This document shows positions 1 to 64,000 of a stretch of DNA of 64,000 nucleotides, piece by piece. Both the position numbers and the translations under genes were made by a program. Source of the DNA: a virus. Under the pieces are notes generated by a model. It was not told the DNA's origin and made no database searches. It was given only the letters and a program-made list of their open reading frames with translations. How positions within the stretch are numbered: the first letter of the stretch is position 1; each line of letters begins with the position of its first letter. The stretch lies in the IMG/VR virus record IMGVR_UViG_3300043395_003089, positions 1 to 64,000 of that record; one strand, given 5' to 3'.

Positions 1-2
1 TG

Positions 3-155
3 GAGGCCCTCACCAGCGCTCGAAGCCTGATCGAGCGCTACGAGGCCGAGGAGCAGCTCCTACGTGAAGCTCAAGAGTCGCGGCCCCAAGAGGCCGACTT
101 GAGCGGTCCGTCGACGGCGGCGAGCACTTCGTCGAACGTGAGCCCGGCCGAGTAG
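3..155 (+). CDS. C-terminal end of an unknown plus-strand protein (partial)
   Basis: An open frame enters from the left edge and stops at TAG 153-155. The 50 visible residues are Glu/Arg-rich and probably helical, then turn into a Ser/Ala/Pro tail. Third codon positions are mostly G or C, as in neighbouring genes. It runs convergently into the end of the minus-strand gene at 71 with an 85-base overlap, which is long for this genome, so one of the two ends may be wrong. Confidence 0.4.
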   Translation, partial: EALTSARSLIERYEAEEQLLREAQESRPQEADLSGPSTAASTSSNVSPAE

Positions 156-1018
156 CCGGTGTCGTCATGCCGACCGGCGAAAACGTAGTTATGAACGCCA
201 GACGCGTCGGACTCGAAGCCACGAAATCCGTGGCCACCCTGAAATTGCTGGGGGCCATGCCCCGAGATCGTGCGCGAGCGCATCACGCGCCGCCCGTTGC
301 AGAGCAACACGTATTCGTTCGGCTTGGCACCGTCGGTGTAGCCCTGGCCGTACGGCTGCGCGTAGACCGTGCAATGCCGTACTGGAACCGCTGGTAGCCC
401 GTTCTCGTCGGTTGTGATGCCTTCGAGGATGATATCGAATGCGAGTGGACCTGGCGCAAACCGTGTGACCTTGACGAGCTCGCGCTCGCGCAGCGCCTGT
501 TCGAGCGCCGTGTGCATCTGGTTCGCGTCGCCGCTCTCGCTCGGCAGTGAGATCGTCGTATACGCGTTCTGTTCGAGGATGCCAAGGCCGTAATCGCGTG
601 GCGCCTGATCCTCGTCGTGAGCAACCACAACCGGCTCGCGGCTTGGCTTGAACGCCACGTCTCGAACGTTGGGGACGCGCTCCCCGACCGAGAACATCTC
701 GCGGTTCAGATCCTCGACGTCGGCATGGCGAGCGATCAGCTCCTGCGCCATTGCAGTAACGCCTGGGTTGTACTTCTCTGCCAAGCCGTCGAGCCGAGCG
801 AGAACCTTGTCGGCGACGCGGTCTGCGAACAGATCGATCAACTCGTCGATCTTCGTCGCGATCTTCGAGGGCTGCTTGGGCTCGCCCTTGAGATCTCGCA
901 CGATCGGGGCGCCGGCTACCGTCGCGGGCGGCTTGGGTGGTGTCGGACCGGCGAGAGTGCCATTGTGGGGGATAACGGTCGCGCCGAAGGGATGCTCGTG
1001 GGCCTTGTTGATGGTCAT
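71..1018 (-). CDS. Unknown phage protein, 315 aa
   Basis: I do not recognise a family. The N-terminus is Pro-rich and low complexity, followed by a helical stretch (about residues 50-85) and a mixed alpha/beta C-terminal half. A longer frame runs to 1207, but ATG 1018 is chosen because it overlaps the stop of the upstream gene as ATGA (1015-1018), the usual coupling here. It is the last gene of a two-gene unit with the transglycosylase-like protein, so a role in wall or virion biology is possible but unproven. Confidence 0.7.
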   Translation of the reverse strand: MTINKAHEHPFGATVIPHNGTLAGPTPPKPPATVAGAPIVRDLKGEPKQPSKIATKIDELIDLFADRVADKVLARLDGLAEKYNPGVTAMAQELIARHADVEDLNREMFSVGERVPNVRDVAFKPSREPVVVAHDEDQAPRDYGLGILEQNAYTTISLPSESGDANQMHTALEQALRERELVKVTRFAPGPLAFDIILEGITTDENGLPAVPVRHCTVYAQPYGQGYTDGAKPNEYVLLCNGRRVMRSRTISGHGPQQFQGGHGFRGFESDASGVHNYVFAGRHDDTGYSAGLTFDEVLAAVDGPLKSASWGRDS

Positions 1019-1530
1019 GCGCGCCAGCGTAAGACGCTCACGCGTCCGCGCCAACCACGCTCGATCAGGTTCGCTCGAAAAAGTCGGCTCTGCGGCATGA
1101 AACACGCGTGATGCTTGGCGCCCGACGCGCAGAGCTTGATCGCACGGTAGCCGCCGCCGTAGCCGAGCAGCTTGCAACGCTCGTTGTCGCGACATGCACG
1201 GCGCCACACGAGCAGATGCTGCGCGCCTTCTAGGTAGTTACTAACTAGATCGGAAGGCTGACAACGCGTCTGTGGGATCGGCGTCATCACGCCGCACGAG
1301 ACCTTGCCGCCGGCTTCGCGCGAGACGACGTTTTGCGTGTAGCGCGACTCGAACCACGCGATCGAGAGCAGGAGCGCCGGCCTGGTGTCCGTCACGATCC
1401 CGACGGCGAACGCCGAGGCCATGTGCTCGCGAGCGGTCTCGTGCGTCAGGTACGTCGGAGCTGTTCGTTGGAACGCCGCGACCTGCGCATCGTCGAGAAA
1501 CAACGAGACGAAGAAGGCTAGGAGCTGCAT
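1015..1530 (-). CDS. Small lytic-transglycosylase-like protein with export signal, 171 aa
   Basis: The N-terminus starts with a short hydrophobic stretch (MQLLAFFVSLFL) that may be a signal peptide or anchor. Residues about 50-90 resemble the start of an SLT/lysozyme-like fold: a helix with SIAWFESRYTQ, where the Glu is in the position of a transglycosylase catalytic acid, then a Gly-Val-Met segment like the family's GLMQ. Several Cys residues could form disulfides after export. It probably cuts peptidoglycan. The match is short and the C-terminal half is unfamiliar, so the family call is tentative. ATG 1530 lies 7 bases from a TAGCGT -10. Confidence 0.55.
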   Translation of the reverse strand: MQLLAFFVSLFLDDAQVAAFQRTAPTYLTHETAREHMASAFAVGIVTDTRPALLLSIAWFESRYTQNVVSREAGGKVSCGVMTPIPQTRCQPSDLVSNYLEGAQHLLVWRRACRDNERCKLLGYGGGYRAIKLCASGAKHHACFMPQSRLFRANLIERGWRGRVSVLRWRA

Positions 1531-1537
1531 GTCGCGG

Positions 1538-1546
1538 ACGCTAACA
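1538..1546 (-). promoter_or_regulatory. Extended -10 promoter of the transglycosylase-like gene
   Basis: On the minus strand TGT TAGCGT is followed by 7 bases and ATG 1530. There is no Shine-Dalgarno between, so transcription would begin almost at the start codon. Confidence 0.5.
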
Positions 1547-1554
1547 CGCTCGCG

Positions 1555-1854
1555 CTAGCGCAGCGCCAAGTGATTCAACTCGGCCGTTTCGTGCCAGCGC
1601 TCGAAGCGCGCGAGCTTGGCCTTCGAGCGTTCCTCCATGCGCGGGCCGTCGAGATTGCAGTGCTGCACGACGAAGATCATCGCGGCTTTGAGATCCGCCA
1701 ACTCGTCTTCGAGCCGCTCGCGTAGGTTCGTGCCGTCCCAGTGCGCTTCTAGGCCACGCGTCTGGATCAGCTTGCCGATCACCTGCAATGTCTCGCCGGC
1801 TTCCTCGGCTAGTTTGCTGAGACCGGGCCACTCGGTGTCGCCGAGCGCGAACAT
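1555..1854 (-). CDS. MazG-like nucleotide pyrophosphohydrolase, 99 aa
   Basis: An all-helical small protein with LAEEAGE near residue 15 and DELADL near residue 55. This is the EExxE ... ExxD metal-binding pattern of the all-alpha NTP pyrophosphatases (MazG/MazG-like), which hydrolyse NTPs or dNTPs to the monophosphate. The next gene upstream is a deoxyribosyltransferase-like enzyme, so both may act on the nucleotide pool. ATG 1854 is chosen over TTG 1866 because GGAG lies 8 bases upstream and ATG overlaps the previous stop as TGATG. Confidence 0.7.
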   Translation of the reverse strand: MFALGDTEWPGLSKLAEEAGETLQVIGKLIQTRGLEAHWDGTNLRERLEDELADLKAAMIFVVQHCNLDGPRMEERSKAKLARFERWHETAELNHLALR

Positions 1855-2312
1855 CACTCGCTCCAATGCGACGAGACACCGTCGATCTTGAACGGCACCG
1901 ACGCGGCCGTGTCATCGGCCTTCGATAGTCGCCGCAGGAAGTCGGCGATCTCGGCGTCGTAGTGCGAGTGGTACTGCGCGAGCGCGGGCGTGAAGATCGG
2001 CCGGTGTCGACCGGACATCACGATCAAGCGACCGAGCGTGAAGGCACGACCGAGCTCGACGTAGGCACCAACGGTCTCGCACTCGGGCAGGAGCAACCAG
2101 AACACGCCGGCTTGCTCGACTTCGTGCAAGCACTGGTTGATCGCCCACTGCTTGTACTGTTCGATCGTCGCGCCTTGTGGATTCGCCCTGCCGACCTTGC
2201 GGATGTTGTCGACCCACGTTGACGTGATCTCGATGCCGACTTCGCGCAACCGATTCATCCAGCGTTCCGCGCGCGTGATCTCTTTGCTCGCACCTGCGAT
2301 GTAGACTTTCAT
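1854..2312 (-). CDS. Nucleoside 2-deoxyribosyltransferase-like protein, 152 aa
   Basis: Begins MKVYIAGASKE, the first strand and loop of the N-deoxyribosyltransferase fold, and has GAYVELGRAF near residue 85, matching the family motif that carries the nucleophilic Glu. Members exchange bases on deoxynucleosides or hydrolyse dNMPs. A small zinc-ribbon-associated cluster lies upstream and a MazG-like gene overlaps its stop by one base. ATG 2312 is fixed by the dyad promoter 7 bases upstream. Confidence 0.7.
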   Translation of the reverse strand: MKVYIAGASKEITRAERWMNRLREVGIEITSTWVDNIRKVGRANPQGATIEQYKQWAINQCLHEVEQAGVFWLLLPECETVGAYVELGRAFTLGRLIVMSGRHRPIFTPALAQYHSHYDAEIADFLRRLSKADDTAASVPFKIDGVSSHWSE

Positions 2313-2319
2313 CGCAAGG

Positions 2320-2344
2320 GTTGTACCTCGGTGGTCTGCCAGCT
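2320..2344 (-). promoter_or_regulatory. Dyad promoter element, copy A
   Basis: Minus-strand AGCTGGCAGACCACCGAG, then G and TACAAC, with 7 bases to ATG 2312. The element contains the imperfect dyad GCTG-N6-CACC (consensus GCTG-N6-CAGC). It overlaps the TAG stop of the preceding small gene, an arrangement repeated at most copies. Confidence 0.8.
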
Positions 2345-2492
2345 AGCGATCTCGTCGGTTTCCGTCTCGGACGGCTTCCTCGACGCGCTCCAAAAGCTCC
2401 TTGAGCATTTGAAGCATCTCGTTGTGGCGCCTCTTTGCGTTCACGTCGAATTCGCGTAGCAGCGTGATCAATTCTTCTAGGTGATGGCTCAT
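2343..2492 (-). CDS. Small helical protein, 49 aa
   Basis: ATG 2492 overlaps the stop of the zinc-ribbon gene as TGATG, and GGAGGG lies 8 bases upstream. The product is almost entirely amphipathic helix with many Glu, Arg and Leu and could form a coiled coil. Its TAG stop forms the first bases of promoter copy A. Function unknown; the coupling on both sides makes it likely to be a real gene. Confidence 0.65.
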   Translation of the reverse strand: MSHHLEELITLLREFDVNAKRRHNEMLQMLKELLERVEEAVRDGNRRDR

Positions 2493-2809
2493 CAGCGGCC
2501 CTCCTTCGCTTGAGCGAGTTGTGATCGTCGACGCTCGGCCGCTTCGCGTTTGCGTCGCTCGACATTGCGCTCTGCGGCGGCTTGGGCGTCATCGCGTGAC
2601 TGATAGAGTGCCTTGCGGTCACGCGGGCAAACTTTCATGACGCGCGCGACGTGTTCGCACGTGGCGCACCAGTACAGCACCTGCACATACGCTCTTGGAT
2701 TGACAGGAACCTCCCAACCGAAGCCACGATAGCTCACGCGTTCGAGCACGCGGTAGCGTGTGACGAGTGGCCCACCGCAGATCGGACACGTGATCAACTT
2801 GCGTGCCAT
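2492..2809 (-). CDS. Zinc-ribbon protein with charged helical tail, 105 aa
   Basis: CPICGG near the N-terminus and CATC near residue 50 would form a four-Cys zinc ribbon. The last 45 residues are an Ala/Glu/Arg-rich helix. This is a nucleic-acid or protein adaptor architecture common in phage accessory genes; no specific role can be given. ATG 2809 is preceded by GGAG 8 bases upstream, inside the end of the previous gene. Confidence 0.7.
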   Translation of the reverse strand: MARKLITCPICGGPLVTRYRVLERVSYRGFGWEVPVNPRAYVQVLYWCATCEHVARVMKVCPRDRKALYQSRDDAQAAAERNVERRKREAAERRRSQLAQAKEGR

Positions 2810-2811
2810 CA

Positions 2812-3333
2812 CTACTCCTGGCGCGGGAATTTCTTGCCGAGCCACTGCGCGAGCGCATCGAGCGCGCTCGTCACGTACGGAAACTCAGCGTCGCGGGTGT
2901 AGCCGTTGGGCTCGAATCGCGTGTGGCGCAGCTTGTCGAGCAGCGTGTGAAGATCTACGCCGTGTTGCAGCGCGATGCTCATGATCGTCGCCGTGGCATC
3001 GAGCGCACCGCTCGCGAGGCTGCCCGACCGATCGGCCTTGATGAAGATCTCGCCAGGTCGACCATCTTCGTAGAGCCCGACGTTGAAGTAGATCTTCATC
3101 AGCTCGACCGCAGGTGTCGGCGCGATCACGCCTTCTAGCCAGGCGCACGCCGAGTGCACACAATGCGAGACCGTGGGATCCAACTTGCCAGCAGCTTGTT
3201 CTTGTTCGGCGAGTCTCTTCAGATGCGCGAGGCCCTCTTTGATCTCGGGGGGTAGCCCGTCGTTGGCTTGGTAGGGCAGCGCGAAGCGACGGGTCATGCC
3301 CGTGCGTTCGGTCGCGAGCGATTGGCGTTTCAT
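2812..3333 (-). CDS. TSCPD-domain protein (ribonucleotide reductase-associated fold), 173 aa
   Basis: The segment from VELMKIYFNVGLYEDGRPGE through IMSIALQHGVDLHTL to TRFEPNG matches the TSCPD domain found at the end of B12-dependent ribonucleotide reductases and as a stand-alone phage protein. Here it is stand-alone, and no reductase catalytic subunit is in the window. Role inferred as nucleotide metabolism or regulation. ATG 3333 is set by promoter copy B, 9 bases upstream; an in-frame Met 13 residues later is a weaker alternative. Confidence 0.75.
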   Translation of the reverse strand: MKRQSLATERTGMTRRFALPYQANDGLPPEIKEGLAHLKRLAEQEQAAGKLDPTVSHCVHSACAWLEGVIAPTPAVELMKIYFNVGLYEDGRPGEIFIKADRSGSLASGALDATATIMSIALQHGVDLHTLLDKLRHTRFEPNGYTRDAEFPYVTSALDALAQWLGKKFPRQE

Positions 3334-3342
3334 CGTCGCGTT

Positions 3343-3367
3343 GTTGTAGCGCGCTGCTCTGCCAGCT
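3343..3367 (-). promoter_or_regulatory. Dyad promoter element, copy B
   Basis: Minus-strand AGCTGGCAGAGCAGCGCG, then C and TACAAC, 9 bases before ATG 3333. The dyad GCTG-N6-CAGC is perfect. Its upstream edge touches the -10 of the divergent lanthipeptide-like gene, so one regulator could affect both. Confidence 0.8.
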
Positions 3368-3372
3368 ACAGT
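3367..3372 (+). promoter_or_regulatory. -10 hexamer of the lanthipeptide-like gene
   Basis: TACAGT on the plus strand, 9 bases before ATG 3382, back to back with copy B. No Shine-Dalgarno is visible, so the transcript would be nearly leaderless. Confidence 0.5.
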
Positions 3373-3381
3373 TGAGCTCCG

Positions 3382-3606
3382 ATGAAGAAAATCAAAGCCA
3401 CGAAACTCACACTGCGCGCCGAGACCATCAAGTTGCTGACCGAGCCGGCGCTCAGAGAGGCCGCAGGTGGCATCTCGACCCAGGGCTGCATCACTACAAC
3501 GTGCCAGTACACCGTCGGCGTGACCTGCAACTCGGTCAACCCGTGCACGTATGGGCCGACGCAGACCATTTGCATCACCTACGTTCAACGAACTTGCGCT
3601 GCGTAG
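3382..3606 (+). CDS. Lanthipeptide-like RiPP precursor peptide, 74 aa
   Basis: The first 30 residues look like a class I lanthipeptide leader: MKKIKATKLTLRAETIKLL, then an acidic/helical TEPALREAAGG ending in a double Gly. The remaining 44 residues are Thr-rich and carry six Cys (in GCIT, TTTCQ, VTCN, NPCT, TICI, RTCA), the composition expected of a core that receives (methyl)lanthionine rings. It is the only plus-strand gene in the first 8.9 kb. No LanB, LanC, LanM, protease or transporter is seen nearby, so any modification would rely on host enzymes or genes elsewhere. A small secreted disulfide protein is the main alternative, but there is no signal peptide. Confidence 0.7.
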   Translation: MKKIKATKLTLRAETIKLLTEPALREAAGGISTQGCITTTCQYTVGVTCNSVNPCTYGPTQTICITYVQRTCAA

Positions 3607-3610
3607 GTCT

Positions 3611-3910
3611 TCATTTCTTGGGCTCCTTCGTGGGCTCCTTGCCGTAGATCAGCTCGCGGATCTCGATGGTCGTCTTGCCCTTGAGCTGCTCGAAGTCCTC
3701 ATCGGAGACATCGGCGCCGACCAACGGCCGCTGAGTGCACCAGCTCGTGCGGATGTTCTTGGCGAGCTTCGCCTCGTTGGCGACTTGTTCGCTCGGTGGA
3801 AGCGGATCTTCCTGTGCGCGCACGAGCGCGAGCGCGGCTTCATTGGCCGCTTCTGCGCTTTCGGCAACGGTGTAGACGTCGTAGATCACCAGCGTGTTGT
3901 AAAGGCGCAT
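3611..3910 (-). CDS. Unknown protein, 99 aa
   Basis: Starts with a beta-rich stretch (MRLYNTLVIYDVYTVAES), followed by charged helices and a Lys/Pro/Glu tail. No family recognised. ATG 3910 follows the HNH gene by 3 bases with GGGAG upstream. It ends convergently 5 bases from the lanthipeptide-like gene. Confidence 0.65.
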   Translation of the reverse strand: MRLYNTLVIYDVYTVAESAEAANEAALALVRAQEDPLPPSEQVANEAKLAKNIRTSWCTQRPLVGADVSDEDFEQLKGKTTIEIRELIYGKEPTKEPKK

Positions 3911-3913
3911 CGA

Positions 3914-4405
3914 CTAATCACTCCCTCTCTGCGCTTGGCGCGCAGCTTTCTTTCGTGCGGTAACCGCACGATTGGCTTCATAGCGGCACTGGCGGCAGTA
4001 GCGCCCCTTGGTGCCATTACGCAACTCGTAGAGATAGGTATTTTCCGGCGTGTAGGCGTGACCATTTGGGCAAGCGTCAACGCGTGCGTTACGGCCAGCC
4101 CAACCGACCCCGCGTAGCAGATTTGTTTTGTTGGTCACTAGTTCTAGATGCGCCGGGTTCACGCAACAACGAACACGACATAGATGATCGATTACCAAGT
4201 CGTCACTAATCGGCCCACGCAGGCGCTGATAGCTATATCGATGCGCTAGCGTGTTGTTGTGCTTCAACTCTGGTAGGTAGACCACGCCATAACCGCAACG
4301 ATGCCAGCACCCGAGCCACAACCAGCACCCGGTGATTGGGCAAGGATATACTTGAGCCCAGAACGACTCCTCTAAACGATCGTCACCGAAGTTAATGTGG
4401 CTCAT
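3914..4405 (-). CDS. HNH endonuclease, 163 aa
   Basis: Contains VIDHLCRVRCCVNPAHLE followed by VTNKTN, the HNH_3-type motif (D-H-x-C ... C-x-N-P-x-H-L) of free-standing phage homing endonucleases, plus two further Cys pairs toward the C-terminus (CPNGH, CRQCR). Such enzymes nick or cut DNA and spread themselves. ATG 4405 is chosen over an upstream start at 4531 because it overlaps the previous stop as ATGA. Confidence 0.85.
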   Translation of the reverse strand: MSHINFGDDRLEESFWAQVYPCPITGCWLWLGCWHRCGYGVVYLPELKHNNTLAHRYSYQRLRGPISDDLVIDHLCRVRCCVNPAHLELVTNKTNLLRGVGWAGRNARVDACPNGHAYTPENTYLYELRNGTKGRYCRQCRYEANRAVTARKKAARQAQRGSD

Positions 4406-5043
4406 CGTGCTCGTGGCAGTGCGTAGGCCATCTGATAGAGCCCTCGATCCCACGCGATCGTGAAGGCCCGGCGAAGTCGATCGTTCTTGTCGTTGCGTAG
4501 CGTTGGTTCGAGACCGGTCACGTCGACGCAACGCGCATAGCGAATGTCATCTTGGAAGCGCTCGGCGGTCTCGCCGAGGCGCTCGAAGGTGCGGAGCCAC
4601 ACGTCGTTGTAGACCGTGCCGCCGCCGTGGCTGTTGGCGATCTTGAGCTCGATGCAGCGCTGGCCGGCGATGATGAACGGTAGGCTCTTAGCGTCCATAT
4701 CGATCGCGCAGAGCAGCGCTAGCCGCCACAATTGGTGCCGATCCATCTCGATCGTTTCGTAGGCGAGCATCGAATCGTCACGACGCCGTAGGATGTCAAT
4801 GAATCGCTCTACCTCATCGGTGTGCCCGAACGCCGGGGACGCGTGTTCTCGTACGCGTTGATAGCAGTCGAGCGCGAGCGTCGCGGCGTTCCAGCCGTCG
4901 CGCCATGGGATCGAGAACAGGTTCTCGGTCCAAGGCGCCTTCGCCGAGGAATCGAGCACGCTCACGAGCATCGCGAGATCGTCGTCGATCTTCGGGCGTC
5001 CGGGCTTACGCTTTGGTGGCTTGCGGCGTTGCTGCTTGGCCAT
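4402..5043 (-). CDS. Unknown protein with basic N-terminus, 213 aa
   Basis: The first 20 residues are Lys/Arg/Pro-rich and end in a GRPK AT-hook-like motif. The remainder is helical with two Trp-rich segments. No family recognised. ATG 5043 is supported by promoter copy C, 6 bases upstream. It is translationally coupled to the HNH gene through ATGA. Confidence 0.7.
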   Translation of the reverse strand: MAKQQRRKPPKRKPGRPKIDDDLAMLVSVLDSSAKAPWTENLFSIPWRDGWNAATLALDCYQRVREHASPAFGHTDEVERFIDILRRRDDSMLAYETIEMDRHQLWRLALLCAIDMDAKSLPFIIAGQRCIELKIANSHGGGTVYNDVWLRTFERLGETAERFQDDIRYARCVDVTGLEPTLRNDKNDRLRRAFTIAWDRGLYQMAYALPRAR

Positions 5044-5362
5044 GCGAGGGTTGTACCTCGCTGCTCTGACAGCTAATCCGTACGGCGCGCGGACCAAGGA
5101 TCTCGATCTGGCGCTCGCGGCTGAGCCCTCGGAAGGGGGTCCCTACGTGGTTCCAGATCTGCGCGTGACGTGCGCACAAGTAGATATCCGGCTCCTCGTC
5201 TGGCTCCTCGAATGTGTACTCGTCGTCGACGACAAACGTCGCAGGAGCGCCACAGATCCAATCGGCTTCGAGCCCGCCGTTCGCGATGCGTCGACGTTCC
5301 ATCTCACCGCGTGCAACGCCCATATACAACGCCTGATGGTTATCGAACACGCACGTACGCAT
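5006..5362 (-). CDS. Unknown Cys/His-containing protein, 118 aa
   Basis: Residues about 1-80 contain CGAPAT, an acidic loop and YLCARHAQIW, resembling a small metal-binding module. The last 25 residues are encoded across promoter copy C and the first codons of the next gene, so the C-terminal tail may be non-functional read-through. ATG 5362 lies 2 bases after the previous stop. Confidence 0.6.
   Translation of the reverse strand: MRTCVFDNHQALYMGVARGEMERRRIANGGLEADWICGAPATFVVDDEYTFEEPDEEPDIYLCARHAQIWNHVGTPFRGLSRERQIEILGPRAVRISCQSSEVQPSHGQAATPQATKA
5050..5074 (-). promoter_or_regulatory. Dyad promoter element, copy C
   Basis: Minus-strand AGCTGTCAGAGCAGCGAG, then G and TACAAC, 6 bases before ATG 5043. 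It lies inside the 3' end of the preceding gene. Confidence 0.8.
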
Positions 5363-5364
5363 CT

Positions 5365-5523
5365 TCAGAAGACCAATCGGCCGCTATAGATGTCGCGGCA
5401 TATGAACGGTACCTGGTAGTAGTCACACAACGCGCGGTTCACCAACCGCCGAACGTCTGGCGTTGCGCGGCTATCAATGTCGAGCAGCTTGACGAGGCAT
5501 GCGATCATGAATTGCTCGATCAT
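5365..5523 (-). CDS. Small unknown protein, 52 aa
   Basis: ATG 5523 overlaps the preceding stop as ATGA, and the stop lies 2 bases before the next ATG, so it fits the operon exactly. The product starts with a hydrophobic helix (MIEQFMIACLVKLLDI) followed by an Arg-rich part with two Cys. Function unknown. Confidence 0.6.
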   Translation of the reverse strand: MIEQFMIACLVKLLDIDSRATPDVRRLVNRALCDYYQVPFICRDIYSGRLVF

Positions 5524-6017
5524 CGCCCGCGTTCTTTCCTGATCAACGCGACGAACAGCCCGTGGCCAAACGGCAACAACTCCTTCGCGATCTTGTAGGC
5601 GTCCGGCGGGATGTCTTTGTCGGCCTGCAAGATCGCATCGCGGGCTACTTCGAGCTCGCCCTTCATTAGCTCATCGAGCCACAACTGGTGCACGAAGATC
5701 GTCACGATGTGGCTATCGCGCCGTAGAAACAACTCGCAAGGCCCGAGCGTACCGGTCCAATAGCGCGCGTAACGTGCCCAGTAGGACACGTTGCCGTGTC
5801 GTTCCTCGACAACGTTCGCGGTGTTCAGCTCGCCCGAATACACGTTGTAGACGTGCGCGTGGTCGCTGCGGTACCGCGGGATCTCGATCTTGATGTTCGG
5901 CGTGATCTGGATCGAGACACGCTCGGGCGAACCGCCGCCGGCAAGACGGATCATGTCAGCAAGCGGTTTCTCGATGCGTCGAATCGTGAACGCGACGTCT
6001 TTGGGCAGGGTCCACAT
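5520..6017 (-). CDS. Unknown protein, 165 aa
   Basis: Mixed alpha/beta protein with no recognised family. Residues 30-70 are predicted strands, followed by a Tyr/Trp-rich centre and a helical C-terminal half. ATG 6017 is preferred to an upstream start at 6077 because it overlaps the previous stop as TGATG. It lies in the operon driven from the helicase gene. Confidence 0.65.
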   Translation of the reverse strand: MWTLPKDVAFTIRRIEKPLADMIRLAGGGSPERVSIQITPNIKIEIPRYRSDHAHVYNVYSGELNTANVVEERHGNVSYWARYARYWTGTLGPCELFLRRDSHIVTIFVHQLWLDELMKGELEVARDAILQADKDIPPDAYKIAKELLPFGHGLFVALIRKERGR

Positions 6018-6217
6018 CAGGCGATTTCGATTTGCGTGACTACCGAACAGACGCCTACGAGGTTTCGAGTTTCCCAATGCGTCTGAAGCTTTTGTAGGAA
6101 AACGAACGGATTTTCTCCCCAGGCGCGATTATCGACGCGATCACTGAATTCCTTGCCGCACTTCTCGCATGTCGCGTGCCAGTAGTTTCCGTCGTCGGTG
6201 CGTCGCAGGATGAACAT
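6017..6217 (-). CDS. Small zinc-finger-like protein, 66 aa
   Basis: HATCEKCGKEF near residue 15 gives one Cys pair, and a lone downstream Cys near residue 57 could contribute. The shape resembles a degenerate zinc ribbon. ATG 6217 has GAGG upstream within the end of the helicase gene. Function unknown. Confidence 0.6.
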   Translation of the reverse strand: MFILRRTDDGNYWHATCEKCGKEFSDRVDNRAWGENPFVFLQKLQTHWETRNLVGVCSVVTQIEIA

Positions 6218-6219
6218 CG

Positions 6220-8859
6220 TTACTCGTCCTCGGGCAACGCAACCTCGCCGTCGCCGGGCACCAACTCTAGCCGCGGATCAGTGTGGCGCCAGAGCCGAAA
6301 GTGCCGCTGCCCGTTGACGTTCTGTTGCTCGATGCGGAACACGCGTTCCACGTGCGTCGAGCGCAACTTGCTGACGAGCGTACGCGGCGTGTCTTTCCAC
6401 TGAATCTGCTTGCTCTGCGCGAACGTTTCTAGCTCGGCGTGGAGCACGTTCGCGTTGACCGTCCGGCCGATGTTCGTGGGCGCGTGACGCGACTTGTAAC
6501 CGATCCACTGTTCGAGCAGCTCGACCAACGGGTCTTCCTCGTTGACGAATGCGTCGCGCTCGCCTTGGAGCGCCGACAGAACGTGATCAACATCGTCGGT
6601 GCCCCATCCGAGCACGCGGCCAATCACGCGACCAAGCGCCGCGAACGACGCCATGCGGAAGCGCTCGTTGCGCGTCGAGAGTCCGCCCTCGGCACGGATG
6701 CGCGCGGAGATCTGGCCCAGAAACCAGAGGTATTCGCCGAACAGCGCCCCGCGGTTATCGAGTAGATCGTTGACGAGCGTGCCGCGATCGGTGAACGACT
6801 GACGACGATCGAAACGCAAGATCAAGCAACGATCGGCGACGTCATCACGGCGAAAGCTCGCCGGGTTGCGCGTCGCGACCGCGATGAAGCTCTGCGGCTT
6901 GATCACGAGGTTCTCGTCATCGGTGAATAGCCGCCGCTTGTGCCACTTCGCGCCGGTTGCGTACGCGGCGATCGCATCGGGCACCCAATCGATGAAGCTG
7001 TCCGTGTTGTCGAACAGCGCGATCGGCGAGCGCGTTAGGATCACGCCGAAGTCGTCTTCCTTGTTTCGTTGGAGCACCATCGGATGCTCGGCGCCGGTCA
7101 GAACCAACTGCGCGTGCGTCACGCATGACGTGTTGTGCGTGACCGTGAAGTCACCGAGCAAGAATCGGCCGTCGCCGTCGAGCTGGAAGCCGAAGTATTC
7201 GCCGTCGCCGATCGGCTCGATCTTGAACCCAGTACGTAGGACGTCTTTGACTTGTTGACGTGGCTTGGCTTGCTTGCGCTTGAGCTTGCACGGAATGCGA
7301 TCGATGTGACCACTGATCGTCACGCGATAGTAACTACCCTCGAAGCCGATCGACTTGATCGTCGCCCACTTGATCGTCGAGTACGCCGCGAAGCCTAGGC
7401 TGCGCGCCAAAAACAGCACGTCATCGCGAAGGCCGACATCCTTCATGGTGATCTCGTAGTAGTTGTTCCCGAGGTAGCCGTCGGTATCTAGAAGCCCAGC
7501 AAGCAGGTTTAGCCGCACGGGCTCGCTATTGATGAGGTACTCGCGTGGGATTCGTTTTTCTCCGTCGACGACACAGGTCTTGAAGAACGTACGGAGCGGG
7601 TTTCGTCCAGCGCCGCCGAGCGCCCCAGACGTGAAATGGCAAGTCACGACGCCGTTGCGTGGGTCGACATGCTTGCGGATAGTCAAGCCGTGTTGTGTCG
7701 CGATCTCCTCGCAATAGGCGTGGATCTCAGTGTCGTTTTTGGTGATCGCGGCGCCATCCTTGTGACCGTCACCAAGCCATAGCCCAACCAGATACGGCTC
7801 TACGCTTACGGCCCGCGTTGGGAAATAGACGGGGCAGCGAAACAACAGCGCCTGATCACGGCCGAGCGCCGTGTAGCGTTGGTAGCGCTTGAATTCACCG
7901 ATTTCTGCGTCGACGATCTTGTTTCGGTTGATCCATTCGTTGCGCTTGTTCTTGTGGCCGCTCAACACGACCGTTAGCACATGCGCATCGTTGCAGACGA
8001 ACGCGTCACCCTTGATCGGCGTTACGCGATAGAGCGGCCCGTGGCCTTTGGTGGTTCCAGAAACTCGACGCGGCTTCGAGTCGGGCCCCATCACAAGATC
8101 ACCGTCGACAACCCGCTCGACGGGCTTGACCGAGCCGTCGAACATCAACACAGGCGTTCCGCGGCCGAGACACTTACCCGCCCCCATCACGCCCTCGACG
8201 AGCAGGATCGGCTTGTCGATCAACAAGTCAGGAAACGCCAGCGCGAAGATCCAGATCGTGAGCGCCTTGCGTTGCAGCTCGGGCGTGATGCCCGCGAGCC
8301 CCGCCGCGGCGAAATTCGGGTTGGTCAGCCGTTCGAGCAGCATGCCGTGCGGCCCGATGTCGGGATTCGCGCATGGATGTCCGTCGTCGTCGTCGGCGAA
8401 GAACACGCCGTCCTCGCCGTTGGTGACGCGCGTGATCGCCTCGCCGTCGATCTTGTACATGCAGCCGTCGTAGTTCGAGATGTAGCCCGTCGTCGTGCGC
8501 GGATCGCACGCAGCGAACCGGCGCATCTCGGCCTTGACGCCCTTACGCTGGATGTAGTGCCGCACGGCATCGTGGATCGCCGTGGTCCACGGTTCGTGTT
8601 CGAGCAGCCCATAGGTCTCGTTGAGGTACCCGAACCACGCCGCGCCGCCGCGGTTCGGCACGCGCAAGACTTCATGCGACGCGCCGATCACCGCGTACAT
8701 CTGCCCGCCGGGCTGCGCGAGCACGAATTGCGTGCCGCTGACGAGCTCCTGTTCGAGCACGTAGTGCCAGATCGCGAGCCGCTTGTGGCGCGCGTCTAGC
8801 CGATCATCGCGCATGATGCGGCCGACGCGCATCCGGTGTTCGGCGCCACTAACAGACAC
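6220..8859 (-). CDS. AAA+-like replicative helicase/primase-helicase with intein, 879 aa precursor
   Basis: After removal of a 347-residue intein (230-576) the host protein is 532 aa. The joined Walker A reads GVMGAGK-T. Later blocks include SPIALFDNTD as a Walker B-like strand, AVATRNP as sensor 1 and DRCLILRF with a candidate Arg finger, an arrangement seen in phage SF3/primase-helicase ATPases. The N-terminal 200 residues are not recognised and could be a primase remnant or a DNA-binding part. GTG 8859 lies 8 bases after the -10 of copy D; ATG 8832 is the alternative. It is transcribed divergently from the plus-strand replication block. Confidence 0.8.
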   Translation of the reverse strand: MSVSGAEHRMRVGRIMRDDRLDARHKRLAIWHYVLEQELVSGTQFVLAQPGGQMYAVIGASHEVLRVPNRGGAAWFGYLNETYGLLEHEPWTTAIHDAVRHYIQRKGVKAEMRRFAACDPRTTTGYISNYDGCMYKIDGEAITRVTNGEDGVFFADDDDGHPCANPDIGPHGMLLERLTNPNFAAAGLAGITPELQRKALTIWIFALAFPDLLIDKPILLVEGVMGAGKCLGRGTPVLMFDGSVKPVERVVDGDLVMGPDSKPRRVSGTTKGHGPLYRVTPIKGDAFVCNDAHVLTVVLSGHKNKRNEWINRNKIVDAEIGEFKRYQRYTALGRDQALLFRCPVYFPTRAVSVEPYLVGLWLGDGHKDGAAITKNDTEIHAYCEEIATQHGLTIRKHVDPRNGVVTCHFTSGALGGAGRNPLRTFFKTCVVDGEKRIPREYLINSEPVRLNLLAGLLDTDGYLGNNYYEITMKDVGLRDDVLFLARSLGFAAYSTIKWATIKSIGFEGSYYRVTISGHIDRIPCKLKRKQAKPRQQVKDVLRTGFKIEPIGDGEYFGFQLDGDGRFLLGDFTVTHNTSCVTHAQLVLTGAEHPMVLQRNKEDDFGVILTRSPIALFDNTDSFIDWVPDAIAAYATGAKWHKRRLFTDDENLVIKPQSFIAVATRNPASFRRDDVADRCLILRFDRRQSFTDRGTLVNDLLDNRGALFGEYLWFLGQISARIRAEGGLSTRNERFRMASFAALGRVIGRVLGWGTDDVDHVLSALQGERDAFVNEEDPLVELLEQWIGYKSRHAPTNIGRTVNANVLHAELETFAQSKQIQWKDTPRTLVSKLRSTHVERVFRIEQQNVNGQRHFRLWRHTDPRLELVPGDGEVALPEDE
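7132..8172 (-). mobile_element. Class 1 intein with LAGLIDADG endonuclease in the Walker A motif
   Basis: Residues 230-576. It begins with Cys (CLGRGTPVLMFDG) directly after GAGK and ends FTVTHN, followed by Thr as the +1 residue. Two LAGLIDADG motifs are visible: GLWLGDGHKDG and LLAGLLDTDGYLG. The insertion splits the P-loop between Lys and Thr, so ATPase activity requires splicing. Confidence 0.92.
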
Positions 8860-8867
8860 AGCTAGCT

Positions 8868-8892
8868 AGCCTACCTCACTGCCCTGCCAGCT
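8868..8892 (-). promoter_or_regulatory. Dyad promoter element, copy D
   Basis: Minus-strand AGCTGGCAGGGCAGTGAG, then G and TAGGCT, 8 bases before GTG 8859. The right arm of the dyad has one mismatch (CAGT). It is one half of a divergent pair with copy E, seven bases apart. Confidence 0.8.
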
Positions 8893-8899
8893 CGCCAAG

Positions 8900-8924
8900 C
8901 ACTGGCAGCCCAGCGAGCTAAGGT
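8900..8924 (+). promoter_or_regulatory. Dyad promoter element, copy E
   Basis: CACTGGCAGCCCAGCGAG, then C and TAAGGT, 8 bases before ATG 8933. It starts the rightward replication block. Confidence 0.8.
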
Positions 8925-8932
8925 GCTGCGCG

Positions 8933-9253
8933 ATGGCTCGTTACAACGTCTGCACGCAGCCGCGGTGCCGAAATCCGGTCGAAGTCACGCTTGAATCTCG
9001 ACGGTGCGGCATCCACGGCGGTGAAACCAAGCCCATGTGGGGCGTCTACCACGAGGAATACGGCTGGTTGACCGATACCGGCGTCGGTGGTTCGTACTCG
9101 TTCGATGTCGATCAGGTCTCGTGGTTCGAGAGCACCGATGACGCCGCTGCGAGCCTGCGCGCTTGTGATCTGCTCGAAGGCGAGGATCAGACCGAGGCTC
9201 GGGTCTCGCTCTGGCGCCGCATCGGGCCGTTTACGATCTTGCTGGTGAAGTGA
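8933..9253 (+). CDS. Unknown Cys-containing protein, 106 aa
   Basis: The first 30 residues hold four Cys and one His (CTQPRCRN ... RRCGIHGG) that could bind zinc; the rest is beta-rich. First gene of the rightward operon and coupled to the next gene by TGATG. No family recognised. Confidence 0.65.
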   Translation: MARYNVCTQPRCRNPVEVTLESRRCGIHGGETKPMWGVYHEEYGWLTDTGVGGSYSFDVDQVSWFESTDDAAASLRACDLLEGEDQTEARVSLWRRIGPFTILLVK

Positions 9254-9522
9254 TGGCGAACGAAGACTCGACACCCGGTATCTGGCAGAACGAGCGATGG
9301 ACCATCGTCTTGGCGCATGTCACGCACTGCATTTGGTCGCTCGGTTCAGCTTCAGCTTCCCGTGAGCATGCAGATCACCTAGTGATTCATTTTTCTGATG
9401 GCGGGATGCTTGAGCTATACGCGACAGACGCAACCGGCCCCGAGGCGCGAACCGCGGCGCGGCTAGAGATGGGTGATAGCTTCGTGCGAGCGCTCAACCA
9501 ATACTGGGAGACCAAGCGATGA
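9253..9522 (+). CDS. Unknown protein, 89 aa
   Basis: Trp-rich N-terminal half with alternating hydrophobic residues suggesting beta strands, and a helical end. ATG 9253 overlaps the previous stop as TGATG; the stop overlaps the helicase start as ATGA. Function unknown, but tight coupling ties its dosage to the helicase. Confidence 0.65.
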   Translation: MANEDSTPGIWQNERWTIVLAHVTHCIWSLGSASASREHADHLVIHFSDGGMLELYATDATGPEARTAARLEMGDSFVRALNQYWETKR

Positions 9523-12128
9523 TCACCGAGCTATCGAACAAGCCCGGCTTCTATCGCGTCTCGATGACCGAGCAACGCATCGCGCAGCTCGTCGGCGTGC
9601 CGGGCATCAAGTGGGATCTCGACGAAGATCTCTGCATCAAGGCCACGCATGCGACGATGCCGCGCAACGCGCTCGCGCTCCTCGATGATCCTGAAGCGAT
9701 CAAGATCCTCGAAGCCGCCAAGCAGCCCGGCGACTGGGAGGCGCGCGAAGCCCATTGGGCGCAGCTCGGCGTCAAGCCGCGTACGACGCAGCATCAGGCG
9801 ATCGACTTCATCGAAGGGCGCCGCGGCACGCTGCTCGCCGACGATATGCGCGTAGGCAAGGGGCATCCATTGTGGACACGCGTGCTCACCCCTGATGGCT
9901 GGATCACGATTGGCGCATTACAAGTCGGATCCGCCATTTTCGGTAGTGACGGCCGACAGCATCGCGTGACCGGTATTTTTGATCGTGGCCGACTACCCGT
10001 CTATCGTGTCCGGTTCTCGGACGGAGCATCTGTCCTAGTCGACGGGGATCATCTATGGCAAGCGTGGGATCATAACGCGTGGGCTCGTGGTGGTGCTCCA
10101 CAGATCCGATCGACGGATGTGCTGCTCGCGGATCTGACATACACGAATGGCAATCGAAAGTGGCGGATCCCGATGGTTCAGCCGATCGAGTTTCCGCCGT
10201 GCGAGTTGCCGATCGATCCTTACGTGCTTGGTGTGCTTCTCGGTGACGGCTCGTTCTGTGGTAGCTCTGTCGTGTTCACGCCCGGTGATGAACTAGTTCC
10301 GAAGGAAGTCGAGCGACGGCTACCGTCTGATGTGCGTCTCGTCGCAGACGCACGAGACGATCGCGCTACAACGTGGCGCATCAGCCGACGATCGGTTCAA
10401 AACAGCGTCCGAGCTGTACTCAACACCCTTGAGCTTTGGGGTTTGAGCTCAGCTGACAAATTTGTGCCCGACGTCTTCCTGTTCGCATCGATCGAACAAC
10501 GACTAGCGTTGCTGCGCGGCTTGATGGACACCGACGGCGAATTTTGTGATGGGCATGTCGCATTCTCGTCGGCGTCGAGAGCACTCGTAGATGCCGTCCG
10601 ATTTCTCGTCGAGAGTATGGGTGGTTGCGCGCGTGAGCCTAAGCCGAGAGAAGCGCCACGCTATACGTACCGCAACGAGAAACGAATCGGCCTTCCCTCG
10701 TTCCGCTTGAACATCTCGATGCCGGAAGGAATCTCGCCGTTCCTGACGCGCCAAGGCTACCAACCCCACTCTAAGTATTTTCCATCGAGGACGATCGCAG
10801 CGATCGAGCCTGCCGGTGTTGAGCACGTGCGCTGCATTTCTGTGGACGCGCCTGATCGCCTATACGTGACCGAGCACTGCATCGTCACACACAACACCGG
10901 TTCATGCGTCGGCGCGCACGATCCCGCGCGTGGCCCGCTTGTCGTCGTCGGGCCGCTTCCGTCGCGCGCTGTGTGGCTCGGCTGGTTCAAGCGGCTGTTT
11001 CCGGGCGTGCCCGTCGGCGTCGCGATCGGCCGCTCGTTCGATACGCAGGTCATGCACCAGCCGATCGTATTCGCGCACTACGACGTGATCCAGCACTGGC
11101 GTGCGATGTTCAAGATCGGCACGCTCGTGTTCGACGAGGCGCACGCGCTCTCGAATCCACGCGCGAAGCGCACCGAGGCCGCGGTGGTGCTACAGGCCTA
11201 CGCCGAATGCGTGGTCGCCGCGACCGGCACGCCGATCTGGAACCGACCGGCGACGATGCACTCGATCCTCGGGCTCGTCGCGCCCGGCGCGTGGGGTTCC
11301 GAGTACGACTTCGCGAATCGCTACGGCGCACCCGTGACGTCGGCCTACGGAACCAAGTACGAGGGGATCTCGAACGCCGAGGAGCTGCACGCGCGCCTCG
11401 GTGACGTGATGATCCGTCGACGGTGGCAGGATGTCAACCAAGACATCCCGCCGATCTCGCGCAGTGTGATCGTCGCCGAGGTGACCGAAGCCGAGCGCAA
11501 GCGGCTTGACATCCTCGCCGGAAAACTGAAGGGCGAGCGCTCGAACACGGCCGCGAATCTCGCCGCGTACCGACGGCAGATCACGAAGCTCAAGACCGTC
11601 GTGACGGTCGCCGAGGCCCAGAAGATCGTCTCGCGCGGCGAGCCTGTTGTCGTCTGGACGTGGCATCGCGACTTCGCGGAGCTACTCGCCGATCGTCTCG
11701 GTACGCCCTACGTGATCCACGGTGAGATCAACACCAACGAGCGCGAGCGACGCATGCAAGCGTGGAAAGACTCGCTCGTGCCGATGCCGCTCGTCGCGAC
11801 GATGGCCGTCGGGCAAGTCGCGATCGATCTCTCGCACGCGCGGTTCGCGATCTTCGCCGAAGTCGACTACATCCCGGCCGTGATCGCGCAGGCCGAGATG
11901 CGGACGTTCGAGGCCTCGCGGGCGATGTTCATCACGTTCGTGATCGCGAATCACATCGTTGATCAACGTCTCGTGCGTGCGCTCGTCGCCAAGTTGGCCT
12001 CGGCGGATCCGCTTGGCGTCGCGGCGGCGCGCGATTCGATCGATGCGTTGCGTGAGGCCCTCATGGGCCCCGAGGACCCGGGCGACTTGGATCGTTTGCT
12101 CGAAGATCTGATCGCGAGCGCGGCATGA
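9519..12128 (+). CDS. Snf2-type SF2 DNA helicase/translocase with intein, 869 aa precursor
   Basis: The spliced product is 524 aa. After a 90-residue N-terminal part, motif I reads LLADDMRVGK-T, motif II is LVFDEAHALSN and motif III is AATGTPIWN. The C-terminal RecA-like domain includes PVVVWTWHRDF and a TMAVGQVAIDL segment, as in small phage Snf2/DEAD-like helicases used in replication. ATG 9519 is coupled to the previous gene by ATGA. It is disrupted at motif I by an intein, at the same Lys-Thr step as the helicase encoded divergently at 6220-8859. Confidence 0.88.
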   Translation: MITELSNKPGFYRVSMTEQRIAQLVGVPGIKWDLDEDLCIKATHATMPRNALALLDDPEAIKILEAAKQPGDWEAREAHWAQLGVKPRTTQHQAIDFIEGRRGTLLADDMRVGKGHPLWTRVLTPDGWITIGALQVGSAIFGSDGRQHRVTGIFDRGRLPVYRVRFSDGASVLVDGDHLWQAWDHNAWARGGAPQIRSTDVLLADLTYTNGNRKWRIPMVQPIEFPPCELPIDPYVLGVLLGDGSFCGSSVVFTPGDELVPKEVERRLPSDVRLVADARDDRATTWRISRRSVQNSVRAVLNTLELWGLSSADKFVPDVFLFASIEQRLALLRGLMDTDGEFCDGHVAFSSASRALVDAVRFLVESMGGCAREPKPREAPRYTYRNEKRIGLPSFRLNISMPEGISPFLTRQGYQPHSKYFPSRTIAAIEPAGVEHVRCISVDAPDRLYVTEHCIVTHNTGSCVGAHDPARGPLVVVGPLPSRAVWLGWFKRLFPGVPVGVAIGRSFDTQVMHQPIVFAHYDVIQHWRAMFKIGTLVFDEAHALSNPRAKRTEAAVVLQAYAECVVAATGTPIWNRPATMHSILGLVAPGAWGSEYDFANRYGAPVTSAYGTKYEGISNAEELHARLGDVMIRRRWQDVNQDIPPISRSVIVAEVTEAERKRLDILAGKLKGERSNTAANLAAYRRQITKLKTVVTVAEAQKIVSRGEPVVVWTWHRDFAELLADRLGTPYVIHGEINTNERERRMQAWKDSLVPMPLVATMAVGQVAIDLSHARFAIFAEVDYIPAVIAQAEMRTFEASRAMFITFVIANHIVDQRLVRALVAKLASADPLGVAAARDSIDALREALMGPEDPGDLDRLLEDLIASAA
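9861..10895 (+). mobile_element. Class 3-like intein with LAGLIDADG endonuclease in helicase motif I
   Basis: Residues 115-459. The first residue is Gly (GHPLWTRVLTPDGW) rather than Cys or Ser. The class 3 signature is present: Trp180 in block B (GDHLW), Cys439 in block F (VRCISVDAP) and Thr457 in block G (CIVTHN). Endonuclease motifs are LGVLLGDGSF and LLRGLMDTDGEF. The +1 extein residue is Thr. In class 3 inteins the block F Cys replaces the missing N-terminal nucleophile. Confidence 0.88.
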
Positions 12129-12135
12129 GGCTAAG

Positions 12136-12459
12136 ATGCCCGACGTGAAGACGTACGTGCGAATCGATCTCGACACCAAAACGCTCGACGAGATCGATCG
12201 GCTGTCGCTCAAACACGGCCTCAGTCGCTCGGATTACATCGCGATGCTCGTCGAGAAACGCACGTTGCAGGACGAGCTGCAACCGTTACGCGATCTCGAA
12301 GTAATCGTGCGCGATATCCTCGGTCAGACTGGATATGGCTACGTAGCACGAGGCGAATTGAGTGATCGTGGCGCGCGTACCATCTTGCAGCGCCTTGATC
12401 TGCTTCGTAGCTGTCAGCCCAGCGAGGTAGCATCTCCGGGCAGTGACCCGCAGACCTAA
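12136..12459 (+). CDS. Ribbon-helix-helix DNA-binding protein, 107 aa
   Basis: Residues 5-45 (TYVRIDLDTKTLDEIDRLS, then SRSDYIAMLVEK) match the Arc/CopG/MetJ fold: one DNA-contacting strand followed by two helices. Such proteins bind short dyads as dimers, so this is a candidate regulator of the GCTG-N6-CAGC promoter family; that link is inference. Its last codons run through promoter copy F, giving an unusual C-terminal tail. GAGG lies 5 bases before ATG 12136. Confidence 0.8.
   Translation: MPDVKTYVRIDLDTKTLDEIDRLSLKHGLSRSDYIAMLVEKRTLQDELQPLRDLEVIVRDILGQTGYGYVARGELSDRGARTILQRLDLLRSCQPSEVASPGSDPQT
12409..12433 (+). promoter_or_regulatory. Dyad promoter element, copy F
   Basis: AGCTGTCAGCCCAGCGAG, then G and TAGCAT, 9 bases before GTG 12443. 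It lies inside the 3' end of the ribbon-helix-helix gene, which could therefore repress or activate the next gene directly. Confidence 0.8.
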
Positions 12460-12667
12460 AGCCGTCAACACAGCCTACAACCAAGGCGATAGCGTGTTGC
12501 GCTTCGAGATCGTGCCACACGAAGATCACGAAGCGCTGCTCATGACCGTGCGTGAGCTCAAGCTCGACGGAAAGATCGTTGCCGTGCGGCTCAACGAGCA
12601 CGAACTAACGGTCACGATCAGCAAGTTGTTCGAGTGCTTGACCAATCTGCAAGCGAGGCGGCAATGA
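12443..12667 (+). CDS. Unknown protein, 74 aa
   Basis: Small alpha/beta protein with a basic start and a repeated Val/Thr/Leu pattern. GTG 12443 is chosen from the spacing to copy F. Its stop overlaps the next ATG as ATGA. No family recognised. Confidence 0.6.
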   Translation: MTRRPKAVNTAYNQGDSVLRFEIVPHEDHEALLMTVRELKLDGKIVAVRLNEHELTVTISKLFECLTNLQARRQ

Positions 12668-12969
12668 CGTTGCGTTGTCAGATGTGGCTGCCTACGCCAG
12701 AGCCGCTAAGCAGCGCGGTTCAGCCAGAGCAATGCTCGCGCGAGGCGCGCTACATCGATACGGCCGGCGAGCTTCGCTGCTCGCTCTGCGACATGGCAAG
12801 CACGGCGACGAGCATCAGGCTTGGCGACATCCCGGAGTTGCTCCAAGCGCTCGAACGCTTGATCCATGATCCGGTCGCCTCGAAAGCCGACGAAGAAACC
12901 ATCAAGAGGCTGCTCTGGCGTAGCAACCTCGTTATCGCGCGACCCGAGAACCTGGAGGATCTTCTGTGA
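12664..12969 (+). CDS. Unknown Cys-containing protein, 101 aa
   Basis: Cys residues at CQMW, QCSRE and LRCSLCDMA could form a zinc site in the first 45 residues; the last 50 are helical. ATG 12664 is coupled upstream by ATGA and its end overlaps the dCMP deaminase start as GTGA. Function unknown. Confidence 0.65.
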   Translation: MTLRCQMWLPTPEPLSSAVQPEQCSREARYIDTAGELRCSLCDMASTATSIRLGDIPELLQALERLIHDPVASKADEETIKRLLWRSNLVIARPENLEDLL

Positions 12970-13421
12970 CTCAAGACCCAAACCTGACCCGCCCCGAGTG
13001 GGATGCCTACTTTTTGAATATCGCGCGTGCCGTCGCGGCACGCGGCTCGTGTCGACGCAAGCGCGTCGGCGCGGTCATCGTCGACTCTGAGGCCGCGATC
13101 ATCAGCACGGGCTACAACGGAGCGCCACGCAAGATGCCCGATTGCCTGGAAGTCGGTTGCGACGTGCGCATGATCGACGGCCGCGAGAGCTGCGTGCGAA
13201 CGATCCACGCCGAGAGCAACGCGATCGATTGGGCGCGGCGTAGCCTCGTTGGCGCGACGCTCTACACCAACGTGATTCCGTGCCGGCTCTGCGCGCTGCG
13301 CATCATCCAGGTCGGGATCGATCGTGTCGTCTACGAGGAAGAGTACATCTCGCAGGGCACCCTCGAAGTTCCCGAGATTCTCCACAGGGCCGGTGTCGTG
13401 CTCATGCGGGGTAGCGTGTGA
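12966..13421 (+). CDS. dCMP deaminase (ComEB family), 151 aa
   Basis: Zinc cytidine/deoxycytidylate deaminase fold. His81-Ala-Glu83 (TIHAESNAI) supplies one zinc ligand and the proton shuttle, and Pro105-Cys106-x-x-Cys109 supplies the other ligands. An extra Cys/His-rich loop (MPDCLEVGC) matches the dCMP deaminase subgroup. It converts dCMP to dUMP, the substrate of the thymidylate synthase at 23.2 kb. GTG 12966 has a strong GGAGG upstream and overlaps the previous stop. Confidence 0.93.
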   Translation: MTQDPNLTRPEWDAYFLNIARAVAARGSCRRKRVGAVIVDSEAAIISTGYNGAPRKMPDCLEVGCDVRMIDGRESCVRTIHAESNAIDWARRSLVGATLYTNVIPCRLCALRIIQVGIDRVVYEEEYISQGTLEVPEILHRAGVVLMRGSV

Positions 13422-13819
13422 AGCCCACCAAGTGCACGAAGTGCGGTCAGGAGTTTTGTTCCGATCATCTCGACATCGGAGCGCTCGTCGTATGGCGTCC
13501 TGACAGTGTCGAGATCAAGCTGTGCGTTGTCGCCGAAAATGGTGATCCGTTCACAATCACCGTCGACAAGCGAAACCATGTGCAGCTACGCAATCTCGCG
13601 ACCGATACCGAGATCGGAGCTGAGACCGAGATCGGCCAACGCTTGATCGGCTACGCGCTCCGTCGCGCGATCTGTCGTGGCATCGATACGAGCGAGTGCA
13701 TCCACGAGGAGCGCGACGTCGAGAACAGCAAGACACGCGTGACGATCAACCTCGGCAAGTTCAGCTTGCATCGTGCTGGTAGCCAGACCGGTCGTACGCC
13801 ACCGTTCCCGATCAAGTAG
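13418..13819 (+). CDS. Unknown protein with N-terminal zinc knuckle, 133 aa
   Basis: Begins KPTKCTKCGQEFCSDH, a CxxC pair plus Cys/His that could bind zinc. The rest is beta-rich with an Arg-rich region. GTG 13418 overlaps the deaminase stop. The final TAG is the start of promoter copy G. Confidence 0.65.
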   Translation: MKPTKCTKCGQEFCSDHLDIGALVVWRPDSVEIKLCVVAENGDPFTITVDKRNHVQLRNLATDTEIGAETEIGQRLIGYALRRAICRGIDTSECIHEERDVENSKTRVTINLGKFSLHRAGSQTGRTPPFPIK

Positions 13820-13842
13820 CTGTCAGACCACCGCGGTAGTGT
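13818..13842 (+). promoter_or_regulatory. Dyad promoter element, copy G
   Basis: AGCTGTCAGACCACCGCG, then G and TAGTGT, 6 bases before GTG 13849. It has the same CACC variant of the right arm as copy A. Confidence 0.8.
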
Positions 13843-13848
13843 TCTCAC

Positions 13849-14910
13849 GTGATCAAGCGCAACACGTGTTTCTTGTGCGGCGTCGAGCTCGAACCGGTCG
13901 TGCATGCACTCGCCAAGCAGCTCCATCCGCAGGTCGATGACTGCGAAGTCGAATACACCGACGAGTGGGGCATCTCGATCGAGCTGCCCGAAGTCGTCGA
14001 GCAGCCGTCGCTGATCACCGAAGCGGTCAACTCGGGCGTCGAGGATGGGATCCTGCTACAGCGCTTCCCGCCCGCCGACGAAGTCATCGCGGATTTCTTT
14101 CGCGAGCACGGGCTCGAAAAACTCGGTGGCCAGTCGTCGGGGCGCGGCTGGTCATCGTTCGCGCTCTACCAGCGTTGTCCGTACGCGTGGAAGCGCCGCT
14201 ACATCGATCAGGTTCGCTCGCCACTCTGGATCGAATCGCCGAGCCTCGCGATCGGCTCGCTCGTGCATGCGCTCCTCGCGTTGTACTACGGCAACATGAC
14301 CGAGAGCGCATACGCGCATCTGACGCCCGAGATGCTGTTCGAGTACGCGCGCTCGCGCGCCAACACCGAATTCGTCAACGAGGCGTGGCGGCTGTTCACG
14401 GCCTACGAGCTGTATTACCGCCACGAGCAAATCATCCCGCTAGCGATCGAGCACGACGTGCACGACCCGCGCACGCACGAATCGTGTCGCTACGATCTCG
14501 TCGCGTTCTTTCCCGAGGATCTGCCAGGCCGGCGCTCGGGGACGTACATCGTCGAGAGCAAGACCGCTGCGCGTTTCGACTACGAGACGCTCAACGGCTG
14601 GCAGAACGACGGTGAGTGCCTCGGCGAAGTCGCGCTCTGGAAGCGCCTCGGGCTAGACAAGCGCTTCGGCGAGCTGCGCGGCTTGATGGTCAACATCATC
14701 GGCAAGCAGAAAGAGCCGAAGATGCATCGCACGGTGATCGCGCCGTCGACGTGGCAGATCGATCAGCACTTGAAAGACCTGAAGCGCTGGGAGGGCCTGA
14801 TGAACCTCGCGCGCTCGACGGAAGTTTTCCCGCGCGCTCGTGGCGGCTGCATCAATCGCTACGGCATGTGCGGCGAATGGGACCACTGTTTGAACAACGA
14901 GGAGATTTGA
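13849..14910 (+). CDS. PD-(D/E)XK nuclease of the RecB/Cas4 type, 353 aa
   Basis: The core reads SFALYQRCPYAWKRRY (helix and first Cys), GSLVHALLALYYG (His of the motif), RYDLVAF (metal-binding Asp) and IVESKTAA (the ExK). Near the C-terminus GGCINRYGMCGEWDHC supplies three more Cys, so with the first one a 4Fe-4S cluster is likely, as in Cas4 and AddB. It probably resects DNA ends for the Sak4-like recombinase two genes downstream. The N-terminal 80 residues include CFLCG and are not recognised. GTG is set by copy G. Confidence 0.88.
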   Translation: MIKRNTCFLCGVELEPVVHALAKQLHPQVDDCEVEYTDEWGISIELPEVVEQPSLITEAVNSGVEDGILLQRFPPADEVIADFFREHGLEKLGGQSSGRGWSSFALYQRCPYAWKRRYIDQVRSPLWIESPSLAIGSLVHALLALYYGNMTESAYAHLTPEMLFEYARSRANTEFVNEAWRLFTAYELYYRHEQIIPLAIEHDVHDPRTHESCRYDLVAFFPEDLPGRRSGTYIVESKTAARFDYETLNGWQNDGECLGEVALWKRLGLDKRFGELRGLMVNIIGKQKEPKMHRTVIAPSTWQIDQHLKDLKRWEGLMNLARSTEVFPRARGGCINRYGMCGEWDHCLNNEEI

Positions 14911-14911
14911 G

Positions 14912-15154
14912 ATGGCGAAGATCCAGAAGCGACGAGCGGTCAGCCTGTCGAGCAAATACTACGAGGCACTCAAGACCCACGCCGAACAACTTGGCGTGCC
15001 GCTGGTCTCGATCATCGAGCTCGCGGTCTTTCCGGTGCTGCGCGATGCTGGCCTACTGCGCGACGACGAAAAAATTCGACCGTCGGGTAAGTATTGGGAC
15101 CCACAAGTCAAACGCTGGCGCGTGCCGGCAACCAACAGCCGTTTCGCTCGCTGA
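14912..15154 (+). CDS. Ribbon-helix-helix-like protein, 80 aa
   Basis: RRAVSLSSKYYEALKTHAEQ followed by LVSIIELAVFPVL fits a short strand and two helices of the Arc/CopG type, with a Trp/Arg-rich tail. A possible small regulator. GGAG lies 9 bases before ATG 14912, inside the end of the nuclease gene. Confidence 0.65.
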   Translation: MAKIQKRRAVSLSSKYYEALKTHAEQLGVPLVSIIELAVFPVLRDAGLLRDDEKIRPSGKYWDPQVKRWRVPATNSRFAR

Positions 15155-15178
15155 GCTGTCAGCCCAGCGTGGTACATC
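15154..15178 (+). promoter_or_regulatory. Dyad promoter element, copy H
   Basis: AGCTGTCAGCCCAGCGTG, then G and TACATC, 8 bases before GTG 15187. This spacing argues for GTG 15187 rather than the upstream TTG. Confidence 0.8.
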
Positions 15179-15186
15179 CCTTGACC

Positions 15187-15402
15187 GTGAGTGGCGATGA
15201 CGATTTCAAGCCGTGTCGTGACGAGGAGTGCACGATCGAGCGCTTGCATCCAGCCCATCGCGACGTCGAGCGATGCCCGAGCTGCCAGGAACCCGTGATC
15301 AAGCTCAACCGCTTGCTGACCGTGTGCTCCAAGTGCACGTGGCGCTCGCAACGCAAGATGGCTCGTCGCGCCTCTACCAGAAAGACCAACGCGCATGCGT
15401 GA
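15187..15402 (+). CDS. Zinc-ribbon protein with CRDEEC motif, 71 aa
   Basis: The N-terminus (CRDEECTIERLHPAHR) closely resembles that of the gene at 17202. A CPSC ... CSKC pair follows and would form a zinc ribbon; the end is Arg/Lys-rich. A nucleic-acid role is likely but unspecified. Its stop overlaps the Sak4-like start by 8 bases. Confidence 0.7.
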   Translation: MSGDDDFKPCRDEECTIERLHPAHRDVERCPSCQEPVIKLNRLLTVCSKCTWRSQRKMARRASTRKTNAHA

Positions 15403-16327
15403 AATCTCGATGACACAACCGGCGACGCAGATCCCGGTGTTCTCGTTTCTACCCTACGGCGTCACGCGCTCGGGTAAGACACATTGGGCGGCGACCTTGC
15501 CGCGCCCGCTGATCATCGCCGACGTTGCCGAGTCTGGTTACAAGACGATCCTCAACATGGATCGCGAGCAGTGGTTCGAGCCTGACGTCGAGCCGTTGAT
15601 CATCGGCATCGATCAAATGAGTGACATCGCGAACCTGATGGCCGCCAACGGACGCGTCGATCAGTTGATCGCATGTGGGCGCATCAAGTCGATCGTGTTC
15701 GATGCGTTCACCTACTACTGCGACATGTTCCTCGCGTTCCTCACGCGGCTCGACACCAAGGGCGACAACCGTAAGATCTACGGCGATCTCGGCAAGCACC
15801 TACGCGAGCTGCGTACAATCACGGGCTCGAAGGGCGTCAACGTCGCCTATTGCTGTCTCGAACAGCCGCCCGATGCCGAGCAAGGCACCAAGGGCTTGCC
15901 GCAGATCCCGGGCAACCAGGGCGGCAAGTTTGCCGGCGGCGTTGACTTCCTGTGGCACGCGAAGTTCCGCAACGTGATCGATAAGGGCCAGGTCGTCGAC
16001 GTCGTGCGCGAGATGCGGACGCGCCCCGATGGCCCGTGGATCGCCGGTAACCGGCTAGGCCAGAACGCCGACATGTTGCCTGATCCGTTCGTCGGCTCGT
16101 ACAGCGATCTCCTCGCCGTGCTCGGCTACGACGTCGAGGTACTGCGCAAGAGCCTGAAGCCGATCAAGTCGATCATCGTGCCCAAGTTCGTCGCGCCCGC
16201 GCCCGTCGCAGCGCCCGCCACGCCACCCGTCGCGAAGCCGGTTGCTTCGCCCGTCGCGCGCCCCGTCAACAACGGCACGCGCCCCAACGTTCCCGCGCCG
16301 AAGGTGACTCCACCGCAGGCGAAATAA
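15395..16327 (+). CDS. Sak4-like RecA-fold ATPase (recombination mediator), 310 aa
   Basis: Walker A at residues 22-29 (GVTRSGKT) followed by PLIIADVAESG, then a Walker B-like strand KSIVFDAF near residue 100, in the order seen in phage Sak4/AAA recombinases. The last 55 residues are a Pro/Ala/Val-rich flexible tail. It lies directly before a DUF669-like gene, the usual partner of Sak4 proteins, and after an exonuclease-like gene, so it probably loads or anneals single strands in phage recombination. An internal Met six residues in is an alternative start. Confidence 0.85.
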   Translation: MREISMTQPATQIPVFSFLPYGVTRSGKTHWAATLPRPLIIADVAESGYKTILNMDREQWFEPDVEPLIIGIDQMSDIANLMAANGRVDQLIACGRIKSIVFDAFTYYCDMFLAFLTRLDTKGDNRKIYGDLGKHLRELRTITGSKGVNVAYCCLEQPPDAEQGTKGLPQIPGNQGGKFAGGVDFLWHAKFRNVIDKGQVVDVVREMRTRPDGPWIAGNRLGQNADMLPDPFVGSYSDLLAVLGYDVEVLRKSLKPIKSIIVPKFVAPAPVAAPATPPVAKPVASPVARPVNNGTRPNVPAPKVTPPQAK

Positions 16328-16330
16328 CCC

Positions 16331-16366
16331 GGCCTTTAGGGGGGCCATCGTCACGTTAGAAAGGCC
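16331..16366 (+). promoter_or_regulatory. Hairpin able to mask the ribosome-binding site of the DUF669-like gene
   Basis: GGCCTTT (16331-16337) and AAAGGCC (16360-16366) are perfect inverted repeats. The right arm contains AAAGG, the Shine-Dalgarno of ATG 16375. Folding would hide it; alternatively the stem ends the Sak4 transcript. Confidence 0.5.
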
Positions 16367-16374
16367 AGCGTCAA

Positions 16375-16902
16375 ATGTCTCAGCAAGAATTCACCGATTT
16401 CGAGATCGAGCTCAACCTCGAAGCCACCGAAGCATGGAACGGCGAAAGTGCGCCGCTCCTCGATCCGGGCGACTACAACCTCACCGTCGTCGGCTTCGAA
16501 CAGAAGACCGGCAAGGACTCGAACCAGCCGTATATCGCGGTGACGTTCGAGGTGGCCGATGGCGAGCTCGCTGGCCGCAAGGTCTGGAACAACTACTCGT
16601 TGTCCCAGAAGGCCGTCGGTCGACTCAAGAGCCTGATGCTCGCGTGCAAGACCGAGCTGACGAAGGTCGTCGCGAGCCAGTTCATGGGCCAGACGATCCG
16701 CGCGTCGGTCGTGCACGAGGACATGCCGGCGTCGGTCGACACGAACGGCAACCCGCGCCCGGCGAAGCCAAGCGCGAAGGTCATCAACGAGCAGCCGCTC
16801 GAAGAGGCCCCGGTCGAGACCAAGCCCGCGACCAAGGCCCCGCCGATCACGAACAAGCCGGCGACCAAGCCCGTCAACAACGGGCAGGCACGGCGCGCGT
16901 AG
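16375..16902 (+). CDS. DUF669-like single-strand-binding accessory protein, 175 aa
   Basis: Pattern PLLDPGDYNLTVVGFEQKTG ... YIAVTFEVADGELAGRKVWNN ... SQKAVGRLKSLMLA matches phage DUF669 proteins, which have an OB-like fold and act with Sak4 ATPases. The last 40 residues are a Pro/Thr/Lys linker, typical of SSB-like tails that bind partners. AAAGG lies 10 bases before ATG. Confidence 0.85.
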   Translation: MSQQEFTDFEIELNLEATEAWNGESAPLLDPGDYNLTVVGFEQKTGKDSNQPYIAVTFEVADGELAGRKVWNNYSLSQKAVGRLKSLMLACKTELTKVVASQFMGQTIRASVVHEDMPASVDTNGNPRPAKPSAKVINEQPLEEAPVETKPATKAPPITNKPATKPVNNGQARRA

Positions 16903-17201
16903 CGGGAGCGCACGGTTCGCAGTGGATCACGGCGCGTGAAGTTTCCTCGGAAGCTTCGCGCGCTGTGGTGCGGCTGTGAATTGTCGATTTTTGCGCGTGC
17001 GATCGGCTCGCGATGCCTCACGTTTTTGCGGGAGCGATCTCTCCACAAAGTTATTCACAGGCGAAAGAACTTGCCCAGTGACATCCGAACCAACTAAAGA
17101 CGAGCAAGCAAGCACACCGAGCGTCGATGCCACGGTGACTTGCTCGAACCGCTAACCAGCGGGCGCCGGGTGGCGTCTGCGTCTAGGGGGCTAGACGAGC
17201 C
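16903..17201 (+). other. Gene-free region with DnaA-box match; possible origin
   Basis: About 300 bases without a convincing gene. TTATTCACA at 17051-17059 is a perfect match to the DnaA box TTATNCACA, and a weaker CTCCACAA lies just before it. The left half is locally AT-richer (GAATTGTCGATTTTTG). It sits between the recombination genes and the polymerase. A 25-codon GTG frame at about 17,080 is not convincing. Confidence 0.4.
17181..17196 (+). promoter_or_regulatory. Palindrome GTCTAG-GGGG-CTAGAC before the gene at 17202
   Basis: Six-base perfect arms separated by GGGG, ending 5 bases before ATG 17202. It could be an operator or a small RNA hairpin covering the start region. No clear -10 or Shine-Dalgarno is seen. 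Confidence 0.45.
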
Positions 17202-17678
17202 ATGTCTGATGATTGGGACCCAACCAAGATCTGTCGCGACGAGGAATGTGAGATCGAGGAAGTGCACCGCGCGCACCGTCGGCTGAAACGCCGACCGGTC
17301 CTGCACCATCGGCCCAAAGAACGGGCGCCGCTCTCGATCGAGCGTGGGCTACGCGCGATCGAACGCGGCGAGATGCCGACGATGAAAGAGCTGCTCGCCG
17401 AGCGCGTGCTCGCGGCAGTCGGCAAGCGGCCCACGTTCATGGCGTGGATCCAACGTGACGTCCGAGACGACTACGGGCACGTGTCCGAGCGCTCGATCTA
17501 CCGCTACGTCGGCCGGTTGATCGCCGACCGGCGCATCGTTAAGCTCGATCTCGGGCTCACGTTCGCGGTCTACATCGATCCGACGTCGCCGATGCTATCG
17601 GATCGCTCGGCGTTGCGCGAGTACATGCTCGCCAACGTCGATTGCATCCCGACGTGCACGAAAGAGGCGTTCGCATGA
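17202..17678 (+). CDS. CRDEEC-motif protein with helix-turn-helix-like domain, 158 aa
   Basis: The N-terminus (CRDEECEIEEVHRAHRRLKR) is a paralogue of the one at 15187 but without the zinc ribbon. Residues 60-130 include helices and SERSIYRYVGRLIADRRIV followed by a beta hairpin (LGLTFAVYI), which looks like a winged helix. It could be a DNA-binding regulator of the polymerase operon. Its stop overlaps the next ATG. Confidence 0.65.
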   Translation: MSDDWDPTKICRDEECEIEEVHRAHRRLKRRPVLHHRPKERAPLSIERGLRAIERGEMPTMKELLAERVLAAVGKRPTFMAWIQRDVRDDYGHVSERSIYRYVGRLIADRRIVKLDLGLTFAVYIDPTSPMLSDRSALREYMLANVDCIPTCTKEAFA

Positions 17679-17917
17679 GCGACGTCAAGAAACGGCCCCA
17701 GCCGGCCGCGCTGCGGCTCGCGAACATGGGTAGGGCACTACGTCGTAGGTCGCGTGAGTACACGAAGGCCCTCGATCGGTATCACGCTGGCGACATGGCG
17801 TCTTCAGCTCCGTACGTCGAGGCCTGCGAGAGCGAGCTCGAACAGGCTGCACTCAAGTTCGCGAGGGCAGCCTACGACTGCAACAACGGCTTCTGGACTG
17901 ATCTGATCACGAGCTAG
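17675..17917 (+). CDS. Unknown helical protein, 80 aa
   Basis: Basic N-terminus followed by two long helices rich in Ala, Glu and Arg. Coupled upstream by ATGA and separated from the polymerase ATG by two bases. No family recognised. Confidence 0.6.
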   Translation: MSDVKKRPQPAALRLANMGRALRRRSREYTKALDRYHAGDMASSAPYVEACESELEQAALKFARAAYDCNNGFWTDLITS

Positions 17918-17919
17918 CT

Positions 17920-20900
17920 ATGGCAGATGGCGAGCGCGTTAGCTTGCCGTTGCTACGCGGCGTGACCGATGGTGCCGACTGCGGCTCGTGTCCGCTGTCG
18001 TCGCTCGGCATGCCCAATCGCCCGGTGTGCGGCGAGGGCCCCGAAGATCCCAAGTGGATCATCATCGGCGAGGGCCCTGGCGCGTTCGAGGTGAACCGCA
18101 ACAAGCCGTTCTGCGGCCCGAGCGGTCAAGTCGTCAACCAGATCCTCGGCAAGATCGGCGCGGATCGTTCTACGATCTGGGTTACCAACGCCACGTTGTG
18201 CGTCGAGGGCACAACACAGGTACGCCTCGGAGATGGCTCACTAGAACGTATCGATCGACTGGTCGCTAGCCGCTACACGGGGGAGGTTCAAACGATCGAC
18301 CACGACGGATCGATCACGACTCGACGTGTGACTGGCTGGCATAGAAACATGCGTGGCACTCGTGAGATGCGCAATGTCTCATTTCGTTGGGCTCAACGCG
18401 CGGGCGCGCGTGGCCGAACGCACGCAGTGCTAACCGAAGATCATCCGGTTTTGACGCCTGATGGTTGGCGTAACGCGGCTGAGATCACTGGTGGATTGAT
18501 CGCTACTGGTGACCGTGCGCCGTCGGAAATCGCACAGCAAATCGCCTGGGGCACATTGTTAGGTGATGGCACGTTCGCACGTGGAAGTTTGGTTGTCCGC
18601 CACGCGCGCGATCAACGCGAATACGTGGAAGCTAAAGCACGCGCACTCGCTGGCTTTGGGGTCTCGCCGATCTTTGCTCCTGCAACCGGTTTGCAGGTGC
18701 AAGATCAATTTGGGTTTAGGACACAGGCCGGCGCGTGGGGCCACGCTACACATGACTTGTTCTATCCCGACGGGAAAAAGCGGATCCCGCGAAGCGTTAT
18801 CGAGAACGCCACCGATCTTTTGTTCGCGATTTGGTACCTCGACGACGGTTCGATGCAACATCGAGGTAGCAGACGTCCAAATGCCGAGATTTGCGGGGCC
18901 GGATTCCCGGAGGAAGATCTACGTCTCGCAGGGGCGGCTCTAGCCGCGCGTGGGTTCGAGAATGTCGTTAGAAACGGGCGTATTCGATTCAACGTAGAAG
19001 CTGCCGCGAGATTCAGCCAGCGAATCGCGCGGTTTGTTCCACCAGCGCTCGATTACAAGCTACGTCCAGAAGATCGCGGTCAGTATGACCCGTCAACATA
19101 TGCCACTACTGCGGCGAGACCATTCTTCGATCAGGCCGAGAGTGTTTGCACGAGCCCCCGACGTAAAGGCGAGGGCGCAACCGTTTACTGCCTAGACGTC
19201 GAAGATACGCACAACTTCATCACGCCTGGCGCTGTCGTACACAACTGTCAGCCGCCATCCGGTGCCGACGTTCAGACGCGCGAGCGCGCCGCGGAAGCAT
19301 GTCGCGGGCGATTGATCAACGAGCTGTCGTGGTTTCCCGGCAAGCCGATCCTGACGTTCGGCGCCGTCGCGGCACGCGCTGTGATCCCGAAGGCCACGCT
19401 CGACATGATCGAGCCACCCGAGACGATCAAGGCGCTCAAGAAAGCCCAGAAGCTTCGGCAACAGCCATCGCTGAAAGCCGCGCGCACCAGGCGTAAGGCG
19501 ATCACCAAAGCCGCCGAGAAACGCCTCAAGTTTCTCATCAAGCAGCATCGCAAGAACCTGACGACGATCTACAAGGTCAGGCACAAGCAACGCCCGCCCG
19601 AGCACGTGCTCCGCGAGGAAGTGCTGCGCGTGCAGGCCAAGCTCGAACGCAAGGCCAACGAAGACGCGATCAAACTGGTTGATCTGCGCGCAAAAGAGCG
19701 CGCCCTCAAGGCCTTGCTCAAGGCCAAGCAGCCCAAGAAACCAAAGAAGCCCAAGCAGGTCAAGATCACCGACATCTGCGGGACGCTGTTCGACGTCGAC
19801 GTAGACGGCTCCGGCGAGCGACCCGTCGTGCCCGCGATTCATCCGGCGGCGCTTCTACGTGGCGGCGGCGCGTCGATCGGTGGCTCGCACACGCCAGACA
19901 TGGCGTTCGTCAACCTGATGTACGACGCGGGGAAAGTCCAGAGCCTCGCGAACGGCATCGATATCCGGCTGCGCCCGAACCTCGAATTCGCGCTCTACGA
20001 TCAACAGCACGTCGGCGAGCTGTTCCTCAAGATCTACCACAGCGCGCTCGAAGAGGGCGCGTGCTCGATCGACCTTGAGACCTACGTCGACGATCCCGAG
20101 CGGCACCACGCGCTCATGGCGTATGTCGCCAAGATCAAGGTCATCGGCATCGCGACGAGCGAGCTATCGGTCTCGCTGTCGTGGGAGCTGTTCCCGGCGT
20201 GGGCACAGACGCTACTACAGGTCTTGCTCTCACGCGTCTCGTGCACGTTCCACAACGGGCTCTACGATCGCACAGTCCTGCGCGCGTACGGCTTCGTGAT
20301 GTGCACCGAGAACTTCGAGGACACGCTCCTCGGGCACCACGCATCGTTTCCGGGCAACTCGCACCGGCTACAGATCGTCACGAGCCAGTTCTACGGCGTG
20401 GGCCCCTGGAAAAGCGAGTACCGCAACCAGGAAGAGACCCTCGAAGGCCTCGCGAAGTACAACGCGCTCGATACCGCCGCGACGCACGCGCTCCGTCGGC
20501 CGTTGTTCAAGCACATCGCGCGAACAAAAACTGAACGTGTTTATAACCTCGACAAGTACATGAGCGACTGCGCGAGCCACATGCATCTCGCGGGCATGCC
20601 GGTCGATCGCGATATCAACAGTCAGCTCCTCGCAACGTTCTCGAAAAACGTCGCCGAGGCACGGCGTCACGTCGAGGACATCGCGCGTGATCCCAAGCGG
20701 CGCGAGATGATCTGGCACTACCTCGCGATCGCGCAAGCGGGTAAGGCTCGCAAGCTGGACCCGCCCGACTTCGAGGCGCGCTACCAGCTGCGCCTATCGG
20801 CGATGCAGCTCGATCCCGACTGGAAGTGGAAGATCAACGCCGGCAAGCACATCGCGGCGCTGCTCCAAGCGATGGGCGTCGAGCTCATCGCGACGACAGA

Positions 20901-22788
20901 AGGCGGCGACATCTCGACGAAGAAAGACGTGCTCGAATCGCTCGTCGGTTACCCGATCGTGCGTGACATCCTCGCGTTTCGCGAGAACGACAAGCTGCTT
21001 TCAACGTTTTGTCTCGCACCGGAGACACGTGTACTAACCGGAGATCTGCGGTGGGTTGAGCTTGGTACGATCAGAGTCGGCGATGAGCTAATCGGCTTCG
21101 ACGAACACGGACGAGGGAAAGCATCCAAGCAAGGGCCGACTGCAACCTATCAACCAGCGCTCGTTGAGGGGACGATGCGCCTCAAGTTAGATTGCTATCG
21201 CGTAACGACAGATCGAGGTGTGTCTGTCGTTGCAAGCGATGACCATCTTTGGTTGGCACGAGATGGCAGCGCGAAAGGTCGCACGCGCTATTGGAAGAAG
21301 ACGTGCGATTTACAGCCTGGTGATCTGATCGCGACGTTCGTTGACCCGTGGGATGAAGACACGAGCTGGGAGGCTGGGTTCATCGCAGGATTCCTCGATG
21401 GCGAAGGTTGCGTCCTGAAGCATGGTGCATGTTTCACACAGAACCCGGGAACCGCTTTAAGTCACATGCTAGCGTTGCTCAAGACGAAGGGCTTTGACAC
21501 GTTCGTCAACAAGAAGGCCAACGCTAGGTCAGTGAACGTGTACCCACATGGTGGCGTTCCAGGTGCAATGCGGATGATCGGTCAGTTTCGAGCGCCTCGA
21601 TTGATCGAAAAAGCGCGCAAGCTTTGGAACGGAAAAAAAACTGGTGGACCGTGTAGCCCCGCAGCGATCGTGCGCTCAGTCGAGTTTGTAGGTCAGCGTG
21701 AAGTAGTTGCGATGAAGACGTCTACTAAGACGTTCATTGCTGAAGGAATGCTTACCCACAACTGCTGGCCGATCTTCGATCGTCGCGACCCACGAACTGG
21801 CGAGATCCAGACCTACGGCTTTGCCGACGAGCAATCGCGCATCAGGCCGATCTGGAACATCCACAGAATCACCGGTCGTTGGGCTTCGCAGTGGCCGGTG
21901 GTTTCAAACGTTCCGAAGGACAAATGGAAAAAGCTGACGCCAGAAGAATTGTTGACGCTTGGGATTCTGCCGGACGCTAAGAGGTTTCAAGTCGGCGGAA
22001 TTTGGTTTCGCGTCAACAAGGACAACTCCATCTCCAAGATGGTTCGACCGAATCTACGCGCGCAAATTCGAGCGCGTCCTGGCAGAAAATTGGTCGGCTT
22101 CGACTTCGCGCAGATCGAGGCACGTGTGATCGCGCTGATCTCTGGGACACCGTTTTTGATGGAGGTGTTCGCGGATCCAACGCGTGACATTCACATCGAG
22201 TGCGCGCAGATGATCTGGGAGCACTTCGATTCGCTAGATCCAGACACACGCAAGCAGCTTCGCGAGAACGTCAAGAACATCGAGTATGGCTACTTCTACA
22301 TGGCGCAGCTAGCGACGCTGCACCAGACGATGCTCAAAGCCGGCAACCTGATCAAGATCGAGGATCTCGCGAAGGCGATCGCTAAGCTAGCCAAGCGGCT
22401 ACCGGAGATCACGGAGTGGCAGCAATCGACGATCCGTGGCGCGTCGCAGCCGCCGTACGAGATCAAAGACTTCATTCTAGGCCGTCGTCGGACGTGGCCA
22501 ATGGGAAACATCGAGGCGCCGGAAGCCGTGAACTACGGCGTGCAGACCGCAGCGGCGTCTATCATGAACACTGGTATGGCGAACATGATGCCGCGTCTCG
22601 CGGAGTTTTGCGAAGCCGATCCGATCGCGCAGATCCACGACGCCGCGGTATTCGAGTGCTGGGAGGATGAAGCCGAGCGGCTTGCTTCTGTTTGTGTAGA
22701 AGCTTTCGAGCAAGTGTACGAGCGCGATGGACGCTCGGTACCGTTCAAGATCGAAACGAAGATCGGGCAGAGCTGGGATCAAGTATGA
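17920..22788 (+). CDS. UDG-family-A DNA polymerase fusion with two inteins, 1622 aa precursor
   Basis: After removal of inteins (94-442, 1031-1281) the product is about 1022 aa. The N-terminal part is a family 4-type uracil-DNA glycosylase: GEGPGAFEVNRNKPFCGPSG, cluster Cys 21, 24, 443 and 461, and IHPAALLR. A Lys/Arg-rich coiled stretch of about 100 residues is inserted inside it. Then come exonuclease motifs (SIDLETY with Asp718, HNGLYD, YNALDTAA) and polymerase motifs A (GFDFAQIEARV, Asp1395), B (RENVKNIEYGYFY) and C (QIHDAAVFE, His1573-Asp1574). Proofreading and polymerase residues are intact, so it is probably the replicative polymerase; SPO1-type phages have a related UDG-polymerase layout. 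Confidence 0.92.
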   Translation: MADGERVSLPLLRGVTDGADCGSCPLSSLGMPNRPVCGEGPEDPKWIIIGEGPGAFEVNRNKPFCGPSGQVVNQILGKIGADRSTIWVTNATLCVEGTTQVRLGDGSLERIDRLVASRYTGEVQTIDHDGSITTRRVTGWHRNMRGTREMRNVSFRWAQRAGARGRTHAVLTEDHPVLTPDGWRNAAEITGGLIATGDRAPSEIAQQIAWGTLLGDGTFARGSLVVRHARDQREYVEAKARALAGFGVSPIFAPATGLQVQDQFGFRTQAGAWGHATHDLFYPDGKKRIPRSVIENATDLLFAIWYLDDGSMQHRGSRRPNAEICGAGFPEEDLRLAGAALAARGFENVVRNGRIRFNVEAAARFSQRIARFVPPALDYKLRPEDRGQYDPSTYATTAARPFFDQAESVCTSPRRKGEGATVYCLDVEDTHNFITPGAVVHNCQPPSGADVQTRERAAEACRGRLINELSWFPGKPILTFGAVAARAVIPKATLDMIEPPETIKALKKAQKLRQQPSLKAARTRRKAITKAAEKRLKFLIKQHRKNLTTIYKVRHKQRPPEHVLREEVLRVQAKLERKANEDAIKLVDLRAKERALKALLKAKQPKKPKKPKQVKITDICGTLFDVDVDGSGERPVVPAIHPAALLRGGGASIGGSHTPDMAFVNLMYDAGKVQSLANGIDIRLRPNLEFALYDQQHVGELFLKIYHSALEEGACSIDLETYVDDPERHHALMAYVAKIKVIGIATSELSVSLSWELFPAWAQTLLQVLLSRVSCTFHNGLYDRTVLRAYGFVMCTENFEDTLLGHHASFPGNSHRLQIVTSQFYGVGPWKSEYRNQEETLEGLAKYNALDTAATHALRRPLFKHIARTKTERVYNLDKYMSDCASHMHLAGMPVDRDINSQLLATFSKNVAEARRHVEDIARDPKRREMIWHYLAIAQAGKARKLDPPDFEARYQLRLSAMQLDPDWKWKINAGKHIAALLQAMGVELIATTEGGDISTKKDVLESLVGYPIVRDILAFRENDKLLSTFCLAPETRVLTGDLRWVELGTIRVGDELIGFDEHGRGKASKQGPTATYQPALVEGTMRLKLDCYRVTTDRGVSVVASDDHLWLARDGSAKGRTRYWKKTCDLQPGDLIATFVDPWDEDTSWEAGFIAGFLDGEGCVLKHGACFTQNPGTALSHMLALLKTKGFDTFVNKKANARSVNVYPHGGVPGAMRMIGQFRAPRLIEKARKLWNGKKTGGPCSPAAIVRSVEFVGQREVVAMKTSTKTFIAEGMLTHNCWPIFDRRDPRTGEIQTYGFADEQSRIRPIWNIHRITGRWASQWPVVSNVPKDKWKKLTPEELLTLGILPDAKRFQVGGIWFRVNKDNSISKMVRPNLRAQIRARPGRKLVGFDFAQIEARVIALISGTPFLMEVFADPTRDIHIECAQMIWEHFDSLDPDTRKQLRENVKNIEYGYFYMAQLATLHQTMLKAGNLIKIEDLAKAIAKLAKRLPEITEWQQSTIRGASQPPYEIKDFILGRRRTWPMGNIEAPEAVNYGVQTAAASIMNTGMANMMPRLAEFCEADPIAQIHDAAVFECWEDEAERLASVCVEAFEQVYERDGRSVPFKIETKIGQSWDQV
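18199..19245 (+). mobile_element. Intein 1 in the UDG domain of the polymerase
   Basis: Residues 94-442, from CVEGTTQVRLGDG to AVVHN, with Cys443 as +1. The block B segment is HAVLTEDHPVLTPDGW and the block F segment TVYCLDVEDTHNF. Endonuclease motifs are WGTLLGDGTF and FAIWYLDDGSM. It interrupts TNATL-C, so the +1 Cys is also a predicted Fe-S ligand of the glycosylase. Confidence 0.92.
21010..21762 (+). mobile_element. Intein 2 in the polymerase, between exonuclease and polymerase motifs
   Basis: Residues 1031-1281, from CLAPETRVLTGDLRW to GMLTHN, with Cys1282 as +1. At 251 residues it is shorter than the other three and shows one clear LAGLIDADG-type motif (FIAGFLDGEGCV). The endonuclease may be reduced. 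The site follows KLLSTF in the exteins. Confidence 0.9.
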
Positions 22789-23219
22789 AACGAGATCTGC
22801 TGGACGTCGTTCACTTGCCAGTGGCCTCTCGTCACGATGGCTGCCTTGTTCGGGAGGGCGTGATGGGAGCAACGTTCGGCGTCTACGGGCACTGCACCGT
22901 GCGAAAGCCACCAACAATGAACCAGTGGCGTCCTTCAAGGGCGAGCGACATCACGTGGCAGCAGGCTGAGGCGAAACACCCGGAGTGTCTCGTTGCATGG
23001 GATCAACTCTGTCTCCGATTCATGGGTAAGTGGGAGATCCGAACGATGTACGAGAGCGCAGGGCTCTGCTTGGTCATCGGCGTCGCGGCGCTGGAGTCGG
23101 CGGAGTGGGCGTTCTTCAGTTACGAGCCGATCTCGCAGGAGTGGCTTGAGTCGCCCCGAAGGTCTCGATCTCCCAGGTCCTCGGCAAGCGGTTCAACGCC
23201 GAACTTCGAGGAGCCTTAG
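22785..23219 (+). CDS. Unknown protein, 144 aa; C-terminus doubtful
   Basis: ATG 22785 overlaps the polymerase stop as ATGA; ATG 22863 is an alternative. The first 115 residues look normal, with an aromatic-rich core. The last 27 residues are Ser/Arg/Pro-rich and unlike the rest, while the neighbouring frame over the same bases reads PKVSISQVLGKRFNAEL, so a one-base error or mutation near 23,155 is possible. The TAG stop overlaps promoter copy I as at other loci. Confidence 0.55.
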   Translation: MKRDLLDVVHLPVASRHDGCLVREGVMGATFGVYGHCTVRKPPTMNQWRPSRASDITWQQAEAKHPECLVAWDQLCLRFMGKWEIRTMYESAGLCLVIGVAALESAEWAFFSYEPISQEWLESPRRSRSPRSSASGSTPNFEEP

Positions 23220-23242
23220 CTGGCAGAGCAGCGAGCTACCGT
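23218..23242 (+). promoter_or_regulatory. Dyad promoter element, copy I
   Basis: AGCTGGCAGAGCAGCGAG, then C and TACCGT, 6 bases before ATG 23249 of thyX. Confidence 0.8.
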
Positions 23243-23248
23243 CACGCG

Positions 23249-23920
23249 ATGAACGAAATCGCTTGTCTCGATCATGGGTTCGTCGCGCTTGTAGACGTCA
23301 TGGGCAACGACCGTACGCCCGCGCAGTGCGCGCGTACGTCGTTCCGCAACGCGCAACAAGAACGCACCGAGGAACAAGACGCCAAGTTGACCGACTACCT
23401 CGTACGGCATCGACACACGACGCCCATCGAGTTTTGTCAGGTTCGGTTCTACATGAAGATGCCGATCTTCGTCGCGCGTCAGCTCGTACGGCACCGCACC
23501 GCGAGCATCAACGAAGTCTCGTATCGCTACGTGCAGGCGGCGCGCGAATTCTACGTGCCGGCGCCCGAGCGATGCCAGCGCAAGGCCGAGACGAACAAGC
23601 AGGGCTCATCGAGCGAGATCGTCGAGCGCCCGGATCTCGTGAGGCGCATGATCGAGAACGCGGGCAATCGCGCCTTCGATGACTACGAGCAGCTCCTCGC
23701 GTATGGACTCGCTCCCGAGCTGGCGCGTACGGTCTTGCCGTGCGGCACGTACACCGAGTGGTACTGGCAGAACGATCTCCACAACACGCTGCACATGCTC
23801 GGGCTACGTCTCGATGCGCATGCGCAGTACGAGATCCGCGTGTTCGCCGAGGCGATGCTCGCGCTACTTCGCCCGGTGTTCCCGACGATCCTCGGGGCAT
23901 GGGAGCGCGCCAGGACGTAG
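23249..23920 (+). CDS. thyX: Flavin-dependent thymidylate synthase
   Basis: Contains RHRTASINEVSYRY at residues 81-94, the ThyX signature that binds FAD and dUMP, and matching flanking helices. Length (223 aa) is normal for the family. It methylates dUMP to dTMP using methylene-tetrahydrofolate and NADPH, and would use dUMP made by the dCMP deaminase at 12,966. ATG 23249 is set by copy I and the stop is part of copy J. Confidence 0.95.
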   Translation: MNEIACLDHGFVALVDVMGNDRTPAQCARTSFRNAQQERTEEQDAKLTDYLVRHRHTTPIEFCQVRFYMKMPIFVARQLVRHRTASINEVSYRYVQAAREFYVPAPERCQRKAETNKQGSSSEIVERPDLVRRMIENAGNRAFDDYEQLLAYGLAPELARTVLPCGTYTEWYWQNDLHNTLHMLGLRLDAHAQYEIRVFAEAMLALLRPVFPTILGAWERART

Positions 23921-23943
23921 CTGTCAGACCAGCGAGCTAAGGT
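23919..23943 (+). promoter_or_regulatory. Dyad promoter element, copy J
   Basis: AGCTGTCAGACCAGCGAG, then C and TAAGGT, 7 bases before ATG 23951. Its first bases are part of the thyX stop codon. Confidence 0.8.
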
Positions 23944-23950
23944 CGCCTGC

Positions 23951-24436
23951 ATGGGTTCAGACGACGCTTTCAGCTTCAAGTCCGGGTCACCGAACACGCC
24001 AGAGCCAGCGCCCAAGCCGAGCGAGTACACGCCGGCCTGGCCAAAGGTGATCAACATGGTCATCCGCGGGTTCACGAATCCGCAGGCGCCCGCCGATATC
24101 CACGAGATCGCCGGGCTCGTCGTCGCCGATATGCGCGAACGCGACGAACAAGGCGCTAAGAAATACGGTGTGCACCTACAAGCTGGCAACGGGCGGCGGC
24201 ATCTCGTCGACGCCTACCAAGAGGCGCTCGACAAGACCGTCTACTTGCAGGCCTGGATCGACGAGCACATCGCGATCGAGCAGTGGCTCGCCGTGGAGCG
24301 TGGCGAAATTGACGAAGCGAAGGCCCGAACGACTTTCAGCCGACTCCAACTAGAAGTTGTCGAGATGTTCGGTACCTCGGTACTCGATTGCCTCAAGCTG
24401 CGCTCGATGATCAAGCTCGAAGCCGAGACCAAGTAG
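23951..24436 (+). CDS. Phage helical protein with MazG-like centre, 161 aa
   Basis: After a Pro/Ser-rich start, residues 55-105 read DMRERDEQGAKKYGV, GNGRRHLVDAYQEALD and KTVYLQAW. This pattern is common in phage proteins related to all-alpha dNTP pyrophosphohydrolases, but the full EExxE/ExxD set is not clear. It may act on the nucleotide pool. Two bases separate its stop from the helicase ATG. Confidence 0.6.
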   Translation: MGSDDAFSFKSGSPNTPEPAPKPSEYTPAWPKVINMVIRGFTNPQAPADIHEIAGLVVADMRERDEQGAKKYGVHLQAGNGRRHLVDAYQEALDKTVYLQAWIDEHIAIEQWLAVERGEIDEAKARTTFSRLQLEVVEMFGTSVLDCLKLRSMIKLEAETK

Positions 24437-24438
24437 AC

Positions 24439-26202
24439 ATGCAGCTCACCGATGAACAACTCGCGATCGTTGACGCCGGGCGTGGCAAAGACGACATCTT
24501 GATCGAAGCCGTTGCAGGCTCGGGCAAGACCAGCGCTTTGCTCGCGACGCTCGACGTCATGCCGCAACGCTCGATCTTGGTGACCGCGTACAACGCGCGG
24601 ATCGCCGACGAGTTGGTCAAGCGAGCGCCGAGGGCCAAGCGCGGCTCGGCGATCCACATCAAGACGTTTCACGCCGTCGGGCGCCAGATCGTGCTCAAAC
24701 ATTTTCCAGGAGCACAATTTGATCGTAGCGGCACCGACGAGATCATCGCGGCGGCTGCTGGCGAAGCCAGCCTCGCATATCCGCTGCGCCGCGCCGCCGT
24801 ACGATTGCTCCAACGCTACAAAGAGACGATGGGCGCCGATACGCTCGTTGTCGCCGAGCCCGAGGAGCTGCTCGAACTAGGCCACAACTACGATCTGTTC
24901 GGCAAGCTCACGGCCGCGCAGGTTGATCATGTGGTCGATGTCGCGGCGCGTGGCTACGAGCTCAGCTTCCATCCCGAAACCTTCAACAAGCTCGATTTCT
25001 GCGACATGCTGTGGTTGCCGATGGCGCTCAACCTCGCGCCGCCGTCGCGCTATCAGGCGATCGTCGTCGACGAGTGGCAGGACATCAACATCCCGCAGTT
25101 GGAGCTGATCCGCCGGCTCTGTCTGCCGTCGACGCGGCTGATCATGGCCGGCGACGGACACCAAGCGATCAACGCTTGGCGTGGCGCCGTCGCGGGCGTC
25201 GTGCGCCAGTTGATGTGCGACGAGCGCAAGGCGAAGGTCATGACGCTCACGATCTCGTTCCGTTGCAGCAAGGCCGTGATCGACGCTGCGCGAGCGCTCG
25301 TGCCCGAAGTCCGGGCGTTGCCCGACGCGCTCGAAGGCTCGGTCACGACTGTCGGCCTGCGCGACGTGCCACGCATGATCATCGCGCGGCCGAGCGACGA
25401 GATCCACACGTTCGTGTTGTCGCGCAACAACGCCGCGCTACTCGACACGGCGCTCTTGCTCTGGCGCGAGGGCGTGCGCTTTCAGCTCAATGCAGGTCAG
25501 GAGATGCTCGCGCCGCTGTTCGAGTTGCTCGACAAGTTGGATCTGCGTACGCCCGATCTGTTTCGCAAGTCGCTCAAGAAATGGCACGCCGAGGCGCTGG
25601 AGAAAGCCGAGACCGCGGGCTCGATCGAGCAGATCGAACGCGTCAACGAGCAACACTCGATGCTGCACTCGGCGGTGAGCTACGTCGCGCCGACGGGGCT
25701 TCGCAAGCTCCTCAACACGATCTTGGAAGTTGGCAAGACCGGTGTGCTGCTCTCGACCGTGCACAAGGTCAAGGGCCTCGAAGCCGATCGCGTGTTCTTG
25801 CTCAAGCAGACGTTCAATCGTCACAAGGCTGTGCCAGTGTGGCAGCGCGTTGGTGGTGACGAGCACGGCGACGAGCGGATCGATTACATCAAGGTCGGCG
25901 TGTTCAAAGCCGGTGACGACAGCGACGAGGCGAACATCGAATACGTCGCGATCACGCGCGCGAAGGAGCACTTGATCTGGGTCAACATGCCCGAGCGCGA
26001 GCACGAGGAGCTGCCCGCCGAGCCGCTGATCCCACAGATGCTCGCGTCGCTGACCGATGCGCAGCTCGCCGAGGAATTCGAGAAAGCGGAGGGCGAGTTG
26101 ATGCGCTACTCCTCGATGGGCGAGCAAGACAAGGCCGATCATTGGGCGAAGTACGCCAAGCTGATCGCAGCCGAACAATCCAAGCAGGAACGCGCACGAT
26201 GA
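24439..26202 (+). CDS. UvrD/Rep-type SF1 helicase, 587 aa
   Basis: Walker A AGSGKT at residues 26-31, motif II IVVDEWQDIN, motif III AGDGHQAINAWRGA, motif IV SFRCSKAV, motif V STVHKVKGLEADRV and motif VI EYVAITRAKEHL are all present and in order. A 3'-5' translocase role in replication, repair or recombination is expected. A longer frame starts at 24388, but ATG 24439 lies right after the previous stop and begins at the usual Q-motif (LTDEQ). Confidence 0.92.
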   Translation: MQLTDEQLAIVDAGRGKDDILIEAVAGSGKTSALLATLDVMPQRSILVTAYNARIADELVKRAPRAKRGSAIHIKTFHAVGRQIVLKHFPGAQFDRSGTDEIIAAAAGEASLAYPLRRAAVRLLQRYKETMGADTLVVAEPEELLELGHNYDLFGKLTAAQVDHVVDVAARGYELSFHPETFNKLDFCDMLWLPMALNLAPPSRYQAIVVDEWQDINIPQLELIRRLCLPSTRLIMAGDGHQAINAWRGAVAGVVRQLMCDERKAKVMTLTISFRCSKAVIDAARALVPEVRALPDALEGSVTTVGLRDVPRMIIARPSDEIHTFVLSRNNAALLDTALLLWREGVRFQLNAGQEMLAPLFELLDKLDLRTPDLFRKSLKKWHAEALEKAETAGSIEQIERVNEQHSMLHSAVSYVAPTGLRKLLNTILEVGKTGVLLSTVHKVKGLEADRVFLLKQTFNRHKAVPVWQRVGGDEHGDERIDYIKVGVFKAGDDSDEANIEYVAITRAKEHLIWVNMPEREHEELPAEPLIPQMLASLTDAQLAEEFEKAEGELMRYSSMGEQDKADHWAKYAKLIAAEQSKQERAR

Positions 26203-26474
26203 GCAATCGCTACAAAGTCTGGCCGGCGCTTCCCGATGGCTCTCGCGACAGCGAACGCATCTTGCTGCGCACGGGCCTATCGAAAGACGCCCCCGACTTC
26301 GGCGAGAACGACATCGAAGACTTTTTCGGCTCGCTCGTCGAGCTGGCGCAGCTCGCGCGCGAGACGCGCGGCTACGTCGGGCGCGTGTACATCAGGCAGT
26401 TTTTCCCGGGCGAGATCACCACCAAGAGCTGGATCGTCGAGGCCGACGATACCGTTATCGAGGGCTGGCACTGA
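26199..26474 (+). CDS. Unknown protein, 91 aa
   Basis: Alpha/beta protein with an acidic middle (ENDIEDFFGSLVELAQL) and a beta-rich end. Coupled to the helicase by ATGA, so likely made in proportion to it. Its TGA stop touches promoter copy K. No family recognised. Confidence 0.65.
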   Translation: MSNRYKVWPALPDGSRDSERILLRTGLSKDAPDFGENDIEDFFGSLVELAQLARETRGYVGRVYIRQFFPGEITTKSWIVEADDTVIEGWH

Positions 26475-26497
26475 CTGTCAGACCAGTGAGGTAGCGT
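26473..26497 (+). promoter_or_regulatory. Dyad promoter element, copy K
   Basis: GACTGTCAGACCAGTGAG, then G and TAGCGT, 8 bases before ATG 26506. This copy fixes the start of a gene that is otherwise out of frame. Confidence 0.75.
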
Positions 26498-26505
26498 AGG
26501 TCTCG

Positions 26506-27173
26506 ATGAAGACCAGCTATCAGATCGCACCGCGAGCGGCGTCAACCTGTTCGACAATGATCGCGGCGTGACCTGTATCGATCTGACGACGTTGCCGATC
26601 ATCAATCGCAAGATGGTCAAGAGCGTCGCGCTGAAAGACGCCGCGTCGATCGCGTGGAAGCTTCAGTACGCGCGGGCCTATCAGAAGGTCTACAAGGACT
26701 ACGTCAAGAACAAGTTCCCCGGCCTGACCGAGCACAACGGGTTCTCGCCGCCTCGAACGCAGGCCGAGGCCGTGAGAAGCTCGCGGGCTACATCATGGGC
26801 AAGGAGCTCGAATTCAAGATCAAGGGCTACTCGTCTGCCGCCAGTCTCGAAGGTCATCGAGAAAGTGAAAGCCAAGGGCAAGCTCAACGGGCCCGAGACG
26901 CTCATGGCCGAGGCGATCTTTGAAGTCGAGTCGTTCCTGAGCGCCAACCCGGCGAAGCTGCACCATGACTGGCTCGTCGGCAAAGAGAAGATGAACGGCG
27001 CGACCGTGCGCGGCCTAGCCTATCAGCTCTCGCAGATCGTGTTCTCGATCATCGTCGGTCAGACGTGGTTCAGCGATTGCCCGACGCCCGACGACAACAC
27101 GGTCACGCACAAGACGCAGCACGGCGACGTCGTGATCGCGGCCGAGCTGCGCGAGATCGAGATCAAGCTGTAG
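26506..27173 (+). pseudogene. Unknown gene interrupted by three apparent frameshifts
   Basis: Promoter copy K points to ATG 26506, but the natural reading (SDRTASGVNLFDNDRGVTCI) is in another frame from about 26,515. The frame changes again near 26,775, where EKLAGYIMGKELEFKIKGYS is the natural reading, and returns near 26,850 (VSKVIEKVKAKGKLNGPETL) to the stop at 27173. The pattern fits two missing bases and one extra base. Both frames give well-composed protein, so this is either a decayed gene or local sequencing error. Family unknown. Confidence 0.6.
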
Positions 27174-27196
27174 CTGGCAGACCAGCGAGCTAAGGT
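27172..27196 (+). promoter_or_regulatory. Dyad promoter element, copy L
   Basis: AGCTGGCAGACCAGCGAG, then C and TAAGGT, 9 bases before ATG 27206; begins within the TAG stop of the preceding gene. Confidence 0.8.
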
Positions 27197-27205
27197 CGTT
27201 GCGCG

Positions 27206-28009
27206 ATGGCAAAGACCTGGTGTTCTGTTTGCGGCGAGCGGCAGTTTCACGTTCCTGACAACGAGCTGCCAACGTGCGCGAATGGTCACGGCGGCGCTCC
27301 CGGCCTCGATCAAAGTGAAGCGCAAGCGCTGGGCTACGACACGTCCAAGCGCTTGCGCCGGATCATTCGAGTGCCGCGCGCCGAGGTGCACAAGCGACCG
27401 ACGATCGCGAAGCGCTCGCAGGACGAACGCGATCTGTCCGATGCAACGTGCACGCCGAAGTGGCTCGCGGATTTTCTCTACAAGGCCCGAGGCAATCGGC
27501 CGTTCGATCTCGACCCGTGCAGCAACGAACGCTCGCACATCATCGCGCATTGGTCATTCTCGCTAGAGAAGAAGCTCGACGGGCTCAAGCTTCCGTGGCG
27601 CGGTGAAGTCTTCAAGAACAACCCGTTCTCGGCGCCGATGCTGTGGCAAGAGAAAGCCGTCTACGAGCTGACGCTCGGTCGTTGCACCGAGCTCGTCGAG
27701 CTGTGCAAGATGGATCCGAGCACCGAGTGGTGGGGCGTTATCGCGCAGCCGATCGTTGCCGGTGGCGCGGATTGGAGCCATCGCGAGATCGTCTACACGC
27801 CGGACTTGTGGCTGTTCCGCGATCGCATCCAATACGACGAGCACCCGCTGTTGATCGAGAAACGCCGCTGCGAGATCGCCGAGGGCAAGCGCAAGGGCAA
27901 CAAGAGCGGCAAGAGCTCGAACAACTTCTGCTCGGCGCTGATCCATCATCGGTTCGACAAGCCGCGCTTGCCGCTCGAAGAATTCGCCGACCTGTGGATC
28001 AGGCCGTAG
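27206..28009 (+). CDS. Dam-like DNA N6-adenine methyltransferase with zinc ribbon, 267 aa
   Basis: The N-terminus (CSVCGERQFHVP ... CANGH) is a small zinc ribbon. From residue 85, TPKWLADFLYKA ... FDLDPCSNERSH ... WRGEVFKNNPFSAP ... IAQPIVAGG follows the order of phage Dam-type methylases, with NNPFS in the place of the usual (D/N)PP(Y/F/W). It would methylate adenines in phage DNA, perhaps against host restriction. The ribbon fusion is an unusual addition. Confidence 0.82.
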   Translation: MAKTWCSVCGERQFHVPDNELPTCANGHGGAPGLDQSEAQALGYDTSKRLRRIIRVPRAEVHKRPTIAKRSQDERDLSDATCTPKWLADFLYKARGNRPFDLDPCSNERSHIIAHWSFSLEKKLDGLKLPWRGEVFKNNPFSAPMLWQEKAVYELTLGRCTELVELCKMDPSTEWWGVIAQPIVAGGADWSHREIVYTPDLWLFRDRIQYDEHPLLIEKRRCEIAEGKRKGNKSGKSSNNFCSALIHHRFDKPRLPLEEFADLWIRP

Positions 28010-28067
28010 CTATCAGCCTGGCGCACCACCACTTGACGTCGGATTTCTCTTGTGGGAGCTTTGGGGC

Positions 28068-28160
28068 ATGGCGAAAAAGCACTGCAAGTTTGGCAAGGTC
28101 TCTCGTGGTCGTCGCAAGGGCCAGTGCCGAAAGTCGCGCAAGACGCGACGCAAGCGCTAG
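28068..28160 (+). CDS. 30-residue very basic peptide
   Basis: ATG 28068 follows GGGAG. About half of the 30 residues are Lys or Arg, with two Cys. It is the first of a run of small basic proteins that may bind and condense phage DNA or act inside the virion. The stop precedes the next promoter. No homologue is claimed. Confidence 0.6.
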   Translation: MAKKHCKFGKVSRGRRKGQCRKSRKTRRKR

Positions 28161-28183
28161 TCGATCGCTTTCTCGAAGCGGGC

Positions 28184-28189
28184 TATGAT
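28184..28189 (+). promoter_or_regulatory. TATGAT -10 with leader and Shine-Dalgarno
   Basis: TATGAT is 22 bases before ATG 28212 and GTGGAGG lies 8 bases before it. This is one of few promoters here with an ordinary leader. Confidence 0.45.
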
Positions 28190-28211
28190 GTCCGCTAGTG
28201 GAGGCTGATCA

Positions 28212-28544
28212 ATGTACGCGCTGAGATCCTACGAACAGACCGCGGTGTATGACCCCACGAATCCCGATCAACGGATTCGTGAAGGCTACGCCAGCGACCC
28301 GGGGCGCTGGACTTCCTACTACTGGAACCCAGTGGACACGGGTGCGCAGTTGCGCGGCTCGGGTCTCGGGATCTCGTGGTCGTCGCTCGGCTCGACGGCG
28401 CAGATCGGCGTGATCGCGGTTGTCGGCGCGCTCGCCGGCTACTTCACGTGGAAGCAGTGGGGCGACAAGCTCCGTCCGACCATGAAAAAGATCCCGATCA
28501 TCGGCTCGCAATTCGCCGGCTACAAGCGGCGGGGGCGGCGCTGA
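28212..28544 (+). CDS. Single-span membrane protein with basic tail, 110 aa
   Basis: Residues 1-55 are polar and Tyr-rich; about residues 60-80 (AQIGVIAVVGALAGYF) form one membrane helix; the end is Lys/Arg-rich (KRRGRR). No family recognised. It opens the block of basic and membrane proteins. Confidence 0.7.
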   Translation: MYALRSYEQTAVYDPTNPDQRIREGYASDPGRWTSYYWNPVDTGAQLRGSGLGISWSSLGSTAQIGVIAVVGALAGYFTWKQWGDKLRPTMKKIPIIGSQFAGYKRRGRR

Positions 28545-28547
28545 CCG

Positions 28548-28853
28548 ATGGCTCGCGTATCTGGTCGAACGATTCGAGCCATCCCATCGTTCAAGGCATT
28601 TTGCGCGTCCGTACACTCGACCAAGGCAGCGCGAACGCGCTGCGTCCGTCAATTGATGGACAGCGCCGAGACCAAGGCAGAGATGCGAGGCCTAGGGGCT
28701 CCGGGCTGCGTCGAGACGGTGAAGACGATCACCAAGCGTGACGGTAAAAAGGTCACGTTCCGTACGCGCGTTGGTGATGATTGCCCCAAAAGGATGCGGC
28801 CATCCACGCAGCATCTTCGGCCGTGGCAGTACAAATCGCAGGGTCGGCGCTGA
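28548..28853 (+). CDS. Small basic Cys-containing protein, 101 aa
   Basis: Strongly basic with four Cys spread along the chain. Starts MARVSGRTIRAIP and ends in an Arg/Gln tail. Three bases separate it from the gene before. Possibly a DNA-binding or internal virion protein, judged only from composition and neighbours. Confidence 0.65.
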   Translation: MARVSGRTIRAIPSFKAFCASVHSTKAARTRCVRQLMDSAETKAEMRGLGAPGCVETVKTITKRDGKKVTFRTRVGDDCPKRMRPSTQHLRPWQYKSQGRR

Positions 28854-28856
28854 CCG

Positions 28857-29105
28857 ATGGCTCGCACCGTCACCAGCGAGAACGCGCGGATCAACCGGCG
28901 CTGCGAAACAGCGCTGAAGGCCTTGAGCCCGCGCGAGTGCGACGCCCGAGCGGCGCTGCGCGCGAGCAACGCATGCGCCCACGTTCAATGGGGCACGCGG
29001 CTCGACAAGCACGCCAAGCGCGTGCTCAAGCGGCACGGGACATCATGCCCGGCGTTGCGCTTCGATGGATTCCACGGAACCCGCCGACGTCGGCGCCGTC
29101 GGTGA
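28857..29105 (+). CDS. Small basic protein ending in poly-Arg, 82 aa
   Basis: Starts MARTVTSENARINRRC, has five Cys and finishes with seven Arg. Two or three helices are likely in the middle. Such an Arg tail would bind nucleic acid. Three bases separate it from the previous gene. Confidence 0.65.
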   Translation: MARTVTSENARINRRCETALKALSPRECDARAALRASNACAHVQWGTRLDKHAKRVLKRHGTSCPALRFDGFHGTRRRRRRR

Positions 29106-29111
29106 TAGGCT
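29103..29111 (+). promoter_or_regulatory. Extended -10 promoter TGATAGGCT
   Basis: TGA TAGGCT is followed by 6 bases and ATG 29118. It overlaps the stop codon of the preceding gene. Confidence 0.65.
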
Positions 29112-29117
29112 AGGGCC

Positions 29118-29360
29118 ATGCCCGCGTTGATGTCATTGGAAGGCCCCCGGGTCACGCACCTGGACGAGATCCGCAATCAGCTCTACGCCGCAACACCGCG
29201 GAGCTGGTGGCGAGCACAGGCCTCGCTCAAGGGCTTCACCGAGCCGTTCATCGCGCACCCGGTGTGGCTGCTTCTTGGCATCTTCGGCGGCATGTGGCTC
29301 GCGGGCAGCAAGACGGGGCAGACGTTGATCGCGAAGGCGAAGTACAAGCCCGGGTCTTAG
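29118..29360 (+). CDS. Single-span membrane protein, 80 aa
   Basis: A polar, Arg-containing first half is followed by one membrane helix (VWLLLGIFGGMWLAG, about residues 50-66) and a Lys-rich tail. Same architecture as the gene at 28212. Confidence 0.65.
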   Translation: MPALMSLEGPRVTHLDEIRNQLYAATPRSWWRAQASLKGFTEPFIAHPVWLLLGIFGGMWLAGSKTGQTLIAKAKYKPGS

Positions 29361-29505
29361 TCGTTGCCGTTCGAGCTCGCGTCTCGCTTGCACGATGGCG
29401 CGGATGAGCAGCGCGGCGCGATCTGGTTGGTTGGGCATGCTCGGGTTCTAGTCGGGAGCCGATCGGGAGGGCAAGCGGGAGCGATCTCGGTGTAGGCTAG
29501 ACCGC
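29361..29505 (+). other. Short gap, no convincing gene
   Basis: 145 bases between two plus-strand genes. An 18-codon ATG frame (about 29,395-29,451) exists but lacks a ribosome site. The right end holds the next promoter. Confidence 0.4.
29491..29498 (+). promoter_or_regulatory. -10 promoter TG-TAGGCT
   Basis: TAGGCT at 29493-29498, 7 bases before ATG 29506, with TG directly upstream. Confidence 0.6.
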
Positions 29506-29823
29506 ATGGCCAAGCGGATCGACGATAGCCACCAGCCGTACAAGCGCACGCGCAAGCTCGGGCCCGGCCCCGATCGGAGCCCGCCCAAGCTTCAGGCGCG
29601 CGACTGGGAGTGTCATCGCGGGAAGCGGCCCTACGAGCAGATCTGCGTGTGGGTCGGCGAGGGCAAGCGCTCGAACACCACGAACCGGATGAATCGCGCG
29701 AAGAAAAAGCGCTACAACAAGCGCTATCGCGCGTGGGCGAAGACGCATCGCGCGGCGCTGCGCAACAAGGGCCGGATCGGCACGTATCGTTGCCACAAGA
29801 CCAAGCAGACGAGGTGCAAATGA
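29506..29823 (+). CDS. Basic Cys-containing protein, 105 aa
   Basis: Lys/Arg make up about a third of the chain. Cys occur at DWECHRG, EQICVW, YRCHK and TRCK. Aromatic residues alternate with basic ones in the centre (KKRYNKRYRAWAK). It is likely a nucleic-acid-binding or virion protein. Its stop overlaps the next ATG as ATGA. Confidence 0.65.
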   Translation: MAKRIDDSHQPYKRTRKLGPGPDRSPPKLQARDWECHRGKRPYEQICVWVGEGKRSNTTNRMNRAKKKRYNKRYRAWAKTHRAALRNKGRIGTYRCHKTKQTRCK

Positions 29824-29954
29824 GCGTATCGGGCAACAGCCGAGTCGTGCCGATCCGAGAGCGCGAGATCTTGGTGCTGCCGATCATAGACGCGACGCCG
29901 CCCGAGATGTATCGCCGGCTCGAAACTGACTTGCGGAAGGCGCTCAAGCGATGA
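29820..29954 (+). CDS. Small unknown protein, 44 aa
   Basis: ATG 29820 and stop 29952-29954 both overlap neighbours as ATGA. It has a hydrophobic strand (REREILVLPIIDA) and an amphipathic helix at the end. Function unknown. Confidence 0.55.
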   Translation: MSVSGNSRVVPIREREILVLPIIDATPPEMYRRLETDLRKALKR

Positions 29955-30121
29955 GCAAGCATCGCGTTGGACGCCCCAAGCGCACGAAGGCCGCGCGAGC
30001 TTGCCTCGCGCAGCGGATCCGCAAGCACTGTCGCAAAAAGAATTGCGAGCGGATCGAGCCCCGACGGCAAGCGATCGCGATCGCGTTCAGCCAGTGCCGG
30101 CGGCTTGGCTTCAAGGTCTGA
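29951..30121 (+). CDS. Small basic Cys-containing protein, 56 aa
   Basis: Starts MSKHRVGRPKRTKAAR (an AT-hook-like GRPK), and four Cys lie among Lys/Arg in the rest. Coupled to the previous gene. Its stop directly abuts the end of the convergent leader-like peptide gene. Confidence 0.6.
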   Translation: MSKHRVGRPKRTKAARACLAQRIRKHCRKKNCERIEPRRQAIAIAFSQCRRLGFKV

Positions 30122-30232
30122 CTAAAACGTAGCCTTAGCAGCCTCGTCCAGATGGCAAGCATCCTTGCGTGTCTTGAGCTGCTTGAGTGTTTCGGTGTTG
30201 AGCGAGAGCTTGGTGTTCTTGATTTTCTTCAT
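30122..30232 (-). CDS. Short RiPP-leader-like peptide, 36 aa
   Basis: The product starts MKKIKNTKLSLNTETLKQL, which lines up with MKKIKATKLTLRAETIKLL of the lanthipeptide-like precursor at 3382. The remaining 17 residues contain one Cys and one Thr and no double Gly, so it looks like a leader with a minimal or degenerate core. AAGGA lies 8 bases before ATG 30232. A second frame (MPYGTCRGLMKQPT...) covers the same bases and is coupled to the upstream stop, so this call rests mainly on the similarity. Confidence 0.5.
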   Translation of the reverse strand: MKKIKNTKLSLNTETLKQLKTRKDACHLDEAAKATF

Positions 30233-30286
30233 CGACGCATTCCTTGGTTGGTTGTTTCATCAAGCCACGGCAGGTGCCGTAGGGCA

Positions 30287-30589
30287 TCAAGTAGCGTAAC
30301 CCAGCTCGTAGAGTAATCGCATGAGGATGTCGCCATGACAGGCAAGCGGCGCGCAGTAGCAAGCAAGCGGCTTGTCACCGTCGACGAGCTCAGGGAGCGC
30401 GGCCATGAGCTGAGGCGAGCTACGAAGCCACGGCTCGTAGGCTTGAATCGCGAGCGCGCGATTGAGAACTTTGAAGCGCGCGATCGTTGATGGCAGATGC
30501 GAGTACGGGTTACCCCACTTCGACGGTCGGCCGATATAGACGTACTGATCCGGCCGCAGTCGAGTCGTGTTGAGATTGATCAGCCGCAT
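30287..30589 (-). CDS. DUF4326-like protein, 100 aa
   Basis: YIGRPSKWGNPYS near residue 17 and CYCAPLACHGDILMRL near residue 80 are the two conserved blocks of DUF4326 phage proteins. The Cys/His block may bind a metal. Biochemical role unknown. ATG 30589 lies within the end of the preceding small gene (10-base overlap). Confidence 0.8.
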   Translation of the reverse strand: MRLINLNTTRLRPDQYVYIGRPSKWGNPYSHLPSTIARFKVLNRALAIQAYEPWLRSSPQLMAALPELVDGDKPLACYCAPLACHGDILMRLLYELGYAT

Positions 30590-30726
30590 CGCGCTTCCGG
30601 CCAGCCGAGCAATCGCCGCACGCGGCGTTGACGCTCTTGTGCCTCTTGCTCGACACGCGCGATCTCCAGGCGGCACCAGACGCAACCGCACGTCGGTGAC
30701 ACAGGATGATGGTCGTGTTTCTTCAT
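30580..30726 (-). CDS. Small Cys-rich helical protein, 48 aa
   Basis: Begins MKKHDHHPVSPTCGCVWC, a His/Cys cluster able to bind metal, then a long charged helix. GGAG lies 12 bases before ATG 30726. Overlaps the DUF4326-like gene by 10 bases. Confidence 0.55.
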   Translation of the reverse strand: MKKHDHHPVSPTCGCVWCRLEIARVEQEAQERQRRVRRLLGWPEARCG

Positions 30727-30742
30727 GCCGCTCGTGCTCCTA

Positions 30743-31246
30743 TCACAACTCCTCGTCGAATTCTTCCTCGTCTTCGTCGTCGTGCATGCCGTGGAGCAGT
30801 GCCCGCATCTTGATCAACTCGGCTGCGCCCATCTCGCGTGGGTCATCCCAGAATTCGAGGATCGAGTACGAGACCACGTCGGGCGTCTTGCCGTTGGTCG
30901 ACGTCGGGAACAGCGGATCGAGCATCTCGCCCGCGAACTTGGCATTGACAGCCGACTCGCGCTCGCGCTCGTCGCGGATCTTGCGACGTAAGTCCGTCGT
31001 CGCGCGGCGCCTGGCCTCACGCGCGAGCTTGCGGCTCGACCGTGCCTGTCTGTAGTCGTAGACCAGCGCAGTCAGCCGGTTGTGGATCGGTTCGAGCGCC
31101 TTGAAGAATGCATCACGCTGTTGTTCACAGACATCGAGAACAGCTTGAGCGTCCTCGCGAGTCATGCGATACGCGACCGGCCACATGGTGTCGAGTGCCT
31201 CGGCAACGTACGTGTGGCGTCCAACGACGCAGTAGAGCGCGGGCAT
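30743..31246 (-). CDS. Unknown protein with acidic tail, 167 aa
   Basis: Long central Arg/Glu helices (coiled-coil-like, residues 45-100) and a C-terminal run of Asp/Glu. A longer frame reads through the promoter, but ATG 31246 fits the -10 of copy N by 10 bases. No family recognised. Confidence 0.65.
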   Translation of the reverse strand: MPALYCVVGRHTYVAEALDTMWPVAYRMTREDAQAVLDVCEQQRDAFFKALEPIHNRLTALVYDYRQARSSRKLAREARRRATTDLRRKIRDERERESAVNAKFAGEMLDPLFPTSTNGKTPDVVSYSILEFWDDPREMGAAELIKMRALLHGMHDDEDEEEFDEEL

Positions 31247-31256
31247 CTCGACAGGG

Positions 31257-31281
31257 AGTCTAGCTCGCTGCTCTGACAGCA
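31257..31281 (-). promoter_or_regulatory. Dyad promoter element, copy N
   Basis: Minus-strand TGCTGTCAGAGCAGCGAG, then C and TAGACT, 10 bases before ATG 31246. Forms a divergent pair with copy O one base away. Confidence 0.8.
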
Positions 31282-31282
31282 A

Positions 31283-31307
31283 CGTTGGCAGCTCAGCGAG
31301 GTAGACT
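31283..31307 (+). promoter_or_regulatory. Dyad promoter element, copy O
   Basis: CGTTGGCAGCTCAGCGAG, then G and TAGACT, 9 bases before ATG 31317. The left arm is degenerate (GTTG). Confidence 0.75.
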
Positions 31308-31316
31308 GGCTACGAC

Positions 31317-31574
31317 ATGAAACTACGCGAGCCCGAACCACTGCCGCACTTGCGCGACTGCCGAGCCGAGCCGTTACCGCTCGCGCGCTCGCATCCGCGC
31401 ACGATCTTGCCGCGTTGGGGTCGGCGCTTTTTCGCGTTCGTCGACAAGACACTCGCGCGGCGTGACGCCCCGTTGTCGTTGCTCTGCGCGTTGCTGCTCG
31501 GCCTCGTATTCGTCGTGATCCCGACGGTGTTCGCGCTGTGGATCTGGCGTGGAGATTATCGTGTCGAGACGTAG
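31317..31574 (+). CDS. Single-span membrane protein, 85 aa
   Basis: Pro/Arg-rich first 50 residues, then one membrane helix (SLLCALLLGLVFVVIPTVFA) and a short end. Topology by positive-inside would leave the long N-terminus in the cytoplasm. Overlaps the next gene by 14 bases. Confidence 0.65.
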   Translation: MKLREPEPLPHLRDCRAEPLPLARSHPRTILPRWGRRFFAFVDKTLARRDAPLSLLCALLLGLVFVVIPTVFALWIWRGDYRVET

Positions 31575-31779
31575 ACGACGATGCGTCGGTTGCGGCGCGC
31601 TCTTTCTGATGCCGCGCGACCCGAGTCGCTACAACGATAGCTGCATGCGCTGCATGGGCTACACGGTGAAGACGCTCTTGCAACTACGCACGCTTCAGAG
31701 CCCGGCGCGCTACAACCGACAGTGCGAGGCCTGCACGCCGCGAGGAAGAACACTCAACGAGCGCCACGAGCTCGACTAG
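31561..31779 (+). CDS. Small zinc-binding protein, 72 aa
   Basis: Three Cys pairs: CVGC, CMRC and CEAC, with a poly-Arg start. Arrangement suggests one or two zinc ribbons. GTG 31561 has GGAG 8 bases upstream; GTG 31549 is an alternative. It ends convergently with the SGNH gene. Confidence 0.6.
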   Translation: MSRRRRRCVGCGALFLMPRDPSRYNDSCMRCMGYTVKTLLQLRTLQSPARYNRQCEACTPRGRTLNERHELD

Positions 31780-34655
31780 CGTGGGCGCGCGTAGTCGGCC
31801 GTGAGCGTCGCGTGAACATCGCCGGGCCGCGCGTCGTCGTAGAAAGGCACCGGTCGCATGGCGCCCTTCACGGGCACGTGCTGGCCATCCATCGTCTCGA
31901 CCCAAGCGGTTCCCTGTTGCTTCCACTTGCGGCGCCACGCCTCGGCCTCGGGCAACGTCAGCGCCCGCGGGGCGTCGACGATCTTGCGGACGCTAACGAT
32001 CTTGCCGTCGCGGCGCGTGACGAGGTTGTAGGCGACGCGATAGCCGGTGGTGGAGCCCATGCCGGCATTCTTGCGCGCTGCTCTGCCACGAAGGCCGAAC
32101 AGATGGTGCTTGCTGAGTGTGTGGTGAGCAGCGGCGAAGCGTCGATCCGTCGAAGGCGATTGCTCGAAGTCTCGAAGGAGCTTGCGTGCATCATCGAGCG
32201 ACGCCGAACGCGGCAACGTACGGAGCAGCTTCGAGACCTGCCATGCGCCCATTGCGGCGACGCGGCGAGCTTCTTCCTCGGTATCAGCCGTGCCGAACGG
32301 GATCAGCGGCTTGGTCCATTCGCCGTTGCGAATGTGCGGCACGCTCGCGATCTCGTCGCGTTCAAGCCCCCATGCGAGGAGTAGCTCGGGTTCCCACTGG
32401 CCTGGATTTTTTGGATCCTCGTGAACGTCCCACCAGACGTTGTAGACATTGTTGGAGCCGTCCTGTGGATAGATTCTCACGGCGCCCGAGTCGGCGTGGT
32501 CATGATTCATCGTCGTCAGTACCGAGATCGGGATCTCGTTCTGCTCGGCGAAGTCTTCGGCGATGTCTAGCGCCTCGGGTCCTTCGTTGTTGATCAGCCG
32601 ACGAAACATGTTGCGCTGGTTCCTGAGATCCTCGTCGTCGAGCTCGAAGTACGTTACGTTCTCGTTCATGCGCCCCGCAGCCATCGCCTCTTCGCGGGTC
32701 GCGTAGCGCGACGTCTTGATCTTGCGGGCGCCGAGCCCGAACAGCTCGGGCTGCTCCTTCAAGTGATCGCGCGCGGAGTCGCGATAGATCGCGTCGACGA
32801 CACGTTGACGATAGGCTCCCTCGGTCAGATTTTTCCCGCGGTACAGCTTCAACTCGTTGGCGACTTCCCAAGCCTCGGCGCCGACGATCTGTTCGAGCTC
32901 GCGAAGCGACTTGGCTCGACGAGGGTAGCCAGCGCCGATGTGTAGCGGCTTGTTGTCAAGCAATGTATTCCACTCGACATCGTAGAGTTGTTTGCCGTCG
33001 ACGCTCCTCCCCGGGAGACGGGTGATCGTCCAACTCACGCGTGTCGCCGGATCGTCTGGGGCTCCAACCGGGCTCAAGTAAAGCGTACGCAGCTCGCCGA
33101 TCTTGATTCCGTGCTCTAGCGCGTAGTCGGTCGCAGCAACCAACTCGGCCGGCGTCTGCGCGGTCTGAGTGAGCATCTTGAAAGTCTCGGTCGGAAACTC
33201 GTTGCGGTCCTCGCGCTCGCCACGAAGCCCGAACAGCTCCTCGGGCTCGCTGTTGTCGCGATCGAGCGTATGGAAGATATCGCGTGCTTGCGGCGTGAAG
33301 CCTTGCGCACGCAGCTTCTTCGTCTCTTTCGCGAGTGCCCATGCCTGCGCGGTCGCCGCGCGTCGGCAGTAGTCCATGTTGCCTTGGTAGTGCTCCTCGA
33401 ACTTGACGTGATCGCTCTCGCGTTCTTCGCCGCCAACGCGCGCTCCATCGATACGAACATCGAAGACGGCTTTGCACTCGCCACCGTGGCGCTCGTTCAC
33501 GCGCTTGACGCGCCACGAGACACGGTCACGCTTGAAGATGTCCTCGTTGTTGTCGAGCCAGAACGTGCCGCGGTTGTCGGTGCCGCCTTTGGACAGCTCG
33601 CTCAGCTTGATCTCGTGTTGAAGCGCGAGATCCTCGGCGGGAACAAGCGCGCCCGGATCGGGGTCAGCGATCAGCTCCTTGATCTGCTTGCTCACGCGTT
33701 GACGTTCGGCCAACGGATCTTCGCCGAGGCCGCGTTTCTGGCGCGCGACGCAACGCTTGAACGCAGCGGGTGGCATGTTGACGCTACACGTCTCGCCGAG
33801 ATCGTCGAGCCCCTTTAGCTTGTAGCCTTTCTCTCGAAGTTTTTGCACTTCCCGCAGGCGCTCCTGCCACTCGTTGTGCGACTCATGCGGATGCCAGGCG
33901 TCGACCGGCGTCGAGCGCGTTGGTGGCGGCACTGGCGGCGTATCCTGTCGGCCGAGGCCTGAGATCATCGGCAGATCGATCTTGCCTTTCTTCCACCACG
34001 AGTAGGCCAGCGCGCCACCGACGGCGCCGAGGATGCCAATCGCGAACGGGAGCCACGTCTTGGGCTGCGCAGCGTCGAGCACGAGCTTTTGCAAGCCCTG
34101 CGCGGTCACGCGCGCGGCGTCGCCGCCGAAGTGCACGCCATCGCGAGCTCGACCGACCATCGCCGTGATCGGCCGCGGATCGATGTAGCGGTTCTTGCCG
34201 AACACGCTCTGCATCATCTCGATCACGGGCAGCGCCTGTTGGGTCAGCTGATCATTGGCGTACGCGAACGGCCCGATCGCCCACACGTCGGCGCCGAGGC
34301 CCTTGTAGAAGTCGCGGATCTTCGTCATCGCCTGCTTGTCGACGTCGAGATTGAGCCCGATGTCGTTGGTGCCAAGCACGACGAAAACCTTGGTCGGCAT
34401 GAACGCTTGATCGCTGCCGAGCAAGGCCTGGAAGTTCTCGCGGCCGAAGAAATTGTGCGCGCTGCGGCCCACACGCGCGTTGACACGCACGGCCGAGGCT
34501 CCCTGTTCGAGCAGCATGCTCGCGAGCAAGTCGCCGGGCTGGCCGGACGCGCGATTCGAGCCCGTGTCAACGTCCCAGATCTCGGGCCCGGCGTCGGGGC
34601 CGTGATGGCTCAACGAATCGCCAAAAATCAAGATGCGCTGCCCGCGGACGTCCAT
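31776..34655 (-). CDS. SGNH hydrolase with membrane anchor and three repeat domains, 959 aa
   Basis: Residues 1-195 are an SGNH/GDSL hydrolase: GDSLS (Ser14), VLGTND (Asn97) and DGVH (Asp172, His175). A membrane helix follows (about 201-220, FAIGILGAVGGALAYSWW), then a Pro-rich linker. The C-terminal 650 residues hold three repeats of about 180 residues, each beginning with a helix like A-x-E-HxIKxxEL and ending in LFGLRG or LFGLGA. SGNH enzymes deacylate lipids, glycans or peptidoglycan, so it could act on the host envelope at entry or release. Similar GLG/GLR sequences recur (SGLGRQD, RGLGEDP) and might be processing sites. Confidence 0.75.
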   Translation of the reverse strand: MDVRGQRILIFGDSLSHHGPDAGPEIWDVDTGSNRASGQPGDLLASMLLEQGASAVRVNARVGRSAHNFFGRENFQALLGSDQAFMPTKVFVVLGTNDIGLNLDVDKQAMTKIRDFYKGLGADVWAIGPFAYANDQLTQQALPVIEMMQSVFGKNRYIDPRPITAMVGRARDGVHFGGDAARVTAQGLQKLVLDAAQPKTWLPFAIGILGAVGGALAYSWWKKGKIDLPMISGLGRQDTPPVPPPTRSTPVDAWHPHESHNEWQERLREVQKLREKGYKLKGLDDLGETCSVNMPPAAFKRCVARQKRGLGEDPLAERQRVSKQIKELIADPDPGALVPAEDLALQHEIKLSELSKGGTDNRGTFWLDNNEDIFKRDRVSWRVKRVNERHGGECKAVFDVRIDGARVGGEERESDHVKFEEHYQGNMDYCRRAATAQAWALAKETKKLRAQGFTPQARDIFHTLDRDNSEPEELFGLRGEREDRNEFPTETFKMLTQTAQTPAELVAATDYALEHGIKIGELRTLYLSPVGAPDDPATRVSWTITRLPGRSVDGKQLYDVEWNTLLDNKPLHIGAGYPRRAKSLRELEQIVGAEAWEVANELKLYRGKNLTEGAYRQRVVDAIYRDSARDHLKEQPELFGLGARKIKTSRYATREEAMAAGRMNENVTYFELDDEDLRNQRNMFRRLINNEGPEALDIAEDFAEQNEIPISVLTTMNHDHADSGAVRIYPQDGSNNVYNVWWDVHEDPKNPGQWEPELLLAWGLERDEIASVPHIRNGEWTKPLIPFGTADTEEEARRVAAMGAWQVSKLLRTLPRSASLDDARKLLRDFEQSPSTDRRFAAAHHTLSKHHLFGLRGRAARKNAGMGSTTGYRVAYNLVTRRDGKIVSVRKIVDAPRALTLPEAEAWRRKWKQQGTAWVETMDGQHVPVKGAMRPVPFYDDARPGDVHATLTADYARPR

Positions 34656-34662
34656 GCCCTAC

Positions 34663-34671
34663 AGGCTATCA
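34663..34671 (-). promoter_or_regulatory. Extended -10 promoter of the SGNH gene
   Basis: Minus-strand TGA TAGCCT, 7 bases before ATG 34655; no Shine-Dalgarno. Confidence 0.6.
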
Positions 34672-34687
34672 CGAGCGGAAATAGGCG

Positions 34688-34710
34688 AGCCGGCCGGGGT
34701 TTCACCGGCT
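34688..34710. other. Hairpin AGCCGG / CCGGCT
   Basis: Perfect 6-base arms with an 11-base loop, in the gap upstream of the SGNH gene. It lacks a U-run, so it is not a clear terminator. The rest of 34,711-34,832 shows nothing convincing. Confidence 0.35.
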
Positions 34711-34832
34711 GAGGGAGGAACGCGCACCGCTACGCGCCACAATGGGGCCCTCAACAGCGATCGGGACGCGACATCGCACGATCGAGGCCTAGCCAGCGAG
34801 GGAAGTCTCTGGGGTCGGCGTTCAGCTCAGAA

Positions 34833-35003
34833 GTGGCGGATACGATCGAGTGCGGGGTGCGCGAGAGTCAGGTCCATTACCTGATGCTTGTCGAGAGCAT
34901 CGTGCGTGTGGGCACCACGCGGCGGATCGTGTCCGAGGCTGGTTCTACGCCGCTCCTTCCTCGGCGTCAAGTTTCGGTAGTTCGAGCGCGCCTTTCAGGT
35001 TGA
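34833..35003 (+). CDS. Possible small protein, 56 aa
   Basis: A GTG frame with GC-biased third positions and a natural-looking first 40 residues (MADTIECGVRESQVHYLMLV). It lies in a gap and overlaps the end of the minus-strand gene by 58 bases. No ribosome site or promoter is clear; it may also be a remnant. Confidence 0.3.
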   Translation: MADTIECGVRESQVHYLMLVESIVRVGTTRRIVSEAGSTPLLPRRQVSVVRARLSG

Positions 35004-35454
35004 ACTGGAACACGAAGCGCTGGTGTAGTGCCCGCGCCTCGGGCAGCTCGCCGACGAGCCCGACGATGTTGTTCGAGCTCTCATCGACGGCGTAGAGCAT
35101 CGGCCCGTGGCGATGGAACGTCACGATGCGCTCGACGCGTATGGCGTCGAGATCGAGCACCAGCGACAGCTCGTGGATCTTGGCCTGTGTGAACGGGCGA
35201 ATCTCGCCGAGCGTCTCGATCGTGCAGAACGTCGAGTGCTCTGATGGCGGCTTCGGTTCGTAGTAATAGCTCGGGCGTGGCGCTCGGTGCGGGCAGACGC
35301 CCGACACAGGCGGCACGTGATAGAGCTGATCGTCGATTCCGATGATCCCGGCGTTGCCCTTGTAGAGCTGAGTCAGGCGCTGCGTGCCGAGGAAGAAATC
35401 CAGCGGCACGGCCGGCGCTTCGTCGGCGTCGTCGGGCTCGTCGGTGTCGTGCAC
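34945..35454 (-). CDS. Unknown protein, 169 aa
   Basis: Acidic N-terminus (HDTDEPDDADEAP), then a beta-rich middle with CPHRAPRP and a Tyr/Pro stretch. No family recognised. GTG 35454 lies 6 bases after the -10 of copy P; TTG 35457 is only 3 bases away and less likely. Confidence 0.65.
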   Translation of the reverse strand: MHDTDEPDDADEAPAVPLDFFLGTQRLTQLYKGNAGIIGIDDQLYHVPPVSGVCPHRAPRPSYYYEPKPPSEHSTFCTIETLGEIRPFTQAKIHELSLVLDLDAIRVERIVTFHRHGPMLYAVDESSNNIVGLVGELPEARALHQRFVFQFNLKGALELPKLDAEEGAA

Positions 35455-35460
35455 CAAGAG

Positions 35461-35485
35461 AGCCTAGCTCGCTGCTCTGCCAGTC
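35461..35485 (-). promoter_or_regulatory. Dyad promoter element, copy P
   Basis: Minus-strand GACTGGCAGAGCAGCGAG, then C and TAGGCT, 6 bases before GTG 35454. It overlaps the end of the oxygenase-like gene. Confidence 0.8.
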
Positions 35486-35985
35486 CTAGCTACGTCGAAA
35501 GCAACCGTAATGCGCGGAGTCTCGTGCGGGTGTTTCTCGACGGAATGCCCGAGCCGCGATGGGAAGAGAACGAGTAGATCGGTTACTGGCTCGACACGCT
35601 CGACGCAAACCTCGTATCTCGACGGGCACCACTCGAAGATCGTTGCGGCACTTCGAGGGCCCCCTGGTTCCAGGTAAACGATTCCTGACCATGCATAGCG
35701 CGCGTTGTGCGTGTGCGCTCGATGATGTGAGCCCAGACGATTCACGACGGCCCAGCCAACGAGCGAGGCTGGATCAGCTTCGAGCTCAGGTATCGAGGCA
35801 AGCAAGGCGCAGAGCCGCGCGTGCAGCCACGTCGTCTTGAGCCACGTAGGCGACGAGCGCCAACCGCCTCGGTTGTGTGAGGCGTGAGATTCCGTCGACG
35901 CGGCGAGCTGCAAGATGTCGGCGCAGAGCGCTTGGCGTTCGAGCTCGCCGAGGCCGAGCGACAAGCGCTTGATCGGCGACGTCAC
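35464..35985 (-). CDS. 2OG-Fe(II) oxygenase-like protein, 173 aa
   Basis: The C-terminal half reads HRAHTHNARYAWSGIVYLEP, then LLVLFPSRLGHSVEKHP and RITVAFDV, following the jelly-roll pattern of small 2OG-Fe(II) oxygenases: an H-x-N/D pair, a distal His and an Arg for 2-oxoglutarate. The metal pair reads HTHN rather than HxD, so activity is unproven. Possible targets are virion protein, DNA bases or sugar. GTG 35985 overlaps the previous stop as GTGA. Confidence 0.6.
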   Translation of the reverse strand: MTSPIKRLSLGLGELERQALCADILQLAASTESHASHNRGGWRSSPTWLKTTWLHARLCALLASIPELEADPASLVGWAVVNRLGSHHRAHTHNARYAWSGIVYLEPGGPRSAATIFEWCPSRYEVCVERVEPVTDLLVLFPSRLGHSVEKHPHETPRITVAFDVARTGRAAS

Positions 35986-36383
35986 TCGGTCGGGTTGTAC
36001 GTGTCGCACTTGCCGGGGCCCGCGTTGGTGTGCGGAACCCAGAACAGCACGTTCGGTGCCGCAGCGCCTTCATCGCTGTTCGACAGCACGACATGCACCG
36101 TGTTGGTGTCGGTGTCGAGGTAGGGCTCGCCGACGATCGTGATGCTCGCCCATTCGCTCATCGGTGGTAGCGGGATCACCATGCAACGCGACGCGGGCGT
36201 CGTGCCATCGGATGGTGGCGTCGATTGCGCGACACCGAGCGGCGGATCGACGGGGTCCGATGGACCACCAGACGTGTTGTAGGCCTGATTGGCGACCTGC
36301 AACAGCGTATCCACGTTGGTGTCACCGCCAGGGAGGGAGAGTCGAGCTCGACGCCAATGGAGATTGCCAGCTTGTGCGCTCAT
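35982..36383 (-). CDS. Unknown, possible virion protein, 133 aa
   Basis: Beta-rich second half (WASITIVGEPYLDTDTNTVH, VLFWVPHT) after a Pro/Ser/Thr linker. The composition is like small capsid-decorating or spike proteins, but no family is recognised. Coupled to the oxygenase-like gene. Confidence 0.6.
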   Translation of the reverse strand: MSAQAGNLHWRRARLSLPGGDTNVDTLLQVANQAYNTSGGPSDPVDPPLGVAQSTPPSDGTTPASRCMVIPLPPMSEWASITIVGEPYLDTDTNTVHVVLSNSDEGAAAPNVLFWVPHTNAGPGKCDTYNPTE

Positions 36384-36416
36384 GGCACGACGCTAGCACG
36401 GCGCCGGAAGTACGCG

Positions 36417-36941
36417 CTAGCGGCGAACGAGCAACGCGGCGATGATCGCGACGACCGAGAGCCCGCCGATCACGAGGGCCCAGCGCGGGATCCGCGTCGC
36501 GTAGACCTGACTGGCAGGCACGGTCGCGACGATCTGTGTCCCCGGATTCGGGCTGACATCGACGGGAATCCCCGGTTGCGGCGGGTTGATGCCCGGCACG
36601 CTTGGCGCGTTCGGCGGCGCCGGCAACGCGGGCGCTGGGCCACATGCAGGCGTGCCGGTCTTGGCCTGGAACGCGAGGAGCTGATCGTAGCTGCACGTGC
36701 GGCCGTAGCCATCCATCACGACGCACTGCGAACGTCCGTCGATGCAGCCTTGCGACATGCAGACGCCGTTGTTCGAGACATAGCCATAGCCGCAGCCGCC
36801 ACCAACCGTCAGCCCGCCGCCGGTCGTGGCGTTCGGTGGCATCGTCGACGTTGGAGGCCTCGCTGCGCCCCCGCGCGAGACGGTCATCGGGTACGAGGCC
36901 GGCATGTACTGCGCGGGGCCGTTGAGGTTCAGCTGCAACAT
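36417..36941 (-). CDS. Membrane protein with Pro/Cys-rich ectodomain, 174 aa
   Basis: Cys, Gly and Pro abound in the first 140 residues, with PGxxP-like stretches. The last 22 residues form a C-terminal membrane helix (ALVIGGLSVVAIIAALLV) ending in RR. A tail-anchored layout shared with several genes here. Confidence 0.65.
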   Translation of the reverse strand: MLQLNLNGPAQYMPASYPMTVSRGGAARPPTSTMPPNATTGGGLTVGGGCGYGYVSNNGVCMSQGCIDGRSQCVVMDGYGRTCSYDQLLAFQAKTGTPACGPAPALPAPPNAPSVPGINPPQPGIPVDVSPNPGTQIVATVPASQVYATRIPRWALVIGGLSVVAIIAALLVRR

Positions 36942-36947
36942 GCTGTC

Positions 36948-36956
36948 AGCCTATCA
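36948..36956 (-). promoter_or_regulatory. Extended -10 promoter TGATAGGCT
   Basis: Minus-strand TGA TAGGCT GACAGC ATG; 6 bases to ATG 36941. The sequence from TGATAGGCT to ATG is almost identical to that at 51,879. Confidence 0.7.
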
Positions 36957-37316
36957 CGGCACGCGCTTGTGCTCACCCTCGTGGTTGAGCTTGAGCCCGC
37001 AACGATGTCGGGTCTTGCACTCGCCGCAGTAGACGTGTTCGCGGCACTGATCGAGCATCCGGCCGTATTCGTCGATCGGCATCAGGTTGTGCCCGAGATG
37101 CTTGCGAAACCACGCCGGGTCGATTGACCCGTAGCACCCGCTGTAGCCCAAGCGGAAGTTGAGTTGATCGCCAAGCTCGGTGGATAGCTCGGCGAGCGCT
37201 GCGATTGCGTCAGCATGCTTGATCAAGAGCAACATGCGATCGTCTTGGTGATTCGCGTCGTCGAAGTGGTGGATCTCATCGCAATCGACGCACTTGATGT
37301 TCCAGTCCGTGCTCAT
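36954..37316 (-). CDS. Zinc-finger-like protein, 120 aa
   Basis: N-terminal CVDCDEIHHF and C-terminal CREHVYCGECKTRHRC give several Cys/His pairs suitable for two zinc sites, around a helical core. ATG 37316 overlaps the previous stop as ATGA. Function unknown. Confidence 0.65.
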   Translation of the reverse strand: MSTDWNIKCVDCDEIHHFDDANHQDDRMLLLIKHADAIAALAELSTELGDQLNFRLGYSGCYGSIDPAWFRKHLGHNLMPIDEYGRMLDQCREHVYCGECKTRHRCGLKLNHEGEHKRVP

Positions 37317-37522
37317 CGCTTGCTCCAGATCTTGTGCACGCGAAGCGTCTCGCGCAGCACGGTCGGATGTGCACCTTCCGTGATCGCAGCGTCGGCGTGT
37401 TGTGCTGCGCGTTCCTGCGCCCACGCTTCGATGCACGCGTCGCATTGGCCCTGATCGAATGTCATCCAAGGCTCGCGCTCGTAAGGTTTCGAGCACACGA
37501 CGCAGGTTCGCGTCTCTTTCAC
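37313..37522 (-). CDS. Small zinc-ribbon protein, 69 aa
   Basis: CVVCSKPY and CDACIEAW form one zinc ribbon, followed by a helical tail. GTG 37522 overlaps the previous stop as GTGA. Confidence 0.65.
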   Translation of the reverse strand: MKETRTCVVCSKPYEREPWMTFDQGQCDACIEAWAQERAAQHADAAITEGAHPTVLRETLRVHKIWSKR

Positions 37523-37812
37523 GGCGCGACCTTGCGACGACGCACGAGGCTCGCGCCGTCGTAGATCAAACACGCCTTGTCGAGCGCCTTCGATGCCGGG
37601 CACTCCGCGTGGATCTTGCAATCGCAGTGGGCGACCCACGCCGACGCTTGACGCTCATCTTCGGGCCACTCGGCGTCTTCCTTCGAGATCCCGAAGAACG
37701 CGAGGCCTGGTTTTCCGTCGTCGGCCTTCCACCGGCCGTTCGGAAAGAGCTTGCGGACGTCGATCGCGCCGCTTGGTGGTCGACACAGCGGGTGTTTTTT
37801 GAGCATCGGCAT
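37519..37812 (-). CDS. Unknown Cys-containing protein, 97 aa
   Basis: Contains CDCKIHAECPASKALDKAC, which could bind metal, after a Trp/Lys-rich half. AAGG lies 5 bases before ATG 37812 (11 before ATG 37806). The gene before it overlaps by 158 bases in another frame, so one boundary is uncertain. Confidence 0.55.
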   Translation of the reverse strand: MPMLKKHPLCRPPSGAIDVRKLFPNGRWKADDGKPGLAFFGISKEDAEWPEDERQASAWVAHCDCKIHAECPASKALDKACLIYDGASLVRRRKVAP

Positions 37813-38041
37813 CCTTCATGAATTTATAGGCGGCAGCCAATCGATCGCTGAACGCCTGAAGATTTTCTAGTGATTGCTCGACGAGCAGCTCGCGAGCGTA
37901 GTAGTTGCCGTCGTCGACTTCGAGCTGTACGTGATCACGTCGTAGACAGAGCCTGTCGCGCTGACGATGCGTGTGCAGCGAGATCTCGACGGTCCAGTGT
38001 CCGACGATGAACGTCGGCCGCGAGTAGCCCTCGCGCTTCAT
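37655..38041 (-). CDS. Unknown protein, 128 aa; long C-terminal overlap
   Basis: The first 90 residues look natural (beta start, then helical). The last 40, which overlap the next gene, are mostly Arg and look like a shadow, so the true stop may have been lost by a frameshift. ATG 38041 overlaps the previous stop as ATGA. Confidence 0.5.
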   Translation of the reverse strand: MKREGYSRPTFIVGHWTVEISLHTHRQRDRLCLRRDHVQLEVDDGNYYARELLVEQSLENLQAFSDRLAAAYKFMKDADAQKTPAVSTTKRRDRRPQALSERPVEGRRRKTRPRVLRDLEGRRRVARR

Positions 38042-38580
38042 GGATTTTGCACCGACATCGCCTTTTTCCAGGTCTCGATCGCGCGAGCGTAAACCGCGAT
38101 CTGCTCGCGCATCTCGATTCGCCCAGTCCAGTGACCGGCGCTGCGTTGCACCATTCGCTCGTAGGCATCGAGCGCCGGCAATGCGGCGAACGCGGCTAAG
38201 AAGTCTTCGAGCGCCTTGATGTATGGCGTTACATGCGGCGCTTTCTCGACGAGCATCGCGACAGCTTCCGCGTCTCGCCCGAGACGGATCATGTCTGCGG
38301 CGATGCCACGCCACTCGTCGTCGGCGACGAGCGTCGGGTGCGTGACTTTGTAGACTTCCTGAAGCGCGATGATCAACTCGGGCAACGAATTGGTTTCGAG
38401 GATAATCGTGCGAGCTGTTTCGACGGTGCGCGATGGGATACTTAGCTGCGCGATCTTGACGCCGAACTTGATGTGAAAGCCATCGCGCGCAATCGCGCGA
38501 GCCTCGGTGTGCTGCGGGTCCTCGCAGCGTTCACACGGCAAGTGCGCGCGAAATTCCTCGGCGGTACGAAACGCGTGCAT
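38038..38580 (-). CDS. Unknown helical protein, 180 aa
   Basis: CERCEDP near the N-terminus, then predominantly helical with regular Ala/Leu spacing. No family recognised. An upstream extension to 38775 would run into the recombinase gene, so ATG 38580 is used. Confidence 0.65.
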   Translation of the reverse strand: MHAFRTAEEFRAHLPCERCEDPQHTEARAIARDGFHIKFGVKIAQLSIPSRTVETARTIILETNSLPELIIALQEVYKVTHPTLVADDEWRGIAADMIRLGRDAEAVAMLVEKAPHVTPYIKALEDFLAAFAALPALDAYERMVQRSAGHWTGRIEMREQIAVYARAIETWKKAMSVQNP

Positions 38581-38612
38581 TGACTCGATTACCCTTCGTG
38601 TTCGTCCGTCGC

Positions 38613-39566
38613 TCACTTGATCACCAGCTCGCGCAGCCACTGCGGTGTCGAGTTGCGAACTTTCTCGGCGATCGCCTTCATGTCGATGTAGCCGCCCATC
38701 GCGCCGAGGCCGGGCAACGTGTGACCGGTCATCGCGGCGATCTCGTGCGGCGCGAGCCCGGCGTCTGCGCGCCACGTCACGAACGTGTGACGAAACTGGT
38801 GGGGATGGATGTGGCCGATCTTCGCCTCAGCCGTGCGCTTGTTGAGCACCCGGTTGACGTGATCGGGGTAGAACGGCGTGCGCTCGATCGCGTATGCCGC
38901 ACCGAACGGCCCGATCTGGCGTTGCACACCGCAGAACACGGGGCCCGAGCCGCGACTTCGCCCCGAGAGCCACGCGAGCCACGGGCGCAGCGCCGCGATC
39001 GCGGTGTCCGAGAGCGGCACGGCGACGTCATCGAGCCCGGTGCCTTTCATCCGCACCCACGCGTGCGGGTAGTTGCCCTTGCTCAAGGCGATATCGAGAT
39101 GCGTACGCTCGACCGTCATCGAGCAGATCGACATCTTCCGCATGCCGGTTTCGAGCATGACGATCACCATCGCGTGATCGCGCAGCGCGAGCGGATCGCT
39201 GACGGCCGCGCGTGCGAGCGACTGCACAAGCTTGGTGACGGTCTCTTGCTGTAGCGCGTGCTTGGGGCGAGCCTTGCGGCCCTTGGCTTTCTGCACGTAC
39301 GCGAAGTCGAGCTCGGGCTTGTTCTGGTAGTGAGCGCGCCACTTCGAGGCGTACGCGACGCTCGCCATCAACCGATTCGCGCTCTGCGGGCGCAGCTCGC
39401 GCTCGTCGAGCAAGTGATCGTAGAACGCTTGAGCGCGCTCGCGCGTCCAGCCGCTCGGCGCCTCGCCTGCGAACGCGATCCACTGATCGATGTCGCGCAG
39501 GTAGCGCTTCCTCGACGATGGCGCGAGGTTGCGGCTTTTCTTGATGACGTCGTGTAGTTCGCTCAT
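38613..39566 (-). CDS. Tyrosine recombinase / integrase, 317 aa
   Basis: N-terminal SAM-like core-binding domain (residues 1-85) and a catalytic domain with Arg143 (GMRKMS), His256-x-x-Arg259 (HPHQFRH), His282 (GHT) and Tyr293 (GGYID). The full R-H-R-H-Y set is present. It may integrate the phage, or resolve multimers if the element is plasmid-like. No clear att core was identified in the flanks. Confidence 0.9.
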   Translation of the reverse strand: MSELHDVIKKSRNLAPSSRKRYLRDIDQWIAFAGEAPSGWTRERAQAFYDHLLDERELRPQSANRLMASVAYASKWRAHYQNKPELDFAYVQKAKGRKARPKHALQQETVTKLVQSLARAAVSDPLALRDHAMVIVMLETGMRKMSICSMTVERTHLDIALSKGNYPHAWVRMKGTGLDDVAVPLSDTAIAALRPWLAWLSGRSRGSGPVFCGVQRQIGPFGAAYAIERTPFYPDHVNRVLNKRTAEAKIGHIHPHQFRHTFVTWRADAGLAPHEIAAMTGHTLPGLGAMGGYIDMKAIAEKVRNSTPQWLRELVIK

Positions 39567-39569
39567 GGA

Positions 39570-39743
39570 TTACTCGTCGACGTCGAAGCGTGTTTCTTCG
39601 ATATCGTGTAGCTGCATACGCCAGCCCTTGCCACGAACGAAGTGCAATGAGGCTTTGGGCAGGCCCATCGATTCGCGCCACGCGTGCGCCTCGGCGCCAG
39701 TCTTGAACCAGCGCACCGGATGAAGTCGCATCGAGCAGCTCAT
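39570..39743 (-). CDS. Small unknown protein, 57 aa
   Basis: Trp/His/Arg-rich with a helix at GAEAHAWRESMG and an acidic end. Coupled upstream by ATGA and 3 bases from the recombinase ATG, so it could be an excision or accessory factor, but no family is recognised. Confidence 0.55.
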   Translation of the reverse strand: MSCSMRLHPVRWFKTGAEAHAWRESMGLPKASLHFVRGKGWRMQLHDIEETRFDVDE

Positions 39744-40057
39744 TTGGGCGGCTTCCATTCTGGGCGCGGTTTGACGATGAGCGTGTTGCTCGCGTGCGTC
39801 TCGACGTCGAGCATGCAGTCGATCCCACGCACGTGCAGCCCGATCGAATGCTCTGGTCGCACGTACGCCTCGATCTCGATCACGTTGCCGTTAGGCAGGG
39901 TGAAGCGCAGCGGCCCACCGGATGTCGCGTACGCGGGCGCGGGGTCGCCACGACGCACGTGATGCGTGAACGCGATCGGAATCGGTGGCGGCGGTGGCGC
40001 GATCGATGATGCGCCGGTTGTCCATAGCTTGGGCTTGCGGCCCGGAATCCGCGGCAT
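39740..40057 (-). CDS. Unknown protein, 105 aa
   Basis: Basic start, a Pro tract, then a beta-rich domain (PLRFTLPNGNVIEIEAYV). ATG 40057 directly follows the previous stop. No family recognised. Confidence 0.6.
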   Translation of the reverse strand: MPRIPGRKPKLWTTGASSIAPPPPPIPIAFTHHVRRGDPAPAYATSGGPLRFTLPNGNVIEIEAYVRPEHSIGLHVRGIDCMLDVETHASNTLIVKPRPEWKPPK

Positions 40058-40291
40058 CTAGTTGAGCCTCGTGCGCTCGGCGTGCTCGGCTTCGGTGAGG
40101 CCGTACGCGACTCGCTCGGCGAGGTTACGCCACTTGTCGCGCTGCTCTATCCAGTATCGAATGTCGTCGGCGTGGAGCTTCGCGAGCTGCTTGTTCCGTC
40201 GACGCAACGAGATCGCGCACACGAACGCGAAGCCGGCGAGCGTGCCGCTACACACCGACACGACCCAACAAAGGTAGCTGTGCTCGAACAT
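40058..40291 (-). CDS. Small membrane protein, 77 aa
   Basis: N-terminal membrane helix (YLCWVVSVCSGTLAGFAFVC) followed by RRRNKQ and a cytoplasmic charged helix. ATG 40291 is 8 bases from the -10 of copy Q; GGA lies in between. It could be a spanin- or antiholin-like part, but there is no direct evidence. Confidence 0.65.
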   Translation of the reverse strand: MFEHSYLCWVVSVCSGTLAGFAFVCAISLRRRNKQLAKLHADDIRYWIEQRDKWRNLAERVAYGLTEAEHAERTRLN

Positions 40292-40299
40292 ACGGATCC

Positions 40300-40324
40300 T
40301 TTCTAGCGCGCTGCCCTGCCAGCT
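40300..40324 (-). promoter_or_regulatory. Dyad promoter element, copy Q
   Basis: Minus-strand AGCTGGCAGGGCAGCGCG, then C and TAGAAA, 8 bases before ATG 40291. Confidence 0.75.
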
Positions 40325-40887
40325 CTCGCGCGAAGTCGCAGCCGAATCGCTTGGAACGTTGCCTTGAAAGCGCACGTGGGGCACGGTGCGGTCTTGTTCG
40401 CTCGCGGGTGTTCGCACGTGTAGGGCCTCGTCGCGGCGTTCACCGCATCGCGAAGCAACTTGTAGGCGTTGACGTTGGCGATGCAGCTCGCGCAGGTCTT
40501 GTTGCCGAGCTTGGGCCAGCCGTGGCCGCACTTCACGCAACGCCCGAGCGCGACCCAGCGTCGCGCGCGACGCTTGCGCGAGCTAGCCATCGTCGCGATG
40601 CAGCTCGGGCATCGCATCCGACCACGCGCCCGCTTGTTGCCACACGAGCAGAGCCCGGATGCGATGTAGCCGGCGGCGCGTTCGTTCTTCTTTGCGTTGC
40701 AGTGAGCGCAGATCTTCTGTCCGGCTTTCGGATAACGCATCCGGCACACGAGGCAAAGCCCTCGCTTGACCGCCTTTTTGCGTAGACGCCTCAGTCGAAT
40801 CGCATTGGGGGTTTGCGATAGCCGAGGTTGTCGGGCTTGCGATCGCGCTCGACGACGCTTCGGTACTTTGATCTTGCGCTTACCCAT
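40303..40887 (-). CDS. Multi-zinc-ribbon protein, 194 aa
   Basis: Four consecutive Cys-pair modules: CLVC/CAHC, CSCG/CPSC, CVKCG/CASC and CEH/CPTC, spaced 20-30 residues apart between basic linkers, after a Lys/Arg-rich start. It is probably a nucleic-acid-binding protein with four zinc sites. The tail overlaps copy Q. ATG 40887 lies 6 bases from a TAGGCC. Confidence 0.75.
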   Translation of the reverse strand: MGKRKIKVPKRRRARSQARQPRLSQTPNAIRLRRLRKKAVKRGLCLVCRMRYPKAGQKICAHCNAKKNERAAGYIASGLCSCGNKRARGRMRCPSCIATMASSRKRRARRWVALGRCVKCGHGWPKLGNKTCASCIANVNAYKLLRDAVNAATRPYTCEHPRANKTAPCPTCAFKATFQAIRLRLRARAGRAAR

Positions 40888-40933
40888 GATTGTGGCCTAA
40901 GTAGTTGTTTTCATTGGTTAAATCGGATGCCCT

Positions 40934-40948
40934 GATATTATGAATATC
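40934..40948. promoter_or_regulatory. Palindrome GATATT-ATG-AATATC in an AT-rich gap
   Basis: Perfect 6-base arms with a 3-base centre. The gap 40,888-40,976 is clearly richer in A and T than the surroundings, so this could be an operator for the zinc-ribbon gene on the minus strand. Confidence 0.45.
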
Positions 40949-40976
40949 ACGACAACGCCCCACCGTCGAGCTAGAT

Positions 40977-41786
40977 CTAGAAGTTCGAGCGGCACTGCCC
41001 ATCGCAGTCGGGATCCTTGCATCCGAGTGAATGCAGGCTCGCAGCGCGCGTTGGCTTAGCCGTTCGCTTGCGCGCTGGGATGTTTTGCATCGGCGGATCC
41101 CGATGGTTCATGCGATCGATTCGCTTCGGTGGTGGGAGTAGCGGAGCCCAATCCAAATCGCGACGGCCCCACGCGCGAAACGCGAGCACACGCACGAACG
41201 GATCCGAGTGAATCCCACCGTGTTGCTGGCCGATGTATCGGCGAGCCTCGACAAGTGGCCCTGGCGACTTCCTAAAGGCCTTCGTGAGCTGCTCGAATTC
41301 CTTTAGCTCGCTCGGTGGTACGGCCCATCGTTCGAGCTCGTGGACGATCAAGTAGTCGGTCGATTCCTGCGACGTCATCTCGTACTCGATCTCGTCATGA
41401 ACCATCCCGACAGAGACCCAACCCGGGCGCGGTTCGAGTGCCTCGATCTCGCGCTCGCGCGGCGTGATGTCCGAGTCGAGCAACGTGCCTCGACGATGCA
41501 ACGCGATATGCATCACGAGATCGTCTTCAGGGTCGAGATCGAACGCAGCGATCTTGGGCTTGGTCATCCAACCACATTCGCAGCCGACGAGTACCGCTCG
41601 GCCTTGAGCGTCCATTCGCATGCGTGGCTGGTGTAGCGTCGCTACAGGCAGATCTTCCGTGATTGTCCCCTTGCCATGGCAACGCGGGCATGACGACCAT
41701 CCGTCAACGATCGAGCCGTAGCCCTTTTGCCCGAGGCAATCCGGGCAGAGCTTACTCGCGCCATTCTTGAATTCGATCGTCGTCAT
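40977..41786 (-). CDS. Protein with DnaJ-type zinc pairs, 269 aa
   Basis: N-terminal CPDCLGQKGYG and CPRCHGKGT match the CxxCxGxG repeats of DnaJ zinc domains; CEC and CKDPDCDGQC follow. The centre is helical with VHDEIEYE. A chaperone-adaptor or nucleic-acid role is possible. No J domain is present. Coupled upstream by ATGA. Confidence 0.65.
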   Translation of the reverse strand: MTTIEFKNGASKLCPDCLGQKGYGSIVDGWSSCPRCHGKGTITEDLPVATLHQPRMRMDAQGRAVLVGCECGWMTKPKIAAFDLDPEDDLVMHIALHRRGTLLDSDITPREREIEALEPRPGWVSVGMVHDEIEYEMTSQESTDYLIVHELERWAVPPSELKEFEQLTKAFRKSPGPLVEARRYIGQQHGGIHSDPFVRVLAFRAWGRRDLDWAPLLPPPKRIDRMNHRDPPMQNIPARKRTAKPTRAASLHSLGCKDPDCDGQCRSNF

Positions 41787-42013
41787 GGCGCCTCGACTCG
41801 CTCGCTCGGATCTTCGTCGCCCGGATCGTGGTTCGCGAACGGGAACGCATCCAAGCGTTGCGGGTTGCTACACGTGCCGCACTTGATCCGGTTGTCGCTG
41901 TTCCAAGGCGCAAACCAGCCGACGAAGATCAACCGCCCGCATGCCATGCAGATCTGTTGCAGCCCGTCGAGATGCGCGCCCGTGAAGACGTCGCGATGCG
42001 TGATCTTTGGCAT
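41783..42013 (-). CDS. Small zinc-ribbon protein, 76 aa
   Basis: ICMACGRL and KCGTCSNP form a zinc ribbon around a Trp-containing loop, and the tail is acidic. GGAAGGA lies 10 bases before ATG 42013. Confidence 0.65.
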   Translation of the reverse strand: MPKITHRDVFTGAHLDGLQQICMACGRLIFVGWFAPWNSDNRIKCGTCSNPQRLDAFPFANHDPGDEDPSERVEAP

Positions 42014-42045
42014 CTAGATCGTTCCTTCCTGTGCCCGCTTCCCGG

Positions 42046-42828
42046 TCACCGCTTCACCATTCGCAGCATGCAGGTCCGTACGCTCGTGCCCGATGGCTTG
42101 AACGCGTCGTCAGGTAGGTTCTCGATGCTGTTCTCGTCGTCGTTCGCGCGTAGCGCCCACTCGCGAAACTCGCGATGGCGCCTGTCCCGACGAAACTGCA
42201 CGCCAGCGGGCAACACGCTCACGAGCACGCCACCAGGCACGAGCATCGAGAACGCGTGGCGCACGTGATCGAGGTGATCGCCGAGCCCGACTTTGCAGAA
42301 CGGCGGGTTCATGACGACGCGATCGAACGGCTCATCCGGCACGTATTCGAGGAAGTCGTCTTCGGTTTTCTGTGACAGCACGGTCAGTGTCAGCATGCGT
42401 CGCGACAGGTCCATCAACCCGAGCTTGCGTTGTCGATCGCGCTCGATCGCGACCACGCCGCACTCGATTTCGAGTAGCACGCGCACGATCGCGCCGTCGC
42501 CCGCGCTCGGTTCGAGCACGATGTGCCCCGGGCGCACGTCGGCAGCCTCGACGAGCTGACGCGCGATCGGGTCGGGTGTCCTGAAGAAGCCTAGCTCTTG
42601 ATGCGTCGTGACTTCGCCGGTCGTGAGCGCGAGCTCGATGCGTTCGCGCGCGTCGCACGAGAACGAATGCGCCTTGAGCTTGCGTTGCCACTTGCCGCCG
42701 AGCGCTTCGAGGACTTGGTTTGTCTTCGTGTAGAGCGCGCGATCGAGCTGTTGCGCGATCACGACGTTGCCCGAGGCGTCGTATTCGACGGCCGAGAGCA
42801 CGCTTAGAACTTCGTCGCTGATCTTCAT
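42046..42828 (-). CDS. Class I SAM-dependent DNA methyltransferase, 260 aa
   Basis: Motif I is LEPSAGDGAIV near residue 105 and motif IV is VVMNPPFCKVG near residue 175, the N6-adenine methyltransferase NPPF type. An 85-residue N-terminal domain precedes (TNQVLEALGGKWQRKLKAH), as in DUF4942-like phage methylases. Together with the Dam-like enzyme at 27.2 kb it suggests extensive phage DNA methylation. Start ATG 42828. Confidence 0.82.
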   Translation of the reverse strand: MKISDEVLSVLSAVEYDASGNVVIAQQLDRALYTKTNQVLEALGGKWQRKLKAHSFSCDARERIELALTTGEVTTHQELGFFRTPDPIARQLVEAADVRPGHIVLEPSAGDGAIVRVLLEIECGVVAIERDRQRKLGLMDLSRRMLTLTVLSQKTEDDFLEYVPDEPFDRVVMNPPFCKVGLGDHLDHVRHAFSMLVPGGVLVSVLPAGVQFRRDRRHREFREWALRANDDENSIENLPDDAFKPSGTSVRTCMLRMVKR

Positions 42829-42830
42829 GG

Positions 42831-43031
42831 TCAGTCTCCAGCGGCGCCGCTGTTACGGTCACGCGCGTAGTTGGGTCGATAGTCGATAAACGGTGGCGGG
42901 TCGATGGCGTCGAGGATGATGGCGCGACAGCGCTCGTACTCCTCGATGTCGCCGGGCTGGGTCGGGCGCGAGCCCATGCGGAAGATTCTCCCGAGTGCTA
43001 GCGCCACCAGCCCGGAGCGTTCTTGGTTCAT
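42831..43031 (-). CDS. Small unknown protein, 66 aa
   Basis: Helical first half, Pro/Asp-rich end. ATG 43031 overlaps the lipoprotein stop as ATGA, and the stop is 2 bases before the methylase ATG. No family recognised. Confidence 0.55.
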   Translation of the reverse strand: MNQERSGLVALALGRIFRMGSRPTQPGDIEEYERCRAIILDAIDPPPFIDYRPNYARDRNSGAAGD

Positions 43032-43510
43032 TGGAAGACTTCCAGCTTGACGGTGAACGTCGTCTCGCTCGAATTCGTCAGCGTGCCCGAGCCCGAGTAG
43101 CGCTCGGTGCGTGTGCCGCACAAGATCGTCAACGCGCCATCGTAGAACGACGCGCTCCCTCGCGAGACGCCGCAGACCTGCGATGCCGCCGGTTCGAGCG
43201 AGCCCGTGCAGACGTCGCTACCCGAGCACGTCGGCGTGCTCTGCGTGTCGCACTTCGACAGCACGAAATCGGCCCCCGGCGCGAGCGCGACGGTCGCGAA
43301 GCGATTGATCGTCACGTCGCGCGAATTGTCGGTAGAGACGTGGTGGACTTCGCGCATGAACGGCTGACAGTCGAGCGGCATCTCGACGAGCCCCGGAGTC
43401 GGCGGCGGCATCACGTGTGGCGCGTCGGTGATCGGGTTGCCGGCGTCGTCGAGCGGCGTTGCGCTCGAACCACAGCCAAGGACGAATAGGGCGATTGCGA
43501 TGATCTTCAT
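43028..43510 (-). CDS. Predicted lipoprotein, 160 aa
   Basis: MKIIAIALFVLGCGSS is a signal peptide with a lipobox (VLGC). The mature part has a Pro-rich linker and a beta-rich domain with six further Cys, so export and disulfides are expected. Phage lipoproteins often block superinfection (as with Llp of T5), but that function is inference. ATG 43510 has AGAGG upstream and overlaps the previous stop as ATGA. Confidence 0.75.
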   Translation of the reverse strand: MKIIAIALFVLGCGSSATPLDDAGNPITDAPHVMPPPTPGLVEMPLDCQPFMREVHHVSTDNSRDVTINRFATVALAPGADFVLSKCDTQSTPTCSGSDVCTGSLEPAASQVCGVSRGSASFYDGALTILCGTRTERYSGSGTLTNSSETTFTVKLEVFQ

Positions 43511-43737
43511 GGATGCCTCTTGCAAGGAAGTTGGTTGCCGCAGATCCGCTCGTCGGGATCGTTGGTGTAGTTATCGACGATGTACGCGCAACGGCCGGGT
43601 GGATGCGGCAACACCGTGCGCACCATGCCGTTCCCGTCGACGCAGAACATGATCCGCGTGGTCTCGTCACGCCACGTGGATTGTCCGAGGCCGTCGAGAT
43701 CGTTCGGCTGCCAATCGATGAATTGCGAGCGAGCCAT
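43507..43737 (-). CDS. Unknown protein, 76 aa
   Basis: Contains four Cys and a Trp-rich start (FIDWQPNDLDGLGQSTW). No family recognised. Coupled to the lipoprotein gene by ATGA. Confidence 0.6.
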   Translation of the reverse strand: MARSQFIDWQPNDLDGLGQSTWRDETTRIMFCVDGNGMVRTVLPHPPGRCAYIVDNYTNDPDERICGNQLPCKRHP

Positions 43738-43741
43738 CAGC

Positions 43742-43831
43742 TCAAACAGGAATGGGGTATGTCTCTTTCGCTGGGGTTGTCGTGTCGTCGCTCAAGTCGC
43801 GCTCGAAGGATTTGACGCTCGGGGCCGACAT
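43742..43831 (-). CDS. 29-residue peptide
   Basis: ATG 43831 is preceded by TAGGGG. The peptide is Ser/Thr/Asp-rich with no Cys. Its stop is 4 bases before the next ATG. It could be a real small gene or a leader peptide. Confidence 0.4.
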   Translation of the reverse strand: MSAPSVKSFERDLSDDTTTPAKETYPIPV

Positions 43832-43845
43832 ACCCCTATGCATCC

Positions 43846-43892
43846 CCGAGGGTTTGATCCTTCGGGCGCGGCTTGAACAGCGAGCGCTGTTC
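43846..43892 (-). terminator. Two tandem hairpins, terminator-like
   Basis: GAACAGCG-AG-CGCTGTTC (43875-43892) is a perfect 8-base stem, followed on the minus strand by a 7-base stem with one wobble pair (43846-43865). They lie just after the stop of the gene at 43,900. No U-run, so termination or RNA processing are both possible. Confidence 0.45.
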
Positions 43893-43899
43893 GTCAGAT

Positions 43900-44472
43900 C
43901 TAGATCGCGTATTTCGACAGCGCGTGCTTGGTCCAGAACGCGATCGCCTCGGGCTTGCGCACGTCGGGGATCTTGGGGTCGGTCGGCTCTTGCGGCGCGA
44001 GCGGGCCCCCGTAGCACGTGTAAAGGATGCACGCGTGTTCCTCGTGTGGCCCGGCGATGACGGTGATCTGCCGGGTCGGCCGCATCGGCAGATCGATCAG
44101 CCGTGATTCCCAGCCACGCGCGCCGCGCTTGCCGAGCGTGATCGCGCCCGTGAACGTCGGAAGCTGCACGAACATGCTCGCGATGCCGCCGCGCTTGAAC
44201 GCTTCCTCCATGCGCTCGACGTTCGCGAGCATGATCGAGCCCGTCGGCATGAGGTAATCACCGGGCCCCAGCGGCATCAACTCGGTGCCGTTCAGGATCT
44301 CGGGGTCGCCCATCGCCGGGCCCCACAGCCCGCACGGCACGGTGCCTAGCTCGGGCGGTAGTTCGATCGTCTCGATGAAGAACGCGCGGCGATCCTCGAA
44401 ACGCGTGAACAGGAAATCGATCTGTGCCGAGTTGAGGCCGTGATCGAGGTGGGATTCTCGGTGTCGTTGCAT
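43900..44472 (-). CDS. Unknown protein, 190 aa
   Basis: Alpha/beta protein with Pro/Gly-rich loops (PLGPGDYLMPTGSIMLANV). No family recognised. ATG 44472 overlaps the previous stop as TGATG and has AAAGGA 7 bases upstream. Confidence 0.65.
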   Translation of the reverse strand: MQRHRESHLDHGLNSAQIDFLFTRFEDRRAFFIETIELPPELGTVPCGLWGPAMGDPEILNGTELMPLGPGDYLMPTGSIMLANVERMEEAFKRGGIASMFVQLPTFTGAITLGKRGARGWESRLIDLPMRPTRQITVIAGPHEEHACILYTCYGGPLAPQEPTDPKIPDVRKPEAIAFWTKHALSKYAI

Positions 44473-44684
44473 CACTTGATCCTTTCGATGATTTCGAGCG
44501 CAGATTGCAGCGTGCGCACGCGCTGAATGTCTTTGTGAGAAGTCGCGATCCAGCAATCGATCGCGTGGCCACTCGAATGAACGCGTGCGCCGCGGTACAC
44601 GCCGGTTACGTCGGCGCTAACACACGAGCACAAGTTTTCGAGCGCGGCGTGCAAGATCTTGGCGAGCGCCTTGGAGAGCTTCAT
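44472..44684 (-). CDS. Unknown protein, 70 aa
   Basis: Helical start (MKLSKALAKILHAALENLC), then a small beta-rich core and a helical end. Coupled on both sides. No family recognised. Confidence 0.6.
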   Translation of the reverse strand: MKLSKALAKILHAALENLCSCVSADVTGVYRGARVHSSGHAIDCWIATSHKDIQRVRTLQSALEIIERIK

Positions 44685-44758
44685 ACGCAGCGCTCCAACG
44701 GCTCGATCTCGCCCGCGTCTAGGCATCGATAGAGGGCCATGCCGATCGCGGGCTTCAC
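44681..44758 (-). CDS. 25-residue peptide
   Basis: GTG 44758 overlaps the previous stop as GTGA and its own stop overlaps the next ATG, so it fits the operon exactly. It starts MKPAIGMALYRCLDAGE. Function unknown. Confidence 0.45.
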   Translation of the reverse strand: MKPAIGMALYRCLDAGEIEPLERCV

Positions 44759-45315
44759 GACACGTGCCTCCACGCGGTGATGTAGAGGTAGCCGTGCGAG
44801 CCGTTCGGGTTGGCCACGATCGTGTATTCGCCGTCGGTGAAGCGCACGAGCGCCTCGGGGCCGTCCATCTCGGGATGCCGCGAGCCCATCGCGCGGCAGA
44901 GCGTCACGAGCATCGGGCGCGCGGTGTCGTCGATCCACTTGCCCATCGTCTGCACGCGAGTCTTGCCCTCGGCGTCGAGCGCACCGAACGAGGACCAGCC
45001 CATGCGATCCCAGAGCAGATCGATCGACGGCTCGTAGGTCGTGCTCGTCAGCTTGCGCCCGCGGCTGATCTTGATCTTGCCGGTCGCGGTGTGCACGGGC
45101 TTGGTGACGGAACGCCACGAGTAGATCGCGCGAGCGCCCCATGCGAGCGTCACGCCCTCGGGAATCGCGTGGGTCAGTCCCCACGGCGGTTTGATGAACG
45201 TGCGTTCGTGCTCGGGCGCGACCTTGCTGGTTTCGATCGGGCACTTCTCTTGAAGATGCGCGGTGCCGGTAGTTCCCGGACAATCGTCGCGCCCGCATTC
45301 GTAGATCGGTTTCAT
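44755..45315 (-). CDS. Unknown protein, 186 aa
   Basis: N-terminal CGRDDCPG ... EKCP may bind metal; the rest mixes Trp-rich strands and helices. No family recognised. AAGGA is 9 bases before ATG 45315, inside the leader repeat. Confidence 0.65.
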   Translation of the reverse strand: MKPIYECGRDDCPGTTGTAHLQEKCPIETSKVAPEHERTFIKPPWGLTHAIPEGVTLAWGARAIYSWRSVTKPVHTATGKIKISRGRKLTSTTYEPSIDLLWDRMGWSSFGALDAEGKTRVQTMGKWIDDTARPMLVTLCRAMGSRHPEMDGPEALVRFTDGEYTIVANPNGSHGYLYITAWRHVS

Positions 45316-45352
45316 GGGGGTATGTCCTTGGTTGTGGTTGCGAGCTAGAGCT
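45316..45352 (-). repeat. Leader repeat, copy 1
   Basis: On the minus strand AGCTCTAGCTCGCAACCAC, then a short divergent part and GACATACCCCC before ATG. Nearly the same leader stands before ATG 46150. AAGGA within it serves as ribosome site. Confidence 0.6.
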
Positions 45353-45362
45353 ACTCGGCCGC

Positions 45363-45382
45363 GCCGCGAGCTGTCTCGCGGC
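45363..45382 (-). terminator. Hairpin GCCGCGAG-CTGT-CTCGCGGC
   Basis: Perfect 8-base stem with a 4-base loop, after the stop of the gene at 45,396 and before the leader repeat. It has no U-run; a terminator or RNA end is likely. Confidence 0.5.
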
Positions 45383-45395
45383 ACCGACGAACGCG

Positions 45396-45653
45396 CTAGG
45401 TCAGATACGGCACGCGCCCGGAGCGCGAAGCGAACCAATAGATCAACTGATCGACGGTGAGATTGCCCGGCACGCGCTCGGGCCATGCGAGCGTCCACAC
45501 GTCGTCATCGTCGGGGCGCACGGCGAAGGCTTCGAGCCGACGCGGCTTGTAGTAGACATACAGCGCGAGCGTCGGATCGCGCATCAACAGCGCGTGCGCG
45601 GCGCGTGCCGCTCGTGCGGTCTCGTTGTTGTGGAACAGTGCATCGCTCGACAT
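45396..45653 (-). CDS. Unknown protein, 85 aa
   Basis: Ala/Arg helix at the start, then beta-rich with VYYKPRRLEAFAV and a Trp-containing end. GGAGG lies 9 bases before ATG 45653. No family recognised. Confidence 0.6.
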   Translation of the reverse strand: MSSDALFHNNETARAARAAHALLMRDPTLALYVYYKPRRLEAFAVRPDDDDVWTLAWPERVPGNLTVDQLIYWFASRSGRVPYLT

Positions 45654-45655
45654 GG

Positions 45656-46150
45656 CTAGCCCTCCATCGCTTGGACAGAGACTCGGTTCTCGATCAGCTC
45701 GATCACCGGAGCGATCACGTCGTTCGTGGTCAGCTCGTCAGCCTCGGGCTCGAAAGGCTCGTATAGCTCACGAGCGAATTCCTGCGCCGCTTCGAGCAAC
45801 GTGCTCGAATCGAGATCGTCGTGCGCGTCGATCTCGATCTGGTACCGCGTGAAACCCTCGGGGGGCGCTTCGCCCTTGTCATGCGGCTTCGCGAGCGTTT
45901 GCCCCGTCGCGCGCTCGGCGAGCGACACGAGCCCCTCGGCGAGCGATTCGAGGTACTCGCCTTGATCCCACGAATCGCCGCATGAAGGGCCCCAGTCGGC
46001 CGTGACGAACGGGTGATCGTCGTCGGGGCGATGCACGAGCACCACGAGTTGGTGCCCGACGTTGATCGAGCCCTTGGACTTGAGCATGGCGCCCGTGACG
46101 CGCGGCAACGCCGCGATCACCGAGTGCCCGTTGAGTGTCTGAGGAATCAT
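45656..46150 (-). CDS. Unknown acidic protein, 164 aa
   Basis: N-terminal alpha/beta part and an acidic helical C-terminal half (FARELYEPFEPEADELTTND). No family recognised. The start is set by the leader repeat. Confidence 0.65.
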   Translation of the reverse strand: MIPQTLNGHSVIAALPRVTGAMLKSKGSINVGHQLVVLVHRPDDDHPFVTADWGPSCGDSWDQGEYLESLAEGLVSLAERATGQTLAKPHDKGEAPPEGFTRYQIEIDAHDDLDSSTLLEAAQEFARELYEPFEPEADELTTNDVIAPVIELIENRVSVQAMEG

Positions 46151-46192
46151 GAGGTATGTCTTTCGTTGGTGGTTGCGAGCTAGAGCCTCTAG
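46151..46192 (-). repeat. Leader repeat, copy 2, with palindrome
   Basis: Minus-strand GCTCTAGCTCGCAACCAC ... GACATACCTC before ATG 46150, matching copy 1. Its upstream edge forms the palindrome CTAGAG-G-CTCTAG (46,180-46,192), a possible operator. Confidence 0.6.
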
Positions 46193-46193
46193 T

Positions 46194-46308
46194 GAGCGCA
46201 CGAGCCATCGCGGCTAGGCTTTCCCGTTCTTTGACCGCACGTTCAAGCGATGGCCGGTTCGCGGATCCGGCGACGCTTGCCCGCTTGTGATGTTCAACTC
46301 GTGCGCTC
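46194..46308 (-). ncRNA. Candidate structured RNA or leader, 115 nt
   Basis: Nested inverted repeats: an outer 11-base stem (GAGCGCACGAG 46194-46204 / CTCGTGCGCTC 46298-46308), an inner 7-base stem (CCATCGC 46205-46211 / GCGATGG 46247-46253) and a CCGG hairpin (46254-46257 / 46267-46270). Together they suggest a branched fold. It fills the gap between two minus-strand genes and precedes leader repeat 2. It does not read as a tRNA. The strand is assumed from the neighbours. Confidence 0.4.
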
Positions 46309-46309
46309 G

Positions 46310-46621
46310 CTACAGCCTCCAGCGCAGCGACGCGGCGACGCGCACGCGCTCTAAGTTGAACGGGTTCTCCGCAGCGTGCGGTGTGTCCGCGAACATCGCC
46401 GCTTCATCGAACGAGCGCCCGCCGACAAGGGCCGCGAGGCGCACGACTTCGCGTTGAAGTCTCGCGCGCTCGTCGATCGCGTACTGCGGTTGCTCGGTGT
46501 CAGGGATGACGGCGCGCGGGTCGCCCTCGGGGTACGAGAGATCGATCCACCGTTGTTCGTAGACTCGCAACTGCATCATGGCAGTCTTGAGCGTGGCGAG
46601 ATGTCGGTTGTAGCGGATCAT
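46310..46621 (-). CDS. Unknown protein, 103 aa
   Basis: Helical, Arg-rich. ATG 46621 overlaps the preceding stop as ATGA. No family recognised; the position before the structured gap is notable. Confidence 0.6.
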   Translation of the reverse strand: MIRYNRHLATLKTAMMQLRVYEQRWIDLSYPEGDPRAVIPDTEQPQYAIDERARLQREVVRLAALVGGRSFDEAAMFADTPHAAENPFNLERVRVAASLRWRL

Positions 46622-46797
46622 GATCGAGTGCCCCCTGCGCACCACGCGCGATAGAGGCGCGCGGCGCGCTTGTTCTTGGTCCAGTCCGGCACGAAGCCAC
46701 CCCGCGCGATCCACGCCGCGAGATCGCGGCATGCGTCGCGCCGCTCGGTCGCGTCGCTCGCGTCGCCGATACGGTTAAGGCACGCTTGCGGGTCCAT
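46618..46797 (-). CDS. Small unknown protein, 59 aa
   Basis: Ala/Arg/Asp-rich helices with three Cys and several Trp. ATG 46797 lies 2 bases after the previous stop; the stop overlaps the next ATG. No family recognised. Confidence 0.6.
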   Translation of the reverse strand: MDPQACLNRIGDASDATERRDACRDLAAWIARGGFVPDWTKNKRAARLYRAWCAGGTRS

Positions 46798-46799
46798 CG

Positions 46800-47108
46800 C
46801 TACACGCGCCCTTTCCAGGCTTCCGGCTTGTCGCCGCGATCCCACGCGTCGCGGAGCACGCGAGCGCTCGCGCCCCACAAATCATCGTCGGTCGCCTCGC
46901 GCCCGAGCACGAGCACGAGCCACGCGCCGAACGTGGGCCGTTCTTCGATCGCGACGCGATGCGTGTAGCCCTTGTCGCGGATCATGGCGCGATGGTTGTT
47001 CGCGGCGTGCTCGGCTTGCTTCGCCGTCATCCAACGCGAGGTATGCACGGGCGCGGGGGCGCCCTCGACGCGAACCGTCACGCGATGCGTAGCGTTGTCG
47101 CTCGCCAC
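46800..47108 (-). CDS. Unknown protein, 102 aa
   Basis: Beta start (NATHRVTVRVEG), helix, then a hydrophobic strand (FGAWLVLVLG) and a charged end. GTG 47108 follows the previous stop by 4 bases. No family recognised. Confidence 0.55.
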   Translation of the reverse strand: MASDNATHRVTVRVEGAPAPVHTSRWMTAKQAEHAANNHRAMIRDKGYTHRVAIEERPTFGAWLVLVLGREATDDDLWGASARVLRDAWDRGDKPEAWKGRV

Positions 47109-47112
47109 GGGC

Positions 47113-49161
47113 CTACTCCAACTCCAACATCGCGCCACGAAGCGCGGTGTCATCGGTGAGCGGTTCGAGCGCGCGGCGCAGGTCGTTGATCAGCGCTTTC
47201 GCGTTGGTGACCGACTCGGCGCCGAGCACGGTCTCATAGCCAGCGACGCGCGCCGCGACCGTGCCGATCTCGCGCAAGAGGCGCGCGGCGATCGTGGGAC
47301 TCACGGTCGCGCGCTTGTACGCCGCTTCGCCCTCGGCATCAATATAGGCTTCGCTCGCGTTGTGCCGCTTCGCCGCTTTCTCGCGCGCTTTCTCGCGCGC
47401 CGCTTCGCGCGCCTTGATGGTCTGCTCGGCGTAGTCATCGGCGATCGCTTGCGCCTCGACGGTGAGACCGCGGGTCAGCGACGAGAACAGATCCGGGCCC
47501 GTCGTGACGCTGATCGTTTCGTGGTCGCCCCACAAAGGCGAGATCGCCGCGATCAGCGCGCGAACGGCTGTCGCGTGGCCCGGCGGGACGTACCACACGT
47601 GACCGCGCTTGACCGCGCCGTGCCGCGTGCGCAGCACGCGACCGAGCCACGGGGTGAGCACGCGCGACGTCAGAGCCACGCTCGCGACGCTCGCGCTGTA
47701 GGCGTCGCGGACCATGTCCGCGAGCCGCGGGTTGCCGCGGAACTTGAGCAAGCCGGATTCCGCGTCGCCCTCGACGAGATCGACGAACAGCTCAGCCGTA
47801 CCGTAGGCATCGCCCGGCAACGCCGCGCGATCACCGCCGAGGGCGCGACCCACGAGCCACGTAGCCTTGACGCCCGCGGGCGTCGCGCTCTTGCTGAGGC
47901 GCTTAACGTCCCAATCGCGCCCGCGGAGCGTATCGACGGCAAGCCCCGCGTAGTGTTCCGCGCTCGGCACTCCGGGCGCGTCGCTCTCGCGCTCGATCGC
48001 GATCAGCCCGTCGGTGACCTTACCGTGCTCCGTCGAGCCGGCACCCGTCCAAGAGACCTGCAACCAACCATCGGCCGCGATAGCGCCCGCGATCAAGTCG
48101 CGCTCCGACAGCAAGCGCTGACGCTCGGTCAACGTCGCGCCGCGCGTGGCGTTCGTCGGCACGAACGCGCGTTGTGCACGGGGCAGGGCGAAGATCCCGA
48201 TGCTCGCGCCGCTGTCGACGGACGCGCTACCGTTGCCGCGTGTCGTCGGTTCCACGTAGGCCGCTTCGCGTTGCGCCGTCGCGATATTCGCGCCCTCGGT
48301 TGCGATGTTCGCGAGCGCGCTTTCGACGGCCGCGATCTCGCTCGCGAGACCCTGGATCGCCGTGTCGTCGCGGAGTGCCGCGGGGATCATGCTCGCGGGG
48401 ATCGCATCGGGCATGAGGGACGAGAGCGGAATCGCGCCCTCGGGCGTGTTGATCACGGGCGCCGTGCGCTCGTCGCGAACCGTCACGACGGGCGCGCTAC
48501 CCGCAGCGACACGAGGGCGCGGCGCCATATCGGCGTCGGTCGTATCGCGGACGGTCACGTAGGCCACGCCGGGCTCGGAGTGCACGATTCCCGTGACGGT
48601 CTTACGCTGCGACTGGCCACCGTTCGCGCGCTGCACGCGCAGCACGGTCCCGACGGTGACAGGATCGGTCGGGTCGTGGTCGACCCGCGCGCCCCACATA
48701 TCGGGCGACACGCGGCGCGCTTTCTCGCTACCCGTCGCCGGGCGGAACGAGGCGCCCTGCGCCATGAGGGGCACCCACGTGGCCGGGCGCACCACGGGAA
48801 CAGACAGCACGGGTGCGCTCGGGGCGTCCGTCACGACGGGGATCGCCTGTCGTTCGGTGGCCGGCGGGGGCGCGCTCGCGCTCGGCGCGCTACGCGCCGC
48901 TTGGATCGCCTCGAACTTGGCGTTGTACGCCTCGGTAAGCAGCGCCCGATGGGCCTTCGAGAGCGCTTCCACGCGCTCGCGCTCCGGGCCCCCCTTGCTG
49001 TAGGGGCGCACGAGCGCTTGGAGGGCCGCGAGCGCGATCTCCGGGGGGAGCGGCACGATCGCGCCGATCGCCACGAGCAGCGTCGCGAGCCACGCGGGCG
49101 GGTCGAGATCGAGCATGAACGTTTCGTTGTTGTCGGTCGGGGGGAGCGCGGGAGTGGCCAT
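47113..49161 (-). CDS. Large unknown protein, 682 aa
   Basis: A hydrophobic helix-rich region near the N-terminus (PAWLATLLVAIGAIVPLPPE), a Pro/Val/Thr linker, a mixed domain at 230-520 with Trp-containing strands (HVWYVPPGHATAVRAL), and a charged coiled coil at about 565-610 (AREAAREKAREKAAKR). No family recognised. ATG 49161 has GAAAGG 12 bases upstream; ATG 49188 is an alternative. A plus-strand frame of 766 codons over the same bases is Arg-rich and rejected. Confidence 0.7.
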   Translation of the reverse strand: MATPALPPTDNNETFMLDLDPPAWLATLLVAIGAIVPLPPEIALAALQALVRPYSKGGPERERVEALSKAHRALLTEAYNAKFEAIQAARSAPSASAPPPATERQAIPVVTDAPSAPVLSVPVVRPATWVPLMAQGASFRPATGSEKARRVSPDMWGARVDHDPTDPVTVGTVLRVQRANGGQSQRKTVTGIVHSEPGVAYVTVRDTTDADMAPRPRVAAGSAPVVTVRDERTAPVINTPEGAIPLSSLMPDAIPASMIPAALRDDTAIQGLASEIAAVESALANIATEGANIATAQREAAYVEPTTRGNGSASVDSGASIGIFALPRAQRAFVPTNATRGATLTERQRLLSERDLIAGAIAADGWLQVSWTGAGSTEHGKVTDGLIAIERESDAPGVPSAEHYAGLAVDTLRGRDWDVKRLSKSATPAGVKATWLVGRALGGDRAALPGDAYGTAELFVDLVEGDAESGLLKFRGNPRLADMVRDAYSASVASVALTSRVLTPWLGRVLRTRHGAVKRGHVWYVPPGHATAVRALIAAISPLWGDHETISVTTGPDLFSSLTRGLTVEAQAIADDYAEQTIKAREAAREKAREKAAKRHNASEAYIDAEGEAAYKRATVSPTIAARLLREIGTVAARVAGYETVLGAESVTNAKALINDLRRALEPLTDDTALRGAMLELE

Positions 49162-49282
49162 GTCGGGGGTACCTTTCGGGTCCTGCATAGGGGTTTTTGG
49201 GGTGGACTCGAACGATATCCATCCGGCGGGCGATTGTCAAACACATTGTTTTCCTCCTTAGATTTCGCATAGTTACAAGGAC

Positions 49283-49583
49283 GGATCCGAGTCGTCGAAT
49301 CGGATAATAGCCGCGTTCGAGGCATGGGATCCCGCTCGGATCTGACCGGATCTCGCGCTTTCCAGACTCGGATCACGCGGTTGCGCGCTCGGATAGTTCC
49401 GCGTGGAACTATCCGAAATCACTCGGATTTATCCGAGTCACGCCCGCGCGCCGGGCGCCACGGATCGCGCGGGTGGGGGGCTTCGAGCTTCCAGCCAGAC
49501 GCATTGTTTGACACTCGGATTCGAGCTCGCTAAAGTCGACGCCAGCGTTGACCATTTTCGAGTGGAGCTCGAATGACTCGGAT
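49283..49583. repeat. CTCGGAT repeat cluster (iteron-like control region)
   Basis: Copies of ACTCGGAT or CTCGGAT at 49335, 49366, 49388, 49421, 49513 and 49576, and of the complement ATCCGAGT at 49285 and 49431. Two form the inverted pair ACTCGGAT-TT-ATCCGAGT. The 427-base gap has no gene and separates leftward from rightward genes. Such arrays bind replication initiators, partition proteins or repressors. Confidence 0.7.
49391..49414. promoter_or_regulatory. parS-like palindrome
   Basis: GGATAGTTCC-GCGT-GGAACTATCC, with 10-base perfect arms. Its core GTTCCGCGTGGAAC differs at one base from GTTCCACGTGGAAC, the GC-rich form of the ParB-binding parS site. No parA or parB gene is in the window. 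Confidence 0.5.
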
Positions 49584-49588
49584 CTAAA

Positions 49589-49957
49589 ATGCCTCGGCAC
49601 TACCAGCGGCAGACGCCATTCGATCACTCGTCAGGGCGCAGCCCGCGCGTGGTCGACTACGTTGGCGTGCGCCTCGGCGTCGAGCTTCGCCAGCGCGCGA
49701 TCATGGCAGCCGAGCAGCTCGGGATCCCGCTCTCGGAGTGGGTCCGGCTCGTGGTCGCCAACGCGCTCGCGAACGGCAACGCCGGCATGAACGGGATCGG
49801 CGATCCGACGAACGCCGGCTATCTACATGGCCGCTCGCTCGGCTTCGCGCTCGCGCAACAGCAAGTGGCCAACGCGGTACGCGCCGCGATCGAGGGCTCG
49901 CCGAGCAGCGTCGAGGAAGCGACCGCGCGCGGGATGCTGCCGCCTGCGACCTACTAG
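49589..49957 (+). CDS. Ribbon-helix-helix-like regulator or partition protein, 122 aa
   Basis: VVDYVGVRLGVELRQRAIMA followed by LGIPLSEWVRLVVANAL fits the strand-helix-helix of the Arc/CopG fold. The C-terminal part is helical and may oligomerise. It starts 5 bases after the last CTCGGAT repeat, the usual layout for an RHH protein that binds repeats upstream of its own gene (CopG, ParR, omega). The specific role is inference. Confidence 0.7.
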   Translation: MPRHYQRQTPFDHSSGRSPRVVDYVGVRLGVELRQRAIMAAEQLGIPLSEWVRLVVANALANGNAGMNGIGDPTNAGYLHGRSLGFALAQQQVANAVRAAIEGSPSSVEEATARGMLPPATY

Positions 49958-49980
49958 CTGTCAGCCCAGCGAGCTAGTCT
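49956..49980 (+). promoter_or_regulatory. Dyad promoter element, copy R
   Basis: AGCTGTCAGCCCAGCGAG, then C and TAGTCT, 7 bases before ATG 49988; starts within the stop codon of the RHH gene. Confidence 0.8.
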
Positions 49981-49987
49981 CGTATGC

Positions 49988-50209
49988 ATGATCGCAACCG
50001 TGAAGACGCGGCGCTCGCCAAAGCCGTGCATCGTGTTTCGTACTGCCAAGACCGGCTTCGTCACCGTCGAGACGCAAACGTATTGCGGTGAGACCGTGCC
50101 GGCGGCAGACGGCGTCACGCAGCTCCCTGACGAGATCGAGTGCTGCACCGATTGCGAAACTGCCGTCAAGCAAGCCATCGAGGCTCTGAAGGCAGTCGCT
50201 TCGACGTGA
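49988..50209 (+). CDS. Small Cys-containing protein, 73 aa
   Basis: Beta-rich start with KPCIVFRT, then TYCGE and ECCTDCE, so a zinc site is possible. It ends convergently with the next minus-strand gene. No family recognised. Confidence 0.65.
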   Translation: MIATVKTRRSPKPCIVFRTAKTGFVTVETQTYCGETVPAADGVTQLPDEIECCTDCETAVKQAIEALKAVAST

Positions 50210-50226
50210 AACTCCGCAGCGAAGCC

Positions 50227-50604
50227 TTAGCGCTCCGGTGTCACGTGCGCGCGGAGCTCGACGATCGCGAGATCGCCGTTGCCGAGCCCGACGCCAGTGA
50301 CGCGCAGCGAGCGCGCTGTCGCCGTGTTGAACTTGCCGGCGATCGTCGAGGCTGCCGTCGACTGGATGACCGGCGTGATGAGCAACGAGAAAAGCCCCGT
50401 GCCCGGCGCCGCTGCCCAGATCGTGTTGTCGGTGATCGCTTCGAGGAGCTGCTTGAGCAAGCTTGGCCCCGGGCCTGCTGTCGCGGCATCGGTGATGAGC
50501 TGCGTTTGCAGCACGTCGCCCACCAACGAGCCCGAGCCATCGTAGGCGTACTCGTATTTGAGGGCGTTGGGGGTCGCGGACTTGAGGGTCATTGTTGCAG
50601 CCAT
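50227..50604 (-). CDS. Possible virion protein, 125 aa
   Basis: Beta strands at both ends and an Ala/Thr/Gly-rich helical middle, with no charged tails, resembling small structural proteins. No family recognised. Driven by its own extended -10. Confidence 0.6.
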   Translation of the reverse strand: MAATMTLKSATPNALKYEYAYDGSGSLVGDVLQTQLITDAATAGPGPSLLKQLLEAITDNTIWAAAPGTGLFSLLITPVIQSTAASTIAGKFNTATARSLRVTGVGLGNGDLAIVELRAHVTPER

Positions 50605-50610
50605 GGCCTG

Positions 50611-50619
50611 ACCCTACCA
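50611..50619 (-). promoter_or_regulatory. Extended -10 promoter TGGTAGGGT
   Basis: Minus-strand TGG TAGGGT, 6 bases before ATG 50604. Confidence 0.65.
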
Positions 50620-50624
50620 CAATA

Positions 50625-50643
50625 GGCTGACGCGTTGTCAGCC
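50625..50643 (-). terminator. Hairpin GGCTGAC-N5-GTCAGCC after the endolysin gene
   Basis: Perfect 7-base arms directly after the endolysin stop on the minus strand. It has no U-run. Each arm also resembles the GGCTGAC part of the late promoters, so it might be a binding site. Confidence 0.45.
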
Positions 50644-51543
50644 CTACGCGGGCGCAGGGTTCAGCCACGTCAGGAGCGTCAACGTATCGCAGCCGACGAT
50701 GCCATCGGCCGAAAGCCCATAGCAGCTCTGGACGTCTTTGATCCGCGCCTCGGTCGCTGGGCCAAAGTCTCCGTCGATAGCGAGCTTGCCCGCGCGAGCT
50801 TGGATCCATTTGACCATCTCGCCGGTCGCGCCGCGCTTCACGAGATTGATCGTGTTGGTGTCGACGGCGCCCGGCGAGAATCCGGGCATCCCGAGCGCGT
50901 CGCCCGCGTACTGGTAGATCAACCACTGGTTGCCCCACGCCGGGATGTACGTCGGATGCGCCGGCATGCCGGTGAAGCGCACGGGCTGACCAACATCCCA
51001 GAGCCACGGCTTGGCGAGCCAGAGTGGGCAGTTGATCAACTTGCCGGGCGCGTGGTTCTTGAGAACTTCATTCCATACGCGTGCACTCGTGTACATGCCG
51101 GGCCATGCGCCGTAGTACAGGCGCAACGCGATCGCGGCTTCGAGGATCCACGCGAAGTATTGATCCGACGAGAGCACATCGGATTCCTGTTCGACGTCGA
51201 AGAACGGCACCATGTTGCGCGCGGGCGAGCCGAGCACCGGAGCTTTCAGCTCGGCGCCAACGTAATCAATGAAGGCCTTGACCTGTTCTTTCGGGCTCGG
51301 AACATTCGGCGCTTTCTTCGTCGGTACGGTGATGAAGATGTAGGCGCTGCGGTTGAGCCCAGCGGCGAGGATCGTCGCCTTGTCGCGGTCCCAGTAGCTG
51401 TCTCGAATCGGCGCCGTGAAGCCACCGAAGATCGCGCGCGGGATGATGAGGCGTGTACCGACGGCCTTCGCCTGCGTTAGCCCTGCGACGGTTAACGCTT
51501 TGATCGTGTCGGTGTTCGCGTAATCGACGCCGAATTGGGTCAT
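50644..51543 (-). CDS. GH25-like endolysin with peptidoglycan-binding domain, 299 aa
   Basis: The N-terminal TIM-barrel-like domain has FGVDYAN at its first strand and PFFDVEQ near residue 120, the DxE pair of GH25 muramidases or of the related DUF1906 domain. The C-terminal 70 residues are a PG_binding_1 module (RGATGEMVKWIQ ... IDGDFGPATEARI). It would cleave host peptidoglycan during lysis. No signal peptide. GGAG is upstream, and the ATG overlaps the previous stop as ATGA. Confidence 0.82.
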   Translation of the reverse strand: MTQFGVDYANTDTIKALTVAGLTQAKAVGTRLIIPRAIFGGFTAPIRDSYWDRDKATILAAGLNRSAYIFITVPTKKAPNVPSPKEQVKAFIDYVGAELKAPVLGSPARNMVPFFDVEQESDVLSSDQYFAWILEAAIALRLYYGAWPGMYTSARVWNEVLKNHAPGKLINCPLWLAKPWLWDVGQPVRFTGMPAHPTYIPAWGNQWLIYQYAGDALGMPGFSPGAVDTNTINLVKRGATGEMVKWIQARAGKLAIDGDFGPATEARIKDVQSCYGLSADGIVGCDTLTLLTWLNPAPA

Positions 51544-51872
51544 GGCTTGATCTCCTCGATATCGAGGATCTCGTTGAGCTTGGGGAACGCTGGATCGATC
51601 TTGTCGAACGAGTCGAGCACGTGCTGTTGCGGGGGCCCGAGCTTGGAGAGCTGCAACGCGAGGTTCGTGACAGCCGCTTGCTGTTCGAGCTCGTCTTGCA
51701 TCGCGCGCACGTAGGCCTCTTGCGCGCGGCGCCGGATCTTGTCGATCTTGGCCTTGGCGTCATCGCTCGACGTGTCGCCTTGGAGCGCGTGCCAGAGGAA
51801 GCGTACGAGCTCCTCGCCACCATCGATGAACAGGCGAAGGATCTGGGGATCGATTTCGGGCCAGCCTGACAT
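51540..51872 (-). CDS. Unknown helical protein, 110 aa
   Basis: Two long helices with a Glu/Gln/Arg-rich middle (coiled-coil-like), coupled to the endolysin. It could chaperone or regulate the enzyme, which is inference from position only. Confidence 0.65.
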   Translation of the reverse strand: MSGWPEIDPQILRLFIDGGEELVRFLWHALQGDTSSDDAKAKIDKIRRRAQEAYVRAMQDELEQQAAVTNLALQLSKLGPPQQHVLDSFDKIDPAFPKLNEILDIEEIKP

Positions 51873-51878
51873 GCTGTC

Positions 51879-51887
51879 AGCCTACCA
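51879..51887 (-). promoter_or_regulatory. Extended -10 promoter TGGTAGGCT
   Basis: Minus-strand TGG TAGGCT GACAGC ATG; 6 bases to ATG 51872 of the endolysin operon. Confidence 0.7.
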
Positions 51888-51897
51888 CGTAGATACG

Positions 51898-52929
51898 CTA
51901 GCTCGCGTAGAGGACGAATTCGATGACGTCGTTCGAGACAAGCGCATTGGACGGCTCGGCGATGAATGCCGTCGTCGAACGCGAACCCTTGGGACAATCC
52001 CAGCCAACGATCGAAGCGACACCCGCGTTGGTTGGCTGCACAGCGTAGTTGGTGTTCGCGACAGCGGCCATCGTGACAGTGAGCCGTGTCTCGCCGCCAG
52101 TCGCCGTGATCGCGACGACGCGTTGCACGCTCGGGAGGTTCGCGCTCGCCGTGATCGTGTTGCCAGCAACGCCGAACGAGATGCTGTTGCTGTTCGAGAA
52201 CACGACTTCGCCGTTGGTTGCACGCGTGGTGCCGCCCGAGATCGACTTGATCGCTGCAAACGTCGCCGTCAGCGTCTGTGCGTTGAGCCCGAACGAGATG
52301 TTGTTCGAGTTGCTGAAGATGACCGCGCCCGTCGTCGCGACTTCGGTTCCGGCGCTGATCGCGACACCCGTCGCCGTGCCACCGACGGTCTGCACGCTTG
52401 CCGTGATCGTGTTACCGTTCATGCCAAACGTCACGCCGTTGCCGTTGAGGAAGCTGACGGTTGGTCCGGTTGCCGTCGAGCCCAGCGCGATTACGCTGCG
52501 GAACGCGTCACCGGACATCGTCATCTGCGAGCTGCCCGAGAGCCCGAACGAGTAGCCGTTCGAGTTGCTGAACACGACGGTGCCAGTCGCTGCGGTTTGT
52601 GTACCGCCTGCGAGCGCGACGCCCGCGCCCGCGCCCGAACCGCCGCCCGCACCTTGCATGATAAACGGTAGGGCTGTGATGCCACCGGGCGGCTCGGCGT
52701 CTTCGATCGAGTGCCAGAGCTCGACGGCGGCATCGACGGCCGCTTGACCGCTTGGCGTTCGCTCGATGGTCAGGTTGGACGCATCGACCGAGACGTTGAA
52801 TCCGCCACCGTTGAGCCAGACATTGTCCGGCGCCAGTGGCAACGCGTTGCGATTCAGGCTGTGGGCTTGCGAAGCGGTGACCCCGATCGCAAGGCCGGTG
52901 AACCGCAGGACGTTTTTGAGGATTGACAC
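51898..52929 (-). CDS. Fibre-like protein with SNSNGVSFG repeats, 343 aa
   Basis: After a signal-like or hydrophobic N-terminus and a Gly-rich linker, four repeats of about 40 residues follow the pattern GGTxxATGxVxFSNSNxxSFGxxxxTITAS. Such repeats form beta-structured fibres; the last 80 residues are a distinct beta-rich tip. It is probably a receptor-binding or host-range fibre. GTG 52929 lies 6 bases after TATCGT. Confidence 0.75.
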   Translation of the reverse strand: MSILKNVLRFTGLAIGVTASQAHSLNRNALPLAPDNVWLNGGGFNVSVDASNLTIERTPSGQAAVDAAVELWHSIEDAEPPGGITALPFIMQGAGGGSGAGAGVALAGGTQTAATGTVVFSNSNGYSFGLSGSSQMTMSGDAFRSVIALGSTATGPTVSFLNGNGVTFGMNGNTITASVQTVGGTATGVAISAGTEVATTGAVIFSNSNNISFGLNAQTLTATFAAIKSISGGTTRATNGEVVFSNSNSISFGVAGNTITASANLPSVQRVVAITATGGETRLTVTMAAVANTNYAVQPTNAGVASIVGWDCPKGSRSTTAFIAEPSNALVSNDVIEFVLYAS

Positions 52930-52933
52930 GAAA

Positions 52934-52952
52934 CGACGATATCACATCGTCG
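52934..52952 (-). promoter_or_regulatory. Hairpin/promoter region CGACGAT-N5-ATCGTCG
   Basis: Perfect 7-base arms around ATCAC. On the minus strand one arm contains the TATCGT -10 (TGATATCGT) of the gene at 52929. It may be both an operator and the end of the upstream transcript. Confidence 0.5.
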
Positions 52953-52961
52953 AAACGCGGC

Positions 52962-53801
52962 CTACGCAGCCTTGAAGCGCTTGGCGTATTGCTCCATGCA
53001 AGCCCGCAGCGCCGTCGAGACCGGGCGCATCTCGACGCCTAGGGCTGACAGCCGCGTGTTTTGCAAGATGCAATTCGAGCGACCCTTAGAGATCAGGCCT
53101 AGGGACAAGAGCTTGTCGCTGGAGATCCATTCGTTGGTGTGCGTCGGGTCGACGAGCTGCTCGTAGAGAGCAATCAAGTCGCGGTGCCGCATGGCGCCAT
53201 CGTTGACGGCATGGAACACGCCTGTCGCCTGTTGCTCGACGATCGCTTGCACCGCGCGCACGAGATCATCGATCACTGTCACCGAGTTTTCGACATCGAT
53301 GATCTTGGGGTAGCCCGCGAGCTTGGTGATCAGGTTGCGGGGCCCTGGGATGCTGTCGATCGGCATGCGTAGCCGTACGACCGCGACGTTATCGAGATCC
53401 GACAACACGATGTCGCTCGCATACTTCGAGCGCGAGTAGAACGCCGACGGGTTCGCGTGATCGGTTTCGTGCCAGCCCTTGGGGTCCGGCGACTGCCCGT
53501 AGAAAATACAGCCCGAGCTAAGGTGCGTCAGATGGATATCAAGCTCGGCACAAGCGTCCGCGAGCACGAGCGCGCCGATCGTGTTCGAGCGCATCGTGAT
53601 CGTCTTGTTCGCTTCGCACCAGTCGACGTTCGGTAGCCCGGTCTTGCCCGCTGCGTTGATGACGGCTCGCGGCTCGTGGTAGCGCAGCAACGTCGTCATG
53701 AAATTGCGATCGCTGATGTCCTGCGAGATCAAGCGAGCGTCGGGAATCACCGACGCTAGCTTGTGGCCCAGAAACCCGGCGCCGAAGATCAAGACGGTCA
53801 T
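52962..53801 (-). CDS. NAD(P)-dependent sugar reductase/epimerase (RmlD-like), 279 aa
   Basis: Rossmann start LIFGAGFLGHKLA and a short-chain dehydrogenase core: NAAGKTGLPNVDWCEANKT, SSGCIFYGQ and YSRSKYASD, with Tyr-x-x-x-Lys. This follows dTDP-4-dehydrorhamnose reductase and related epimerases. With the methyltransferase and glycosyltransferase downstream it could make or modify a sugar for virion or DNA glycosylation. ATG 53801 is coupled upstream. Confidence 0.82.
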   Translation of the reverse strand: MTVLIFGAGFLGHKLASVIPDARLISQDISDRNFMTTLLRYHEPRAVINAAGKTGLPNVDWCEANKTITMRSNTIGALVLADACAELDIHLTHLSSGCIFYGQSPDPKGWHETDHANPSAFYSRSKYASDIVLSDLDNVAVVRLRMPIDSIPGPRNLITKLAGYPKIIDVENSVTVIDDLVRAVQAIVEQQATGVFHAVNDGAMRHRDLIALYEQLVDPTHTNEWISSDKLLSLGLISKGRSNCILQNTRLSALGVEMRPVSTALRACMEQYAKRFKAA

Positions 53802-54271
53802 TCGTTGTTGTCCCGCGATTGCCCGTAGCGTGGCGAGATACCAAAGGAGACGCCACTCACTCCTGAATAAACGATCGCGCTTGTCACCGTTGCCGCTGGA
53901 CGCGTCGCTGCCTCGACCGGCTTGTTCGCGAACACGACTTCCGCTGTTGGCGGCGCGAGCGCTTTCGCCGCGTCTTCCTCGTCACGCTTGCGCCTTGCAA
54001 TCGCCGCTCGTGCAAGCAACTCGCTCGCGCGTTCGAGCATCTCCTCCGAGCAGTCGCCAAGCTCGGCACTCGCGATGATCTTGAGCAGCCGCTCCTCGTC
54101 AGCCTTGCGCGCTTTTTCGTAGGCCTGTGCGATCGCCTGTAGGATGGGCTCGACGATGGTTTCTACTTCGTGGCGTCGGTTGGTAGCCTGCGAGTTATAT
54201 TCGGTGATGCGGCTCGCTCGAAGCGAGAGCACCATATCGACTACCGAGAAGACATCGAGCTCCAACTTCAC
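53798..54271 (-). CDS. Coiled-coil protein with one fibre-repeat remnant, 157 aa
   Basis: Residues 20-100 are a long charged helix (KARKADEERLLKIIASAEL). The end reads IVYSGVSGVSFGISP, a single copy of the repeat seen in the fibre proteins. It may be a short fibre or fibre adaptor. GTG 54271 overlaps the preceding stop as GTGA. Confidence 0.65.
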   Translation of the reverse strand: MKLELDVFSVVDMVLSLRASRITEYNSQATNRRHEVETIVEPILQAIAQAYEKARKADEERLLKIIASAELGDCSEEMLERASELLARAAIARRKRDEEDAAKALAPPTAEVVFANKPVEAATRPAATVTSAIVYSGVSGVSFGISPRYGQSRDNNE

Positions 54272-54903
54272 GGCTTGATCGCTTTCATGAACGCATGGAA
54301 GTCGATCGCCGTGTTCCAGTAGTTGCGCAGCTCGCGCTGCGCGACCTGCGGATGCTTGGTGTTGAGCACCGAATCGACGGTGGTCTGTACGTTGACATCG
54401 AAGTCGCACTTGACGTTGTAGTGATCGAGCAACTGGCTCTTGCGCCACGCGGCCGAGAAATATGCGAACGTCTCTTCGACGAAGAACCGGCGATGCGTCG
54501 GGTCTTGAAATGCGCGGTTGCTACGCCCGGCTGGCACGATCACCGTGAACAAGCCGCCCGGCACGAGCACGCGCCACGCCTCGTCCATGAAGCGAAACAG
54601 TGCATCTTGGCCACCGTGAGCGACAGGCTGACCACGTTCGTCGACATGCACCATCGGGATGTGCTCGGCGAAGTGACTGCTACGCAGCTCGGCGATCGAG
54701 CTGTCCGCAAACGGCCACGGATACGTCATCAGATCGACGACATGTTGCGCGCCCTCCCAGATGTCGACGCCCTCGAAGCCTTCGCGTGGGCGTTGACCGC
54801 ACGCGAGATCGAGCTTGCGCCCGGATGGTGACGCGGCGATCACTGGTGCAGCCGTGTTTGCGGCACGAGCAAGTGTCTTAGCCAACTTGGATTTCTTTTT
54901 CAC
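54268..54903 (-). CDS. SAM-dependent methyltransferase, 211 aa
   Basis: RKLDLACGQRPREGFEGVDI is a clear motif I with motif II; WPFADSSIAELRSSHFAEHI resembles predicted methyltransferases linked to glycosylation loci. A basic N-terminal part precedes. The substrate is probably a sugar or a small molecule. Confidence 0.8.
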   Translation of the reverse strand: MKKKSKLAKTLARAANTAAPVIAASPSGRKLDLACGQRPREGFEGVDIWEGAQHVVDLMTYPWPFADSSIAELRSSHFAEHIPMVHVDERGQPVAHGGQDALFRFMDEAWRVLVPGGLFTVIVPAGRSNRAFQDPTHRRFFVEETFAYFSAAWRKSQLLDHYNVKCDFDVNVQTTVDSVLNTKHPQVAQRELRNYWNTAIDFHAFMKAIKP

Positions 54904-54914
54904 GGTGATTTTCC

Positions 54915-55718
54915 TCAGTAGATGATGCCGGTCGCGAGATCGAGATGGCCGACGACCACTCGAAAGTCGACGGCGAAGCGCTTACCCTTCGAGCGCGCGT
55001 TCTTGCAGAAGTAGAGATCTTGCGTGAACGCGATCGGGCTACCGTCGACGACGTCAGCGACGGTGACGAACCAAGGCGGTTCGAGCTGACGGAACAACTC
55101 CATACGATAGAGCGAGCAGCCCATCGCGATGCCGTTCACCTCCATCACATGGCCCTTGGCCTGCGCCTCGCGCACATCGCGTGGCCTGAAGTCGAGCACG
55201 CCAGTTCGCGCGTACTCCTCGGGGTCGCCGTACGCCATCGGCATGTTGATGTCGCCTTTGGTGTAGTAGATCCCAGACACGCCGTCATAGGGCCCAGCTT
55301 CGATCGTCTGTAGGAGCTTGATGTGCGCGTCGGGCGGCTGGAGGTTGTCGGTTTCCATCGTCATGATGTACTTCCACTTCGACAGCTCCGGGTCGGCGAG
55401 TACCTGTTGGATCACTCGCGTATATGCAACACCGACTTCATCGCCGGTCGCGAACAGCATCGCGCGCTTCTGATTCATCGGCGCCATCAGACCCTGCCAC
55501 GTCTGTTGGACGCGCAGATCGACCATCGTGTCTCGTGCTGGGACGATGATCACCGTCGAGTTGTCTTTGTAGGTCGAGCCCGGAAGATGCGTGACGCGCT
55601 CGAAGCCAAGGCCCTCGAAGGAGCCGATATCGACTTGGCCCTTGGGGGGCAGATGATATCGAACACCGTGAGGCGTTGACGCGGGCTGAGGCTTTCCAGC
55701 CGGCTTCTTTTTCTTCAC
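54915..55718 (-). CDS. Glycosyltransferase-like protein, 267 aa
   Basis: A Lys-rich start, then SSTVIIVPARDTMVDL-type strands and the central KYIMTMETDNLQPPDAHIKL with an acidic DN/ETDN motif, as in GT-A family 2 enzymes where a DxD binds metal and nucleotide sugar. SGIYYTKGD and ITFTQDLYFCKN-like segments follow. It could transfer the sugar made by the neighbouring reductase. GTG 55718 is set by copy S. Confidence 0.65.
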   Translation of the reverse strand: MKKKKPAGKPQPASTPHGVRYHLPPKGQVDIGSFEGLGFERVTHLPGSTYKDNSTVIIVPARDTMVDLRVQQTWQGLMAPMNQKRAMLFATGDEVGVAYTRVIQQVLADPELSKWKYIMTMETDNLQPPDAHIKLLQTIEAGPYDGVSGIYYTKGDINMPMAYGDPEEYARTGVLDFRPRDVREAQAKGHVMEVNGIAMGCSLYRMELFRQLEPPWFVTVADVVDGSPIAFTQDLYFCKNARSKGKRFAVDFRVVVGHLDLATGIIY

Positions 55719-55725
55719 GCAGCGG

Positions 55726-55750
55726 ACGCTACCACGCTGCTCTGCCAGCT
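55726..55750 (-). promoter_or_regulatory. Dyad promoter element, copy S
   Basis: Minus-strand AGCTGGCAGAGCAGCGTG, then G and TAGCGT, 7 bases before GTG 55718; starts within the spike gene's stop codon. Confidence 0.8.
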
Positions 55751-57467
55751 ACTTCGCGGCCCAACCCGTGTTCCCGGTGCCCGATTCCTTGATGTACATC
55801 GAAGTGCCGGCGCCGCCGTCGAGACGCAGAAACTGGGACCCGATTCGTGCCGTGACGTTGCTCTCTGGGTCACCGTTGCCGGCGATGATCTGCGGGCCGA
55901 ACGTGCACGCGTTCGAGGCGATGCGAACGTAGACACCCGCTGGCATCGAGAACGCGGCGACCGAGGCATTGATCGCCACACCCGCGACCATCAAGAAATC
56001 GGTGAACGCTGCCGCGTTGGGGCCGTCGAAGTTGACGCCGGTCGCGACCGCATCGAACGTGCCGCCCGTCACTTGAATCGCGCCGATGTTCGCGCCGTTC
56101 GACAGCACGTGCACGCCATTCGCCCAGGTGCCAGCGTCTGCGGCGATCAAGCTGTTCGAGACCTGGATGTTATCGGCGACGACGGCAACCGCCTCGATCA
56201 AGATCGCGTCGGCAACGGAAGCCCCCGCGTCGGCGACGAGCGGAACGTTCGCCTGGATCTGCGTCGTGTGACAGTCGAGCGCATGCAGAAGCCCGGACGT
56301 CGCGCCCGTCGTGTCTTGGATCCAGTGGTTTCGTTGGACCTGGACCTGCGAACAGGTATCGAGCTTGACGATGAGGCCATCGGCGCAAGTCGACGCACGC
56401 GAGACGATGTTGCCTTGCACCTGCGAGTTGGTGGTGTCCTCGACGGTGATGCAGGCATCGGTGATCGCGGCGACCGAACACACGATCTGGTTGTGCTGCA
56501 ATTGCAGCTTGGTCGCGTCAGCGATCGCGACAAAGCCCGAGATGTCGTTGATCGCGATCGACACACGTTCCAGAATCGCCGTCGAGCCCAGCTTGATGGC
56601 ACACTTGGTCGCGTTCGTGATCCGGTTGCCGATGATCTTGATGTCGGCGATGTCCTCGCCGACGGTGTCTTCGATCAAGATCGTATTGTCTTCGGCCGTC
56701 GTGTTGATGACGTCCGAATCGATGATCCACACCGTGCTGACGTTGCCGTCGAGCCAGATGTTCGGCCCACCAGCGTCGCGCATGTCACAGCCGTCGATCC
56801 ACACGACATCGACTGGATCAGCCGTGCCGCCCATGAACACGTAGGCACCCGCGTTCGCGACGCCACCCGTGTAGCGGCAGTTGATGAACTTGACGATCGA
56901 CGCCTCGATCACGTTGATCAGATGGCACTGATTCGCGCCGACGTTCGAGAGCCCAGATTGATCGAACGTCAAGAGCTCGAATTCGGTCGAGTTGGAGCCA
57001 CCGTCGATCCTGAACAGGTTGTAGGCGCCGCCGCCAGCGCTGCCGGATTGCTTGAGCGTCGATCCCTGCCAGCCCGTGCCGAGGAAGCGCACGTTGTCAA
57101 TATTGTCGAGCAGAAACGAATACGGGTTCGCGCCGTTCTTGCCGCACAAGTACGTGCCGGGCGGAAAGTACACCGTCCCGCCGATCACGGCCGCATCGTC
57201 GATCGCGAGTTGGATCGCTGCGCGATCGTCGGTCACGCCGTCGCCGGTTGCGCCATAGTCCTTGACGTTGAAGTAGATGCCGGTCGGAACGAGCGTCCAC
57301 GCGGTGTCGCCTGCACCGGTCTTGGTGTAGTCGCCAGCTGTCCCAGAGCGCCAATACTTACTGCCGACCGCCGCCGCGATGCCCGCGCCAGCTGTCGGAT
57401 CGACGGTGTCGGAGATGAGATCGACGGTGTTGAGCTTGCCGCGAACGAAGGAAAGTGTTTTGGACAT
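55749..57467 (-). CDS. Pectate-lyase-like spike protein 1, 572 aa
   Basis: After a 65-residue capping part, IYFNVKDYGATGDGVTDDRA ... TVYFPPGTYLCG is the start of the pectate-lyase-3/beta-helix fold, followed by some 20 coil-like repeats. The end (GTSMYIKESGTGNTGWAAK) matches spike 2. Such proteins are virion spikes that bind or cut surface polysaccharide. GGAG lies upstream of ATG 57467. Confidence 0.85.
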   Translation of the reverse strand: MSKTLSFVRGKLNTVDLISDTVDPTAGAGIAAAVGSKYWRSGTAGDYTKTGAGDTAWTLVPTGIYFNVKDYGATGDGVTDDRAAIQLAIDDAAVIGGTVYFPPGTYLCGKNGANPYSFLLDNIDNVRFLGTGWQGSTLKQSGSAGGGAYNLFRIDGGSNSTEFELLTFDQSGLSNVGANQCHLINVIEASIVKFINCRYTGGVANAGAYVFMGGTADPVDVVWIDGCDMRDAGGPNIWLDGNVSTVWIIDSDVINTTAEDNTILIEDTVGEDIADIKIIGNRITNATKCAIKLGSTAILERVSIAINDISGFVAIADATKLQLQHNQIVCSVAAITDACITVEDTTNSQVQGNIVSRASTCADGLIVKLDTCSQVQVQRNHWIQDTTGATSGLLHALDCHTTQIQANVPLVADAGASVADAILIEAVAVVADNIQVSNSLIAADAGTWANGVHVLSNGANIGAIQVTGGTFDAVATGVNFDGPNAAAFTDFLMVAGVAINASVAAFSMPAGVYVRIASNACTFGPQIIAGNGDPESNVTARIGSQFLRLDGGAGTSMYIKESGTGNTGWAAK

Positions 57468-57477
57468 CGCTTAGCTC

Positions 57478-59262
57478 CTACTTGGCATCCCAACCCGTGT
57501 TGCCGCCGCTGTCGCCTTCCTTGACGTAGAGCGTGGTGCCAGCGCCGCCGCCGGTCGAGCGAAGGCCGTACGAGCCGATCGCAGCATCGACGACGCCCGC
57601 GGGGTCGACCTGGAGTTGATAGATCGTTGGCCCAAGATCGGTGCCGGTGCCGTCGATCGGAATCGACGTCAGCGGCGCGTTCAAGACCACTGCGCCGACG
57701 TTGGCATCCGCGAACACGTTGCGGCCGAACACCGATGCATCGGTGACCTGCGAGAGTCGCGCACCGCGTTGCGTGTGCCGAATGAAGTTGTCGGTGCAGC
57801 TCACCGGGCCACAGTCGAAACCGGTCGCACCAACAATAATCGCGTTCTCGAACCGTGCGTCAATACCGATGCCCATATTGGCCGTGACCGCGAGATCGAA
57901 GATGTCACGGTTGTTGGCGATGAATTGCGTCGCTTGGCCATTGTCGGCGGGGAATTCGAGGCGGATTAGGTTCGCGACGATGAGCCCGCGACGGACATCC
58001 TGATATGACACACCTGCGCCGTCGCTCGCGCCCGACAGGTTTTGCACGATGTTGCTATCGGTGACGATGCCCTCGACGTCGCCATCGCCACCGAGATTCG
58101 CGACGTCGACCATCAATACAGTCGACGTGTTGCCGTCGACGTAGATCTGATTGCAATCGATCACGAGATCGTGCGCGAACTTGAAGAAACTGATCGCGAA
58201 GGCTTCCGAGGCTGCGGGCGGCGAGATGTTGATGTCGACGATGTTTCCGGTGAATAGGAGCCTGGAAATATTGCCGCCCGAGACATTGCCCTCACCAGCT
58301 TGCGAGACACCCTGCATTGTCGTGTTGTGCGCGTAGATCGTATCGGAATGCGACTGGTCATCAGAGCCGTTGCCCGATAGCGTGACCGAGCCCTCGAAGT
58401 GGTTGCGTAGGATGCGCATGCTCGTATTCGAGCCGACGCCCGATGGCTCGAAGTCGACCGGGCCCGCACCCGTGCAGTAGTTCGCGTCGAGCGTGACGTC
58501 GTCGACGGCGCGTTGGAACGAGAAACACGTACGTGACGCAGGCGTGTTGTCCATCTCGAACACGCAGCGCTTGCAGAGAATGTCGCGTACGCGATTCGTG
58601 TTGTTGGCGCCGAGGAAGCGCACGGCGTCGCCACGCGTGTGGCCGAAGTAGCAATCGAGGATGAATGATTGCCCGGTCTCGACGATCACCGAGGCGACCG
58701 TGTTCTCGAAGTGAATCAGGTGTTGCTGCTCGTTCTCGTTGGTGAGCGCCGAGCGCATCATCAGGCTCTTGAAGCCAATGCGCTTGCAGCCCGCGGTCAT
58801 GTTGAACAAGCGACGATCTGTCGAAGTGCCGTTACCTGACATCACGAGCGCGCTCGAACGCCCGCAGCCCATGAACAAGACGCCCGAGCTCGCGGAGCCC
58901 GACATCGTAAAGATGGTGATTCCTGCAACGACGAAACACGCGTACGTGCCCGGCGGGAAGAACACGACACCGCCACCAGCGGCGATCGCTGCATTGATCG
59001 CGAGTTGAATCGCTGCACGATCGTCGGTGACTCCGTCACCGGTCGCCCCGAACGTCTTGACGTTGAAGTACGGCGCACGTAGAAGCTCTTGCGTCCACGA
59101 GGTATCCGTCGAGCCCATCTTGAGCCACGGAATACCGATCGTCTGCTCGTATTGGCTGCCGACGGGAGCGGCGACGCCAGCACCAGCGATCGGGGATGCC
59201 ACACCCGACACGAGATCGAGCGCGTTGAGCCGCGCCCGAATCATGGAGAGTGCCTTGCTCAT
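57478..59262 (-). CDS. Pectate-lyase-like spike protein 2, 594 aa
   Basis: A tandem paralogue of spike 1: the start (MSKALSMIRARLNALDL), the beta-helix entry (YFNVKTFGATGDGVTDDRAA) and the end (TLYVKEGDSGGNTGWDAK) all align, while the coils differ. The pair probably adapts to different host glycans. Coupled to the fibre gene upstream by ATGA. Confidence 0.85.
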   Translation of the reverse strand: MSKALSMIRARLNALDLVSGVASPIAGAGVAAPVGSQYEQTIGIPWLKMGSTDTSWTQELLRAPYFNVKTFGATGDGVTDDRAAIQLAINAAIAAGGGVVFFPPGTYACFVVAGITIFTMSGSASSGVLFMGCGRSSALVMSGNGTSTDRRLFNMTAGCKRIGFKSLMMRSALTNENEQQHLIHFENTVASVIVETGQSFILDCYFGHTRGDAVRFLGANNTNRVRDILCKRCVFEMDNTPASRTCFSFQRAVDDVTLDANYCTGAGPVDFEPSGVGSNTSMRILRNHFEGSVTLSGNGSDDQSHSDTIYAHNTTMQGVSQAGEGNVSGGNISRLLFTGNIVDINISPPAASEAFAISFFKFAHDLVIDCNQIYVDGNTSTVLMVDVANLGGDGDVEGIVTDSNIVQNLSGASDGAGVSYQDVRRGLIVANLIRLEFPADNGQATQFIANNRDIFDLAVTANMGIGIDARFENAIIVGATGFDCGPVSCTDNFIRHTQRGARLSQVTDASVFGRNVFADANVGAVVLNAPLTSIPIDGTGTDLGPTIYQLQVDPAGVVDAAIGSYGLRSTGGGAGTTLYVKEGDSGGNTGWDAK

Positions 59263-60554
59263 ACGCTTTGCCCGAGCTGAATGATCGGTAAGCTGCCAGC
59301 GGCGATTGCAGTGCCGCGGATATCGCTGAACGCGACCGAGCTCGGAAGCGCGGCGGTTTGCACGCTGAGGAAGCCACGACCAAGATACTCTTGATTGGTC
59401 GCGTTGTTTGCCGCACCGAGGAAGCCCGACAACGCCGAGGCTTGCGTCGCGTCAACTAGAAGCTGACGGAATGACGCGTTCTGACTCGAAAACGTCGAGG
59501 CCGCGAGCACGCCGAACCAGTAGTCGTTTTTGGGCAACGTCGATGACCAAGCACCCGACGTGAGACGGATACCGTTGTTGATCGACGAGTTGACGGTGCC
59601 GCTATGGTTGACCGTGCCCGAGATCGACGACGACATCAGGAGCGAAAGCGTGCTGACGTTCTTGGTGTAAACGCCGAGCTGATAGCTCCACGAGATCGTG
59701 CCGGTCGAGTCGGTCGCGCCCGAGAAGTGCACGAGCGCGTTGAACTGGCTGAACACGACGTTTGGCGCCGTGAGCGGCTGGATGTGCAGCGAGCTTTGTT
59801 GAAGGTTCTGTAGGCCTGCGCTTTGAATCGAGAGCGGATAGAATTGCGAGTGGCTGAACGTGTCGCCGCCGGCTGCGACCGACGCCGTGATCACGTTCGA
59901 GCCGGCCATGCCGAATGTCACGCCGTTGCTGTTGGCGAAGCTCACGGTGCCCGTCGAGACGCTCTGCGTACCCGCGGAAAGCGCGAACGGCGTTTCAGCC
60001 GCGACGCTCGCCGTGATCGTATTGCCGTTGACGCCGAACGACACGCCGGAGCCGTTCGCGAACGAGACGCCCTGTCCGGTCGCGTTCGTCGTGCCGCCCG
60101 AGATCGACTTGATCGCCGCGACTGACGCCGAGGCCGTCATCGTCGCCGAGCCCGCCATGCCGAACGAGACGTTGCCGGCGTTCGAGAACACGACGGTGCC
60201 CGTCGAGACGCTCTGCGTGCCGCCCGAGATCGCGAACGGGGTCTCGGCTGCGACGCTCGCCGTGATCGTCGAGGCGTTCAGCCCAAACGAGACGCCGTTC
60301 GAGTTGCTGAAAACAGCCGTACCCGTGGCCATCGATTGCGTACCCGCGGACAGGCCGATGCCGGCCTCGGGCACCACGCTCGCCGTGATCGTGTTGCCGT
60401 TGATCCCGAACGACACGTTGTTCGAGTTGGCGAAGCTGACGCCCGGTCCGGTGGCGTTGGTCGTGCCTCCCGAGATCGCGGTGATGCCGCCAGCGCCGCC
60501 GCTAGCACCACCAGCGCCCGCGTTTGGGGTAAAGCCATCACAACAGCCGCTCAT
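59259..60554 (-). CDS. Fibre-like protein with five SNSNGVSFG repeats, 431 aa
   Basis: Five repeats of about 42 residues (SAGTQSxxTGTVxFSNSNGVSFG, then xxGNTITASV) occupy residues 20-225. The last 200 residues are a beta-rich tip with Ser/Gln/Asn-rich strands. Short Gly/Ala linker at the start. Related in repeat to the gene at 51898, in a different orientation of domains. Confidence 0.8.
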   Translation of the reverse strand: MSGCCDGFTPNAGAGGASGGAGGITAISGGTTNATGPGVSFANSNNVSFGINGNTITASVVPEAGIGLSAGTQSMATGTAVFSNSNGVSFGLNASTITASVAAETPFAISGGTQSVSTGTVVFSNAGNVSFGMAGSATMTASASVAAIKSISGGTTNATGQGVSFANGSGVSFGVNGNTITASVAAETPFALSAGTQSVSTGTVSFANSNGVTFGMAGSNVITASVAAGGDTFSHSQFYPLSIQSAGLQNLQQSSLHIQPLTAPNVVFSQFNALVHFSGATDSTGTISWSYQLGVYTKNVSTLSLLMSSSISGTVNHSGTVNSSINNGIRLTSGAWSSTLPKNDYWFGVLAASTFSSQNASFRQLLVDATQASALSGFLGAANNATNQEYLGRGFLSVQTAALPSSVAFSDIRGTAIAAGSLPIIQLGQSV

Positions 60555-60557
60555 GAT

Positions 60558-61082
60558 TCACCCCAGATATTCGCGTGCGCGAATCGGCCGCGCACGAACC
60601 GTGACGGTCTCGCCGCCGGGGATAGCGATGTCGCCAGCAACGCCGCCGACACTGATGAAGTCGTATAGCGATAGATCGCTGACCATCTCGGTGTAGCCAA
60701 CGAGCTCGCCGCTTCCAACGTTCAAGACGATCGGAATCTGTGGCGCAACACCACCCCGCGCCATCCCGAGCGCACCAAGCAACGTTCGTTGCAAGTTGCC
60801 TGCGGCGTCGACGATCGCGCCGTAGAGGCCGATCTGTTCCGCGAACGTGCCGTTACCGATCACGAGGGCGGCACTCGCCGTGAATTCGAGCGCGAAACAC
60901 GTGTACGGCGATTCGGTCGCGCGACGAAGCGTCTTCCAGACTTCGCAGCTCACGTAACCGCCGTTGGCGCCGCCGAGAGACAGGACGGGCGCGTTGGTGA
61001 GTACGTTCACGACGAGCGACGATTCGTCCCTCCCGACCGAAGGGACGTTGCGCAGAAGCGGAAAGCGGATCGTCTTGCTCAT
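60558..61082 (-). CDS. Possible structural protein, 174 aa
   Basis: Starts MSKTIRFPLLRN like the spike N-termini. The rest is beta-rich with Gly turns (LSLGGANGGYVSCEV, ALVIGNGTFAE). It may be a spike adaptor or virion base protein. No family recognised. Confidence 0.65.
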   Translation of the reverse strand: MSKTIRFPLLRNVPSVGRDESSLVVNVLTNAPVLSLGGANGGYVSCEVWKTLRRATESPYTCFALEFTASAALVIGNGTFAEQIGLYGAIVDAAGNLQRTLLGALGMARGGVAPQIPIVLNVGSGELVGYTEMVSDLSLYDFISVGGVAGDIAIPGGETVTVRARPIRAREYLG

Positions 61083-61085
61083 CGC

Positions 61086-61643
61086 TTAGCGGCCCTTCTT
61101 TGCCGGCTTGCGGAACTTGGTGAACGCGATCAGGAGCGCGATGCCGCCGCCGATGCCGATGCCGGCTTGCTGCCACTGTGGGAGCTGAGTGAACCAGAGC
61201 CGCGTCTTCATCCACGTGCCGGCGCCAGGTGGCGCTTGGACGTTGAACGCGCCGCGGTCGGGCAACGTGCCACCGCTTGGGGGCCGCACGAGGCTGACCG
61301 TCGCCGCTGGTTGAAGGTCGACGCCGTCTGCTACTTTCGTCAGGAACGTGTTGAGCCCGACGTTGGCTTGCATGACCTTAGTGTGATCGAGCGCGCCGCT
61401 GTCGGTGATCAGCGACGTCAATAGGCTGCGCGCGGTCTCTTTGTCGTTCTGATCGACGCAGAGCTCGACGCCACCATCGCCGTCGACGCAGCCATCGGTG
61501 CCGCCCACCCAACCGAGCGCCCGAAAGACGCCGTTGGACGTCTTGTCGCCCATGCCGCCATCGATCGCGAGCTGCGAGAAGCCGGCCTCGCTGGCGTATC
61601 GATTCAGCGTCGCTTGCAGCTTGGCCAGATTCTCGCTTGCCAT
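61086..61643 (-). CDS. Peptidoglycan-binding-like protein with C-terminal anchor, 185 aa
   Basis: Residues 1-60 (LAKLQATLNRYAS ... LAIDGGMGDKTSNGVFRAL) match the PG_binding_1 fold. A Pro-rich linker follows, then a C-terminal membrane helix (GIGIGGGIALLIAFTKF) ending KPAKKGR. A wall-binding, membrane-anchored virion or entry protein is likely. Confidence 0.75.
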   Translation of the reverse strand: MASENLAKLQATLNRYASEAGFSQLAIDGGMGDKTSNGVFRALGWVGGTDGCVDGDGGVELCVDQNDKETARSLLTSLITDSGALDHTKVMQANVGLNTFLTKVADGVDLQPAATVSLVRPPSGGTLPDRGAFNVQAPPGAGTWMKTRLWFTQLPQWQQAGIGIGGGIALLIAFTKFRKPAKKGR

Positions 61644-61652
61644 GTTGCTTTG

Positions 61653-61661
61653 ACCCTACCA
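61653..61661 (-). promoter_or_regulatory. Extended -10 promoter TGGTAGGGT
   Basis: Minus-strand TGG TAGGGT, 9 bases before ATG 61643; back to back with the promoter of the next gene. Confidence 0.6.
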
Positions 61662-61673
61662 CAACAGCCGGGC

Positions 61674-61679
61674 TATCTT
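61674..61679 (+). promoter_or_regulatory. -10 TATCTT of the SleB-like gene
   Basis: TATCTT on the plus strand, 6 bases before ATG 61686. Confidence 0.5.
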
Positions 61680-61685
61680 GCTTGT

Positions 61686-62537
61686 ATGTCAGCCCTACGC
61701 GGTAGCTCTACGGCCTGCTACCCGTATTTTCATGGTCAGTACGCGCCGCTCGCCGCCGGGCCGCAGACGTACATTCGATCGGGATGCAGCGTCGGCAGTA
61801 ACGGCAACGTCAACTGCGACCCCGAAGACATGCGCGCGAACGCCGAGCTGCAACTGGCACAACTCGGCTTCCCTCGCGAGCTGTCACTAGAGACCTACAC
61901 GCTCGCGCGCTACATGCAGGGCGAGGTTGGTAGCGGCACCGTCGAGGAACGCGTCGCCGTCGGTGAAGCCGCCGTCAATCGCGCGAAGCGTGAACGCACG
62001 ACGGTCAACGGGCTGTTGCTGTTTCGCCAGCCACAAGGCCACCCGAACCGCGGATGGTACGGGCCGATCCATGGCGTCGGGACTGGCGTCTCGACGGCGC
62101 CGTACGGCCGATGGGCGACGACAAGCGCCGACCCGACACTCCTGACGTTGCTGCTCGCCGAGCTGGTGATGTCGGGCAAGAGCTACGATTTCTCGCGCGG
62201 CGCCGACGATCAAGATGGGCCCGAGGCCTGGATCGGCCAGGGCCAGGCGTCGCTCGATGGCTACGTGCGGCGGCTCGCGAGCTCGAACAAGTTCTGGGTC
62301 GGGCCGTTGCCCGGCGTCGACCACTGGCACACGTTCCTACAATTCACCGCGGGGCCGTTCGACGACAAGCAAGCGCTCTTGCAACGAGGTCTCGAAGCAC
62401 TCAGCCTGCCGGCGCAGCGCCCGCAATGGCCGGCGGATCTGCCGCTCTGTAGCAAGCCCGCGGGCGGGGCGTTGCTATGGACCGTCGGCGTACTCGCGAC
62501 GATCTTCGGTGGGTGGTGGGCTGCAAATCGAGCCTAG
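61686..62537 (+). CDS. SleB-like cell-wall hydrolase with membrane anchor, 283 aa
   Basis: TLARYMQGEVGSGTVEERVA followed by AVNRAKRERTTVNGLLLF resembles the hydrolase-2/SleB core, whose Glu in the (Y/R)xEA/V pattern acts in peptidoglycan cleavage. The end is a membrane helix (LLWTVGVLATIFGGWWAA). A longer frame starts at 61614, but ATG 61686 fits the -10. Probably a virion-associated or lysis enzyme. Confidence 0.75.
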   Translation: MSALRGSSTACYPYFHGQYAPLAAGPQTYIRSGCSVGSNGNVNCDPEDMRANAELQLAQLGFPRELSLETYTLARYMQGEVGSGTVEERVAVGEAAVNRAKRERTTVNGLLLFRQPQGHPNRGWYGPIHGVGTGVSTAPYGRWATTSADPTLLTLLLAELVMSGKSYDFSRGADDQDGPEAWIGQGQASLDGYVRRLASSNKFWVGPLPGVDHWHTFLQFTAGPFDDKQALLQRGLEALSLPAQRPQWPADLPLCSKPAGGALLWTVGVLATIFGGWWAANRA

Positions 62538-62557
62538 TTCGCACGCACTGGAAACGG

Positions 62558-62566
62558 TGATAGGCT
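62558..62566 (+). promoter_or_regulatory. Extended -10 promoter TGATAGGCT
   Basis: TGA TAGGCT GACAGC, 10 bases before ATG 62577. Same core as at 36,948 and 51,879. Confidence 0.7.
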
Positions 62567-62576
62567 GACAGCTCAG

Positions 62577-62714
62577 ATGAGCAACACGCCCAACAAGTCG
62601 TGCTGCACGCGGCCGATCGTCAGGCCGGCAGTGCCGCCTGCCCGTCCCGCGATTCGACCGGTCGCCCCCAAACCACGCCCGATCCGCCCCCTCGGCACTC
62701 GGCCTGTGCGCTAG
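62577..62714 (+). CDS. 45-residue Pro/Arg-rich basic peptide
   Basis: PRP and RPx repeats make up most of the chain, with two adjacent Cys near the start. Overlaps the next -10 at its TAG stop. A DNA-binding or virion-interior role is possible. Confidence 0.55.
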   Translation: MSNTPNKSCCTRPIVRPAVPPARPAIRPVAPKPRPIRPLGTRPVR

Positions 62715-62717
62715 TAT
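62712..62717 (+). promoter_or_regulatory. -10 TAGTAT
   Basis: Overlaps the TAG stop of the preceding gene and lies 10 bases before ATG 62728. Confidence 0.5.
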
Positions 62718-62727
62718 CGGAGTCACT

Positions 62728-62988
62728 ATGGCAAAGGCATGCACCACTCGTCGCGTCGTCATTCGCAAGAAGCACGGCCGCAAGCTCAAGAGCCCGATCA
62801 CGTTCACGGCACACAAGGGGACCGGATGCCCGAAGCCGCGCCGCTCGACGGGCCACCTGAAGGAGTACAAGCAGATCTTCAGGATCGAGGCGAAGGCTTG
62901 CGCGAAGCGCCAGGGCAAGAACTGGAACCGCAAGACCTACGCGCACTGTATCGGCCAAGGCATGAAGACCGCCTTCAAGAACCGCTAG
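62728..62988 (+). CDS. Small basic Cys-containing protein, 86 aa
   Basis: Starts MAKACTTRRVVIRKKHGRK. Four Cys and about 30% Lys/Arg, like the group at 28-30 kb. Probably a nucleic-acid-binding or virion protein. Confidence 0.65.
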   Translation: MAKACTTRRVVIRKKHGRKLKSPITFTAHKGTGCPKPRRSTGHLKEYKQIFRIEAKACAKRQGKNWNRKTYAHCIGQGMKTAFKNR

Positions 62989-63005
62989 AGCTGCGCTGGC
63001 TGTTC

Positions 63006-63074
63006 GTGATCTTCGGGCCGACGTTGCTCGTCATCGTCGGCGTAGCGGTAGCGCTGGTGGCGTGGCTCGGTTAG
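63006..63074 (+). CDS. Possible small membrane peptide, 22 aa or longer
   Basis: The frame ending at TAG 63074 encodes a hydrophobic run (FGPTLLVIVGVAVALVAWLG). Only GTG 63006 is available as a start if CTG is excluded, leaving a very short membrane peptide. It could be a holin-like or virion membrane component. Confidence 0.35.
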   Translation: MIFGPTLLVIVGVAVALVAWLG

Positions 63075-63084
63075 CGAGCCGCGC

Positions 63085-63327
63085 TCACTTCGAGGCCGAT
63101 GCGTTCGCTACGAGCGCGTCTTTGACGACGACGACGAGCGAGTCTTCCTCGTGTAGCTCGACATGAGGGACGCCACCGGTTCCGGTGATGTCGTCGAGCT
63201 CGGCGTTGATCTCATCGGCGAGCGCGCGGTTGCGCTTGTACGCATCGCAGGCTCGCTTGCCGGCCGCTTGCATCCGATGCGTTGCGACGACGCCCGACTC
63301 CCGTTTGGTGCCGTTCGTGGGGGGCAT
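63085..63327 (-). CDS. Unknown protein, 80 aa
   Basis: Helical and charged, with a strand-rich end (SLVVVVKDALVANA). No family recognised. -10 TACAGT 6 bases upstream. Confidence 0.6.
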   Translation of the reverse strand: MPPTNGTKRESGVVATHRMQAAGKRACDAYKRNRALADEINAELDDITGTGGVPHVELHEEDSLVVVVKDALVANASASK

Positions 63328-63333
63328 GGCTCT

Positions 63334-63339
63334 ACTGTA
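63334..63339 (-). promoter_or_regulatory. -10 TACAGT
   Basis: On the minus strand, 6 bases before ATG 63327. The hexamer is the same as that of the lanthipeptide-like gene. Confidence 0.5.
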
Positions 63340-63354
63340 AGCGATCCACGGGCC

Positions 63355-63371
63355 AAAAAGCGAAGGACGCT
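63355..63371 (-). terminator. Short intrinsic terminator AGCG-TCCTT-CGCTTTTT
   Basis: Four-base stem followed by five T on the minus strand, directly after the stop of the gene at 63372. Weak but of classical form. Confidence 0.4.
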
Positions 63372-63749
63372 CTAACGGCGAGGCATCAGGAAGCGCTCGT
63401 AGACCTTGTTGAGCACCTCGGTGTTCGATTGTGCGGTCTTGGTCGCCTCGTCGGCCATGCGATCAACCACATCGGAAAATTCTTTCCTGATCATGTCTTC
63501 GCGCTCTTGCGCCGACTCGCGCAAAGCTTGCAGCTGCCTCGCGTACTCGACGAGCGCAGCGACGTGCTTGGCCTCGTACTCGGCGCGTAGCGACTGCTCC
63601 TTAGCGGCCCACGCGACACGATCGGCTGTGATCTTGTCGTCCTTCGCCTCGGAGCGCTTGTAGAGCGCGAGGATCACGTAAGCGAACACGAACACGAAGA
63701 CGCCGAGGAGCCCGTATTGCAACGCGGTGCTTTTGGCGATCTCTTCCAC
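63372..63749 (-). CDS. Membrane-anchored coiled-coil protein, 125 aa
   Basis: N-terminal membrane helix (YGLLGVFVFVFAYVILALY, residues about 12-30) then a long charged helix to near the end. This resembles spanin-like or phage holin-associated proteins, though no motif confirms it. GTG 63749 is 6 bases from TAATCT. Confidence 0.65.
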   Translation of the reverse strand: MEEIAKSTALQYGLLGVFVFVFAYVILALYKRSEAKDDKITADRVAWAAKEQSLRAEYEAKHVAALVEYARQLQALRESAQEREDMIRKEFSDVVDRMADEATKTAQSNTEVLNKVYERFLMPRR

Positions 63750-63755
63750 AGCCCG

Positions 63756-63764
63756 AGATTACCA
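63756..63764 (-). promoter_or_regulatory. Extended -10 promoter TGGTAATCT
   Basis: Minus-strand TGG TAATCT, 6 bases before GTG 63749. Confidence 0.55.
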
Positions 63765-63787
63765 TCAGGGGGTGACAGCCCGCGATG

Positions 63788-64000
63788 TTAGCGATTGGCC
63801 AGATGCGCCGACGCCAGGATCTCGTGGATTTGCTGGTCGTCTAGAGCGCCTTCGAGCTTCACCGGGCGCCGGTTGCGCGTCAGGAGTAGCGTCGTCGGTA
63901 CGGCTTGGATCTCGTACTGATCGGCGAGCCCGACCACGCTCGGATCTTCGCTCGATGCATCGAGCATGAGCACCGGGATCATGCGTGGCGGTACTTGGCC
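63788..64000 (-). CDS. Thioredoxin-like protein, C-terminal part
   Basis: The frame is open to the window's right edge, so the start lies outside. YEIQAVPTTLLLTRNRRPV followed by EGALDDQQIHEIL is the cis-Pro half of a thioredoxin fold; the CxxC site would be beyond the edge. It could support disulfides in the many Cys-rich proteins here. Confidence 0.65.
   Translation of the reverse strand, partial: GQVPPRMIPVLMLDASSEDPSVVGLADQYEIQAVPTTLLLTRNRRPVKLEGALDDQQIHEILASAHLANR

Follow-up and report, generated by a model that had tools for sequence, protein, structure and literature searches.

A candidate orphan precursor of a class I-type lanthipeptide in an uncultured phage-like virus

Class I lanthipeptide cluster calls by antiSMASH need a modifying enzyme. 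Such clusters have been reported, as antiSMASH clusters, in Streptomyces prophages (PMC10023795). Sublancin, from the Bacillus prophage SPbeta, is an S-glycosylated glycocin with a cognate immunity protein, SunI (PMC6391423). The anti-phage lanthipeptides of Streptomyces are host-encoded defences (reviewed in PMC12360287). The sequence-only reading of the locus studied here had considered RiPP precursors in phages as rarely described. This statement needs a qualification, as class I clusters are known in Streptomyces prophages. For an orphan precursor alone, no report on phages was found in a literature search incomplete in coverage, and the silence of the literature is thus weak evidence of novelty.

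The present locus lies in a virus record of 89,167 bp, whose first 64,000 bases are the whole stretch of DNA analysed here (the window). Positions 1-370 of the window and 88,798-89,167 of the record are ~370-base repeats of each other that differ by a small indel; therefore, the record, though classed without end repeats, is likely to be complete or to have terminal redundancy. We give about even chances to the reading that the ORF at 3382-3606 (+) encodes an orphan lanthipeptide precursor of class I type, carried by a phage as accessory cargo, which host enzymes would turn into an active product. The earlier proposal of a lanthipeptide-like precursor on a phage-like element is supported, on the grounds of the profile similarity of its leader and of the other phage-borne precursors described below. 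The features concerned are the following (window positions):

3382-3606, + strand: lanthipeptide-like precursor gene, 74 aa (ORF, NF038153 match, leader HMM)
3382-3471, + strand: leader, residues 1-30, with a K-L-T-L-x-x-E-T-I motif and an AAGG end (NF038153 alignment; identity with the L288 leader)
3472-3603, + strand: core, 44 aa, with 6 Cys, 11 Thr and 2 Ser (sequence)
3347-3368, - strand: copy of a repeated promoter-like element, facing the leftward gene 2812-3333 (14 strict copies)
2812-3333, - strand: divergent neighbour, 173 aa (gene calls; conserved in 5 relatives)
3611-3910, - strand: convergent neighbour, 99 aa, no function assigned (gene calls; conserved in 7 relatives)
30122-30232, - strand: second leader-type ORF, 36 aa, leader-only, MKKIKNTKLSLNTETLKQLKTRKDACHLDEAAKATF (leader HMM E 5.7e-4; NF038153 7.7 bits)
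38613-39566, - strand: tyrosine integrase/recombinase (PF00589, E 8e-19)

The lineage of this virus comprises at least 23 uncultured virus records, 22 related records having been brought in by a conserved 234-aa protein (L008:4005-4706; record position 67002-67706) that is present in at least 23 uncultured virus records and in no phage or plasmid record. The structure model of this protein is all-beta and of low confidence (pLDDT 58), with no significant fold match; its non-significant fold matches are mostly jelly-roll capsid proteins, so that a capsid protein is one possibility, in a poorly known lineage of viruses whose genomes measure about 80-220 kb. Searches of 50,697 phage records and 72,556 plasmids with parts of the virus revealed no close relative. 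Tyrosine integrase matches are present in 14 of 16 relatives, and the virus is possibly temperate. Other genes of the record encode SNF2 and UvrD helicases and an intein-bearing protein with UDG-like and family A DNA polymerase similarity, PHROG matches include endolysin-like and tail-spike-like proteins, and no portal or capsid family was found in the record. Intein or homing-endonuclease domains occur in three large replication-type proteins (6220-8832, 9519-12128 and 17920-22788), and the intein of the first resembles inteins in phage terminases.

The locus had initially been placed at 3343-3606, with a 74-residue rightward product. This product is encoded at 3382-3606 (+) and consists of a 30-aa leader, MKKIKATKLTLRAETIKLLTEPALREAAGG, followed by a 44-aa core, ISTQGCITTTCQYTVGVTCNSVNPCTYGPTQTICITYVQRTCAA; the start at 3343 takes in an upstream element, and the ORF itself starts at 3382. 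According to codon-based gene calls, all other genes from 71 to 8832 are leftward and rightward genes are found from 8933; therefore, its description as the sole rightward gene in an 8.9-kb leftward block is correct within 0.1 kb. The ORF fills the 277-bp space between genes 2812-3333 and 3611-3910. Without it, this space would be a 277-bp gap compared to a median gap of 25 bp, but since 11 of the 141 gaps reach at least 270 bp, the gap alone is weak coding evidence. The codon score per codon of the precursor frame is positive and modest (+0.14, compared to a median of 0.26 for called genes), the other + frames scoring -0.44 and -0.17 and one - frame +0.09. The ribosome-binding site is weak, with merely GAG upstream of the start codon.

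The region 3343-3369, which reads TGTAGCTGGCAGAGCAGCGCGCTACAAC on the minus strand, contains a TAGCTGKCAGMSCAGCGMGSTA-like element with 14 strict copies in the record (consensus TAGCTGKCAG..CAGCG.GSTA; copies at 2324-2345, 3347-3368, 5054-5075, 23217-23238 and roughly ten further positions), all of which precede a same-strand start codon at a short distance, with 0 expected by chance. For most of the strict and looser (~20) copies, the distance to the called same-strand start codon that follows is 7-12 bp. The element was absent from 16 related viruses and gave no match when used as a query in IMG/VR, and it looks like a virus-specific promoter for short-leader or leaderless transcripts. Since its copies sit before same-strand start codons, the copy at 3347-3368 was assigned to gene 2812-3333. 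The precursor ORF had been credited with a promoter of its own; this claim is not supported, as the element is directional and points at the leftward gene, and a sigma-70 consensus scan found no site for the ORF. The ORF may nevertheless be transcribed.

The modest codon score, the weak ribosome-binding site and the lack of a promoter found are what would be seen if, instead of encoding a functional precursor, the ORF had arisen by chance or encoded a small phage protein that is unrelated and whose N-terminus happens to resemble L1a leaders. This alternative, which ranks first among those weighed here and which we nevertheless consider unlikely, is also favoured by the lack of any full-length homologue: no close homologue of the whole 74-aa peptide was found in viral contigs, genome contigs, phage records, plasmids or the PDB, nor any full-length relative among the matches inspected in 195 Myxococcota genomes. 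The latter matches are mostly unrelated or low-complexity frames, and one weak match (E 0.065) is a true L1a precursor (genome G084).

The sequence-only reading had ascribed a class I lanthipeptide-like leader to the product and had proposed a profile search, in which a lack of leader similarity would speak against it. This search revealed a real similarity. The sole NCBIfam match of the precursor is NF038153 (class I lanthipeptide leader L1a), with residues 1-30, including AAGG at residues 27-30, aligned with positions 1-32 of the model; its score of 15.5 bits (16.6 when the whole genome was searched) does not reach the curated cut-off of 22, a point in favour of a chance ORF, although the full model is aligned. 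In the genome search, the precursor is the only NF038153 match across the whole record; Pfam and PHROGs gave no match for the 74-aa peptide. A leader HMM was also built from 15 leaders of bacterial loci only, without viral leaders and independently of the curated model. It was used to search 37,935 stop-to-stop ORFs (at least 25 codons) from 17 related virus records, with reversed genomes as decoys. The top three ORFs were G001:116919-117248+ (E 8e-10), G000:30122-30256- (E 5.7e-4; G000 is the record of the present virus) and the precursor ORF (E 0.0073). As the best decoy had an E of 0.51, the precursor leader is closer to bacterial L1a leaders than expected by chance, which argues against a chance ORF. 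The same can be said of the second leader-type gene, which is located in this 89-kb record too and scores better still, and of the layout of the product, with the leader at the N-terminus, then the GG end, then the Cys/Thr core.

To find precursors in further viruses, a DNA-level screening was carried out with two high-GC patterns: one for K-L-[ST]-L-x-x-E-T-[IL], which led to G001 in viral contigs, and a looser one, which led to L288. Matches were kept only if they were near the N-terminus and followed by a Cys-rich tail, most others being unrelated proteins. It should be emphasized that part of the leader identity of G001 and L288 is selected, since the search itself required the motif residues; it did not require the N-terminal MK, the GG or the Cys core. 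G001, a 221-kb virus record, is a distant relative of the present virus (30 or so proteins in common, up to about 64% identity). Its precursor (..KKTIKKLTLKTETIKQLNDVQLGQVAGG followed by MTGSICVGCSGTVCPSGGQNPCPQSVTLCSGLNCTANTCVTACGSCQGCNG; 10 Cys) has a GTG start with an AAAGGAG site ahead and scores above the NF038153 cut-off (24-24.9 bits compared to 22); a synteny comparison shows that the precursor genes of the two viruses are in non-corresponding positions. L288 belongs to an unrelated 76-kb phage with an integrase (PF00589) and a weak RecT match. The leader of its precursor (MKRHKTKLWLNAETIRMLDGPEFRVVVGG followed by AKPSVAEPLTCITCVFGTCTCRDCDTSQLIC) shows 53% identity over 30 aa with the leader studied here (E 3e-5), and, in the 20 kb around the gene, this leader is the only match to any protein of the present virus. 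Just upstream of this phage precursor, a lipoprotein-like gene with a TCFPSCGG stretch (L267:182-520, -) is possibly host-borrowed.

Another relative, G213, carries two divergent GG/Cys-rich paralogues, MKRKQRSKLKLSRLTVRQLDHVRAGG... and MKRKRKLKLSRLTVRQLDRVRAGGG..., each located directly after, or overlapping, an upstream gene. Their leaders are at noise level in the leader HMM search (E about 0.5 and above), and neither the G213 nor the L288 peptides have any NCBIfam match. A query joining both paralogues gave three weak matches in Myxococcota, inside frames of 174-237 codons. In G213, one GG/Cys-rich gene is close to the homologue of gene 2812-3333, but G206 and G207 carry no such gene at that place. 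In total, GG-leader/Cys-rich genes are present in 3 of the 17 lineage records (G000, G001 and G213) whose sequence was covered completely or almost completely (16 relatives and the present virus); six further lineage records, searched with NF038153 only, were negative. From their sequences, G001 and L288 clearly appear to carry the same kind of orphan precursor, and G213 perhaps does. The leader type is alike across these viruses and the cores are divergent. The leader reading gains strength from these precursors of other phages, whose leaders are of the same type, and the same architecture in a relative and in an unrelated phage is hard to reconcile with a chance ORF.

The sequence-only reading had also proposed to look for LanB and LanC elsewhere in the virus genome, and neither was found. 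No LanB, LanC or LanM was detected among the large genes of the record that were scanned, and PF04738 is absent from G000 and G001. A phmmer search of 17 virus records with bacterial LanB and LanC, queries that recover each other strongly, gave nothing beyond one chance-level match of the LanB query (E 0.0095). The ORFs in 20 kb around the L288 precursor gene do not include LanB or LanC either. The LanB and LanC that a class I system encodes with its precursor were thus not found in the virus. LanB is present in 6 of the 7 bacterial genomes chosen from the leader-motif search, several with a LanC-like gene beside it. Since 17 of 189 Myxococcota genomes carry L1a leaders and peptides like these were also found in Acidobacteria, groups of this kind are plausible hosts, no more; a prophage search of Myxococcota and Acidobacteriota with the 234-aa protein gave no match and no integrated copy, an empty result that is not proof. 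Modification of the precursor by host enzymes would be compatible with the data.

The second leader-type ORF shares MKKIK-TKL-L--ET-K-L with the 74-aa precursor, has a codon score above the median of called genes and an AAGGA site upstream. It lacks a GG, and none of the downstream frames contains a Cys-rich core; it could be either a leader-only peptide or a remnant. Together with the lack of LanB/LanC in these viruses and the existence of anti-phage lanthipeptides in Streptomyces (PMC12360287), a leader-only gene in the same virus would suit an anti-RiPP counter-defence by substrate mimicry. According to this second alternative, which we judge improbable, the full precursor and the leader-only peptide would titrate the LanB/LanC or the leader peptidase of the host and blunt host lanthipeptides, some of them perhaps anti-phage. 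However, a pure decoy would not need the Cys/Thr-rich cores kept in the precursor, G001, G213 and L288, the leader-only gene may be a remnant, and the known anti-phage case comes from another phylum and another enzyme setting. An active cargo is thus more likely than a decoy, which would be the more surprising of the two.

The core is as previously described, with 44 residues, six Cys and many Thr after the double Gly (6 Cys, 11 Thr and 2 Ser), so that a double-Gly leader end is followed by 13 Ser/Thr and 6 Cys, as in class I lanthipeptide precursors. For each of the six Cys, a Ser/Thr of its own is available as a partner 2-6 residues upstream (permutation P 0.08), and the ring-compatible Cys/Thr spacing of the four phage cores combined has a P of 0.012, which is suggestive, not strong. 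Since a GG leader is common to several RiPP classes, the host enzyme could conceivably be a radical-SAM protein or another non-LanBC enzyme. This third alternative, which appears doubtful, draws on the weak match of the G001 peptide to TIGR04149 (rSAM-modified RiPP) and on the ease with which Cys-rich rSAM peptides and lanthipeptides are confused (PMC11118758), but the best model is that of a class I lanthipeptide leader and LanB is present in the bacterial genomes that carry this motif. The least probable of all, an unmodified secreted or structural disulfide-rich small protein, would agree with the even number of Cys (six) and with the lack of a modifying enzyme on the virus, but the N-terminus is, by eye, a charged L1a-type leader ending in GG rather than a signal peptide, a sequence search of the PDB found no structural homologue, and no Cys spacing is common to the cores of related viruses.

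If the ORF is a precursor delivered as cargo, it would be expressed probably in the lysogen or during infection, and its leader would be bound by the host's own LanB/LanC, on the assumption that the host encodes them. Thr and Ser would then be dehydrated and Cys would close (methyl)lanthionine rings, a host peptidase or exporter would cut the leader off after GG, and the ring-bearing product could serve phage and host as a bacteriocin, a signal or a superinfection factor. A dependence on enzymes supplied in trans would predict a conserved leader and a free core, as in these viruses. This cargo reading is suggested by the leader match, the second leader gene, the G001 and L288 precursors, the ring spacing and the presence of LanB in the motif-bearing genomes but not in the viruses; against it weigh the NF038153 score below the cut-off, the lack of any NCBIfam match for the G213 and L288 peptides, the occurrence in 3 of 17 lineage records, the ring-spacing P of 0.08 and the fact that host LanB/LanC are assumed.

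Overall, phages may feed peptides into the host peptide factory or jam it. If modification of the peptides takes place in trans, phages would serve as a reservoir and a shuttle of new lanthipeptide cores matched to host enzymes; a decoy role would make the peptides a counter-defence against immunity based on lanthipeptides. Under either the cargo or the decoy reading, the conserved leader is a handle for finding more cases.

Compared to class I L1a precursors (NF038153), the product has a similar leader length, the K-L-[ST]-L-x-x-E-T-[IL] motif, the GG end and a Ser/Thr/Cys core, but it scores below the cut-off, is phage-encoded and has no LanB/LanC found in the virus. As in the Streptomyces prophage clusters (PMC10023795), class I lanthipeptide capacity would be located on a phage element, whereas here the precursor is alone and the virus lineage is unrelated. 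Sublancin (PMC6391423) is likewise a prophage-encoded modified peptide of benefit to phage and host, but it is a glycocin accompanied by SunI, whereas the present peptide is lanthipeptide-like and no immunity gene was recognised. The Streptomyces anti-phage lanthipeptides (PMC12360287) also act at the phage-host interface and would be a possible target if the phage gene were a decoy, but they are host-encoded, in contrast to a phage-encoded precursor. Taken as a whole, phage-borne lanthipeptide clusters were already known, whereas no earlier description of an enzyme-free precursor travelling on a phage came to light in the literature covered.
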